From a virus: a DNA stretch of 36,039 nucleotides. The notes beneath the pieces are model-generated. The model worked only from the letters and a program-made list of their open reading frames with translations, was not told the origin of the DNA and searched no databases. The stretch covers positions 1-36,039 of IMG/VR virus record IMGVR_UViG_3300025646_000157; one strand, given 5' to 3'. The translations under genes and the position numbers were made by a program. Within the stretch, counting starts at the first letter, position 1, and each line of letters starts with the position of its first letter. Positions 1-36,039 of the stretch are shown here, piece after piece.

Positions 1-914
1 TCGGCGGGAGCGCTATCCTCTCCCTCCATACCGTCTGGGCCGGCGCCATCCTCATCAACAGGTGCGCCCTCGCCACCATCCTCATCGCCCATCTCTTCGC
101 CATCCGGACCCTCAACCATGGAGGAAACTTGCATATCCGGCTCCAGAGGGGCCTGACCGGGCATCGGATTCATGGATTCCGGATCACCGTACTCCATGTC
201 ATAGGGGGCGGGCGAACCAGTCTCCTCGATAGCTTGTCCTTCCTCGTCCACGCCCTTGACACCATTAATGTTCACATTAATAGTCATACCCCGACCGTCG
301 GCGTGATCGACAACTTTCGTCTCTTGAGCGGGGGCTTCGGTTTTTCTTTTAGCCATAGTAGGTAAAGTTTCTTGAAATGAAATAGAAGACTCCCTTGGAG
401 TAATTGTGATCGAGCCTTCGGGGTGAGTTTCGGCAAAGGCCGTGAGACCTTTGACCGCAGGGATTGACACCAGACCAAGGTGGCGCAGGGCCAGTTGACC
501 CGGTGTCGGATTCGTGTCAGCGTCAGGTAAATAAAACGAGCTACTTACCTTCTTAAAGACGCCGTCACGGATAAGGCGTTCCGCCTTAGGGGTCAGTTCG
601 ACTTTCCCCCAAAGCGATTTACCCTTTCGCCAAACTTCGCGCACCCAGCCAAGGGCTGGGGTACCGTCATCCTGATCATGGCCGATGATGAGGGGGGCCT
701 CGTGAGTGGTGGGATTATACCCACTCACCACTTGATCCAAGTCCTCATCCGCAAATACCATCTTCTGGCCGCTAGAACTAATCTGTGGGCCTGAACGAAA
801 CAGTTCGATGTATACCGTGCGTTTCGGTTGTTGCTCGGTCAGTGGAGTATCGGCATTAAGAACCGGGTCCATAGTCGGTCCGGGCTTAATCTCTGCACGA
901 AGTCTTCTTGCCAT
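1..914 (-). CDS. Head maturation protease with scaffold-like tail, Mu gpI-like (partial, C-terminus off left edge)
   Basis: The frame is open from the ATG at 914 to the window edge (at least 304 codons, no stop seen). Residues about 33-160 follow the pattern of Mu gpI-like prohead proteases: a beta-rich start (VYIELFRSG), a His in APLIIGHDQ (H79), an ALGWVREV...LWGKVELTP core, and a Ser-rich strand VSSSFYL (S124-126), then LGLVSIPAVKGL. H79 and one of these serines are the likely catalytic pair. From about residue 187 the protein becomes rich in Asp, Glu, Gly, Pro and Met, as expected of a scaffold removed during capsid maturation. The in-frame ATG at 356 could start a separate scaffold, as Mu gene Z does within I. 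The promoter-like motif at 920-928 ends only 5 bases before the ATG, so the start could instead be the ATG at 872. The major capsid gene would be expected beyond the left edge. Confidence 0.8.
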   Translation of the reverse strand, partial: MARRLRAEIKPGPTMDPVLNADTPLTEQQPKRTVYIELFRSGPQISSSGQKMVFADEDLDQVVSGYNPTTHEAPLIIGHDQDDGTPALGWVREVWRKGKSLWGKVELTPKAERLIRDGVFKKVSSSFYLPDADTNPTPGQLALRHLGLVSIPAVKGLTAFAETHPEGSITITPRESSISFQETLPTMAKRKTEAPAQETKVVDHADGRGMTINVNINGVKGVDEEGQAIEETGSPAPYDMEYGDPESMNPMPGQAPLEPDMQVSSMVEGPDGEEMGDEDGGEGAPVDEDGAGPDGMEGEDSAPA

Positions 915-928
915 ATCTATCTTTCAAC
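909..928 (-). promoter_or_regulatory. GTTGAAAG-type promoter motif before head protease
   Basis: Reads GTTGAAAGATAGATATGGCA on the minus strand. It begins directly after the sheath C-terminal stop codon (930-932) and nearly abuts the protease ATG. The ninth base is A instead of the usual C. A start site downstream of the box would give a leaderless or near-leaderless message. Confidence 0.5.
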
Positions 929-929
929 G

Positions 930-1238
930 TCAAACGTTAAGATTGGTGGCATCAAGGAAGGCGGTGAACCGTTCCTCATTGCGGCTGAACGAGTCGCTCA
1001 GGAGGGATACTTGTCCCACAGGGGTGCGGACGATGGTGATCGCGAGACGCTCCAGGGTGGGCGAAGTCGCCACGTACGCATCCATCCGTACCGTACCCCG
1101 CTCAAGGAGGGTAGCACTATTATTCGAGTCGCCACACACCACAAGATACGCTTGCTCGGGGCGATTACCAAACAAAGCCCCTTGCCGATAGAACTGATTC
1201 AAGATCTGGTTTGCAATCGACTTAACCCGACTGTACAA
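930..1238 (-). pseudogene. Detached C-terminal domain of the tail sheath (frameshifted)
   Basis: This frame carries the C-terminal domain of the sheath. It includes FYRQGALFGNRPEQAYLVVC, then DSNNS, then a VRMDAYVATSPTLERLAITI strand pattern typical of the sheath C-terminus that packs on the tail tube. Its first eight residues (YSRVKSI after a TTG) repeat the end of the upstream sheath frame because a 22-bp segment is duplicated. There is no convincing ribosome-binding site before the TTG at 1238, so independent translation is doubtful. With one 22-bp copy removed, these 94 residues (ANQIL onward) join the upstream 847 residues. It is either a real disruption, a sequence or assembly error, or an unusual bypass. 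The stop at 930 sits just upstream of the promoter motif for the protease gene. Confidence 0.8.
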
Positions 1239-1257
1239 TCGACTTAACCCGACTGTA
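1214..1257. repeat. Perfect 22-bp tandem duplication inside the sheath gene
   Basis: The unit CAATCGACTTAACCCGACTG plus TA occurs at 1214-1235 and again at 1236-1257 with no mismatch, and the next two bases (CA) also match. Because 22 is not a multiple of 3, the second copy shifts the sheath frame into a TAA stop. Confidence 0.95.
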
Positions 1258-3777
1258 CACGGTACCGGCCGAATCGATCGATTCGAACAGAATATCGTCG
1301 AAACTACGGTTCATCACATCAACGAGGACGTTGAGGATGACGCGGGTGTTGACGAAACGGAACAGCGGGTTGCTGGACAGCGTACGCGCACCCCAGACAA
1401 CGATGCCACGGTTGGGGAGCGAGCGGATCGGGTTGAGTCCGAGCGCGTAGGTTACCTCTTGCTGTTGTGCCGTAATCCGGAACTTGACATCAACCACGCC
1501 ACGTAGCGGATAACGGACGCCAGCAGGGGGTTGCTGGAATCCCTCGTTAATAAACCGTCCACAGGCTGCGCCGGCAACGAATCCGCTGGCCGGGACGAAA
1601 CGGTCACTCAGGTTCTTAAGGTAGGGGGCATAGAAGGCGGCGTGGCCGTAGAACGAACCCACGGTCCGTTTGACGGCATCGAGTTCGTCTTGTGCCTGGG
1701 ACAGGTTCTCAATGTCGCCACCACAATCGATCAGGGCGACGTGCTGGGTGTTGCTGATGCCTTCGGTCACCCCGAATCTTCCCTCGGCTGCCGCAACAAG
1801 AGTTTGCGTTACTTTGAGGCGTTCGGTGATGGCTTCGCTACGCGAGGCAAGATCAGAGCCCGCGCTGTACGATAGCGTCGCATACGCCTCCGGTGCCATT
1901 AGGAAACCAGGTGCGTAGTACTCACTGCCCATACCCTTTTCGATGGCGTAGACAAAGTCTTGTGCCTTGGCAGCCGAGGTAGTTTTGTAACCCTCATAGC
2001 CCACATCTTCAAGGATAGATGTAAGCTTCACAACGTTACTGTCTGTGAGACCTTGGCGATTCGTACCGGGCAGTACTGGACTTACGAGTCCGTTTTTCGC
2101 GGTAATCCGCACCTTAAGGACGTAGTCGAATGATTCGAAACCGTTCGCATAAGACTTTTCGACTCGCGCGGTCGCACCAGCACTTACGGTCACCGTATTC
2201 GGAGTCACAGTGGCGGCGGTATCACTGGTCACAACGGTGACGGTGAACCGAGTACCGTTCACAACAATCACATCGCCTGCACCGAGTTCTTGGGTGAACA
2301 GGGTACCTGTACCTGTAACCGTACCAGCGCTAATAGCGACCGTACCGGTCAGGGTAATATCGGAGAGGTCGGGACGGATGTACGGTGTGCCGTGAGAGGA
2401 CACCAGGTTGTCCACAACCTTGTGACCGTTGTTCGGCGCGTAACTTGTGCCGCTGTAATTCGATCCGGTCGTTACGGCTTCGACGGTATAGTACTGAGCA
2501 AGATTCTTTTCGGTTAGGATGGAAATCAATTCATCCCGGAGTCCTTCGGCCAGTTCGTCCGGTGTAGCACCGTTCACAATGATGGCCCGGTTCTCACCAG
2601 CAACGCTGACATAGAACACTTGGACCGAGTCAGGAAGGTAGCCGGTCCGAGTGGCCACACCGCCACTTACGGTTACAGTACCGGTAGGGACGATGGCATC
2701 GGAGCCGGATACGAGCTTCGCGAAAGTCGTAGTACCCAGATCGTAACGCCAATACGCTGCATCGGCATCGGCCCATTTGTCACCAGCACCTACACCGGAA
2801 CTAAAATCTTTGCTGACGGCGACGATCTTGTCGTCGGCAATCGTTGCGATCCCTAGCGAAGCTAGGTATGCCTTAAGGATATCAGACTGATCAGTAGCCG
2901 GATCGTAGGTACCTGCGATATTGGCGTTCGCTGCCGCAATAAAGAGGCTAACAGCAGAGCCATCGATGTAAAGTAAAGGCTCGCCGGTCTCGATCTCTCG
3001 GCTATTGCAGCGGAAATTAATCTCCTTGATCGAGGTATACAGCTTGACGACACTAGCAGTGTCCAGGTCCAGCGGTGACGCATATCCGGTATCCGTGAAG
3101 CTGTACGCAACGAATCTCTCTATTTCCGGCAGCAGACTGTTGTCGCGTGAGAATACGCGGAACTTACCCTGGGTCGCCTCAGTCGCGGTCTGCTCAACCT
3201 TATAGAAGTCTGCGAACCCGTCCGAATCCATACTGGACAGGTAATTATAAAGGTCGCGAGCGTTGTCAGTGGTGTCGATGCCGGTCGTGGTGATCACCCG
3301 GATCTCATCGCCGTCCGGATCGAGAACGTTGATTGGGGTGCCGAAATAACGACCATTTACTTTAAGGGCGAATGCGTTGTACCCACTACCAGCGCTGCTA
3401 GCGCTGAGGTCGATAACAGTCTCCGGGGTCGGGGTTACCCGAGTAAAGTACAGGATGCCGTTAACACCCACATTATCAAAGAACGCTTTTACCGCATCGT
3501 AACTGGTAATTGCGCCCACGCTTCCTACCGGAAGAGTACCACCCACCTTTTGTAGGTAATCTTCTGCAGAGGCTATCTGGGTTGGGGTGTAAGGAAGAAA
3601 TTCAGAATAAATACCCTCGCTATCCGTACCATAGTATTCATCGGCCGGCGTAGTACCGAACAAATAACCTACAGCGTGACTGGCGATGGGCTGTGGCAGG
3701 CCACCAGTAACAGACTGGGCTACAAAAACCCCTGGTCTATTAATGGCGCCCACGTTCGTTGTGATCGAAGTGGCCAA
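1222..3777 (-). CDS. Contractile tail sheath protein (C-terminally truncated by frameshift)
   Basis: This is the main body of the sheath, the protein that contracts to drive the tail tube into the host. The N-terminus has the sheath signature NRPGVFVAQSV, then a GYLFGTTP stretch and GVNGILYFTRVTPTPE. The C-terminal half has the conserved core: VALIDCGGD, YGHAAFYAPYL, then NPIRSLPNRGIVVWGARTL and RFVNTRVILNVLVDVM. A beta-rich inserted domain (about residues 360-560, with repeated TGTVTVSGG and TGTVAISAG strands) makes it larger than T4 gp18. The frame ends in VQSG after VYSRVKSI because of the 22-bp duplication; the intact protein would be 941 residues. The start is a TTG with GGAG eight bases upstream. 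A promoter motif lies at 3813-3821. Confidence 0.93.
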   Translation of the reverse strand: MATSITTNVGAINRPGVFVAQSVTGGLPQPIASHAVGYLFGTTPADEYYGTDSEGIYSEFLPYTPTQIASAEDYLQKVGGTLPVGSVGAITSYDAVKAFFDNVGVNGILYFTRVTPTPETVIDLSASSAGSGYNAFALKVNGRYFGTPINVLDPDGDEIRVITTTGIDTTDNARDLYNYLSSMDSDGFADFYKVEQTATEATQGKFRVFSRDNSLLPEIERFVAYSFTDTGYASPLDLDTASVVKLYTSIKEINFRCNSREIETGEPLLYIDGSAVSLFIAAANANIAGTYDPATDQSDILKAYLASLGIATIADDKIVAVSKDFSSGVGAGDKWADADAAYWRYDLGTTTFAKLVSGSDAIVPTGTVTVSGGVATRTGYLPDSVQVFYVSVAGENRAIIVNGATPDELAEGLRDELISILTEKNLAQYYTVEAVTTGSNYSGTSYAPNNGHKVVDNLVSSHGTPYIRPDLSDITLTGTVAISAGTVTGTGTLFTQELGAGDVIVVNGTRFTVTVVTSDTAATVTPNTVTVSAGATARVEKSYANGFESFDYVLKVRITAKNGLVSPVLPGTNRQGLTDSNVVKLTSILEDVGYEGYKTTSAAKAQDFVYAIEKGMGSEYYAPGFLMAPEAYATLSYSAGSDLASRSEAITERLKVTQTLVAAAEGRFGVTEGISNTQHVALIDCGGDIENLSQAQDELDAVKRTVGSFYGHAAFYAPYLKNLSDRFVPASGFVAGAACGRFINEGFQQPPAGVRYPLRGVVDVKFRITAQQQEVTYALGLNPIRSLPNRGIVVWGARTLSSNPLFRFVNTRVILNVLVDVMNRSFDDILFESIDSAGTVYSRVKSIVQSG

Positions 3778-3801
3778 AACTTGATCTCCGTTGATGACAG
3801 A

Positions 3802-3821
3802 CCTATCAAATAGCTTTCAAC
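3802..3821 (-). promoter_or_regulatory. GTTGAAAGC promoter motif before tail sheath
   Basis: Reads GTTGAAAGCTATTTGATAGG on the minus strand, 35 bases upstream of the TTG start of the sheath and just after the end of the 95-aa gene. The perfect 9-mer plus TA-rich box matches the other sites in the window. Confidence 0.65.
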
Positions 3822-3847
3822 GCCTTGGGGGTGCGAATTCGCACCAT

Positions 3848-4135
3848 TCACTCCGCGCTCGTACCTAGCGCGGTATACAACTCGTAGAGCTGGGTCATCA
3901 ACCAATCCGAACACAGCTCGTGTCCGCACTTCGTATTACCCATCATTCGAACTAAAGACCGCAACATCTGGTTGAAATCGCTCGGACCTATGAGTTCGGC
4001 AGAGAAGCGCACAAACCGACTAAGCTCAATGAAGTCGCGCTTCCGCGCGATCTCATACAGGACCATCATCAGTCCTAACAACTCCCCCGGATCAAGTTCT
4101 TCGCTAAACTTTGTTTTCAATACCTGTTGTATCAT
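3848..4135 (-). CDS. Small helical protein of the tail-assembly block, unknown function
   Basis: A 95-aa, mostly alpha-helical sequence (ELLGLMMVLYEIARKRDFIE, FNQMLRSLVRMMG) with two cysteines in KCGHELC. I do not recognise the family. Its ATG lies inside the end of the upstream gene, a 32-base overlap in another frame, so the two are probably translationally coupled. It lies directly before the sheath and its promoter motif and after a tail-chaperone-like gene. A role in tail assembly or the baseplate is therefore a reasonable inference, not a demonstrated one. Confidence 0.65.
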   Translation of the reverse strand: MIQQVLKTKFSEELDPGELLGLMMVLYEIARKRDFIELSRFVRFSAELIGPSDFNQMLRSLVRMMGNTKCGHELCSDWLMTQLYELYTALGTSAE

Positions 4136-4481
4136 TTTTAATTTGGTCCATAGCTTCTTTGTGGATCATGCACATAGCGGTAAACTTAGACATCGGCACC
4201 CGTTCCATAGCAAACACGTTCTGAAACGACCCGTTCTGAATAGAGTAGCACTGGCGTAACCAGTTCTCTTTGGACATGTAGTTACACAAGATGTGTTCGG
4301 ACACAAGGCTGTAGAGCCTTTTGATCGTCCGAGGAGTCAACGCCCCAACCCTATGATCCGGACTCCCCACATACAAGTACTGGAGTAACTTGATAACTTG
4401 CGAGCTGGTCAGGGTTTTTTCTTCCCCACCCAACACCATGTCCAAGTATTCGATATCCGTCCCCTTGATATCCCGAAACAC
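4104..4481 (-). CDS. Unknown tail-block protein, probably the downstream part of a frameshifted pair
   Basis: A 125-aa frame if started at the GTG at 4481. The same frame is open and protein-like for 22 further codons upstream to 4547 (NHNYTVTFTDTKGREVVFRD reads as a continuous beta domain), and no ATG, GTG or TTG occurs in that extension. The stop codon of this frame (TGA at 4550-4548) lies immediately before an AAAA run where the upstream gene is still being read. A +1 slip on AAA, or one fewer A in the sequence, would fuse it to the upstream 121-aa gene as a product of about 266 residues. The remainder is helical (LTSSQVIKLLQYLYVG, AMCMIHKEAMDQIKN). The family was not recognised. The arrangement recalls tail assembly chaperone pairs made by programmed frameshifting. 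Confidence 0.7.
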   Translation of the reverse strand: MFRDIKGTDIEYLDMVLGGEEKTLTSSQVIKLLQYLYVGSPDHRVGALTPRTIKRLYSLVSEHILCNYMSKENWLRQCYSIQNGSFQNVFAMERVPMSKFTAMCMIHKEAMDQIKNDTTGIENKV

Positions 4482-4539
4482 GACCTCACGCCCCTTAGTG
4501 TCCGTAAACGTTACCGTGTAGTTGTGATTGGGCCGGGCG

Positions 4540-4905
4540 TCAACTTTTCATGTCATCGTCATCCTCATCCCCCACACCTAGTAGTTGATTGATCGCATCG
4601 CCCAACAACCTGATCTGACGCCCACGCAACTTTTTCGCATCCTTTAAGGTGAGTTTACGACCACCCGGTTCAGGGACATGCAGGATACAGATAGTCTTCA
4701 GTGTCGCTTCGATCTCATCGAGTGATTTGTCATTACCGATCTTTGTGATATCGATTAGGTCATCAGCGCTAGGTTCGCGTAGCGACAAGAATTTGCCTTT
4801 CGCCACTTCAACCGCAACAATCTCGGGTTCACCGAAATCAAACTCAGACTCTGACGCAGTGGCTGCGGCTTCAATGTCCCGCAGCGATTTAGAGGAAAGT
4901 GCCAT
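4540..4905 (-). CDS. Putative tail assembly chaperone-like protein
   Basis: A 121-aa protein with an ATG start. The N-terminal half has a short beta segment (EPEIVAVEVAKGKFLSLREP) followed by SADDLIDITKIGNDKSLDEI and a helical region. It ends in a strongly acidic tail, GVGDEDDDDMKS. Size, the central ADDL...I helix and the acidic C-terminus resemble small tail assembly chaperones that bind the tape measure protein in many tailed phages; this is pattern recognition without a search. The downstream gene follows through a possible +1 shift at AAAA (4545-4548). It is the first gene of the leftward block, with a variant promoter motif at 4933-4941 about 28 bases upstream of the ATG. Confidence 0.65.
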   Translation of the reverse strand: MALSSKSLRDIEAAATASESEFDFGEPEIVAVEVAKGKFLSLREPSADDLIDITKIGNDKSLDEIEATLKTICILHVPEPGGRKLTLKDAKKLRGRQIRLLGDAINQLLGVGDEDDDDMKS

Positions 4906-4921
4906 GGTATGGTATTACTTT

Positions 4922-4941
4922 GGGTATATAGGTCTTTCACC
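4922..4941 (-). promoter_or_regulatory. Variant promoter motif (GGTGAAAGA) for the leftward tail block
   Basis: Reads GGTGAAAGACCTATATACCC on the minus strand. Position 2 is G and position 9 is A compared with GTTGAAAGC, but the TATATA box is strong and the distance to the ATG at 4905 is typical. It forms a divergent pair with the motif at 4968. Confidence 0.5.
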
Positions 4942-4967
4942 GGATTTCAGGATAACTGTGAGCTTAC

Positions 4968-4987
4968 GTTGAAAGCACTGTAGGAGA
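4968..4987 (+). promoter_or_regulatory. GTTGAAAGC promoter motif before the 5001 gene
   Basis: Reads GTTGAAAGCACTGTAGGAGA, ending 13 bases before the ATG at 5001. It is a perfect 9-mer with a TGTAGGAGATA second box, divergent to the site at 4941. Confidence 0.65.
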
Positions 4988-5000
4988 TAACGCACCCACC

Positions 5001-5339
5001 ATGGCCGTACAGAAGAATCCGTACGAGTACTGGAGTGACGAGCGAAGCGAATCTGATTACCGGAGCCGTGAGACGCAAGCGTCGGCGCTCACACGCCAAA
5101 TGCTCCGCCAACCTGACTACCTGTTGCGCAGCAGCAGGGTGAATCCGGGGCCCGAGCGAAACATTCGCGCCCGCGCGGCCGATGCACTTGCCCAAGTGCC
5201 CCACCATACCTGCAACGAAGACGTATGGGGCTGGCAACGCTGGACCGAAACCAGAGAGTACGTTGCGCCCTCACCCTTATCCAGCAACCTGCTGGAACGT
5301 GACAACGAGGGGGATATACCCGGGTGCGGTGAAAGCTAG
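5001..5339 (+). CDS. Hypothetical protein, 112 aa
   Basis: It starts at an ATG just downstream of a perfect promoter motif. The sequence is hydrophilic and rich in Arg, Ser and Glu (YEYWSDERSESDYRSRETQA), with a Trp/Glu stretch DVWGWQRWTETREY and two late cysteines. No signal peptide or membrane segment is seen. The family is not recognised. Its last codons overlap a variant promoter motif at 5328. Being first in a rightward block that continues into a fibre-like gene, it may be a virion or fibre-attachment protein, but nothing in the sequence proves this. Confidence 0.6.
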   Translation: MAVQKNPYEYWSDERSESDYRSRETQASALTRQMLRQPDYLLRSSRVNPGPERNIRARAADALAQVPHHTCNEDVWGWQRWTETREYVAPSPLSSNLLERDNEGDIPGCGES

Positions 5340-5347
5340 ATATATAG
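5328..5347 (+). promoter_or_regulatory. Variant promoter motif (GGTGAAAGC) before the small fibre-like ORF
   Basis: Reads GGTGAAAGCTAGATATATAG. It overlaps the end of the 5001 gene and lies 18 bases upstream of the ATG at 5355. The second box, ATATATAG, is strong. No motif lies closer to the fibre gene at 5565, so this site may serve it through a leader of about 200 bases. Confidence 0.5.
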
Positions 5348-5354
5348 AGCGGAC

Positions 5355-5426
5355 ATGGCTTATTACGATAGTCCGGGAAAAATCAACGACGAAGCCATTA
5401 GAATTGTTGATGGCAAGACGTTCTAG
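5355..5426 (+). pseudogene. 23-codon ORF, probable N-terminal relic of a fibre gene
   Basis: The frame MAYYDSPGKINDEAIRIVDG plus KTF ends at TAG 5424-5426. It has a promoter-like motif and AGCGG upstream of the ATG. Its beginning resembles that of the fibre-like protein starting at 5565 (MSYYSNPLETHPWDEP), with M-x-YY-x-x-P shared and a KxF at about the same distance. Together with the LamG C-terminal remnant at 5437-5508 it looks like the two ends of a fibre gene whose middle has been lost. It could instead be a genuine short peptide. Confidence 0.4.
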
Positions 5427-5436
5427 GTCATTCAAT

Positions 5437-5508
5437 CGCGTCATCAAAGGCATCGCCCGTTAAACCAGTAACTTCACGCCACCAACTGCGCCGTTCCCTG
5501 ATTTTTAG
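5437..5508 (+). pseudogene. Relic of the C-terminal end of a LamG fibre gene, with internal stop
   Basis: This 72-base stretch aligns without gaps to the last 72 bases of the double-LamG gene (26580-26651), with 14 mismatches by hand count. In that frame it reads RVIKGIAR, a TAA stop at 5461-5463 where the intact gene has TAC, then TSNFTPPTAPFPDF and a stop. The intact counterpart reads RVTPGIARYTSNFSLPPAPF and so on. It is therefore a decayed fibre end with one nonsense change. The rest of 5427-5564 shows no other convincing feature. Confidence 0.75.
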
Positions 5509-5564
5509 CCACCCATCGTAGTCGCAATGACTGATTTCCCAAGCTCTCTAACTTAAACCCTACC

Positions 5565-7145
5565 GTGTCCTACTACAGCAACCCCCTAGAGACTCACCCT
5601 TGGGATGAACCTATCAGTGTTGCCAACAAAAAAGCCTTTACGGTTCATCAAATAGCCGATTCGCGAGGCATTATTGTCGATCCATTTGGTAACAGCTCCT
5701 CAGCCACAGCGACAACAGCGTTTGGCGAAGGTCTTGTCGCTCAACTCTATCCTGTCCTCCAACTCGACGGAATCTACGGGTTTGACTCAGAGAAACTAGA
5801 ACAATACTCCTCCGCAGGCGGCATTGTGACTGTCGACCGCGAGATGGCCGTATCCACATCCACATCTCCCGGATCCTATGCCGTCCTCCGATCCCGCCGT
5901 GCAGTTCGGTACCGGGCTGGACAAGGCGCAATGTGTCGATTTACCGCAGCGTTCACTGCCGGCGTTTCAGGATACACTCAGCGTGCTGGTTTTTTCACCC
6001 AAGAGCAAGCCTTGCAGGTAGGGTTTGACGGTGAAAAATTTGGCATCCTCCGGCTCAACGGTGGCAAAGCCCACATCCACTCGTTCACAATAACAACTGC
6101 CGCAACCTCAACCGGCACAGTGACCGTCACATTGAACGGAGTTGCACATACAGTCAATGTCACCCTGAGCAATGCAACTCAAAATGCCAAAGAAATCGCA
6201 TCGGTTACCTATCCTGGCTGGTTGGTCGAACAAGTTGATAACCATATCAATTTTCTCAGCGAGCAAGTAGCTCCTTTGACAGGAGCATTCTCTGTATCTG
6301 GTAGCGAAATTATCGCTGCTGGATCCGTAGTTCAACAAGGTATCGCTCACACCGAGCATTGGACGTATCAGGGCGATTTTAATGTCGATAAGTTAGATGG
6401 GACCGGCCCGTCCCAGATTAATCTGGATCATACAAAACTGAACGTTTACCAGATCAACTTCCGTTGGCTCGGAGCAGGAGAAATCAGATTTGCTGTCGAA
6501 GACCCGAATAACGGGGACATGGTATTTTTCCACCACATCCATTATACCAATAGGAATCGAGTTGTCCATTTGGACAATCCTTCCCTTAAAGTGGGTTACG
6601 TTGTTGCGAATATGTCGGGTACAGGAGGAGAAGAAATAAAAGTAATCGGCGCATCGATTCTAGGGGCGATTGAGGGTGTAATCTCACCGACAACTTATCC
6701 AGTCTCTGCGCGGGGGTATCGGTCTGGAAGCATGAACACCATCAACACTGTCTATCACCTTCTTACCGTCAAAAACTCACTCATATTCAATGGCAAAATA
6801 AACACCCGTGAACTTTTGGTTGAGAAAATCAGCGCATTAGCCACAATTGCATCTTCTGCTCCTGGTACAGTGCTAGTGTATATCGACCCTATACTTTCCA
6901 CAAATCTAACATTCAACTCATTCAGCCAAAACAAAGCAGCAATCTATTCAACCACCGCCACCACCATTAATGCATCACTAAACACTCCCATCGCTGCATT
7001 CAGTATCACATCCGCAGCACCACAGTTTATCGATCTTTCCTCTCTCCGAATAGCAGTACCCCCGCAATCATACATATCAGTCGGGTTTGTGTCTGGTGAT
7101 AACGTCAACACGGCCGAGGCTAACTTGATATTTATTGAGGATTGA
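5565..7145 (+). CDS. Fibre-like virion protein, 526 aa
   Basis: It starts at a GTG (MSYYSNPLETHPWDEP) without a clear Shine-Dalgarno sequence. The protein is beta-rich with few charged helices. A Thr/Ser-rich strand region (TITTAATSTGTVTVTLNGVA) follows a segment reading GFFTQEQALQVGFDGEKFGI, then GWLVEQVDNHINFL, then a jelly-roll-like region (VYQINFRWLGAGEIRFAVED). The C-terminal 150 residues are Ser/Thr/Ala-rich. No catalytic motif is seen. Composition, size and position suggest a structural or receptor-contact protein; the family is not named with confidence. Its last 32 codons and the promoter motif after the stop are duplicated immediately downstream (7167-7285). Confidence 0.75.
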   Translation: MSYYSNPLETHPWDEPISVANKKAFTVHQIADSRGIIVDPFGNSSSATATTAFGEGLVAQLYPVLQLDGIYGFDSEKLEQYSSAGGIVTVDREMAVSTSTSPGSYAVLRSRRAVRYRAGQGAMCRFTAAFTAGVSGYTQRAGFFTQEQALQVGFDGEKFGILRLNGGKAHIHSFTITTAATSTGTVTVTLNGVAHTVNVTLSNATQNAKEIASVTYPGWLVEQVDNHINFLSEQVAPLTGAFSVSGSEIIAAGSVVQQGIAHTEHWTYQGDFNVDKLDGTGPSQINLDHTKLNVYQINFRWLGAGEIRFAVEDPNNGDMVFFHHIHYTNRNRVVHLDNPSLKVGYVVANMSGTGGEEIKVIGASILGAIEGVISPTTYPVSARGYRSGSMNTINTVYHLLTVKNSLIFNGKINTRELLVEKISALATIASSAPGTVLVYIDPILSTNLTFNSFSQNKAAIYSTTATTINASLNTPIAAFSITSAAPQFIDLSSLRIAVPPQSYISVGFVSGDNVNTAEANLIFIED

Positions 7146-7165
7146 GTTGAAAGCATACTAGGATA
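7146..7165 (+). promoter_or_regulatory. GTTGAAAGC promoter motif, first copy
   Basis: Reads GTTGAAAGCATACTAGGATA and begins on the base after the fibre stop codon. It is part of the 119-bp duplication. The nearest downstream start is about 130 bases away, past the second copy. Confidence 0.55.
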
Positions 7166-7264
7166 AGAATAGCAGTCCCCCCGCAATCATACATATCAGT
7201 CGGGTTTGTGTCTGGTGATAACGTCAACACGGCCGAGGCTAACTTGATATTTATTGAGGATTGA

Positions 7265-7284
7265 GTTGAAAGCATACTAGGATA
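7265..7284 (+). promoter_or_regulatory. GTTGAAAGC promoter motif, second copy
   Basis: Identical to the copy at 7146. It ends 13 bases before the ATG at 7298 and 22 bases before the ATG at 7307, the usual spacing for this motif. Confidence 0.65.
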
Positions 7285-7306
7285 AGTAACACCCCCCTCA
7301 TGTCCC

Positions 7307-7600
7307 ATGCCAACTTCAGCAAAGCTCAAATCGCCGCGTGGAGAGAATGGGCCCGACGACAGAGACCTGTCGTCGGAAGTGAACCTGCTACCAACGGAAA
7401 CGGAGGACTGCGAGAATCCGCGTACCCCAGAGACCCAGGTCCCGGCGGCTGCAGTAGTTGCCGACGTCTCCGATGACAACGCGGACAAACATAGCGTTCC
7501 CACTCTGAGTCCATCCGACCGCAAGCTCGCCGACCGTATGACACGGGATATTGCGAGGCACTTGGGACTCGGAGGTAGCTCCCGGTCCGTCCGCATCTGA
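7307..7600 (+). CDS. Hypothetical protein, 97 aa (alternative ORF at 7298-7474)
   Basis: The first 65 residues are Pro/Asp/Glu/Ser-rich and probably disordered; the end is a basic helix (SPSDRKLADRMTRDIARHLG). A competing overlapping frame from the ATG at 7298 gives 58 residues starting MSHANFSKAQIAAWREWARR, also protein-like for its first half, and ends at 7474. From the sequence alone I cannot say which is translated; both could be, or the N-terminus of one and the C-terminus of the other could belong to one frameshifted gene. No family was recognised. A perfect promoter motif stands just upstream. Confidence 0.5.
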   Translation: MPTSAKLKSPRGENGPDDRDLSSEVNLLPTETEDCENPRTPETQVPAAAVVADVSDDNADKHSVPTLSPSDRKLADRMTRDIARHLGLGGSSRSVRI

Positions 7601-7606
7601 CCCGTT

Positions 7607-7963
7607 GTGTTCAATACCGAGGCCGAGAAATCCGTTCTGACGGAGTCGCTACGTAGGGCGGGCGACCCCGACGCGGTTGTCGAATGTCTTGAATATATCC
7701 TGGAACACCATACGCCCTTCGCTCTGTATGTCGCCACAGCCGACCGCTCATCATGCATGTGGATCTTTGATCCGGACACTGTGTACGAGATGCTGGGGGG
7801 CGAGGACATCCATGATAAAACTTTTCGCTCCGTGTTCACGGATGATATTGAGCGGGGCCAGGGGATACTATTCTATGTCCTCCGCAAAGTCGGCCCGGCC
7901 ATGGTAATACGCCTTAGCGACACGACTCTGCACGATGTACTTGATTCTCTGATTAGTAACTAA
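7607..7963 (+). CDS. Hypothetical protein, 118 aa
   Basis: It starts at a GTG six bases after the stop of the preceding ORF, so the two are probably cotranscribed. The sequence is a well-mixed globular protein: a helical N-terminus (SVLTESLRRAGDPDAVVECL), a beta/alpha middle (PFALYVATADRSSCMWIFDP) and VIRLSDTTLHDVLDSLI at the end. The family is not recognised. It converges with the leftward gene ending at 7960; the two stop codons overlap within CTAA, with no terminator between them. Confidence 0.7.
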   Translation: MFNTEAEKSVLTESLRRAGDPDAVVECLEYILEHHTPFALYVATADRSSCMWIFDPDTVYEMLGGEDIHDKTFRSVFTDDIERGQGILFYVLRKVGPAMVIRLSDTTLHDVLDSLISN

Positions 7964-8418
7964 ACGCCCCCCTCAAGCGTTGCAACTTTACTCTTGAGGG
8001 TGTCGATTTCAGCTAATGCCTCCTGAAGTTGAGTTCGATACAATTGCACGTCGTTCTCAAGTGATTCGAACGCCCCTTCCAGATTCGTGAACGACTCCGT
8101 GACCGATTCGGTCAACGCACCTTGGGCTGAGGCAACAGCGGTTGCGAAAGCCTTTAGATCGCGAACCTTCGCATATGTCCGATCCGCGCTGCGGACGTTG
8201 ACAATACCGGTTTCCGTTGTCGGATCGACACACTCGGCAACAGCGTCGCCTAGGCGTAAGCCACTCTTGACGCCCCTTCCATCCTCAACGAACAACGTAA
8301 CACCCTGCACGAAACCGTCCTGGGCCAGCACCTCACCTGTGCTTGACAATTCCTGACGAGCAACATTAAGTAGCCCTCCAGCGTAATCTTCGATAAATCT
8401 TGTTCTAAGGTCGGCCAC
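7960..8418 (-). CDS. Small virion-associated protein with C-terminal coiled coil, 152 aa
   Basis: It starts at a GTG (MADLRTRFIEDYAGGLLNVA), 28 bases downstream of a perfect promoter motif. A beta-rich centre (VTLFVEDGRGVKSGLRLGDA) is followed by a heptad-like helix that runs to the end (LENDVQLYRTQLQEALAEID, TLKSKVATLEGG), indicating an oligomeric, probably trimeric, coiled coil. The wording resembles a conserved hypothetical protein of marine T4-like cyanophages, from memory only. A fibre-attachment or baseplate role is an inference from the coiled coil and the surrounding virion genes. Confidence 0.75.
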   Translation of the reverse strand: MADLRTRFIEDYAGGLLNVARQELSSTGEVLAQDGFVQGVTLFVEDGRGVKSGLRLGDAVAECVDPTTETGIVNVRSADRTYAKVRDLKAFATAVASAQGALTESVTESFTNLEGAFESLENDVQLYRTQLQEALAEIDTLKSKVATLEGGV

Positions 8419-8430
8419 AGTACCGTTAAA

Positions 8431-9198
8431 CTACATTCCTATACGGCTTTCAACGAAAAATCCATACAACTGCGGGGGTACCACCTCTGGTGGTGGGTTG
8501 TTATCCCACTTCACGATCCAGTTATTTGTCAACAGTAGCCGTATTTTGCTTGCAATACGTCCGTTGCTCCAATCGATTGTGTTACCACGGAAGTCAACGA
8601 GCGTGTTGTGTTGCTTCCGGAAGGCGCCCGCCCCTCTTAAGTTGGCGTTGGCCGTTACGGTTGGCGTAAAATCCCTAAGCAATTGCTCCATAACAGGTGA
8701 TGTCATATTACAGTTGCGAGCCGAGAGGGTGCGGATCTTTCGGTTCACACCGAGTGCCACGTAACTCAAAGCGGTACAGCCGGATATGTCGAGCACTTCA
8801 AGCTCAGGAGCCTCATGGATATAAAGATGAACAAGGTCCGTATTACCTTCAAGATTGAGACTTTTGAGATGGAGTCTTGGCGTATTCATGTTAACATACA
8901 CTAACCTGTTTCGTTGCAGATTCATGTGATGAATCCGGGGGTCGACAATGTGGTTCGTTGTTTTGTCCACCCAATAATCGTCCCACGTCAGGACGGATTG
9001 GTTTGTAAGTTTAAACGCATCGATGGGAGTATTACGCTCAGAATCGACCACAATTTCAAAAGAGTCGGTCAACTGTTTACGCATGGCGGTGTAGGAGATC
9101 CCCATCCCCACGACGTGGTTGAAATACTTCTGGTCTCCGCCCCACTCCAGCAGCTTCGTCCCTTCAGTTACTTTAGCATATGATGCGATAACACTCAT
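8431..9198 (-). CDS. Leucine-rich-repeat protein, 255 aa
   Basis: The chosen ATG at 9198 overlaps the stop of the upstream gene as ATGA; a longer frame exists but would run back into that gene. After an N-terminal domain of about 105 residues, four to five leucine-rich repeats of roughly 21 residues follow. Each carries the L-x-x-L-x-L pattern: LKSLNLEGNTDLVHLYIHEA, then LEVLDISGCTALSYVALG, then KIRTLSARNCN. A C-terminal cap follows. LRR folds usually bind proteins or glycans. Placed after a large virion protein and before a coiled-coil protein, this one may be a baseplate or adhesion component; no catalytic motif is seen. Confidence 0.75.
   Translation of the reverse strand: MSVIASYAKVTEGTKLLEWGGDQKYFNHVVGMGISYTAMRKQLTDSFEIVVDSERNTPIDAFKLTNQSVLTWDDYWVDKTTNHIVDPRIHHMNLQRNRLVYVNMNTPRLHLKSLNLEGNTDLVHLYIHEAPELEVLDISGCTALSYVALGVNRKIRTLSARNCNMTSPVMEQLLRDFTPTVTANANLRGAGAFRKQHNTLVDFRGNTIDWSNGRIASKIRLLLTNNWIVKWDNNPPPEVVPPQLYGFFVESRIGM
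8435..8454 (-). promoter_or_regulatory. GTTGAAAGC promoter motif before the 152-aa gene
   Basis: Reads GTTGAAAGCCGTATAGGAAT on the minus strand, one of the best matches to the consensus. It overlaps the last codons of the LRR gene. Confidence 0.65.
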
Positions 9199-12100
9199 TG
9201 CCGATACCTCCCGCCATGCAACGAAGTCGGACACCAGGCAAAATCGTACCTCCCGGCGTATGGCGGCAAGAATTTCTTGCACTTCAATAGAGACATGCAG
9301 GCCCCGTATTCGTAGGGGTCGCGAAGCGATGCGCATGACATCTCAGTATCTTTGAGTAACGAGGACCTACTTGCCTCGCTAAGGCCGTTGGCTGTAAAAT
9401 ACCGCTGCGGGTCGGTTTCACTCATCTTATTATAGGTGATATTCCGTGCCATACCACTCCCAAGTACCCTGTCAACGGTTACGCTTCCACCCCCAAACGG
9501 ATCAGTACCATATCCGGTCTCAGGGAACAATGACTTATTGTACCCGGTAGCGCACATAGCCTCAGGATCGTAACCCTTGTCCACGCAATCAGTTGTGCCG
9601 AACTTCCTACATGACACAAGCGGGTCGAATCGGGTTGCGGGGCTATTAGACGTAGTCGAATCCGGTACATAGGATACTACGTAATCTTGTGTGGGTGGTG
9701 GTGTTTCCGTTGTTTCTGTATGTGCAACGTTATCTGCCACTACCACGCCATTCGCCAACAAATTCGACAACGCAATACGAACATAGCTTCCCCCATCCGT
9801 AGCGTAACGCTGAGTGAAGACCCCTGCCCCGTTCCCCCTTACCGAGATAAGCGCAGCTTCTTCTGGTGTCAATGAGTTACTGATACGGACACCATTAGGG
9901 ATCCTAGAATTACCGATACCGGGCGACTCGGCAATATTGTATCCGTCGATATCAAAATCACCACCCGATAGCAGATCGACCATCGCACCGAACTCTTTAT
10001 TCTGCACTTGTACCAGCGGTTCGTCATACACCTCTTGCGTTTCATCACCCATCGCCGCCTCATCGAACACGATGTTCGTCAAATACAACCGGCCAACAAG
10101 CGCCTCCATTGTATCCAACATCTCAAGCAACGTAGTGTACCGGTCTGCGGGCTGGTTGATCAGTTGGCCGGAATTTTTGTAGCCGGACAACGCATATAGC
10201 AACCCGAACAGATTACAATAGCGCAGCAATGAGGTCAGCCGTCCACCCCTCACCCCGTCCAGGATACCGCCTAGCGGCGATGTGGCGCTTGGCCCCGCAA
10301 GCGCACTGTAGAGTTCGGAGGGTGTAATGCCTTCGGCACGGTCGTATAGGCCGGCGACTCTGTCCCCTACATTCCCTGCCGACGCCTCGATCAACGCGTT
10401 CCATGTGGGTCTCTGGTGCTCATATCCCCTGTTATCTGAAACCACCATCTGAGCGACCATTCCACTCAGCAGGGATACGTCTTCTTTGCGTTTCAGAGCC
10501 GTCTTCTCTCCCCTCTGCAGTAGCAGTGTTATCGACTCGAACAGATCGATGTTGTTGAGATCTAGGATCGAATCGAGCCTCAGCAGTTGTTCGGGATCCA
10601 CGGCATACGTCAACGTCACCAAGTAGCCGACGAGCCGAGAGTACTGGCTTCCAGTGATTACCGACGCCTTGGAGCGGTTAACCTTCAACAGCTCAAGCAA
10701 CCTCAAAATGCTTGTGTCCGGATCCACTCCGTATAAAAAGTCGACGTACTGATCGATGGCCTGTTGACCTCCGAACTCATACATTAATTTGGTAAGGTCG
10801 TAGGCGCGGAAGAATGAGATCACATCTTGTGAATCGGTTAGAGGGGCGAGAGCGCCCAGCAACTCCGAGAACGATGACGCACCGGTAATTTGTTGAACCT
10901 CTTGACTGTTGAACCCTAGCCGACCAAGTTTCTCTCTCACCACATCCAGGTTCGGTTCGTACTGTACGAGTTCGAGGGAGGGGACGTAACCGCCAGGCCT
11001 AAACCCAATCGCCCTAACCGTATCGACCAAACTTGAAACAAGATTCGATAGGTGGTTGAACTTGTCATTAAAGTCGTGAAGATTAGGTTTATAGCCCAGC
11101 AACGCATAGAGCGAACGATAAGCTGTAAGCAACGCACCGATCGATCCGGTAAGACCTGTAGAACGTTCTTGTACATCAGCGGAGCCGGGAAACACCTTAG
11201 CCAACGCTTGGAGGTGCTGGGTCGTATTTCCGATCCCTTCCGGCGGACTCTTAAGAAACGAATCAATATAGTCGCCTGTCTTCAGGCATAACAGGTATAC
11301 GGATTCTAGTGAAAGTGATAAAAAGTCCGTACCGTTCTGTTTAGCCGGATTCGGGACATACCTGTCGGCAATACCGCTACTGCCGTAACGAAGAGCCACA
11401 GGGTTTACACTGACCGTGTTCTGATTAGCGGATCGGGTTGTATACAGTGTCTCTAGGAACCTTAATCCAGGTACGAGATCGGCGTCCGCCTTCCTTTGAT
11501 AAATAGAAGCGAAGTCTCCGAATTCCGGGCCCAACACCCCTTGAGGCAACCTCTTACCAAAGCACATCGCCACCAGGTATTCGTAATACCTGAACTGATA
11601 CTCGATACTTCCGGTCAACGACCCCTGGTAGCCACTAAACTCCAAATAGAAGTCGTGCAACGACTTGATGCTCGCGTATATCTTCTTTCCTTCGCCTGCA
11701 AACGTCGCAACTAACATATCTTCGTCAACCGGATCGAGGGCTTCTGGGGTCCGCGAATCCGACGTAATCGCATTTATGTCTACAGCAGCATTGGATACGA
11801 CATCCGCGTACGAGTCGACATAGGACTGGAATGTGTCGCTGAAACGTTTGCGGAGTCGGCTTACAGGGATGGGGGAAACGGTGGTGTCACGATTACGTGC
11901 CAAAAGACGGGACTGGGTCGGCCCCAAGTTTAATGTTTTCTCGGATTCCCTATACTCAGGTACATCGCCCAGATATTCCGGAACACTCCTGCGCAGCAGG
12001 ACGTTGGCATCAGAGATGGCGTCGCGCAGCAGGGACTCATACTTTTTATATACTCGCACGGTATCCGGATCTACGATCCCGCTGCTCTCGATCTCTTCGT

Positions 12101-12371
12101 ATAGACTGGTGACCACCGAGTCATAGACGGCCAGCGCAAGATCATAATTGAACCCTAGTGTGAAAATACCCTCCGCGATCTTGTCCTTCAACGGTACCAC
12201 AGATATGATCTCACCACTCTCGATCTGCCCGTTAACGGTCAGCAATAGCTCGACCGCAATGCCGTAAAACGTCACCTTTTCGCTTTCTATGGCAAAACGC
12301 CCGTACTGGTCAAGACCTCGGGTCACAATCACCTTGACCCGTTCATATACTAGCTGAACGATCTCGCTCAC
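9195..12371 (-). CDS. Large virion protein of unknown family, 1058 aa, Cys-rich C-terminus
   Basis: It starts at a GTG with AGAGG upstream and a promoter motif at 12393-12401. The first 800 or so residues are mainly helical with regularly spaced Leu/Tyr/Asp segments (IYASIKSLHDFYLEFSGYQG, LLTAYRSLYALLGYKPN, FNDKFNHLSNLVSSLVDTV). There is no transmembrane run and no Gly-rich fibre repeat. The last 150 residues hold eight or so cysteines (SCRKFGTTDC, EAMCATG, MSCASL, GACMSLLKC, AWCP), few of which occur earlier, suggesting metal binding or disulfides. Length and helicity would suit a tape measure or a baseplate scaffold-like protein, but the usual coiled-coil and hydrophobic tape-measure pattern is not evident, so I leave the function open. 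The LRR gene follows with an ATGA overlap. Confidence 0.7.
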   Translation of the reverse strand: MSEIVQLVYERVKVIVTRGLDQYGRFAIESEKVTFYGIAVELLLTVNGQIESGEIISVVPLKDKIAEGIFTLGFNYDLALAVYDSVVTSLYEEIESSGIVDPDTVRVYKKYESLLRDAISDANVLLRRSVPEYLGDVPEYRESEKTLNLGPTQSRLLARNRDTTVSPIPVSRLRKRFSDTFQSYVDSYADVVSNAAVDINAITSDSRTPEALDPVDEDMLVATFAGEGKKIYASIKSLHDFYLEFSGYQGSLTGSIEYQFRYYEYLVAMCFGKRLPQGVLGPEFGDFASIYQRKADADLVPGLRFLETLYTTRSANQNTVSVNPVALRYGSSGIADRYVPNPAKQNGTDFLSLSLESVYLLCLKTGDYIDSFLKSPPEGIGNTTQHLQALAKVFPGSADVQERSTGLTGSIGALLTAYRSLYALLGYKPNLHDFNDKFNHLSNLVSSLVDTVRAIGFRPGGYVPSLELVQYEPNLDVVREKLGRLGFNSQEVQQITGASSFSELLGALAPLTDSQDVISFFRAYDLTKLMYEFGGQQAIDQYVDFLYGVDPDTSILRLLELLKVNRSKASVITGSQYSRLVGYLVTLTYAVDPEQLLRLDSILDLNNIDLFESITLLLQRGEKTALKRKEDVSLLSGMVAQMVVSDNRGYEHQRPTWNALIEASAGNVGDRVAGLYDRAEGITPSELYSALAGPSATSPLGGILDGVRGGRLTSLLRYCNLFGLLYALSGYKNSGQLINQPADRYTTLLEMLDTMEALVGRLYLTNIVFDEAAMGDETQEVYDEPLVQVQNKEFGAMVDLLSGGDFDIDGYNIAESPGIGNSRIPNGVRISNSLTPEEAALISVRGNGAGVFTQRYATDGGSYVRIALSNLLANGVVVADNVAHTETTETPPPTQDYVVSYVPDSTTSNSPATRFDPLVSCRKFGTTDCVDKGYDPEAMCATGYNKSLFPETGYGTDPFGGGSVTVDRVLGSGMARNITYNKMSETDPQRYFTANGLSEASRSSLLKDTEMSCASLRDPYEYGACMSLLKCKKFLPPYAGRYDFAWCPTSLHGGRYRQ

Positions 12372-12381
12372 GTGCTACAAT

Positions 12382-12401
12382 ACCTCTACTTGGCTTTCAA
12401 C
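12382..12401 (-). promoter_or_regulatory. GTTGAAAGC promoter motif before the 1058-aa gene
   Basis: Reads GTTGAAAGCCAAGTAGAGGT on the minus strand; the AGAGG at its end may double as ribosome-binding site for the GTG at 12371. It is divergent to the motif at 12411, with only nine bases between the two 9-mers. Confidence 0.65.
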
Positions 12402-12410
12402 CGAAAACCC

Positions 12411-12430
12411 GTTGAAAGAACTTAAAGAAC
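12411..12430 (+). promoter_or_regulatory. Variant promoter motif (GTTGAAAGA) before the 12412 gene
   Basis: Reads GTTGAAAGAACTTAAAGAAC. It coincides with the first codons of the longest downstream frame (TTG at 12412), so if it is a promoter the protein should start later, at the ATG at 12442. Confidence 0.45.
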
Positions 12431-13020
12431 TCCACGCACTTATGTTACGCATCGCCCTTTTACACACCCGAAGATCAGCAGAGGAGAAAGACCTTGGTAA
12501 AATGATCAAGCACTTATTTGGTGTGTTGTCTGAGATCGAGAACACCCACGTTGTAGGTGTTACCCTTGAGCCTGGCATATTCCATGACTACTCATCCTAT
12601 AACCACCTTGTATTCTGTGGCTACGACCATGTGACTTTCGCCCATCTCCACCTGGCCATGGCCACCACGGACCCGGACAAGACCCGTATCACTCTCTACG
12701 ATGAGCCAGGGGCGAGCGTGGAGCGCGAGCTGGGAACGCTCCTCTATGCCGGCATCGACCGCCGCCGTATCGACCCCAGCGCCGCCACTCGCCTCACATA
12801 CTCCTGGTCACACCGCGACCTGGTTGCCACCACAAATCAAGATGTGCTAAAATACGAAAATGGATCCGGTACTGCTGGAACAACTAGCAACCCTGAACCG
12901 GCTCAATCTGAGCCCGGACCTGATTCGGGAGCTGATCGAGCACGACAAGTGGAAAATAAAAGAGCAACATCGCCACGAAAAAGAACTCGCCCTGCTGGGG
13001 ACGAAAAAACCAAGCAGTAG
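12412..13020 (+). CDS. Hypothetical protein, 202 aa (start uncertain)
   Basis: The longest frame begins at a TTG inside the promoter-like motif; the ATG at 12442 (MLRIALLHTRRSAEEKDLGK) gives 192 residues and is more likely if the motif is a promoter. An amphipathic helical N-terminus leads into a compact alpha/beta region (ENTHVVGVTLEPGIFHDYSS, HLVFCGYDHVTFAHLHLAMA, RITLYDEPGASVEREL). The last 55 or so residues overlap the next gene in another frame and are of low complexity, so the tail is either disordered or the two genes truly overlap. The family is not recognised. Confidence 0.6.
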   Translation: MKELKELHALMLRIALLHTRRSAEEKDLGKMIKHLFGVLSEIENTHVVGVTLEPGIFHDYSSYNHLVFCGYDHVTFAHLHLAMATTDPDKTRITLYDEPGASVERELGTLLYAGIDRRRIDPSAATRLTYSWSHRDLVATTNQDVLKYENGSGTAGTTSNPEPAQSEPGPDSGADRARQVENKRATSPRKRTRPAGDEKTKQ

Positions 13021-13729
13021 CGCGGACGACGTATCCTGCGACAACGAGGACGAAGTCTTTAACTCGGATACGTCGTCCGGTGTGTGCGAAAGCAATCATA
13101 TTGGTTTAGTGTCCAAAACCCGTGTAATGGCTGGTGCGGCTCAAAAGGCCAAAGACCTTAAGCCGGACACAGACCTGCCGACATCGCTCCTCGCCTTGGT
13201 GATCTCCATATCCTGGTGCGGTCAACGCTTGAACCGGTGGCCCCGGGCCTCTGACTCCAAAGCAGCGCTGAACTTCCGCAACGACTTGGACAAAGCGGTT
13301 GAGAAATACGGCGTCAAAGACGTACTCGGCGCGGTCGACTTCGTCTCAGAGGTGTTACCGGATTGGACCCCGGACCTTGTATCCGAACAACTCGATACGT
13401 TGCGTTCCGACTACGAGCACAAACGCTCAATAAGTATCTCAAGCTCCCCGTTGTTTGCCGAGTTCAGCAAAAATTTCCCTCACATATCCCCCGAAATGTT
13501 CGAATCATGCTATAATCAGCACAACGAGCAATTCGTACCCGCCGCCATCTACCTGTTGCGGCGTGAATTCAAGAACCACCCTCCTTCCGACCTCTCCCAT
13601 ATCGAGGGGTGGAAACAAGGGTGGCAACAATACCTCCCTACCTATTTAAAGCAATGGCAAGAAGACCTAAGAAAGATGGAAAGCAGGATGCGAATCGCCC
13701 AAAGGGCGTGGAAGGAGTCAATATCTTGA
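12860..13729 (+). CDS. Hypothetical protein upstream of portal, 289 aa
   Basis: It starts at an ATG (MDPVLLEQLATLNRLNLSPD) inside the end of the previous gene. The N-terminus is a charged helix (IRELIEHDKWKIKEQHRHEK), followed by a Ser/Asp linker and a helical domain of about 180 residues with many Trp/Tyr residues (HIEGWKQGWQQYLPTYLKQW). The position two genes before the portal and a helical, basic N-terminus would fit a terminase small subunit or another packaging factor, but I see no decisive motif and treat it as unknown. A TGCTAAAAT stretch 12 bases before the ATG resembles an extended -10 element. The end overlaps the next small gene by 76 bases. Confidence 0.65.
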   Translation: MDPVLLEQLATLNRLNLSPDLIRELIEHDKWKIKEQHRHEKELALLGTKKPSSSADDVSCDNEDEVFNSDTSSGVCESNHIGLVSKTRVMAGAAQKAKDLKPDTDLPTSLLALVISISWCGQRLNRWPRASDSKAALNFRNDLDKAVEKYGVKDVLGAVDFVSEVLPDWTPDLVSEQLDTLRSDYEHKRSISISSSPLFAEFSKNFPHISPEMFESCYNQHNEQFVPAAIYLLRREFKNHPPSDLSHIEGWKQGWQQYLPTYLKQWQEDLRKMESRMRIAQRAWKESIS

Positions 13730-13887
13730 CGGATACGCAGTATGGTGTGTATGTCGACGGAGCCGAAGAAACAATCGAGATGTACGAGCGGGGCGATCTA
13801 ACATCCGAACAACTATACAACACCATCCTTGACCTCGATGTTGTGTATCGTTCCCGCCCCGAATCCGTTGAAAGCTCTGAAGAATAG
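13654..13887 (+). CDS. Small acidic protein before portal, 77 aa
   Basis: I chose the ATG at 13654 (MARRPKKDGKQDANRPKGVE); an ATG at 13609 would add 15 residues and lengthen the overlap with the previous gene. A basic N-terminus is followed by an acidic helical part (YVDGAEETIEMYERGDLTSE, QLYNTILDLDVVYRS). The last codons (SVESSEE) contain the promoter motif for the portal gene. Its function is not known; it may be a packaging- or portal-associated protein, judged from location only. Confidence 0.55.
   Translation: MARRPKKDGKQDANRPKGVEGVNILTDTQYGVYVDGAEETIEMYERGDLTSEQLYNTILDLDVVYRSRPESVESSEE
13867..13886 (+). promoter_or_regulatory. GTTGAAAGC promoter motif before portal
   Basis: Reads GTTGAAAGCTCTGAAGAATA, inside the final codons of the 77-aa gene and 19 bases before the portal ATG at 13906. 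Confidence 0.6.
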
Positions 13888-13905
13888 AGTACCAGCCCAT
13901 AACGC

Positions 13906-15846
13906 ATGTCATCTGATGGCGATAAGTCCGTAAAGCGTGTTGTCAAAACGGGCTACAATGACCGTTTGTATTCGCTAGGCCTTAGCCAGGGCCAGATCGC
14001 GGGTTTCAAAGCCGACCCGTACACGTGGGGCGGCCTGCCTACAGTACTGACCGGGGCAATCCTACCCCGTCGCGATGACATCTTGATTGAGGAGGGGGGC
14101 GGTGGCCCTCGCTCGATTGAGCAGTACACGAGGTTATTTAATGACAGTGCGGTACTGAGTGCATGGGAGAAGCTGGTTGGTGAAATTATCCAGCGCGAGT
14201 GGCATGTCTTTCCGGCCTCGGATTCTGACAAAGACGAGGAAATCGCTGAATTCGTACGGCAAGTCATTTACCACCTAGGGACCAATACGCGCCAAAGTCG
14301 TGGTCGCGACATGCTGGTGAGTTCGAATACGGGATTTAACGCCTTCGTCAAGGGGATGGCGGAATCGCTCATCTTAGGTATGAGTGTCGGTGAGATTTGC
14401 TGGATGCGGCAGGGCAGCTATGTGGTGCCTAGCGAGATCAAGATCCGCGATCCCCGCCGCTTCCAATTCGTCCTTAACGAAGATGGCTCTATTAGTCCGC
14501 GAGTCATTACGATCCAATCTCCGGTCGAGGGCTTTCCGATCCCTTTGCGATCAATGGTCATTCACCGGCACTGGGCATATAACAACCTTGTCGACCCGTA
14601 CGGGACCGGTCTTGGCCGTCAACTCTACAGCCTCGTGGAGTTCCGCCGTACCCTGATGAGTTTCTGGCTCCAGTACGCCGACAAGCACACCACGCCAACG
14701 GCGGTAGGCAAATTCAGCCTAGGAACCCCAGAGGAGGAAGTAAAGTCGCTGTTTACCGCCTTGCAAAGGCTGGGGCAAGAAACCGCCATCGTAGTACCCG
14801 ATGAGATGTCGGTCGAGTATTTGTCAGCCGACTCGAAGAGCGACGTATACCAATCCTTGATAAGTTATATCGACCAACAGATCTCCTTCTTGATCAATGG
14901 CGAGTCGACTGTTGGCCAGGATACGGGCAGCACGGGCTCTTACGCTCGCGATCAAATCGCGGACAGTGTCCGGATGCGTAAAGCCAAAGCCTTTTCGGAG
15001 CAACTTGATGAGACGCTAAACGCCACACTGATCCGATGGATTGTTGAGCTTAATTATCCGGGCTCTTCGGTCCCCCGCATCGTAAGAAGCTTTGAGGACC
15101 TTGAACAACGAGAAGATCCGGTCAAGACCGTTCAGATCCTGACGCAACTTCAGGCTGTTGGTTATCAGGTTACTGATTTGGATTGGGTACGGGATAAATT
15201 GCAGATCCCGTCACTGGAGAAAGTCTCTATGGAGGAGATGATGGGCGCACCAGGTATGGCCGAAAACAAGAAGCCCCAAGTCCATAGCTCTGGCGAATCC
15301 GATGGCGGGCCGGTCATTGGCGAAAGCATGATCGGAAAAATGCTCTCCAGCTCCCCTGCTCCCGTTTCGGCCGAGAATCTTGATTTCAGCGAATTCGATG
15401 AGTCCGGCGACCTGAAAGATGAAACGGTCAGGGACAAAGTTGCCAAAAAGATCGCCGAACGTTTCAATCAGGGCGGTCTCGACGAGGTCGGTTGGGACCG
15501 ACTATCCTCGGGTATATCATCCACCGATTCAGAGAACTCCAAACTCAACATCGACGAATCGACAACACCTGGTGACATCATCTTTACGACCAAACGTCTC
15601 CTTGATGAGATCCGGTCGATTCCACGTCACACCCCGCCCGAACACGACAAACTCCGCATGGACCTTGTCCGATACGAGAATACCGTGCTGCGCGAAGATG
15701 ATCTGGATGAGGGTGAAATTCGCAACCTAATCAAACTTTACACTTTAGCTTACCGCCTAAACCGTAGCTTTGTCCACCGCGAACTCGTCAATATCGATCC
15801 TGACGCCCTGGGTTATTGGGCCGAATTCGCCCCGTACTATATGTAG
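13906..15846 (+). CDS. Portal protein, Mu gp29-like (DUF935)
   Basis: Forms the dodecameric portal ring at one capsid vertex through which DNA is packaged and ejected. Diagnostic stretches of the Mu gp29/DUF935 family are visible: a receiver-like N-terminus, VLSAWEKLVGEIIQREWHVF near residue 80, SLILGMSVGEICW, HRHWAYNNLVDPYGTGLGRQ, then LYSLVEFRRTLMSFWLQYAD, and a stretch reading AIVVPDEMSVEYLSADSKSD. SYARDQIADSVRMRKAKAFS and LNATLIRWIVELNYPG then lead to the clip/wing end. About 150-180 extra residues after the core are Ser/Glu/Asp-rich and then helical (EIRNLIKLYTLAYRLNRSFV), making it longer than Mu gp29 (about 510 aa). A promoter motif precedes it and the tail tube gene follows. Confidence 0.9.
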   Translation: MSSDGDKSVKRVVKTGYNDRLYSLGLSQGQIAGFKADPYTWGGLPTVLTGAILPRRDDILIEEGGGGPRSIEQYTRLFNDSAVLSAWEKLVGEIIQREWHVFPASDSDKDEEIAEFVRQVIYHLGTNTRQSRGRDMLVSSNTGFNAFVKGMAESLILGMSVGEICWMRQGSYVVPSEIKIRDPRRFQFVLNEDGSISPRVITIQSPVEGFPIPLRSMVIHRHWAYNNLVDPYGTGLGRQLYSLVEFRRTLMSFWLQYADKHTTPTAVGKFSLGTPEEEVKSLFTALQRLGQETAIVVPDEMSVEYLSADSKSDVYQSLISYIDQQISFLINGESTVGQDTGSTGSYARDQIADSVRMRKAKAFSEQLDETLNATLIRWIVELNYPGSSVPRIVRSFEDLEQREDPVKTVQILTQLQAVGYQVTDLDWVRDKLQIPSLEKVSMEEMMGAPGMAENKKPQVHSSGESDGGPVIGESMIGKMLSSSPAPVSAENLDFSEFDESGDLKDETVRDKVAKKIAERFNQGGLDEVGWDRLSSGISSTDSENSKLNIDESTTPGDIIFTTKRLLDEIRSIPRHTPPEHDKLRMDLVRYENTVLREDDLDEGEIRNLIKLYTLAYRLNRSFVHRELVNIDPDALGYWAEFAPYYM

Positions 15847-15854
15847 CTGTCCAT

Positions 15855-15874
15855 GTTGAAAGCTGTGTAGAAGG
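15855..15874 (+). promoter_or_regulatory. GTTGAAAGC promoter motif before tail tube
   Basis: Reads GTTGAAAGCTGTGTAGAAGG, in the 51-base gap between portal and tail tube. AGAAGG at its end is a little far from the ATG at 15898 to be a normal ribosome-binding site. Confidence 0.65.
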
Positions 15875-15897
15875 AAAAACTTCCGCCCACTTCTACC

Positions 15898-16326
15898 ATG
15901 ATTCAGATTCGTCCTGCGACTCAGAGCCAGTTTTACATCCAGGCTTCTCCGTTCGCCCACTACTTCACTTCGTTCAACGGTATTCGCGATACCGCTGCCA
16001 CTTCCCAATACGCTGACGGTATTCGTCAACGTGCCTACAACCTCAAGGGCCCTAAGACTCTGGCCGAGATGACCGTCTCTACCCCTTTCGACCCCGTCCA
16101 GCACGCTGATATTCTTGACTTCTGGAAGTCCAACGGTTGCGATTTCATCACCCTGACAATCACCCCGGTGACTTGTGGCGAAGACCCTCAGCCCCTCGGC
16201 ACCCGCACCCTGATTATCCCTGACGCCCAACTGACCAGCGTCAACGGTTTCGTTATCGACCGGTCCAGCGGCCAGCCCAGCACCCTGGAACTGACCTTTG
16301 TGGGTAATAACTTCACCTATAACTGA
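15898..16326 (+). CDS. Probable tail tube protein, 142 aa
   Basis: A compact beta-rich protein starting MIQIRPATQSQFYIQASPFA. The C-terminal two-thirds fit the tail-tube fold: a strand AEMTVSTPFDPVQHADILDF, a short helix DFWKSNGCDF, strands ITLTITPVTCG and TRTLIIPDAQLTSVNGFVID, then STLELTFVGNNFTYN at the end. High-copy structural genes of this size with their own promoter are usual for tube proteins. The codon choice is strongly biased to C-ending codons, as expected for a highly expressed gene. The match is by pattern only, so another small virion protein remains possible. Confidence 0.65.
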   Translation: MIQIRPATQSQFYIQASPFAHYFTSFNGIRDTAATSQYADGIRQRAYNLKGPKTLAEMTVSTPFDPVQHADILDFWKSNGCDFITLTITPVTCGEDPQPLGTRTLIIPDAQLTSVNGFVIDRSSGQPSTLELTFVGNNFTYN

Positions 16327-16342
16327 GCGTAGCGTACCCCAC

Positions 16343-17224
16343 ATGGCTGCCAGGACCTTTGGCAACATCGACCCGGGCTGTTTGACATCCGGACAGCTAG
16401 AGGCTTTGGCGGCTGTAGGCATCGAAAGCGACGATCTAGTCGATACAAGTTGCGATGCAGCTTCGCTGAATACATGTGGCCGCGATGCCAATGAACTGGT
16501 AACACTTTACCCCTTGTACGATGAGGGCAAGGGTGTTTATACGGCCTGGGGGGAAATCGCCCTACCCTGGAACCACGAAGATCCTGTCAGCGACGAGAGT
16601 TGGCAAGTCTCAACATTCACGGACGAATTCTCATATCGCACGGGTGATACCGTATCCCGTTACGAGGATGACGGTTACGTCGTTGCGGTGTATACCTCCA
16701 TTGCGAACGTGCCCGCCCCGGCCGGAGCCTTTAACCCAACATCGTGGTCCAAGGTATGTTCGGTTACCGTATCCGAACCAGTAGGACTACCCGAGTACAC
16801 CAAACTCTTGGACAAATACGAGTACTACGATACGTCGTCGACAACTACGGCTTCGTCGGAATTCGACTCTACTTGGTCAACTGATCCCGTAGACCCTGAC
16901 AACGATCAGTGGGGTGCTGCGGAAATCGAAAAAGATTACCTTTACAGGGCAGGAGACACCGTACTACATGATACAGGGTGTGGCGACTACACTTGCGTCT
17001 ATGTCGCCCTGGCCGATGTCCCCATCGATGTTGTTAACGAACCGCCCCCCTCATCCCACTGGGAACGACTTTATTGTGTCCGGAACGGAAAGCCCAACAC
17101 CTGCGTTAAGCGTGTCACTTGCACAGAACCGAACCGTGAGGTCGTATCGCTTAGTAACGGCGACTCTGATCTGATTTGCGTTCCCGTTGAAAGCACTACA
17201 GGGATTAGACCGAGGCTTGTATAG
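16343..17224 (+). CDS. Cys-rich virion protein with two CBM-like repeats, 293 aa
   Basis: I chose the ATG at 16343 (MAARTFGNIDPGCLTSGQLE) because the longer GTG-started frame overlaps the tail tube gene. Two related modules are visible: SYRTGDTVSRYEDDGYVVAV followed by YTSIANVP...W, and YRAGDTVLHDTGCGDYTCVY followed by VALADVP...HW. The Y-x-x-GD-x-V...Y...P...W pattern recalls small carbohydrate-binding modules of the chitin-binding type. At least ten cysteines are spread through the protein. The next gene's GTG overlaps its TAG stop by one base, so the two are probably coupled; a neck, tail-tip or fibre-attachment role is inferred. Confidence 0.7.
   Translation: MAARTFGNIDPGCLTSGQLEALAAVGIESDDLVDTSCDAASLNTCGRDANELVTLYPLYDEGKGVYTAWGEIALPWNHEDPVSDESWQVSTFTDEFSYRTGDTVSRYEDDGYVVAVYTSIANVPAPAGAFNPTSWSKVCSVTVSEPVGLPEYTKLLDKYEYYDTSSTTTASSEFDSTWSTDPVDPDNDQWGAAEIEKDYLYRAGDTVLHDTGCGDYTCVYVALADVPIDVVNEPPPSSHWERLYCVRNGKPNTCVKRVTCTEPNREVVSLSNGDSDLICVPVESTTGIRPRLV
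17186..17205 (+). promoter_or_regulatory. GTTGAAAGC promoter motif before the large tail fibre
   Basis: Reads GTTGAAAGCACTACAGGGAT, entirely inside the last codons (PVESTTG) of the preceding gene, 29 bases before the GTG of the fibre. Confidence 0.6.
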
Positions 17225-20200
17225 TGGCAACAAACACATATGGCAGATCGTGTACCCCGAATAAAGGGGGAGTACAGGACTATTATACAAAATCGGAAGT
17301 CAATACGTTACTCGGTGCCAAAGCTAATATCAGCACGGTTTATACCAAATCCTATGTAGACGGCGAACTATCGACGCTATCCAGCAGTATCGCATCACTC
17401 GATGCGGACAAAATCGACCAGACGCAACTCGACACCGCGCTTACTACGTTACAGGGGGCGATCGAGGCTAGTGTCGCTGCCACGTACGCAACTCTCGCCG
17501 ATACGTACACCATATCACAGGTCGACTCCATAATCGCGGCTATCGACCTCGATCCAGCGGACTACGTCCGCTCGGTACCAACGACCACGTCGCAGAATAC
17601 GATATACCCCGGAGCGGCCGATGCTATCGCCCTTACGGTGCGTGGCTCGGACACCAACTCAATCGTCACCCGGTGGCTAGATAACACCAGCAACGTAATC
17701 GGTTACATCAGCAACTCCGGTTCCACCACCCTGAACGGTGCGCTTTCTGTAGGTAGTTCCGTATCAGAAGGTAGCATTGGAATTAATGTTAATAATCGCC
17801 GCATCAGCGGTGTAGCTGCCCCTGTACTTCCATCTGACGCTGTACCCTACAGCACGTTACAGTCATATGTTCTAGATTTTTATGAGGACATTACAGTCCC
17901 GGAAGGAAGTTTTTCCTCCCTTAATGCTGGTACTTATCCCACACTCGACCCTTCACGGGACATTTATCGTCACCTAAGAAGCAGTATGAGTCAAGAAAGG
18001 CCACTGGGTGTGAGCCTGTATGACGGTGAGATAGCAGTCAATTATAATTCTGACAGTCCCGCCCTCTTCATCAGAGATAATCTCGGAAATATCCGAAAAA
18101 TAGGCCCAGCCCATATCGGTGACAATTCTCCTGTTCCCGTTAACAACACTGATCTTTCTGACGGTGAGCTGTGGATCAATAGATCCGAAGAGTCTGTTAA
18201 TTTCTACGATTCTATTAGCGATAGCTGGATCAGAGCGGGCACTGCTAATGGTGTTAGGTATCAAAATTGCATATACGTATCCAAGAGCGGTAACGACTCC
18301 AATAGTGGTGAGATTGATTCACCGTTTTTGACAGTAAGACAGGCATCTTTGGTTGCCCAACCTGGTGACGTCGTTTACATTTCACCTGGTACCTACACGG
18401 AGACTTCTCTACCAATACGGTGGAAACGAGATGTTGCCGTATTTGGGTCCGGATTACGTTCCACAATTGTTCAACCGGCACCTGGACAAGAGTTTAATGA
18501 TATTTTCAAGGTTGACTCAGGATTTTGGTGCTGGGGTCTTAGTTTTGCTGGTCACCAGGCTGATGAAACTCAACAAGCCTGGGCCATCTCATTTGATGAA
18601 CTAGCCAATAATACAAACATCGGTGCCATTGGGTCAGGTGCGTTTATCTTTAAGTCTCCGTATATTCAAAACTGTACCAGTATCACTGCAGAAGACGACT
18701 CTGGTGTTGCACCTTCTCAGTCCACTGGCAACACAGGGGGCGGCCTTAAGATTGATGGAGACCAGTGTGCGATCAATTCACCAATTCGCTCCATGGTGGT
18801 TGATAGTTATACGCATGTAAATCTGGGTGGCCCCGGCTGTCTCGTTAAGAACGACGGTTACGCGCAGCTTGTTAGTTTCTTTGGCCTATTTTGTACTTAC
18901 CATGTCCGTAGCGAAACGGGCGGCCAGGTAAACCTCAGTGGTGGTGGAACTACGGATTTCGGTATCTATGGTTTAATGGCCGACGGCTATAGCCCCAAAC
19001 CCGTCTTTACTGGTGAGTCTAGGGTATTTACTTATGGGGCGATTAGGGTCGAAAAAGGTGTCACAATTGATGTAACAACTGACTTGTTCACTTCAGTTGA
19101 CCATGGACTGGTTGTAGACGATCAGATTACTCTTTCGGCTACTGATGGCAGCCTTCCTACAGGTCTGAGTAACAACACAACATATTATGTGGTTTCCAAC
19201 GGGTTAACAGTAGACACTTTTAGGGTGTCTGATACCCCAGGCGACACATCTTACATCGATGTCTCTGGAGATTCTTCTGGGACCTATCAGTTCCTACGTC
19301 AAGGCTCGACAGAGATTGATATCATTGATTTCTCAGCTAACAGACTAGGACTTCAAAAGAAGTATCCCACTGCTGGTAGTACAGGATCTTTTGGCAACCC
19401 TGTCACCGTCAGTGCCATAGATGGTAACAATTTTACTGTAACACTTGACACCAGTGACATTGTTCATGAGTATGTAGGAGGTGGTTCTGTAACCGTAGGA
19501 GGTACTGAAACTTACCTTGTAACAAGTGCACAGTACAATAATCTGACCGGTGAAACAGTAATCAACGCCACAGGGTACGTTCCCTCTTTAGGGGACAGTA
19601 TTACGCTGTCTGACCTATCTTTTATCTGTAATTCGACTTCTCGGCCCTTTGCGGGTCAGTTAATGTTCCCGCAACTGATTTTCCCAAGAAACGCTGTAAC
19701 CGGGGCACCGGAGACAAAAACATTCGCTTACACTCGCACCGGAGACTACACTCTAACTTATACCGAAGCGGCTTCTCCATCTGGTCCGGATCATGAGTAC
19801 GTTGAGGGTGGTACTGTTGTCATCGGTGGTACGGACTATGGTGTTTCCAATGCAGTGTATGATAAGTCCACTGGAGTTGTAGAAATAACAACAGTTCTTC
19901 AGTTACCATCAGGTGACGGTAACGCCGATGTCGGGGGTTTAGTATTTATCTGCCCTGACGGCGCCTATATTATAACCAGTAGCGCTGCTATTGATCAAAA
20001 TGGCAATGTTATTGCTGAAGATTCACCGTTAAAGGTAGGGTATCGCGTCCAGTTCTACTCAGGACTAAATGGTGGCCTAAGAATTCCCATCGATCCCGGT
20101 CAAGTACTGGATTTCCGTAACCGATCTCAGATTACTGCCCCTTCTCATACATTTGAATACGTTGGAAGCGGTACTAACTACGATGCATTACCTTGGAATG

Positions 20201-22491
20201 GGGGGATACCGATCCCCGAAAACTCGATTGTTGAAACCAATAATGGTAGAGTATATGGGACAAATACAAACGAGAAAGGTGACTTCTCTGTTGGATCTCA
20301 GTTTAGTGTTGATGGAACCACGGGCAGCGTCACCATTAATACAGATCAGTTTAATCTATCCGGTCTCAATTTTATTGGACCATTTAGCCGCAATGGTGGC
20401 ATAAGTACCGTTGGTGAGCAATTACGTGAAATCAGTAACAATACATCGCTAATTTCTTCTCTCGGGAATTCAGATCCAAATACTGTACCCTCCCAGTTTG
20501 CCGTCAGAACCTTTGTAACTAATACTTTTCTTCAGGATGTTAGTGCGACGGCCGGTTCTTTTCTAGTTATTACCGACACCAGCACTCAGGACGGACAAGG
20601 ATACTGGACTCGAACCCGTAACCTCGATGTTGAATCCGGGTATTCAATACCAAGCACTGCGAGTCAGACTAATTGGGATACCGCTTATAGCGAACGTTTA
20701 TACTGGGATGGTGGATCGAGTGGACTCGATGCTACTACGGGTCGCACAAGTCTCGGTCTCGGTGACAGCGCCACACTCAATGTAGGGACTACGTCTGGAA
20801 CGGTCGCTGCAGGTGATGATAGCCGATTTGTTACTGCTGGTGGTACTACTGGACAAGCACTGGTCAAAGTTAGTAATACGGATTACGATACTCAATGGGC
20901 TGATGTTACCGCTGTTGCCGTACTTAACGACCTTACTGATGTATCCATAAGTACACCTCTCGGCGGACAAGTACTGGAATACGATGATGTTAGTGGTCAG
21001 TGGGTTAGTGGTGTTGTCGATACATCAAACCTAGGCGGCGACATTACGACTGCCGGTAAGGCACTGCTTGATGATGCAGATGCTGCAGCACAGCGCACCA
21101 CACTGGGGCTGGTTATTGGCACCGATGTTCAGGCATACGACGCCGACACGGCCAAGACTGATGTTGCTCAGACGTTTACAGCAGCTCAGACGTTCGGCGC
21201 TGACGTAACCCTCAACGCGCAGTCTGACCTACGTTTTGCTGATGCAGACAGTAGCAACTGGGTCGCCTTCCAAGCACCGGCGACAGTATCGGCGAATGTT
21301 ACTTGGACACTGCCCGCCGCCGATGGTACAAGCGGTCAGGTGCTCAGCACTGATGGCGCTGGTGTACTGAGCTGGGTAACAGGCGGCGGCGGTGGTGGCA
21401 TCACGGACGGCGATAAGGGCGATATTACGGTTTCGGGTAGTGGCGCCACTTGGACGATTGACGCTGGCGTCGTCAGCACCAGCAAGCTCGGAGGAGACGT
21501 CACCACAGCCGGCAAGGCGCTGTTGGACGACGCGGATGCGGCAGCGCAGCGAACAACACTGGGGCTGGTTATTGGCACCGATGTTCAGGCATATGACGCC
21601 GACACGGCCAAGACTGATGTTGCTCAGACGTTTACAGCAGCTCAGACGTTCGGCGCTGACGTAACCCTCAACGCACAATCTGACCTGCGGTTTGCTGATG
21701 CAGATAGCAGCAACTGGGTTGCCTTCCAGGCACCGGCAACAGTATCTGCAAACGTCACTTGGACGCTACCTGCTGCTGACGGCACAAGCGGTCAGGTGCT
21801 TAGCACCGATGGCTCTGGAACGCTGAGCTGGGCAACAGGCGGCGGTGGTGGGGCTACTCCTGCGGGCGTGTCTGGTTCGATCCAGATTAACGATGGTGCT
21901 GGTGCCCTTGGTGCAGTAACCGACTTCATCTGGGACTCTGCCAACACTGAGCTGGATGTTCCTGGTGATATCAGCCTTGATGACGGTGGCACATTTACCA
22001 CCACGATCCAAAGCATCACCGCCACTGCTGATCGCTACATCAGCTTCCCGGATCAGACGGGTGTTGTTGCTTTGGTAAGCGGCATCAACGGGGCTGTCCA
22101 GTTCAACAACGCTGGCTATGCGGGTGGTTCTGCCTTGGTGGTTGATGCCACTACGAAAGCATTTGGCTATGGCAGCGATGGCGGCACAATCACTCAAGTC
22201 ACCAACAAAAGCACTGGTGTGACGCTGAATAAGCCCACCGGACGCATCACTATGAACGCTGCTGCTTTGGCAGCGGATACAACAGTAACTTTCACCCTAA
22301 CCAACAGCTCAATTGGAGATAATGACCTCCTTGTGCTAAATCATGTCAGCGGGGGGACTGCTGGGTCATATTTGTTGAATGCTCAGTGTGCGGCGGGCTC
22401 TGCTTCCATCAACGTGCGTAACGTTACCGCCGCAAGCCTCAGCGAAGCGATTGTTATCGGTTTCGCAGTTATCAAATCCACCACTGTCTAA
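17224..22491 (+). CDS. Large tail fibre with beta-helix domain, 1755 aa
   Basis: It starts at a GTG overlapping the previous stop. The order of parts is as follows. An N-terminal segment has repeated YTKSEVNTLL / YTKSYVDGEL helices typical of trimeric fibre necks. A right-handed beta-helix begins near residue 350 (YVSKSGNDSNSG, then PFLTVRQASLVAQPGDVVYI) and extends to about 620. Next comes a VDHGLVVDDQITLSATDGSL module, then two related HEYV-x-GG-x-V-x-x-GGT modules (about 740 and 860). Two 152-residue repeats (about 1270-1420 and 1422-1575) contain AYDADTAKTDVAQTFTAAQT, and a distal domain ends near VIGFAVIKSTTV. Such proteins bind host surface glycans or lipopolysaccharide; no glycosidase residue can be assigned. 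The middle of the gene is noticeably more AT-rich than the flanking virion genes. Confidence 0.85.
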   Translation: MATNTYGRSCTPNKGGVQDYYTKSEVNTLLGAKANISTVYTKSYVDGELSTLSSSIASLDADKIDQTQLDTALTTLQGAIEASVAATYATLADTYTISQVDSIIAAIDLDPADYVRSVPTTTSQNTIYPGAADAIALTVRGSDTNSIVTRWLDNTSNVIGYISNSGSTTLNGALSVGSSVSEGSIGINVNNRRISGVAAPVLPSDAVPYSTLQSYVLDFYEDITVPEGSFSSLNAGTYPTLDPSRDIYRHLRSSMSQERPLGVSLYDGEIAVNYNSDSPALFIRDNLGNIRKIGPAHIGDNSPVPVNNTDLSDGELWINRSEESVNFYDSISDSWIRAGTANGVRYQNCIYVSKSGNDSNSGEIDSPFLTVRQASLVAQPGDVVYISPGTYTETSLPIRWKRDVAVFGSGLRSTIVQPAPGQEFNDIFKVDSGFWCWGLSFAGHQADETQQAWAISFDELANNTNIGAIGSGAFIFKSPYIQNCTSITAEDDSGVAPSQSTGNTGGGLKIDGDQCAINSPIRSMVVDSYTHVNLGGPGCLVKNDGYAQLVSFFGLFCTYHVRSETGGQVNLSGGGTTDFGIYGLMADGYSPKPVFTGESRVFTYGAIRVEKGVTIDVTTDLFTSVDHGLVVDDQITLSATDGSLPTGLSNNTTYYVVSNGLTVDTFRVSDTPGDTSYIDVSGDSSGTYQFLRQGSTEIDIIDFSANRLGLQKKYPTAGSTGSFGNPVTVSAIDGNNFTVTLDTSDIVHEYVGGGSVTVGGTETYLVTSAQYNNLTGETVINATGYVPSLGDSITLSDLSFICNSTSRPFAGQLMFPQLIFPRNAVTGAPETKTFAYTRTGDYTLTYTEAASPSGPDHEYVEGGTVVIGGTDYGVSNAVYDKSTGVVEITTVLQLPSGDGNADVGGLVFICPDGAYIITSSAAIDQNGNVIAEDSPLKVGYRVQFYSGLNGGLRIPIDPGQVLDFRNRSQITAPSHTFEYVGSGTNYDALPWNGGIPIPENSIVETNNGRVYGTNTNEKGDFSVGSQFSVDGTTGSVTINTDQFNLSGLNFIGPFSRNGGISTVGEQLREISNNTSLISSLGNSDPNTVPSQFAVRTFVTNTFLQDVSATAGSFLVITDTSTQDGQGYWTRTRNLDVESGYSIPSTASQTNWDTAYSERLYWDGGSSGLDATTGRTSLGLGDSATLNVGTTSGTVAAGDDSRFVTAGGTTGQALVKVSNTDYDTQWADVTAVAVLNDLTDVSISTPLGGQVLEYDDVSGQWVSGVVDTSNLGGDITTAGKALLDDADAAAQRTTLGLVIGTDVQAYDADTAKTDVAQTFTAAQTFGADVTLNAQSDLRFADADSSNWVAFQAPATVSANVTWTLPAADGTSGQVLSTDGAGVLSWVTGGGGGGITDGDKGDITVSGSGATWTIDAGVVSTSKLGGDVTTAGKALLDDADAAAQRTTLGLVIGTDVQAYDADTAKTDVAQTFTAAQTFGADVTLNAQSDLRFADADSSNWVAFQAPATVSANVTWTLPAADGTSGQVLSTDGSGTLSWATGGGGGATPAGVSGSIQINDGAGALGAVTDFIWDSANTELDVPGDISLDDGGTFTTTIQSITATADRYISFPDQTGVVALVSGINGAVQFNNAGYAGGSALVVDATTKAFGYGSDGGTITQVTNKSTGVTLNKPTGRITMNAAALAADTTVTFTLTNSSIGDNDLLVLNHVSGGTAGSYLLNAQCAAGSASINVRNVTAASLSEAIVIGFAVIKSTTV
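21031..21855 (+). repeat. Two 456-bp-period repeats within the tail fibre
   Basis: Unit one starts at 21031 and unit two at 21487. The encoded protein is almost identical in both. At DNA level the outer parts differ at many synonymous sites, but 21101-21218 and 21557-21674 are identical except for one base (C/T in ATACGA/ATATGA). Confidence 0.9.
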
Positions 22492-22509
22492 TGGAGAAAC
22501 ACTTTAATC

Positions 22510-22956
22510 ATGGCTAAATTCACTATCGACATCCCGGAACACTTATTACCTGCAATTGCCGCTGAGTTCGCAACTGTACAAGGCAGCACGACCGCCAAGA
22601 CTCCTGAGGAGTATTTTATGGCAAGTGTTATTGAGATTGTGAGACAACGTGCTGAGCACTACGAGGTTGGGCCTTATTTTAAGGGTATCGTTCAACCACG
22701 GTTCCTTGCTGATGGTCGTGGCAATCCGGCATATACAGGTGCCGATGCCATTCCCTACGTTGTGATTTATCCGCCGCACAATGGTACTACCACAAACGAG
22801 GTGACTGATCCGGACACTGGTGAAATCACCGAAGAAGTCGTGAATGTTGAGTGGATTGATGGTGACCAGTGGACTGATCCGGTGACTGGTAAGGTTTATG
22901 AGTTCACCGATGGTGTGTGGAAAGAGTATGTGGCTCCGGGGGAAGTGGTCGTATGA
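22510..22956 (+). CDS. Fibre-cassette protein, 148 aa, unknown
   Basis: The ATG lies 18 bases after the fibre stop, with TGGAGAAA upstream as a plausible ribosome-binding site. The N-terminus (MAKFTIDIPEHLLPAIAAEF) is a short strand-helix, followed by a helix with EIVRQRAEHYEVGPYF and a beta-rich acidic end (EVTDPDTGEITEEVVNVEWI, GKVYEFTDGVWKEYV). The family is not recognised. Its stop overlaps the next start as ATGA. As first gene after the fibre it could be a fibre chaperone or a structural accessory, judged only by context. Confidence 0.7.
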   Translation: MAKFTIDIPEHLLPAIAAEFATVQGSTTAKTPEEYFMASVIEIVRQRAEHYEVGPYFKGIVQPRFLADGRGNPAYTGADAIPYVVIYPPHNGTTTNEVTDPDTGEITEEVVNVEWIDGDQWTDPVTGKVYEFTDGVWKEYVAPGEVVV

Positions 22957-23840
22957 GTTTAGTGTGGAGTTCTGGGTTCAACGGAATAACGGATCCTGAC
23001 GCGCAAACATACATCGCTGCTGTCGAAACTGCTGATGGTCAAGCCATCGAAGGTGATGTTGCTTTGGCTATCAGCGACTTCGTGGTTGGCTGCAAACTGG
23101 ACGGAATCTGGGATGCCATCAAGGCGTCCTGCATCCTTGCTGGAGCTAGGACTTTGAATGGGGCGCTAGTTCCACTAGCAAATGCTTCTGGTGTTGCACC
23201 TACGCTCAATGGCACTGCGGGAGGCTGGAACTACAACAGGAAAACTGGGCTACAGGGTAACGGTACTGATAATTACATTAACTCTGGCCGCAACAATGAC
23301 GCCGAGCCTAGTCAGGATAGCAAGCACCTAGCTGTTTTTAGGACTGCTTCTGAGACAATCGATGGGTCCATAAGAAGCTCAATAGCCGGTGCAGTCGGTA
23401 GCACATCTTCTCAGCTTGTAGTATTAAATGCAACTCAGAAAGTTCTTCGTCTTAACGATTACTCAGATGAATTTACTGGGACATTGTACTCATACGGTTT
23501 GTGGGGAATTTCTCGCGCCAATTCATCTGCAATAACCGAACGGCTAAACAATCTAAGTACGAACAGAAGCCAAACTACTTCGGCGCCAGCTAATGGCAGG
23601 ATCATGGTTTTTGCTCGCGGCACGCAATCTGGTGGTGTTGATGGATATTCTGACGCCCGCATCGCCTTCTACTCCATCGGCGAAAGCCTAGACCTTGAAA
23701 AGCTAGACACTCGCGTAACCCGTCTTATGAACCTTATCACCTATACACAAACTGCCGGTTTGCCTGATTTGTCTACGATGGATCTGGATGCTGCTAGCTA
23801 CATCGGTGGTGGTTATCGCGCAGGAGGTACGTTGTCATGA
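22953..23840 (+). CDS. Fibre-cassette adhesin-like protein A, 295 aa (paralogue of next gene)
   Basis: I chose the ATG at 22953 because it makes the ATGA overlap seen throughout this cassette. A helical N-terminal part (AISDFVVGCKLDGIWDAIKA) leads into a beta-rich domain (GWNYNRKTGLQGNGTDNYIN, SGRNNDAEP) that ends DARIAFYSIGESLDLEKLDT. Every one of these landmarks recurs in the next gene, so the two are tandem paralogues. The N-x-x-TGL-x-GxG-x-x-Y-x-xSGRNN motif looks like a lectin-type beta-sandwich. It is likely a distal fibre or receptor-binding subunit, but this is an inference. Confidence 0.75.
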   Translation: MSLVWSSGFNGITDPDAQTYIAAVETADGQAIEGDVALAISDFVVGCKLDGIWDAIKASCILAGARTLNGALVPLANASGVAPTLNGTAGGWNYNRKTGLQGNGTDNYINSGRNNDAEPSQDSKHLAVFRTASETIDGSIRSSIAGAVGSTSSQLVVLNATQKVLRLNDYSDEFTGTLYSYGLWGISRANSSAITERLNNLSTNRSQTTSAPANGRIMVFARGTQSGGVDGYSDARIAFYSIGESLDLEKLDTRVTRLMNLITYTQTAGLPDLSTMDLDAASYIGGGYRAGGTLS

Positions 23841-24520
23841 CACAAGCCGTAGACCTCGCTAATGCAATCAACACCTTTGTCAAAGGGTGTAAAACCGATG
23901 GAACGTGGGACGCAATCAAAGCTTGCTGCATCATGGCAGCTTGGGATGGTTTGGATGGTGCGTTGTACCCGTTGAAAGGTGCTGCGCCCACGAACTTTAA
24001 CTTTGTCGCTGCGGATTACGACAGGGAAACTGGGTTGGTTGGTGATGGGAGTACAAAGTATTTGGATAGCGGTCGGAATAACAATGCTGATCCGCAGGAC
24101 AACAGACACGTTTCATGTTACGCCAATATACCAGATAACGCCAATAAGATTTTGATAGGAGCACGAATACCTGAGACAAACGCTGGGGGACTTGAAATGC
24201 GTCACATAGGCTACATTTATTACGTTCCCAGTAGCGACACTGGCACCTTCGCCACGGCGGTAATTGGCGCAAATTTTTTAGGATTTTCAAGGCTTGCTGG
24301 CGGTTCTTACGAAAGCAGAAGAAATCACGTCACGTCCACGATTGCGGAGACAAGCGGAACTCCAGTTAATCTCAATGTATTTATTTTCACAAGGAATGAC
24401 TTGGCTATTAAGTCAGACGCCCGCATCGCCTTCTACTCCATCGGAGAAGCCCTAGACCTCGCCCTACTTGACGCCCGCGTTTCAACCCTTATGACTGACA
24501 TCGGAGCTGCAATCCCATGA
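23837..24520 (+). CDS. Fibre-cassette adhesin-like protein B, 227 aa (paralogue of previous gene)
   Basis: It matches the preceding protein over its whole length: INTFVKGCKTDGTWDAIKAC, DRETGLVGDGSTKYLDSGRN, and SDARIAFYSIGEALDLALLD near the end. It is shorter because it lacks the first 37 or so residues and the Ser/Gly-rich C-terminal extension. Start and stop overlap both neighbours as ATGA. The most conserved DNA lies at the 3' end (GACGCCCGCATCGCCTTCTA in both), which could serve as a recombination site for swapping adhesin tips. Confidence 0.75.
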   Translation: MTQAVDLANAINTFVKGCKTDGTWDAIKACCIMAAWDGLDGALYPLKGAAPTNFNFVAADYDRETGLVGDGSTKYLDSGRNNNADPQDNRHVSCYANIPDNANKILIGARIPETNAGGLEMRHIGYIYYVPSSDTGTFATAVIGANFLGFSRLAGGSYESRRNHVTSTIAETSGTPVNLNVFIFTRNDLAIKSDARIAFYSIGEALDLALLDARVSTLMTDIGAAIP

Positions 24521-25269
24521 GTCCGATTTCTATTCCGGGGAAGGTGACGTTGCAGAAAAATACTGTCAGCAACGTCACCGCCTATATCCAATCTTCTGGT
24601 ATTGTGTCTGACGGGCTGAGCTTACTATTGGATGCTGGCACACCCCTTTCGTATCCTGGCACCGGCACTACTTGGACTGATATAAGTGGCAATGGTAATA
24701 ATGCTGCTTTAACGAATGGACCGACTTTTAGTAGTGCTAATGGTGGGTCTTTGAGTTTTGATGGAGTGAATGACTATTCGACAATATCACACTCCTCTTC
24801 TTTAAATTTCCCTACCGCTCTTACGATCTCGGTGTGGTATTATAGCGGAAATGCTGAACATTACTTATACTTAAAGGGAAGAACCGACATCGATGACTAT
24901 AACCCATTAGTGTATGCAAATGGAATATATGGATGGACTGGGCCAAGTGGAAGATCTTTTTACCATCCACCTACTGGATACATTCAAACTAACACTTGGT
25001 ATAATTTGGCAGTAACACACATTAGTGGCAGTGATCCGATAATGTATAGAAATTCAATACCATCAACCTCTTATGTTTATACTGAAGGAAGTGGAGTTCG
25101 TGCTTTAGGGACTAATTCATACCTAGTTAGCATAAATGCTGATGTTCCTAGGAATCAGATTGGAACTTTTAATGGAAAAATTGCATCTATTCAGGCATAC
25201 AACAGAGCACTCACAGCAGCAGAAATCCAACAAAACTACAACGCCCTTAAGTGGAGGTTCGGACTGTGA
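24517..25269 (+). CDS. LamG/concanavalin-like fibre protein, 250 aa
   Basis: After a short N-terminal strand region, residues about 30-245 form a LamG-type beta-sandwich: SLLLDAGTPLSYPGTGTTWT, DISGNGNNAALTNGPTF, SLSFDGVNDYSTI, then LTISVWYYS, the strand TWYNLAVTHISGS and the closing GKIASIQAYNRALTAAEIQQ NY. These landmarks are standard for laminin-G-like domains that bind sugars. The gene is strikingly AT-rich compared with the sheath or portal genes, which points to acquisition from a lower-GC phage. The stop overlaps the next start as GTGA. Confidence 0.8.
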   Translation: MSPISIPGKVTLQKNTVSNVTAYIQSSGIVSDGLSLLLDAGTPLSYPGTGTTWTDISGNGNNAALTNGPTFSSANGGSLSFDGVNDYSTISHSSSLNFPTALTISVWYYSGNAEHYLYLKGRTDIDDYNPLVYANGIYGWTGPSGRSFYHPPTGYIQTNTWYNLAVTHISGSDPIMYRNSIPSTSYVYTEGSGVRALGTNSYLVSINADVPRNQIGTFNGKIASIQAYNRALTAAEIQQNYNALKWRFGL

Positions 25270-26651
25270 CCTACAAACTAACCAAAACCTCCCTCAACCC
25301 TGACCCTTATTACGGTGCGGTGTCACTGCTGTTGAGCGGAGATGGTGCGAATAACAGCACCGACATTCGGGATAGCAGCCGCAATACAAAGGTGGTGACG
25401 GCGGTTGCGGATGCAAAGATCAGTACGGCGCAGAGTAAGTGGAACGGAAGCAGTATTGCGTTTGATGGGAGTGGGGATTATTTGACTGTCCCAAGTAGTG
25501 CTGCCTTTGAGTTTGGCACTGGAGATTTTACGATTGAAGGGTGGTGGCGGCGAACTTCCGACACCCTTGGCGGCATTCTTGACTTTGGAATGAACTATGG
25601 AGGAATTGGTATATATCAGCAGCTTGACGTAGATTATAGTCCCCTCTTGATCGTTAGAGTAGCAGGGACTGACGTAATTACAACGTTAAACTTTTCAGCA
25701 AATCAGTTTGTCCATCTTGCCTTGTCGCGTTCGGGGACATCCTTGCGTTTGTTTTACGATGGCACACAACAAGGCAGCACAGTCTCTAATTCCACAAATC
25801 TTGTCAACACTTTTGGGACGGTTGTTATCGGAGCCTTTGTTTCTGGCGGTAGTTCTTTCCTTACTCCAGCCGCTAATTTAGACGACCTCCGCATCACCAA
25901 AGGCGTCGCTCGCTACACCAGTAACTTCACCCCTCCGACGCAGCCGTTCCAAGCTTTTATACGTCCTGATCAGGATCCATACTTCTACGCAACTAGCCTG
26001 CTGCTACACGGCGATGGCGCTAATGGGAGTACTACGATCACGGATAGCAGTCCGTCGCCTAAGACCGTCACTGCATATGGTGACGCTCAGATCAGCACGG
26101 CACAGAGTAAGTTTGGCGGTAGCAGCATCTATTTTGATGGAAGTGGAGACTATCTAAACATAGGATATAACGGGGGAGCTTTTGATTTTGGATCTAGCGA
26201 CTGGACGGTAGAGTTCTGGATTTATCTGCCTTCCTTGCCTAATGCTTACAAGAGGATATACAGCTATATAAATGGGAATACAGAGGCTTGTTTTTTTGAA
26301 CTAACAAATTCAAATAAAATGAGTTTTGGTGTATATTTCGACCCAACCCCAAGTGGGTATATTGCTACAGATCCATCAGCCATGACAAGCGGTGCCTGGA
26401 TGCACTTTGCGGGAGTTAGGAATGGTTCAAGTCTCTTGCTTTTTCGGGAAGGAATTCAAGTTGCCAGCGTAACTGTTGGGACAAACTCAGTAAACGGGGG
26501 TTCAGGCTATGAACTGTTTATCGGCAAATGGAAATCTACCGATACTACGCGAGACCTTAACGCCTACATCGACGAATATCGCGTCACCCCAGGCATCGCC
26601 CGTTACACCAGTAACTTCAGCCTTCCCCCTGCACCGTTCCCTAATTTCTAA
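25266..26651 (+). CDS. Double LamG-domain fibre protein, 461 aa
   Basis: I chose the GTG at 25266 because GGAGG lies eight bases upstream and the start overlaps the previous stop; a GTG at 25251 would add five residues. Two LamG domains follow each other (about residues 15-225 and 235-460). Each has LLLSGDGANNSTDIRDSS- or LLLHGDGANGSTTITDSS-like starts, an ISTAQSK...GSSI-x-FDGSGDYL strand, a DFTIEGWW / DWTVEFWI strand, and ends in GVARYTSNFTPPTQPF or GIARYTSNFSLPPAPF. The last 72 bases have a decayed relative at 5437-5508. It is likely a sugar-binding distal fibre subunit. It converges with the leftward gene at 26648, the stops sharing CTAA. Confidence 0.85.
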   Translation: MTYKLTKTSLNPDPYYGAVSLLLSGDGANNSTDIRDSSRNTKVVTAVADAKISTAQSKWNGSSIAFDGSGDYLTVPSSAAFEFGTGDFTIEGWWRRTSDTLGGILDFGMNYGGIGIYQQLDVDYSPLLIVRVAGTDVITTLNFSANQFVHLALSRSGTSLRLFYDGTQQGSTVSNSTNLVNTFGTVVIGAFVSGGSSFLTPAANLDDLRITKGVARYTSNFTPPTQPFQAFIRPDQDPYFYATSLLLHGDGANGSTTITDSSPSPKTVTAYGDAQISTAQSKFGGSSIYFDGSGDYLNIGYNGGAFDFGSSDWTVEFWIYLPSLPNAYKRIYSYINGNTEACFFELTNSNKMSFGVYFDPTPSGYIATDPSAMTSGAWMHFAGVRNGSSLLLFREGIQVASVTVGTNSVNGGSGYELFIGKWKSTDTTRDLNAYIDEYRVTPGIARYTSNFSLPPAPFPNF

Positions 26652-26950
26652 ACCGACAACCTCTTAACCGTATCAACCATCCGACTCAGAAACAGAGCCG
26701 GCACCCGGCCCTCCATATCCGCTCGCGCCACGTCCGGATCCTCAGGCCACCCAGACGCCACGTAAGTAACGAATTCCTTAAGTTCATCGATACTCACGTA
26801 GCGCCCAGGCAACAAGTCCCACATCGATCCGGTGTACACCAGTACGTCACCGCTTGCCATTATAACGACATCGCCGGAGGCGACGCTATCGCGCGACGGA
26901 ACCGGGTCCGTATCTTTACGGAGTACGTAGATCGAGGGGGACGTAGACAT
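26648..26950 (-). CDS. Hypothetical protein, 100 aa
   Basis: It starts at an ATG overlapping the upstream stop by one base (TGATG). The N-terminal half is beta-rich (PSIYVLRKDTDPVPSRDSVA, SGDVVIMASGDVLVYTGSMW); the C-terminal half is helical (DELKEFVTYVASGW, ALFLSRMVDTVKRLSV). The SGDVxxY-x-G-x-xW stretch resembles the small sugar-binding or tail-tip modules of phage fibres. No firm family was recognised. It sits in a two-gene leftward island between two rightward fibre cassettes. Confidence 0.65.
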   Translation of the reverse strand: MSTSPSIYVLRKDTDPVPSRDSVASGDVVIMASGDVLVYTGSMWDLLPGRYVSIDELKEFVTYVASGWPEDPDVARADMEGRVPALFLSRMVDTVKRLSV

Positions 26951-27120
26951 CAGAATTCTTTGGCTTCGGTATCAGGTGCGCCAGCTTCGCTGGCGAATAC
27001 CGTATCCAGTGCCTGCTCAAGCTGTGCGACCATTGTGTTTACAAGGTGTTGATTGCGCGACGCCTTAGCATCAGCATACGCATCGATCAGAGCAGCGAGG
27101 CTTTTCTTGTTCATTTCCAT
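26950..27120 (-). CDS. Small helical protein, about 56 aa (start uncertain)
   Basis: The frame reads MEMNKKSLAALIDAYADAKA from the ATG at 27120 and then a long helix (LVNTMVAQLEQALDTVFASE) with an acidic end. A GTG at 27168 would extend it by 16 residues (MKALIQGVNPLLL...), but that codon lies within a promoter-like motif and only five bases from a TATAAT box, so it would probably not be in the transcript. No family was recognised; the helical character would suit a small assembly or chaperone protein. Confidence 0.55.
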   Translation of the reverse strand: MEMNKKSLAALIDAYADAKASRNQHLVNTMVAQLEQALDTVFASEAGAPDTEAKEF

Positions 27121-27149
27121 AACGGTAGTAAGCAACAGAGGGTTAACGC

Positions 27150-27169
27150 CCTGTATCAGGGCTTTCACC
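27150..27169 (-). promoter_or_regulatory. Variant promoter motif (GGTGAAAGC), leftward
   Basis: Reads GGTGAAAGCCCTGATACAGG on the minus strand, about 30 bases before the ATG at 27120. It may also encode the first residues of a longer form of the small protein. Confidence 0.4.
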
Positions 27170-27172
27170 GAA

Positions 27173-27181
27173 ATTATAGCA
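27173..27181 (-). promoter_or_regulatory. Extended -10 box TGCTATAAT (host sigma-70 type)
   Basis: On the minus strand the sequence is TGTGCTATAATTTCGGTG, a perfect extended -10 element. No TTGACA-like hexamer lies 17 bases upstream. It would drive the two-gene leftward island with the host polymerase, possibly earlier than the phage-motif promoters. Confidence 0.5.
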
Positions 27182-27211
27182 CATTGGGAGGCATACTGCT
27201 TTTTTTTTTTC

Positions 27212-27240
27212 GTTGAAAGCGTTGAAAGCTTTACAGAAGA
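27212..27240 (+). promoter_or_regulatory. Tandem GTTGAAAGC motifs before the second fibre cassette
   Basis: Two perfect 9-mers lie head to tail at 27212-27220 and 27221-27229; only the second is followed by a suitable box (TTTACAGAAG). An 11-base T run lies directly upstream (27200-27210), which could act as an UP-type element. The ATG of the first gene is at 27261. Confidence 0.6.
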
Positions 27241-27260
27241 ACCAAACTAGACTTTCCCGT

Positions 27261-27569
27261 ATGGCTCAAGAAATAAGGACTCTGGACATATCCAAGACCT
27301 TTAGTAACGTCATTCTGACTACAGTGACGGGTCAACCTGATACCGACGGAGTACCGATCGAATATATTCCAAATCAGCGCACTGGGAATATGAGTCTGAG
27401 GGATCAAGGGCGCCTTCAGGATGGTTTTGGATCTGAAATCCCCCTAATCTTATCCAGAAACGCTATAGAGATTGAGTCTAGCCCTGAAACTGCTTATTCG
27501 CCAGTTCGCAGAGCAGATGCTGTAGGAATCCATGCTTCTTTGTTTATCAATTCAATGATCTGGTCCTGA
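27261..27569 (+). CDS. Fibre-cassette protein, 102 aa
   Basis: I chose the ATG at 27261 (MAQEIRTLDISKTFSNVILT) because the longer TTG frame starts inside the promoter motifs. The protein is a mix of strands and loops with a PIEYIPNQRTGNMSLRDQGR stretch and a GIHASLFINSMIWS end. No family was recognised. As first gene of the second fibre cassette it may supply an N-terminal or attachment segment for the following fibre subunits. Confidence 0.65.
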   Translation: MAQEIRTLDISKTFSNVILTTVTGQPDTDGVPIEYIPNQRTGNMSLRDQGRLQDGFGSEIPLILSRNAIEIESSPETAYSPVRRADAVGIHASLFINSMIWS

Positions 27570-27575
27570 TTCGTC

Positions 27576-27971
27576 ATGTTCTTACCGTCAAACGTATCCA
27601 CAAACAAGCTCTCTTCTCCTACTAATGTTGAAGGTGCGGAAGAGGGACTTCTAATTACCGTGCCAACTACGACCGGGACCCCTGAAGACTACCAAAAGGT
27701 TTTCGCCCTTGTAACATCGTTGATATTGTGTAACAAGTCGGGGGCTTCTCTTTCAATTTCGGCAAAAATAATCAATGGATCCACAAGTGCATCGTTGTTG
27801 AATGGCTTACTTTTAAAAGTAAATGCCTCTTACGATGTAATTAATGGAAACAAAGTTACCCTGAAAGAGGGGGATAGCCTCTATGTCTGGCATGACAATG
27901 CAAGCTCTAACGTACTAGACGTTGTAATGTCTTACACACTTCACAGACCCTTAACTACTTATTCAGTGTAA
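27576..27971 (+). CDS. Fibre-cassette beta-sandwich protein, 131 aa
   Basis: It begins six bases after the previous stop. The sequence is a single compact beta domain: LITVPTTTGTPEDYQKVFAL, VTSLILCNKSGASLSISAKI, LLKVNASYDVINGNKVTLKE, then GDSLYVWHDNASSNVLDVVM. This strand order resembles small fibre- or neck-associated proteins found in marine myoviruses, by recognition only. The stop and the next ATG overlap as TAATG, indicating coupled translation. Confidence 0.7.
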   Translation: MFLPSNVSTNKLSSPTNVEGAEEGLLITVPTTTGTPEDYQKVFALVTSLILCNKSGASLSISAKIINGSTSASLLNGLLLKVNASYDVINGNKVTLKEGDSLYVWHDNASSNVLDVVMSYTLHRPLTTYSV

Positions 27972-28480
27972 TGAGATACATACCAGAAAAAACCGTACTT
28001 TACAGTGCTGATGATAACCTTATAGAGTCTGTTTCTGGAACCGGGTTAGGGCTTAATGCCCCCGACGGGTTTACTGGTAACTTGGTTGATTTTAAAATCA
28101 ATGGTGTAAGTAAGTTTAGAGTCTCTAGCCTCGGGTCTTATCAAGACTCTGTACATTTAAAAGACCTTAGTGGTAATAACCACCTTAGAATTAAATCTCC
28201 AGACGTATTACCTGGTAGTGTTACTTGGAGTCTGCCTTCAACAGACGGACAATCTAATTACGTCCTTATTACCGACGGCAACGGTAACCTGAGTTTTGTT
28301 AAACCCGGTGGAGGTGCAGTAGGGGGTGGAAATGATTTTGTATTTCTTGAAAACGATAACACAGTGACAACAGATTACACACTGAGTACCAACAAAAACG
28401 CCGTGAGTGCCGGACCTGTCACGATCAACAGCGGAGTAACGGTCACTGTGCCCTCTGGGCAATCCTGGGTGATCGTCTAA
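27971..28480 (+). CDS. Tail fibre subunit, 169 aa
   Basis: The middle contains a SVTWSLPSTDGQSNYVLITD-type strand pair, also seen in the large fibre (VTWTLPAADGTSGQVLSTDG). The C-terminus is a distal fold (DYTLSTNKNAVSAGPVTINS, GVTVTVPSGQSWVIV) common at the ends of cyanophage fibres. Between them is a Gly-rich hinge (PGGGAVGGGNDF). It shares its translation start with the previous stop (TAATG). A receptor-binding fibre role is likely; the exact family is not established. Confidence 0.75.
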   Translation: MRYIPEKTVLYSADDNLIESVSGTGLGLNAPDGFTGNLVDFKINGVSKFRVSSLGSYQDSVHLKDLSGNNHLRIKSPDVLPGSVTWSLPSTDGQSNYVLITDGNGNLSFVKPGGGAVGGGNDFVFLENDNTVTTDYTLSTNKNAVSAGPVTINSGVTVTVPSGQSWVIV

Positions 28481-28489
28481 GGAGGCACC

Positions 28490-28924
28490 ATGGCAGTCGC
28501 AATCAACGGATCTGGAACCATCACCGGCATCAGCGTCGGTGGCATACCTGACGGTGTGGTCGATACCGATGTGCTGGCAAATAATGCCGTCACCTTCGGG
28601 AAGATCGGCAGCACGGAACAAGGGCAGCTTTGCAAAGCCTGGGTCAACTTCGACGGCACTGGCACCGTGGCGATCCGTGCTAGCTACAACGTGAGTTCGA
28701 TTACGGATAATGGTGTAGGTCTTTTTACAGTCAACTTTACAGCAGCGTTACCAGATGGCAACTACACGATGACTGCTTCTACTGGTAATGCTGGTTCAAC
28801 TACTGCAGTTAGAAGCATAAATCCGGAAGCGGCATTTACTGCAGCATCTTGCTCAATTAGGTGTGTTAGTGTATCTTCAACAGCCACCGATGACGCACAG
28901 ACTTCCGTTGTTTTCTTCCGCTAA
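28490..28924 (+). CDS. Tail fibre distal protein, 144 aa (paralogue of the 29374 gene)
   Basis: AAGGAGG lies close before the ATG, one of the clearest ribosome-binding sites in the window. The N-terminus MAVAINGSGTITGISVGGIP is a typical marine phage fibre start, followed by DTDVLANNAVTFGKIG. The C-terminal domain CKAWVNFDGTGTVAIRASYN, VSSITDNGVGLFTVNFTAAL, PDGNYTMTAS recurs in the 29374 gene. It is probably a short trimeric fibre or fibre tip. Confidence 0.8.
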   Translation: MAVAINGSGTITGISVGGIPDGVVDTDVLANNAVTFGKIGSTEQGQLCKAWVNFDGTGTVAIRASYNVSSITDNGVGLFTVNFTAALPDGNYTMTASTGNAGSTTAVRSINPEAAFTAASCSIRCVSVSSTATDDAQTSVVFFR

Positions 28925-28939
28925 CCTTCAACCACTCCA

Positions 28940-29374
28940 ATGACTACCATGACTAACCAACGGATCATTTTCCAGAACGCCGAAGGCGGCGTCAGCGTAA
29001 TCATCCCAACGGGTGAACTGAGCATCGAAGAAGTCGCCAAGAAAGACGTGCCCGAGGGTGTCGCCTACGAAATCGTCGATGCCTCTGATATCCCCAGCGA
29101 CCGCACCTTCCGCAACGCATGGGTGATGGGCGACTGCTGCGTGGAGCACGATCTAGAGAAGTGCAAGGCGTTGGGTCACGACATGCGCCGCGCCAAGCGT
29201 GCTGAAGAGTTCGCCCCGTATGACGAGGTGATCGCCAAGCAGATCCCCGGCGTAGACGCTGCTGAGGCCGAAGCTGCTCGCCAAGCCATCCGCGACAAGT
29301 ACGCCGAGGTGCAGGATGCGATTGATGCTGCTGCTACCCCTGATGAAATCAAAGCAGCCCTGGAGGTGGCGTAA
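28940..29374 (+). CDS. Fibre-assembly-like protein, 144 aa
   Basis: Two possible ATGs (28940 and 28949) stand close together. The first half is mixed (QRIIFQNAEGGVSVIIPTGE, DIPSDRTFRNAW), the second a charged helix (EAARQAIRDKYAEVQDAIDA). The TFRNAW element followed by a helical tail is typical of a small protein found beside fibre genes in many phages and prophages, where it is thought to help fibre folding or attachment. Its stop overlaps the next start as TAATG. The codon choice is clearly higher in GC than in the neighbouring fibre genes. Confidence 0.75.
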   Translation: MTTMTNQRIIFQNAEGGVSVIIPTGELSIEEVAKKDVPEGVAYEIVDASDIPSDRTFRNAWVMGDCCVEHDLEKCKALGHDMRRAKRAEEFAPYDEVIAKQIPGVDAAEAEAARQAIRDKYAEVQDAIDAAATPDEIKAALEVA

Positions 29375-29829
29375 TGGGACTTCGACTAAACGGCAGTACC
29401 TCTGGTTATTCCGAGGTCGCTGCACCGGCAGTAGCTGGTGATCAGACCTTCACGCTGCCTGGGACGGGTGGCAACATTATTACCGACGTGAGTGATCTCA
29501 CCACGCAGGTAAAAAGTGCCACAAATGCTAGTGGTAGTGCTCCGATTTATTCCTGCCGTGCGTGGGTGAACTTTAACGGCACTGGAACGGTTGCGATTCG
29601 TGAAAGCGGTAATGTAAGCAGTATTACGGATAACGGAACTGGGAACTACACGGTGAACTTCACGACGGCGATGCCGGATGCGAATTATTCATCTCTAGTA
29701 ACGTCACAAGTGTACGGAAGTGTTAGCGCCTTTTCTGGCAAAAGCGCATCATCTTGCCCCGCAAGAACATTTAGCACTGCTGCGTCGTTAAATGACTACG
29801 ACGATGTAAATGTCGCCATCTTCCGCTGA
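29374..29829 (+). CDS. Tail fibre distal protein, 151 aa (paralogue of the 28490 gene)
   Basis: The N-terminus MGLRLNGSTSGYSEVAAPAV followed by AGDQTFTLPGTGGNIITDVS is a classic fibre start. The C-terminal domain CRAWVNFNGTGTVAIRESGN, VSSITDNGTGNYTVNFTTAM, PDANYSSLV matches that of the 28490 gene, so the same tip has been joined to two different shafts. This supports recombination at the boundary, near the codons for the RAWVNF segment. Confidence 0.8.
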   Translation: MGLRLNGSTSGYSEVAAPAVAGDQTFTLPGTGGNIITDVSDLTTQVKSATNASGSAPIYSCRAWVNFNGTGTVAIRESGNVSSITDNGTGNYTVNFTTAMPDANYSSLVTSQVYGSVSAFSGKSASSCPARTFSTAASLNDYDDVNVAIFR

Positions 29830-29838
29830 GGTAACACC

Positions 29839-30636
29839 ATGAGCACCTTAAAAACAACTAACCTTCAACACACCTCAGCGGCATCTCCAGCCATCGTGCT
29901 TGCTGCTGATGGCAGTGCCGCAGCTCAAGTCAGCAGCCTCAACGGCGGACCACTCGCTGGGATGCGCAACCTGCTGATCAACGGCAACCCAATCATCAAT
30001 CAGCGCGACTATGTTTCCGGCACTGCAACGAGCGGGGCAAATCAGTACACGCTGGACCGCTGGCGTGTTGTCACATCTGGGGAGGCAATCACATGGACAG
30101 ACAGCGCCAACGTTCGCACTGTCACCGCACCAGCCGGCGGTGTTGAGCAAGTGATTGAAGGGCTCAACATTCTTAGCGGTACCTACACGCTGAGCTGGAC
30201 GGGCACCGCGACAGCAACAGTTGACGGCAGTTCTGTGACAAACGGCGGGCAGGTGACACTGACGGGTGGCACCAATGCAACTGTGCGATTTAGCAGCGGT
30301 ACATTCTCACTGGCGCAGCTTGAAGTGGGCACCGTCGCCACACCGTTTGAACGCAGGAGCTACGGGCAGGAGCTGGCGTTGTGTCAAAGGTATTACGAGC
30401 GACAAGAGTTTAACGCTTTATATGGATTTACTATCTCCAACGATTCTCAATATCGCTCGTGGGGTGCGCCTTTCGCAGTAACCAAGAGAGCTGCTCCTTC
30501 AATCGCATTCTCTTTGGGAAACATCGCTCCCAGCTCTCCTTTTACTACAACCAAGGGATGGGTGGCAACACAGGCATCCCTTGGAGCATCTACGGGTTAT
30601 TACGTCGCCAATGTCGCTCTTTCAGCGGAGCTTTGA
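29839..30636 (+). CDS. Tail fibre / receptor-binding protein, 265 aa
   Basis: The N-terminus MSTLKTTNLQHTSAASPAIV plus LAADGSAAAQ is the usual start of marine phage fibre proteins, followed by MRNLLINGNPIINQRDYVSG and a beta-sandwich domain. TFSLAQLEVGTVATPFERRS and YGQELALCQRYYERQ form the conserved junction before the variable distal part (about residues 190-265). The end shows no catalytic motif. It is probably the receptor-contact subunit of the second cassette. Confidence 0.8.
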   Translation: MSTLKTTNLQHTSAASPAIVLAADGSAAAQVSSLNGGPLAGMRNLLINGNPIINQRDYVSGTATSGANQYTLDRWRVVTSGEAITWTDSANVRTVTAPAGGVEQVIEGLNILSGTYTLSWTGTATATVDGSSVTNGGQVTLTGGTNATVRFSSGTFSLAQLEVGTVATPFERRSYGQELALCQRYYERQEFNALYGFTISNDSQYRSWGAPFAVTKRAAPSIAFSLGNIAPSSPFTTTKGWVATQASLGASTGYYVANVALSAEL

Positions 30637-30639
30637 TCC

Positions 30640-30879
30640 ATGACCTATCAACTCACCACCGGCAACATGATCCTCCGCACCACTGACGGAGCGTTCATCC
30701 CTCCTGACCCCGCCAACACCGACTACGCCGCCTATCTAGCCTGGCTCGATGAAGGCAACACCCCCGAACCTGCTCCCGAGCCACCTGCCCCTCCAGTGCT
30801 CACCACTGAGCAGAAGCTCGAAGCTGCTGGCTTGACCGTGGCCGAATTGAAGGAGCTGTTCGGACTTAACACACCTTGA
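30640..30879 (+). CDS. Small fibre-associated protein, 79 aa
   Basis: It starts three bases after the preceding stop. The N-terminus (MTYQLTTGNMILRTTDGAFI) is a strand pair, followed by DYAAYLAWLDEGNTPEPAPE, a Pro-rich linker and a C-terminal helix (EQKLEAAGLTVAELKELFGL). This layout is common for the short gene at the end of phage fibre operons. Function is unknown; binding to the fibre or baseplate is a guess from position. Confidence 0.7.
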   Translation: MTYQLTTGNMILRTTDGAFIPPDPANTDYAAYLAWLDEGNTPEPAPEPPAPPVLTTEQKLEAAGLTVAELKELFGLNTP

Positions 30880-30895
30880 CACTAAAACTAGCGAT

Positions 30896-30915
30896 GTTGA
30901 AAGCAACATGGGGGG
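30896..30915 (+). promoter_or_regulatory. GTTGAAAGC promoter motif before the 30929 gene
   Basis: Reads GTTGAAAGCAACATGGGGGG, followed by ATAAG. The 9-mer is perfect but the second box is shifted (GGGGATAAG). It lies in the 49-base gap between the fibre operon and the 30929 gene. Confidence 0.5.
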
Positions 30916-30928
30916 ATAAGTAATTTCA

Positions 30929-31162
30929 GTGTTGAATAAAAAAGTCAACTTTGCGGAAGGTACGATATTCCTGGTATGCCAGATAATTTTCTGTCTCACC
31001 TTCATAGCATCTTGTGAGGTTCCGAACTGGGCAGTGGGGCCACGTTCTCCCAACCAGTGTGTTGACCGTTGGATGTTTGCAGCGGCACTTTTCGTACCTT
31101 CAGGAGTACAGTCCGGGGTAGGCAGTAAACCCCCCACAACCCGGACCCGCCGCACACCGTAG
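30929..31162 (+). CDS. Small membrane protein or lipoprotein, 77 aa
   Basis: It starts at a GTG (or the following TTG codon). A Lys-containing N-terminus precedes a hydrophobic stretch TIFLVCQIIFCLTFIASC, whose end (I-A-S-C) fits a lipobox, so it may be a secreted lipoprotein beginning at that Cys. Alternatively it is an inner-membrane protein with a second weak hydrophobic stretch (MFAAALFVPSG). Small lipoproteins of this size include Rz1-type spanins, which help lyse the host, but no partner spanin was identified. It ends two bases before the convergent PhoH gene. Confidence 0.6.
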   Translation: MLNKKVNFAEGTIFLVCQIIFCLTFIASCEVPNWAVGPRSPNQCVDRWMFAAALFVPSGVQSGVGSKPPTTRTRRTP

Positions 31163-31164
31163 TA

Positions 31165-31917
31165 TTAATTTCCTTCGTATAGATCGGCGTACGCGTAAAT
31201 AACCGACTTCACGAATTCGGATCGGGTAATGTCGTCGAATCCGAACTCCACGTGCCCAACGTAGTCGGGCAGACCATGTAACCTTTTAGCGGCATCGCTA
31301 AGGCCGTCCTTGCCGAAACGGTTCGCAAGATCCCTTTGCACAACGTCCCCGAGTAACGCAATATTGCTGTGGTCCCCAAGACGCGTCAAGATCGTAAGCA
31401 CACTGTGCGCTGTGGCATTCTGCATCTCGTCGGCGATAATCATACACCGGTGAAGTGAGCGACCCCGTAAGTGCTCAATGGGTAAGAATTCGACAATCTT
31501 CTTGTCAATCAGGTAATCCGCCTTCCCTTTGGCCATGAACACACTCAACGCGTCCCGTAGGGACGCCAGATGTGGCTCAAGTTTTTCCATCTCCGAGCCA
31601 GGCAAATAACCAATACCTTTCTCACCCGGAGTATCAACAATAGGCTTCACATAGTAAATCTTGTCAATCTGGCGTTTCTGAAGGCGTTCGCATGCAACGT
31701 ATACCGACAACAACGTTTTTGCTGTTCCTGGAGGACCCGTAAGAATCGTCAACGTCTTGCTCCGCAAGTAGCCCATAGCCACCTTTTGGTTCTCATTCAT
31801 CGGATGCACTTGATGGATACCGTCTCCACGTGACGCTGGGATACCATAGGCGATCTCCTCATATCCGGGGATCGAGGCTTCAGTGACCTTATCCTTGCGG
31901 GTGCGTGCTTTTGCCAT
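31165..31917 (-). CDS. phoH: PhoH-like P-loop ATPase, 250 aa
   Basis: A PhoH family protein, an ATPase frequent in marine phages and often considered linked to phosphate stress, although its role in infection is not settled. A Walker A motif, LTGPPGTAKTLL (residues 60-70), follows the typical HPMNENQKVAMGYL start. The switch region IYYVKPIVDTPGEKGIGYLP and the Walker B motif MIIADEMQNAT (159-169) are complete, followed by LTRLGDHSNIALLGDVVQRD. All expected catalytic residues are present. No ribosome-binding site is obvious at the ATG, and a terminator-like hairpin lies 23 bases upstream in the leader. Confidence 0.95.
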   Translation of the reverse strand: MAKARTRKDKVTEASIPGYEEIAYGIPASRGDGIHQVHPMNENQKVAMGYLRSKTLTILTGPPGTAKTLLSVYVACERLQKRQIDKIYYVKPIVDTPGEKGIGYLPGSEMEKLEPHLASLRDALSVFMAKGKADYLIDKKIVEFLPIEHLRGRSLHRCMIIADEMQNATAHSVLTILTRLGDHSNIALLGDVVQRDLANRFGKDGLSDAAKRLHGLPDYVGHVEFGFDDITRSEFVKSVIYAYADLYEGN

Positions 31918-31933
31918 GTAAGTTGTTTAGATA

Positions 31934-31972
31934 CAAAAAATGGGCGCAATGTACAAAGTACACAACGCCCAT
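31934..31972 (-). terminator. Terminator-like hairpin in the leader of phoH
   Basis: Stem arms ATGGGCG (31940-31946) and CGCCCAT (31966-31972) enclose a second pairing TGTAC/GTACA around an AAA loop, with a 3x3 internal loop (CAA/CAA) between. On the minus strand the stem is followed directly by TTTTTT, so it is an intrinsic terminator in the leftward direction only. It lies between the kinase gene with its embedded promoter motif and the start of phoH. Confidence 0.75.
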
Positions 31973-32015
31973 AGAAGTTGGCAGGGACCGTGGTTCACAC
32001 TGATCTGTCCGTATC

Positions 32016-32035
32016 CTTCCTACTATGCTTTCAAC
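32016..32035 (-). promoter_or_regulatory. GTTGAAAGC promoter motif upstream of phoH
   Basis: Reads GTTGAAAGCATAGTAGGAAG on the minus strand and contains the final codons and stop of the kinase gene (LELKA, TAG). Transcription from here would meet the hairpin at 31934-31972 before reaching phoH. Confidence 0.6.
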
Positions 32036-32616
32036 TCCAGAGAGTCAATGTAGCTGAGATCGTAGTCGTCACCGTATAGATCACCGTCCACATAGTGGAT
32101 ACGGGAGGCAGGTATTAGGGTATCATCCCTCAAATAGCGTTCCGTAAACTCATAATACATCTCGTGTTCCAGCTTTCTTTTTCTTAATTGCGCGTCAAGC
32201 CAATATGCCGAGCAACCTGGCCACAGCTTGGAGATCTCCTGGCGATGACGCTGTGCCATACTCTCATCCCACGGGTGACGGATCACAACCACATCGACCC
32301 GTTCCGATGCCTCGATCAACACAGATTCGGCCTCTCTCGCACAATGGACAGGAATAGGAGGCAACTGGTACCGGTACGGCTCGTAGAAAAGGGTGTCCGA
32401 CACGAAACGATCGAACAGCAGGTAATCCGTACCAATAGTGTCAACACCCCGGACGAAATCGGTAAATTGCTGCGTGGGAGAGTGAGCTTTGTGACTCACC
32501 GCACCGAAGTGAGCGAGCATAGCGTTGAGGCCGTACCCTCTCAGTAGTCGAAACGTATTACCGGTCACAGTGGTCTTGCCGACCCGGTCGGCACCCAGCA
32601 CAACAATGGACTCCAT
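32023..32616 (-). CDS. Nucleotide-kinase-like P-loop protein, 197 aa
   Basis: The N-terminus has a P-loop (MESIVVLGADRVGKTTVTGN, residues 8-16) and a DRF motif at 69-71 (LLFDRFVSDTLFYEPYRYQ), the arrangement seen in thymidylate and deoxynucleoside kinases, where this Asp-Arg contacts the substrate. A further strand (RVDVVVIRHPWDESMAQRHR) probably carries the lid-region arginines. It would phosphorylate a deoxynucleoside or its monophosphate, but the substrate cannot be told. GGAGGTG stands 12 bases before the ATG, and TGCTAATAT further upstream resembles a host -10 box. The 3' end carries the promoter motif for phoH. Confidence 0.75.
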   Translation of the reverse strand: MESIVVLGADRVGKTTVTGNTFRLLRGYGLNAMLAHFGAVSHKAHSPTQQFTDFVRGVDTIGTDYLLFDRFVSDTLFYEPYRYQLPPIPVHCAREAESVLIEASERVDVVVIRHPWDESMAQRHRQEISKLWPGCSAYWLDAQLRKRKLEHEMYYEFTERYLRDDTLIPASRIHYVDGDLYGDDYDLSYIDSLELKA

Positions 32617-32655
32617 AATAGATGGCGTAACACCTCCATATTAGCATGGTACGGA

Positions 32656-32675
32656 GTTGAAAGCACTATAGATAT
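32656..32675 (+). promoter_or_regulatory. GTTGAAAGC promoter motif before the 32692 gene
   Basis: Reads GTTGAAAGCACTATAGATAT, a near-consensus site with a clear TATAGATA box, 16 bases before the ATG at 32692. Confidence 0.7.
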
Positions 32676-32691
32676 ACACGCTCACATCGAC

Positions 32692-33021
32692 ATGACAGTT
32701 CCCCTCCCGCGCTGGGGTGTTCGGTTCACCGCTGACATCACCCATAACAAAGCTTACGTCCAAGGCCTGTACGACAACGATGCGAGCGCGGCGAAGCGTG
32801 GCGAACTGTTTCTGAACGAACCTCTGGAGGAACTGTACTATATCGGGTCGGATGGTGTGTGTCGGAAGGTGAACGAAACCACAACCATCGAGTTCTCCCG
32901 TATTGATTTCACGGGTTTGCGCGAGTTCGCCGACGACGCAGCAGCCGCAGCGGCCGACCCGGCCGTCGCCATAGGTGGGATGTATCGCACAGGCAGCGTT
33001 CTTAAGGTCCGGATCGCGTAG
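32692..33021 (+). CDS. Small virion-block protein, 109 aa
   Basis: A mixed alpha/beta protein: GVRFTADITHNKAYVQGLYD at the start, GELFLNEPLEELYYIGSDGV and FSRIDFTGLREFADDAAAAA in the middle, and a strand end (SVLKVRIA). The Ala-rich stretch (DDAAAAAADPAVA) is probably a flexible linker. No family was recognised. It has its own promoter motif and the next gene has another, a layout used here for separately expressed virion genes. Confidence 0.65.
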   Translation: MTVPLPRWGVRFTADITHNKAYVQGLYDNDASAAKRGELFLNEPLEELYYIGSDGVCRKVNETTTIEFSRIDFTGLREFADDAAAAAADPAVAIGGMYRTGSVLKVRIA

Positions 33022-33027
33022 CAACCC

Positions 33028-33047
33028 GTTGAAAGCTATATGAGATA
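33028..33047 (+). promoter_or_regulatory. GTTGAAAGC promoter motif before the 33075 gene
   Basis: Reads GTTGAAAGCTATATGAGATA, six bases after the previous stop codon and 27 bases before the ATG at 33075. Confidence 0.65.
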
Positions 33048-33074
33048 CATTTGATTACAGGGTCGATTCCCACC

Positions 33075-33794
33075 ATGTCTGCCACACTCAAGAAATTAGT
33101 CGGCATGCAGTTCAATTATAAACTTGAGCTGCAAACTTTCCTCAGCACCGTGCTGACCAACAAACTCGTGCTGGAATACAATACCGGCGCTAACACTCCG
33201 GCCGCCCGCACCGCCCTGCTCAACCAGTTTATCGGTTGTGGCCCGACCATGGGTTTCGAGGCTAAAAAGTTCGCCTACGGCACCCTCGAACTCATTGTCG
33301 ATGCTCTTGTCAATAACCCTGATGTACCCACCGACCCCTACGCCAACGCCCTCAACGATCAGTTAGTCAACGTCACACGGTACGTAGGTATCGCCGGGGA
33401 GGAGGACTTTCACTTCATGGTTGCGGTATATAACCTGAGTGTTACGCTGTCCTCTATTGTCGATGGCGTCACCCCTGTGGGTCCGATTGTCACCCTGACT
33501 CTGGACGATGGCGGTAGCGGCTACACTGTTGATGGGGCCGATGGAGACGAAGTCGGTGTTGTGTTCCTTGGCACCCTCGCCCTTGGCGACCAGACCGACC
33601 CGGGCCAGTACGCTGACGCCGTAATCGAAGCCACCATTGCCGGCGGCGTGATCACCGCACTAACCGCAATCACCGATGGCGGTGACGGATTCGCCGTTGG
33701 CGACGTAATCACCCTGACCATCGACGACAGCGTTGCTGGACAAGAATTGTCGACCGGATCCGGCGGCACCGCCATCGTCAACTCAATTAACTGA
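33075..33794 (+). CDS. Virion protein with beta-rich C-terminal repeats, 239 aa
   Basis: I chose the ATG at 33075 (MSATLKKLVGMQFNYKLELQ); a TTG farther upstream is less likely. The first 140 residues form a mixed domain (FLSTVLTNKLVLEYNTGANT, KKFAYGTLELIVDALVNNPD, FHFMVAVYNLSVTLSSIVDG). The last 100 residues carry two related modules, VTLTLDDGGSGYTVDG and ITALTAITDGGDGFAVGDVI, a repeat found on the surface of many phage structural proteins. The strong C-ending codon bias suggests high expression. A second tail-tube-like or baseplate protein is possible; I do not assign it. Confidence 0.7.
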   Translation: MSATLKKLVGMQFNYKLELQTFLSTVLTNKLVLEYNTGANTPAARTALLNQFIGCGPTMGFEAKKFAYGTLELIVDALVNNPDVPTDPYANALNDQLVNVTRYVGIAGEEDFHFMVAVYNLSVTLSSIVDGVTPVGPIVTLTLDDGGSGYTVDGADGDEVGVVFLGTLALGDQTDPGQYADAVIEATIAGGVITALTAITDGGDGFAVGDVITLTIDDSVAGQELSTGSGGTAIVNSIN

Positions 33795-33805
33795 TCTGGT
33801 GACGA

Positions 33806-36039
33806 GTGCACAGCCTATATCGCTGCCGGTGTACTGTAGCCTATCGCCCCTATGCGAGTAGCCGGCTAATCGTTTTTCACGAAAAACAGGTATCGAACGC
33901 CTCGATCAATCTGTCTTGGCGCTCGAACATTACCGGCATGAATCTCGAGTATCAGACCGAGATTTCTCATTTCACCAGTGCCCTCAGCGATTCGACACTC
34001 CAGGTGACGCTGACCGACCCGTATATGACCGGTGTCGCCTGGGCAGCACTGTTTGATAGTGCGGCGGCGTATGGGAATGTGAGCCAGGCGGCAGCGAACC
34101 ATATTATGTTGCCGGCCTGCCAAGAAGGAGAAGAACCCGCCTCGGGCAAGTGTCGACCTTTTCCTGAGATCGAGGACCCTAATCTACACAAATCACTGTT
34201 CGGCAGCTTTGCCCATATCCGGGCAACACTTTGGTACGAGGTGGCGGGCACCAAGTTCGCGCTGGATACATATTTTCGGTTACAGAGCTTCCGGATTACC
34301 CATGGCCGCTCGTATCCCCAAGTAACTTTGTTGGGAGTACAGCCCCAGATGGTTGCGTTCAACCAAACCTTATCGAACTTCCAGCTAAAGGAGAACGAGA
34401 CACTAGAAAATAATCTCAAGACCATTATCGAACAAGAGTTCGATCACCGTGTCACGTTCTGCACCGACCCGACGGGCGAAGAAAGCGTAAAAACTTACCT
34501 AATGCCTCGCTCTTTCAAGGAGAAGAATGTTACGGCCGAAGAGGTCATTAGCAAATACGTAAACAGCGTAGGCGGCACGTATCAAGCATTACCTATCAAA
34601 GAATACGTAAACAAAATATCGTTGTGTACACGGGCCAATATTAACCAAGGCTGCTCAGTGTTTTATCTGGGCAAAGGCCTTTACGAGGGTTACGAACTCT
34701 CTGGACAAGTGGATCGCAACTTGCTGAATGCGAACGCTGAATACGATACGTATCGCGGGCTCGGCTACAACTACAGCAAAGACGCCTTGGGTGAAGATGA
34801 GACCGTCACGATCGACAATATTTATCCGCAACGCCGAAAGGCCAAATTCGAAAAAGCCCGCACCGACCTCGTTTCGTTCAATGGGCAATTTGGTCCCTTG
34901 GACAAACGCCTCAGCGATGCATACACCAACTCACAGTTGATTTGGGAAGGTGGTGGCCCCGAGGTGACCACGAAAAGAGCGAAAAAGATCAATATGTACG
35001 GGATCTCGGTAACAGGTAACGAGCCCATCGCCCTGCTGGATGGTACGGTACAAGGGTCGCTGTCTAAGGATAATGGCCGTGTTGTGATCGCCACTAACTA
35101 CTTCTTACGGTTTTGCGGTCAAAACAACAAGTGCAGGAATAAGCCGATCTATCAGGAGACTGTTAATTTGGCAACCATTGAAGACAATATCACCCCCGGC
35201 ACTGAGGTCAAGATGAACCAGAAACTCGGTACCGCCACCGCAGAGAGGCCGGAGTTCGTACGTTTTTATATACCAGGATCTATAAGTACGGTAAGTCAGA
35301 TTACCATATCCCCAAGTATTGTATGGAAATATGCCGTCCCGGTCAAAAAGCTGACCGACGAGGAGAGAAAAAAGATCGGATTGGAGGAGACCGGCAATCC
35401 GCAATCACCCTCGTCTCCCGCTCAGGGTGAAAGGGGAATTTTTGTCGGCAGGGTCGGTAGTACGGGGAGAAGTACTGGCGCACACCTTCATGTCCAATGG
35501 GTAGATGGGAGATTTATCGACATTGATATGGTAAAAAAGTATGTTGATGTGGCTGGTAATGTGGATTCACTGCATGGAGAAGTGAGACCTACAGGTACAC
35601 ACAAAGGTGTCGACATTAATGGTAACGATCGCGCTCCCATCTATCTGATAAACGGTGCTACACTGAATAAGGTTGCCGAGACTAAATGTACTGTTGAGAG
35701 TGATGATAAAAATGATTGCGGTGACTACTTTGGCAACCACGTCTACATCGATACGCCCGAGGGCCAGATGATCCTTGCCCACTTGGCACCAGGGACCGTA
35801 AACAACGCAGCGGTAGGCGCGAAAAGCGGATCTAGGTACGGTACAGGCGTCCAAACAGCTCCTGCTACTACTGGTGCTGAGATTCAGACCGAATTCCGGG
35901 GTATTCCACGGGCCCTTCGGATTGTTCCGGGCCGCACAGTCCTGTCACTGGTCACTAGGTACGATGAGTGGATAGAGAAAGGTAGGCCGACCGATATCGA
36001 CCCGGGGATCTGGATTGCCGGCAGATTCTCTAAGTGGTT
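33806..36039 (+). CDS. Baseplate hub-like protein with permuted peptidase M23 signatures (partial, runs off right edge)
   Basis: An open frame with no stop from 33803 to the edge (at least 744 codons from the GTG at 33806; an ATG at 33938 would remove 44 residues, although NASINLSWRSNITG just before it looks real). The N-terminal 300 or so residues are hub-like (QVTLLGVQPQMVAFNQ, VISKYVNSVGGTYQALP). Near residue 560 it has GSTGRSTGAHLHVQW, the C-terminal zinc-ligand strand of M23 peptidases; 38 residues later comes THKGVDI (H599, D603), the N-terminal zinc-ligand motif; then GNHVYIDTPEGQMILAHLAP (H659). An earlier stretch (IALLDGTVQGSL, TPGTEVKMNQKLGTAT) looks like a degenerate M23 barrel. 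It probably cuts peptidoglycan during entry. Cysteine pairs occur at ACQEGEEPASGKC and CGQNNKC. Confidence 0.75.
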   Translation, partial: MHSLYRCRCTVAYRPYASSRLIVFHEKQVSNASINLSWRSNITGMNLEYQTEISHFTSALSDSTLQVTLTDPYMTGVAWAALFDSAAAYGNVSQAAANHIMLPACQEGEEPASGKCRPFPEIEDPNLHKSLFGSFAHIRATLWYEVAGTKFALDTYFRLQSFRITHGRSYPQVTLLGVQPQMVAFNQTLSNFQLKENETLENNLKTIIEQEFDHRVTFCTDPTGEESVKTYLMPRSFKEKNVTAEEVISKYVNSVGGTYQALPIKEYVNKISLCTRANINQGCSVFYLGKGLYEGYELSGQVDRNLLNANAEYDTYRGLGYNYSKDALGEDETVTIDNIYPQRRKAKFEKARTDLVSFNGQFGPLDKRLSDAYTNSQLIWEGGGPEVTTKRAKKINMYGISVTGNEPIALLDGTVQGSLSKDNGRVVIATNYFLRFCGQNNKCRNKPIYQETVNLATIEDNITPGTEVKMNQKLGTATAERPEFVRFYIPGSISTVSQITISPSIVWKYAVPVKKLTDEERKKIGLEETGNPQSPSSPAQGERGIFVGRVGSTGRSTGAHLHVQWVDGRFIDIDMVKKYVDVAGNVDSLHGEVRPTGTHKGVDINGNDRAPIYLINGATLNKVAETKCTVESDDKNDCGDYFGNHVYIDTPEGQMILAHLAPGTVNNAAVGAKSGSRYGTGVQTAPATTGAEIQTEFRGIPRALRIVPGRTVLSLVTRYDEWIEKGRPTDIDPGIWIAGRFSKW

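Follow-up and report, generated by a model that had tools for sequence, protein, structure and literature searches.

A 22-bp tandem duplication that interrupts the tail sheath gene of an S-TIM5-like phage contig is probably an assembly artefact

The 36,039-base IMG/VR virus record IMGVR_UViG_3300025646_000157, a single contig that is referred to over its whole length as the window, has a tail sheath gene broken by a perfect 22-bp tandem duplication. From sequence comparisons with related viral contigs, we consider it probable, at roughly 70%, that this duplication is an assembly artefact of one metagenomic contig. The window covers 36 kb of the genome of an uncultured phage related to cyanophage S-TIM5. 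In the phage from which the contig derives, the sheath is most likely an ordinary protein of 941 residues. The features at the break are as follows.

1222 to 3777, minus strand: 5' piece of the sheath gene, cut by the frameshift (ORF of 851 aa; PHROG 17610, E=7e-226; Pfam Phage_sheath_1, 8e-07)
930 to 1238, minus strand: 3' piece of the sheath gene with the conserved C-terminal domain, out of frame (ORF of 102 aa; PHROG 17610 and PHROG 23)
1214 to 1235: first 22-bp unit, identical to the next unit
1236 to 1257: second 22-bp unit, at a place where related loci have a single unit

The initial annotation had the coordinates and the arithmetic of the broken gene right but gave no strand; the gene reads from right to left, on the minus strand. 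The two units are indeed identical (CAATCGACTTAACCCGACTGTA), and the 22 extra bases end the sheath at 851 aa (ORF 3777-1222), as had been proposed. The sheath core sequence lies in the N-terminal piece, which matches the PHROG 17610 tail sheath family and scores just below the cut-off for Pfam PF04984 (29.4 bits against 31.4). The 3' ORF has 102 aa when counted from a TTG at 1238, with about 94 residues past the native junction. Its assignment as the sheath C-terminal domain was upheld by matches to the end of PHROG 17610 (positions 1037-1134, E=6e-32) and to the general sheath family PHROG 23 (E=1e-8), and by an alignment of the family's C-terminal region, which matches solved sheath structures (best 8kee_A, E=2e-55; T4 gp18 entries at about 1e-7). 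The recorded sequence of the window thus has the core and the C-terminal domain in separate ORFs.

Among named phages, S-TIM54, S-TIM61, S-TIM66 and S-TIM5 are the closest. The tail sheath of S-TIM5 (NC_019516, Aurunvirus), F417_gp150, is a homologue of the window sheath, with 48% identity to the long piece and 63% to the C-terminal piece. It is encoded by one uninterrupted CDS and, at 1137 aa, is longer than the window sheath. In both phages the head maturation protease is next after the sheath, and the flanking genes (sheath, a long gene, and portal on the other strand) seem to be in the same order. No second sheath gene able to rescue the break was seen in the window, itself a partial genome; there was one such place per record of the S-TIM group.

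IMG/VR was scanned with the C-terminal piece of the sheath, which gave 52 related loci, and the comparison with related sheath genes that had been suggested could be made across the junction in all of them. Every one has a single unit and a reading frame that continues through the junction, with core and C-terminal domain in frame. Among these loci are three near-identical contigs (98-99% identity), which carry three different IMG dataset numbers and have one unit each. The most informative, L003 (IMGVR_UViG_3300025647_006642), aligns to window positions 1-3967 and is of the same genotype as the window, with 1 substitution in 3,945 aligned bases; it differs from the window in lacking the extra 22-bp unit, and its sheath is intact. 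Its uninterrupted ORF is of exactly 941 aa, the length that had been predicted for the rejoined protein. The extra unit is also absent from L005 (window 1-2409; 6 substitutions over 2,387 aligned bases) and from L004 (window 1-1460; 6 substitutions over 1,438 aligned bases). A 26-mer across the unit-unit junction was found in no other viral contig, in a search that may omit records very close to the window and so could have missed a second two-copy contig. The sole substitution that separates the window from L003 falls close to the duplication.

1202: A in the window; G in L003, L004 and L005

This position is 12 bp from the duplication, a proximity with a chance of about 1% by position alone, as calculated post hoc. 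In L004, five substitutions relative to the window lie within 22 bp (window 1122-1143) in a contig that is otherwise nearly identical; this cluster may reflect recombination or a local error.

Farther along the window, the near-identical contigs L066, L065 and L096 cover positions 10431-25708 and have no frame-breaking indel. Over the approximately 19 kb of near-identical comparison, the 22-bp unit is the only frame-breaking indel, and the other indel is an in-frame one of 9 bp, which is seen in L096 at 21843. An internal repeat in a 1755-aa ORF (at 21336-21852) is evident from L065, which aligns at 92% to a second location in the window (21484-21839).

Apart from the 22-bp duplication, the window has no perfect tandem duplication whose unit is at least 10 bp. 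The period-22 match extends for 24 bases, giving an array at 1214-1259; for 36 kb of sequence, an exact match of 22 bases at a single spacing greatly exceeds what chance would produce. Homology flanking the duplication is 2 bp (CA), and there is no run of N in the record at the 1235/1236 seam. The 22-bp unit, a weak quasi-palindrome, is capable of self-pairing. Two copies in tandem give a strong stem (-30.6 kcal/mol, z about -4), an outcome that repetition of a self-complementary unit is enough to produce.

The window has one further private tandem duplication, at some distance from the sheath gene.

7048 to 7286: two tandem copies of 119 bp that differ at one position (A at 7058, C at 7177)

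The only mismatch of the 119-bp duplication lies 10 bp inside the copy edge. The stop codon of the ORF at 5565-7145 falls in the first copy, so that the ORF stays whole. No near-identical contig over this duplication was found by exact 32-mer matching, and the comparison is with L055 and L056 (77-81% protein relatives), the only two relatives that cover this end of the ORF; the duplication is absent from both. The mismatch base of the second copy (C) is the third codon base of the relatives, an agreement which suggests that the two copies may come from two strains. The ORF at 5565-7145 is a plus-strand structural-protein ORF (PHROG 1645) within a minus-strand block; L055 and L056 are the only relatives of it that were found in IMG/VR, and the corresponding interval of S-TIM5 is occupied by other genes.

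The background of tandem repeats was taken from approximately 1.16 Mb of related loci. In these, the perfect tandem units of at least 12 bp have lengths of either 12 or 21 bp, each divisible by three. TRF detected in this sequence no tandem duplication of at least 98% identity with a unit of at least 18 bp, the closest being at 94%. With the limit set at 90% identity or more, the relatives have only diverged arrays at or below 94%, and the window alone has two at 99-100%.

We infer that an unmerged overlap, rather than a mutation, gave rise to the duplication. Two overlapping pieces of the sheath gene would have been placed end to end with their 22-base overlap uncollapsed, and the overlap would thereby have been written twice. 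The duplication is private to one contig, it has a putative local error nearby (position 1202), and the same contig has a second private duplication. Two private, near-perfect, two-copy duplications, each with a lone mismatch nearby, form the pattern expected of unmerged contig overlaps. Three observations count against such a seam: the length of 22 matches no k-mer step attributable to a pipeline, the record has no N run there, and the unit is a weak quasi-palindrome, a type of site at which replication is known to err. A search of the literature on artificial tandem duplications yielded no directly usable source. Of the three explanations that the initial annotation had left side by side, the assembly error is therefore the one that gains support; a variant of a subpopulation is retained as a rival, and an expression device is disfavored, the repeat being present in none of the relatives.

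The principal rival, possible but in our estimate unlikely, is a real and very recent tandem duplication that arose by replication slippage at the quasi-palindrome in one phage genotype; the record would then be that of a defective or low-frequency genome assembled as the consensus. The self-pairing of the unit and the stem formed by the doubled unit are in keeping with this origin, as is the substitution at 1202, since slippage or template switching can leave a substitution nearby. PMC7202029 reports quasi-palindromes as mutation hotspots, and a recent slippage mutant would give a consensus of identical appearance. The event would have to be recent, given that L003 has one unit and is otherwise almost identical. 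However, only 2 bp of flanking homology are present to support slippage, and the second private duplication in the contig would require a second independent event. A further objection concerns the fate of such an allele: the C-terminal part belongs to the conserved core of the sheath, a core that appears to mediate tube contact and tail assembly (PMC9230969), so that the truncated sheath would probably leave the genome defective, and such a genome would not be expected to dominate the population.

Readings in which the phage makes use of the interruption, by recoding or as a split gene, are very improbable even when taken jointly. Recoding, itself highly improbable, would consist of a +1 slip or a 22-nt ribosome hop over the repeat, yielding both a truncated and a full sheath. 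Each codon of the first unit does have an identical triplet 22 nt farther on, and a ribosome hopping from one to the other would produce the native protein. The +1 frame has no stop between about 1313 and 930, and the doubled unit forms a hairpin. Apart from this geometry of the repeat, no evidence speaks for the device. It would exist in one contig only, and S-TIM5 makes its sheath from one CDS. Nor is the hairpin conserved: in 21 single-copy relatives z scatters around 0, with L054 as an outlier. L054 is the most divergent sheath relative (68-70% identity), and its stable hairpin at the equivalent position (approximately 3981-4039; z -4.4), which differs in shape, is probably a chance result among 21 tests. 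A scan of the 95-nt ORF overlap for a listed set of slippery motifs found none, and the 3' ORF lacks a clear ribosome-binding site. Among the relatives, neither the repeat nor a conserved hairpin is present as a recoding signal.

In bypassing of the T4 gene 60 type, the ribosome skips a stretch between matching codons. The window resembles that system only in the abstract idea of such a skip. Unlike gene 60, the codon before the stop in the window (GGT) has no matching in-register landing codon nearby, and the repeat is without a conserved hairpin and is absent from relatives. More remote still is a real two-copy allele present at appreciable frequency, with full sheath made by an exact one-unit ribosome skip or with gain and loss of the unit acting as a phase-variable switch. 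Least probable of all is a gene that is truly split, its C-terminal domain made as a separate small protein from the in-frame TTG at 1238, given that no clear Shine-Dalgarno sequence accompanies any candidate start of the 3' ORF and that the sheath is continuous in all 52 relatives and in S-TIM5.

Rather than a new biological device, the duplication is thus most likely either an error of assembly or a recent, one-time mutation. It should be noted, as a caution, that where an essential gene of a lone metagenomic contig is interrupted by a short, perfect tandem duplication, near-identical contigs are to be checked before a biological meaning is given to it. A real duplication would make this sheath allele of an S-TIM5-like cyanophage either defective or phase-variable.

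Follow-up and report, generated by a model that had tools for sequence, protein, structure and literature searches.

M23 peptidases are a common family of wall-cutting enzymes and are described with the HxxxD motif ahead of the HxH motif. In the hub-like tail protein gene at the end of the viral sequence analyzed here the same motifs come the other way round, and the question is whether they form one circularly permuted domain or two tandem M23 domains, each half degenerate, with a site shared between them, both of which had been put forward in a sequence-only reading of this DNA. Our answer, to which we give a probability of roughly 0.84, is that the phage is a relative of the S-TIM5 group cyanophages and that the gene encodes a hub-like virion protein of its tail tip, into which a self-contained, circularly permuted M23 metallopeptidase has been inserted that would cut the host wall at genome entry.

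The gene, its homologues, and its surroundings

The window is the whole of IMG/VR record IMGVR_UViG_3300025646_000157 (36039 bases), and all residue numbers count from the GTG start codon of its last ORF (Table 1). This start is plausible since it falls at the position where the homologues begin with MHSLYRC or MNSIYRC. Uncut homologous ORFs run to about 940–1280 codons, and the five that were scanned all end in a PF18013 (Phage_lysozyme2) domain, with E values from 1.5e-14 to 5.6e-23; the window chain stops, with the record, ahead of the lysozyme position. In a search against solved structures, the lysozyme part of the hub profile matches the lysozyme domain of phi29 gp13. The hub ORF sits among genes with tail fibre and baseplate wedge matches (17224–22488 and 25251–26648), and the record also holds matches to a portal protein, PhoH, and the thymidylate kinase family.

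Homologues were gathered by tblastn on 50,697 phage records and by scans of IMG/VR. The former returned five records, all S-TIM group cyanophages, 27.5–29.2% identical over residues 1–744. The virion protein of S-TIM5-type cyanophages (Aurunvirus, e.g., YP_007006114.1) is homologous over the full window protein, carries the same permuted cassette, and is annotated only as a virion structural protein. Of 49 sequences, 14 were exact duplicates and L133 was a fragment; without these, 34 distinct ORFs remained, window included, some of which are near-identical pairs.

Table 1. Features of the hub-like gene, with window coordinates and the evidence for each; fractions refer to the 34 distinct ORFs
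Feature	Coordinates	Strand	Evidence
Hub-like tail protein gene	33806..36037	+	Last ORF, GTG start, 744 codons; truncated at its 3' end, where the record stops
N-terminal part, residues 1–377	33806..34936	+	Conserved across homologues in the alignment (FYLGKGLY and others)
Degenerate M23-like domain in canonical order, residues 390–511	34973..35338	+	VIA on the model; Pfam M23 matches in homologues
Circularly permuted M23 peptidase cassette, residues 541–672	35426..35821	+	Fold prediction, reversed Pfam pieces, rotation, exchange as a unit
HLH motif (H560, H562), near the cassette start	35483..35491	+	H560 34/34; residue 562 H in 30/34, D in 4/34
Linker from HLH strand to HxxxD strand, 36 residues	35492..35599	+	35–53 residues across the 34 ORFs
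HxxxD motif (H599, D603)	35600..35614	+	H599 32/34, D603 34/34
Middle HL motif (H659, L660)	35780..35785	+	H659 34/34, L660 33/34
TTGAEIQTEF, hub segment resuming after the cassette	35867..35896	+	T695, G699, P701 34/34; outside the exchanged block in five pairs

Order and conservation of the motifs

The sequence-only reading was correct on the order and position of the motifs: GSTGRSTGAHLHVQW, THKGVDI (35597–35617, which holds H599 and D603), GNHVYI...LAHLAP, and TTGAEIQTEF follow one another in the ORF. Its linker of about 38 residues comes to 36 when counted from HLH to H599. It had also proposed a search for homologues with the same arrangement, and in 34/34 distinct ORFs the chain passes first through HxH or HxD, next through the HxxxD position, and last through HL.

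In an M23 review (PMC9662197), the zinc ligands are the H and D of HxxxD and the latter of the two His residues of HxH, the former of which is catalytic; the His of the middle HL is assigned a catalytic role from the same source and from what is established for M23 enzymes. Residue 562, the second His of the HLH, is Asp in L003, L004, L124, and L134, and the H599 position is Tyr in L127 and L128. Because of these two kinds of variant, some cassettes may be altered or inactive. L127 and L128 both have a His two residues before the Tyr (GHGYPGIDY), the zinc ligand being either lost or shifted.

If the domain kept the M23 fold and served as a wall-binding or structural module in the manner of the LytM factors, with no cleavage, one would understand the HLD variants, the two changes at H599, and the degenerate state of the M23-like copy upstream. 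We nevertheless regard this as unlikely, given that H560, D603, and H659 are kept in every ORF though the cassette otherwise diverges to 40–52% amino acid identity, the range found between the exchange partners described below.

Profile tests of the permutation

The Pfam M23 profile (PF01551) has 96 positions, and we compared it with the native cassettes of the window, L002, L007, L101, and L010 and with the same cassettes after rotation, that is, with the front part moved to the back. In the native cassettes, the early stretch corresponds to profile positions 65–87 and the later one to about 2–56, which is the reverse of the profile order; four of the five gave both stretches and L010 gave one. 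The better of the native stretches was the front one in the window, L101, and L010 and the later one in L002 and L007. After rotation, all five gave a single continuous match from position 2 to 87–91. The total score rose by 0.9–3.8 bits only, because the native pieces are already summed, and it is the single continuous span that counts.

Against the PF01551 cut-off of 28.7 bits, the window cassette alone scored 31.7 and the whole window protein 28.3, just under; the permutation helps to explain why such tail proteins score at or below threshold. PHROG 7767 is split likewise, with window residues 543–587 on profile positions 84–126 and L002 residues 583–668 on positions 6–89. The hub profile behaves in the same way against Gp16 of 9m7n (profile 592–656 on chain 788–860 and profile 534–563 on chain 868–897), where the two stretches are weak singly (E 0.083 and 0.11) and the whole hub profile matches with E 7.2e-16. 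The canonical layout, one continuous domain with HxxxD before HxH, was thus found reversed in 34/34 ORFs, and since a one-piece match appears only on rotation, the cassette should be classed as a permuted variant and not as a canonical member of M23.

As a control, contigs of cellular genomes were scanned with the HLH-strand motif of close cassettes (80 loci kept of 423 confirmed, a sample that is not random). A strict HxGxD lies upstream of HxH in 71/80 and a looser H..D in 8/80, while the remaining locus (L190) fits neither pattern and is canonical by eye. None of these 80 motif-drawn loci has an H..D motif downstream of HxH; therefore, the reversed order does not appear to be common among cellular M23 proteins as sampled in this non-random way.

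Predicted structure of the cassette

A model of the cassette alone (residues 541–672, 28 rows) was predicted as a compact single domain with pLDDT 86.6 and pTM 0.84, with strands at model residues 20–25 (HLHVQW) and 62–65. The longer model, of residues 378–744 (26 rows), has a mean pLDDT of 64.1.

When the cassette model was run through VIA, three M23 folds came out on top: 4rnz (Csd3; Z 5.8, 79 aligned, rmsd 3.1), 6u2a (ShyA; Z 5.3, 80 aligned, rmsd 2.5), and 5b0h (LECT2; Z 4.6). The next row has Z 3.4, and values of 5–6 are middling by the tool's own note. In the Csd3 alignment, model residues 34–132 are placed on chain residues 230–318, so that the later three quarters of the cassette are predicted to overlie the front of the Csd3 domain. 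The end of Csd3 that is absent from this alignment (319–360) would be represented, judged from the sequence, by the front part of the cassette.

Foldseek of the same model against the PDB gave nothing useful (best E 0.36), as expected because a sequential aligner should fail on a permuted fold. Against BFVD it gave four matches with E below 1e-3, proteins of S-TIM5 and P60 among them.

The degenerate M23-like domain upstream

The sequence-only reading had named a further complete M23 domain as something that might account for the motifs separately. An M23-like domain is indeed present at residues 390–511 (model part 13–134), where 9 of 993 VIA-aligned chains reach a Z of 8 or more, the best being again 4rnz (Csd3) with Z 8.6, 98 aligned, and rmsd 3.0 over chain residues 245–360. 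Pfam M23 also matches the equivalent region in L098 and L128. On reading the 34 aligned rows, neither HxxxD nor HxH was seen in this domain.

In all aligned homologues, this catalytically empty M23-like domain of canonical order sits directly upstream of the permuted one. Between the two, L003–L007 and L128 have an extra domain of about 200 amino acids (MAGHAD..., IEIHND...). In L005 and L007 it has no Pfam match; among PHROGs it matches only a baseplate family (PHROG 30576, best E 5.4e-15), and no credible sequence match to a solved structure came up (best E 0.015). To the eye it resembles an amidase, for which it is a candidate.

Exchange of the cassette between related phages

Twelve pairs of hubs were compared, and for five picked from these we recorded DNA identity over the 200 codons before the cassette, the block itself, and the 100 codons after. 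The hubs of S-TIM5 (L009) and S-TIM66 (L010) are 99.7% identical to the left, 50.6% in the block, and 98.3% to the right. The corresponding values are 98.8, 50.1, and 95.7 for L003/L007; 83.7, 47.5, and 87.9 for L105/L108; 95.8, 57.1, and 87.3 for L126/L127; and 95.8, 48.9, and 97.0 for L121/L134. Of the other pairs, L009/L011, L105/L107, L124/L134, and L121/L122 have their cassette in common, and in L003/L005, L005/L007, and L105/L110 the cassette differs too, along with further differences beside or within it.

In 5/5 exchanged pairs, the block begins 15–33 residues before HxH and ends 3–19 residues after the His of HL. HLH, HxxxD, and HL therefore travel together, and neither the M23-like domain upstream nor the TEFxGxP segment moves with them. 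This joint movement speaks against two half domains.

Under the tandem alternative, HLH would come from the 390–511 domain, and HxxxD and HL would belong to a second domain whose end strand has decayed to TTGAEIQTEF. It draws on the existence of a complete M23-like domain upstream and on the TEF segment standing where an end strand would be, but the upstream domain as it stands is matched by complete M23 domains, with an end strand of its own and no catalytic residues, and it lies outside the block, which holds HLH with HxxxD and HL and leaves out the TEF segment. The two Pfam pieces moreover cover parts of the profile that do not overlap, the cassette is predicted to fold alone, and the permuted unit also occurs in tape measure proteins (see below). 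We consider this alternative very improbable, and TTGAEIQTEF, which had been proposed as the place of a second HLH strand, is better described as a conserved segment of the hub. Phage tail hubs are usually trimers, which would suit a strand swap in which the HLH strand of one hub copy completes the barrel of its neighbour in the oligomer, but with a monomeric cassette predicted at pTM 0.84 and linkers of 35–53 residues we give this equally little credence.

A single, self-contained permuted domain is our preferred reading because the order is conserved, rotation restores the Pfam match, the cassette is predicted to fold by itself, and it is exchanged as a unit; the residues, the split PHROG pieces, and the VIA matches to M23 folds likewise support the circular permutation first suspected from the letters.

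Sharp differences between hubs that are otherwise nearly identical are seen in the C-terminal lysozyme part as well, from about residue 1097 in L005/L007 and from about residue 866 in L105/L108. Because of these sharp differences, the lysozyme part, too, seems to be exchanged (C-terminal parts of the L005, L007, L105, L107, and L108 hubs).

Proposed function and comparison with known systems

In the M23B peptidases (LytM, lysostaphin, ShyA, and Csd3), the HxH strand pair is last, whereas in the cassette it is first and the new chain ends lie in the loop after HL; the residues of HxxxD, of the middle H, and of HxH are the same, as are the profile positions that surround them. We propose that the chain would enter through the HxH strand pair, run along the linker to the strand that normally opens an M23 domain, and leave in the loop after the middle HL. 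Folding would then gather the zinc ligands H599, D603, and H562, and H560 and H659 would be the putative catalytic residues.

Cleavage of the wall at entry is most likely the role of the hub protein, by analogy, because its homologues end in a lysozyme that matches phi29 gp13, a tail-tip wall cutter. In phi29, according to the M23 review (PMC9662197), a tail-tip protein of the gp13 kind cuts the wall at infection. The hub, presumably at the tail tip, would cleave peptide cross-links in the host wall as the genome enters, jointly with its C-terminal tail lysozyme, and exchange of the cassette could tune specificity. Like the hub, phi29 gp13 (3csq) and Gp16 of 9m7n are virion proteins that combine a tail lysozyme with an M23 domain, but in these the lysozyme precedes a canonical M23 domain, whereas in the hub homologues the permuted M23 domain precedes the lysozyme. 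The clean swap of a cassette between hubs that are otherwise 98–99.7% identical opens to test the question of whether host choice is limited by a tail's specificity for wall peptides.

Full-text searches of open PMC papers listed no report of a permuted M23 domain, and the M23 review PMC9662197 has no word beginning with "permut." Circularly permuted NlpC/P60 peptidases, in which the catalytic residues of a peptidoglycan-cleaving fold come in a changed order, have been described (PMC6403190); these are an unrelated family of cysteine peptidases and a precedent only.

Other carriers of the permuted order

A search with the L007 cassette gave 53 records, including 24 from Acinetobacter and 2 from Moraxella, with the annotated rows being mostly tape measure proteins; for 21 Bacillus records and S-SRP01 the match is confined to the later half. 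GPHLD or GAHLD is followed by HxGxD and LLH in L012 (Acinetobacter) and L013 (Moraxella), and in phage S-EIVl, GAHLD is followed by HEGID and LLH. In phage P60 gp33, GPHLD is followed by GVD, where the His normally found four residues ahead of the D is missing, and then by VH and the chain end. This cyanopodovirus virion protein (L218:778-3780) has a weak tail-lysozyme match and then the M23-like domain of permuted order as its terminal part.

Profile comparisons used A1, a profile of hub cassettes only. L012 aligned with it (E 1.4e-11) over the HxD strand and the linker, up to the stretch after HxGxD, and for S-EIVl (E 3.6e-7) and P60 (E 7.8e-8) the alignment spans HxD strand, linker, and second half. 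The canonical BSP12 aligned in the later half only (E 3.5e-9). The linker shared by the hub cassettes, L012, S-EIVl, and P60 suggests one common permuted ancestor.

The odds are about even, in our view, that the permuted M23 domain is an old separate branch kept in phage virions whose tails may be contractile, short, or long and flexible, frequently with HxD, and that in S-TIM5-like hubs it acts as a plug-in cassette replaced as one unit, by which wall-cutting specificity can be changed without touching the rest of the hub. With a natural permuted M23 in more than one phage group, the fold would be seen to tolerate new ends, and such cassettes would be natural permuted lysins available for study.

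HLD in place of HLH occurs across several phage groups (L003, L004, L124, L134, L012, L013, L136, and L218) and would place an Asp where the zinc-binding His is expected. In Moraxella phage Mcat22 (L135:3001-3341), a break within the cassette, just after HRGID, divides the tape measure gene into two annotated ORFs, whereas in Mcat23 (L013) it is undivided.
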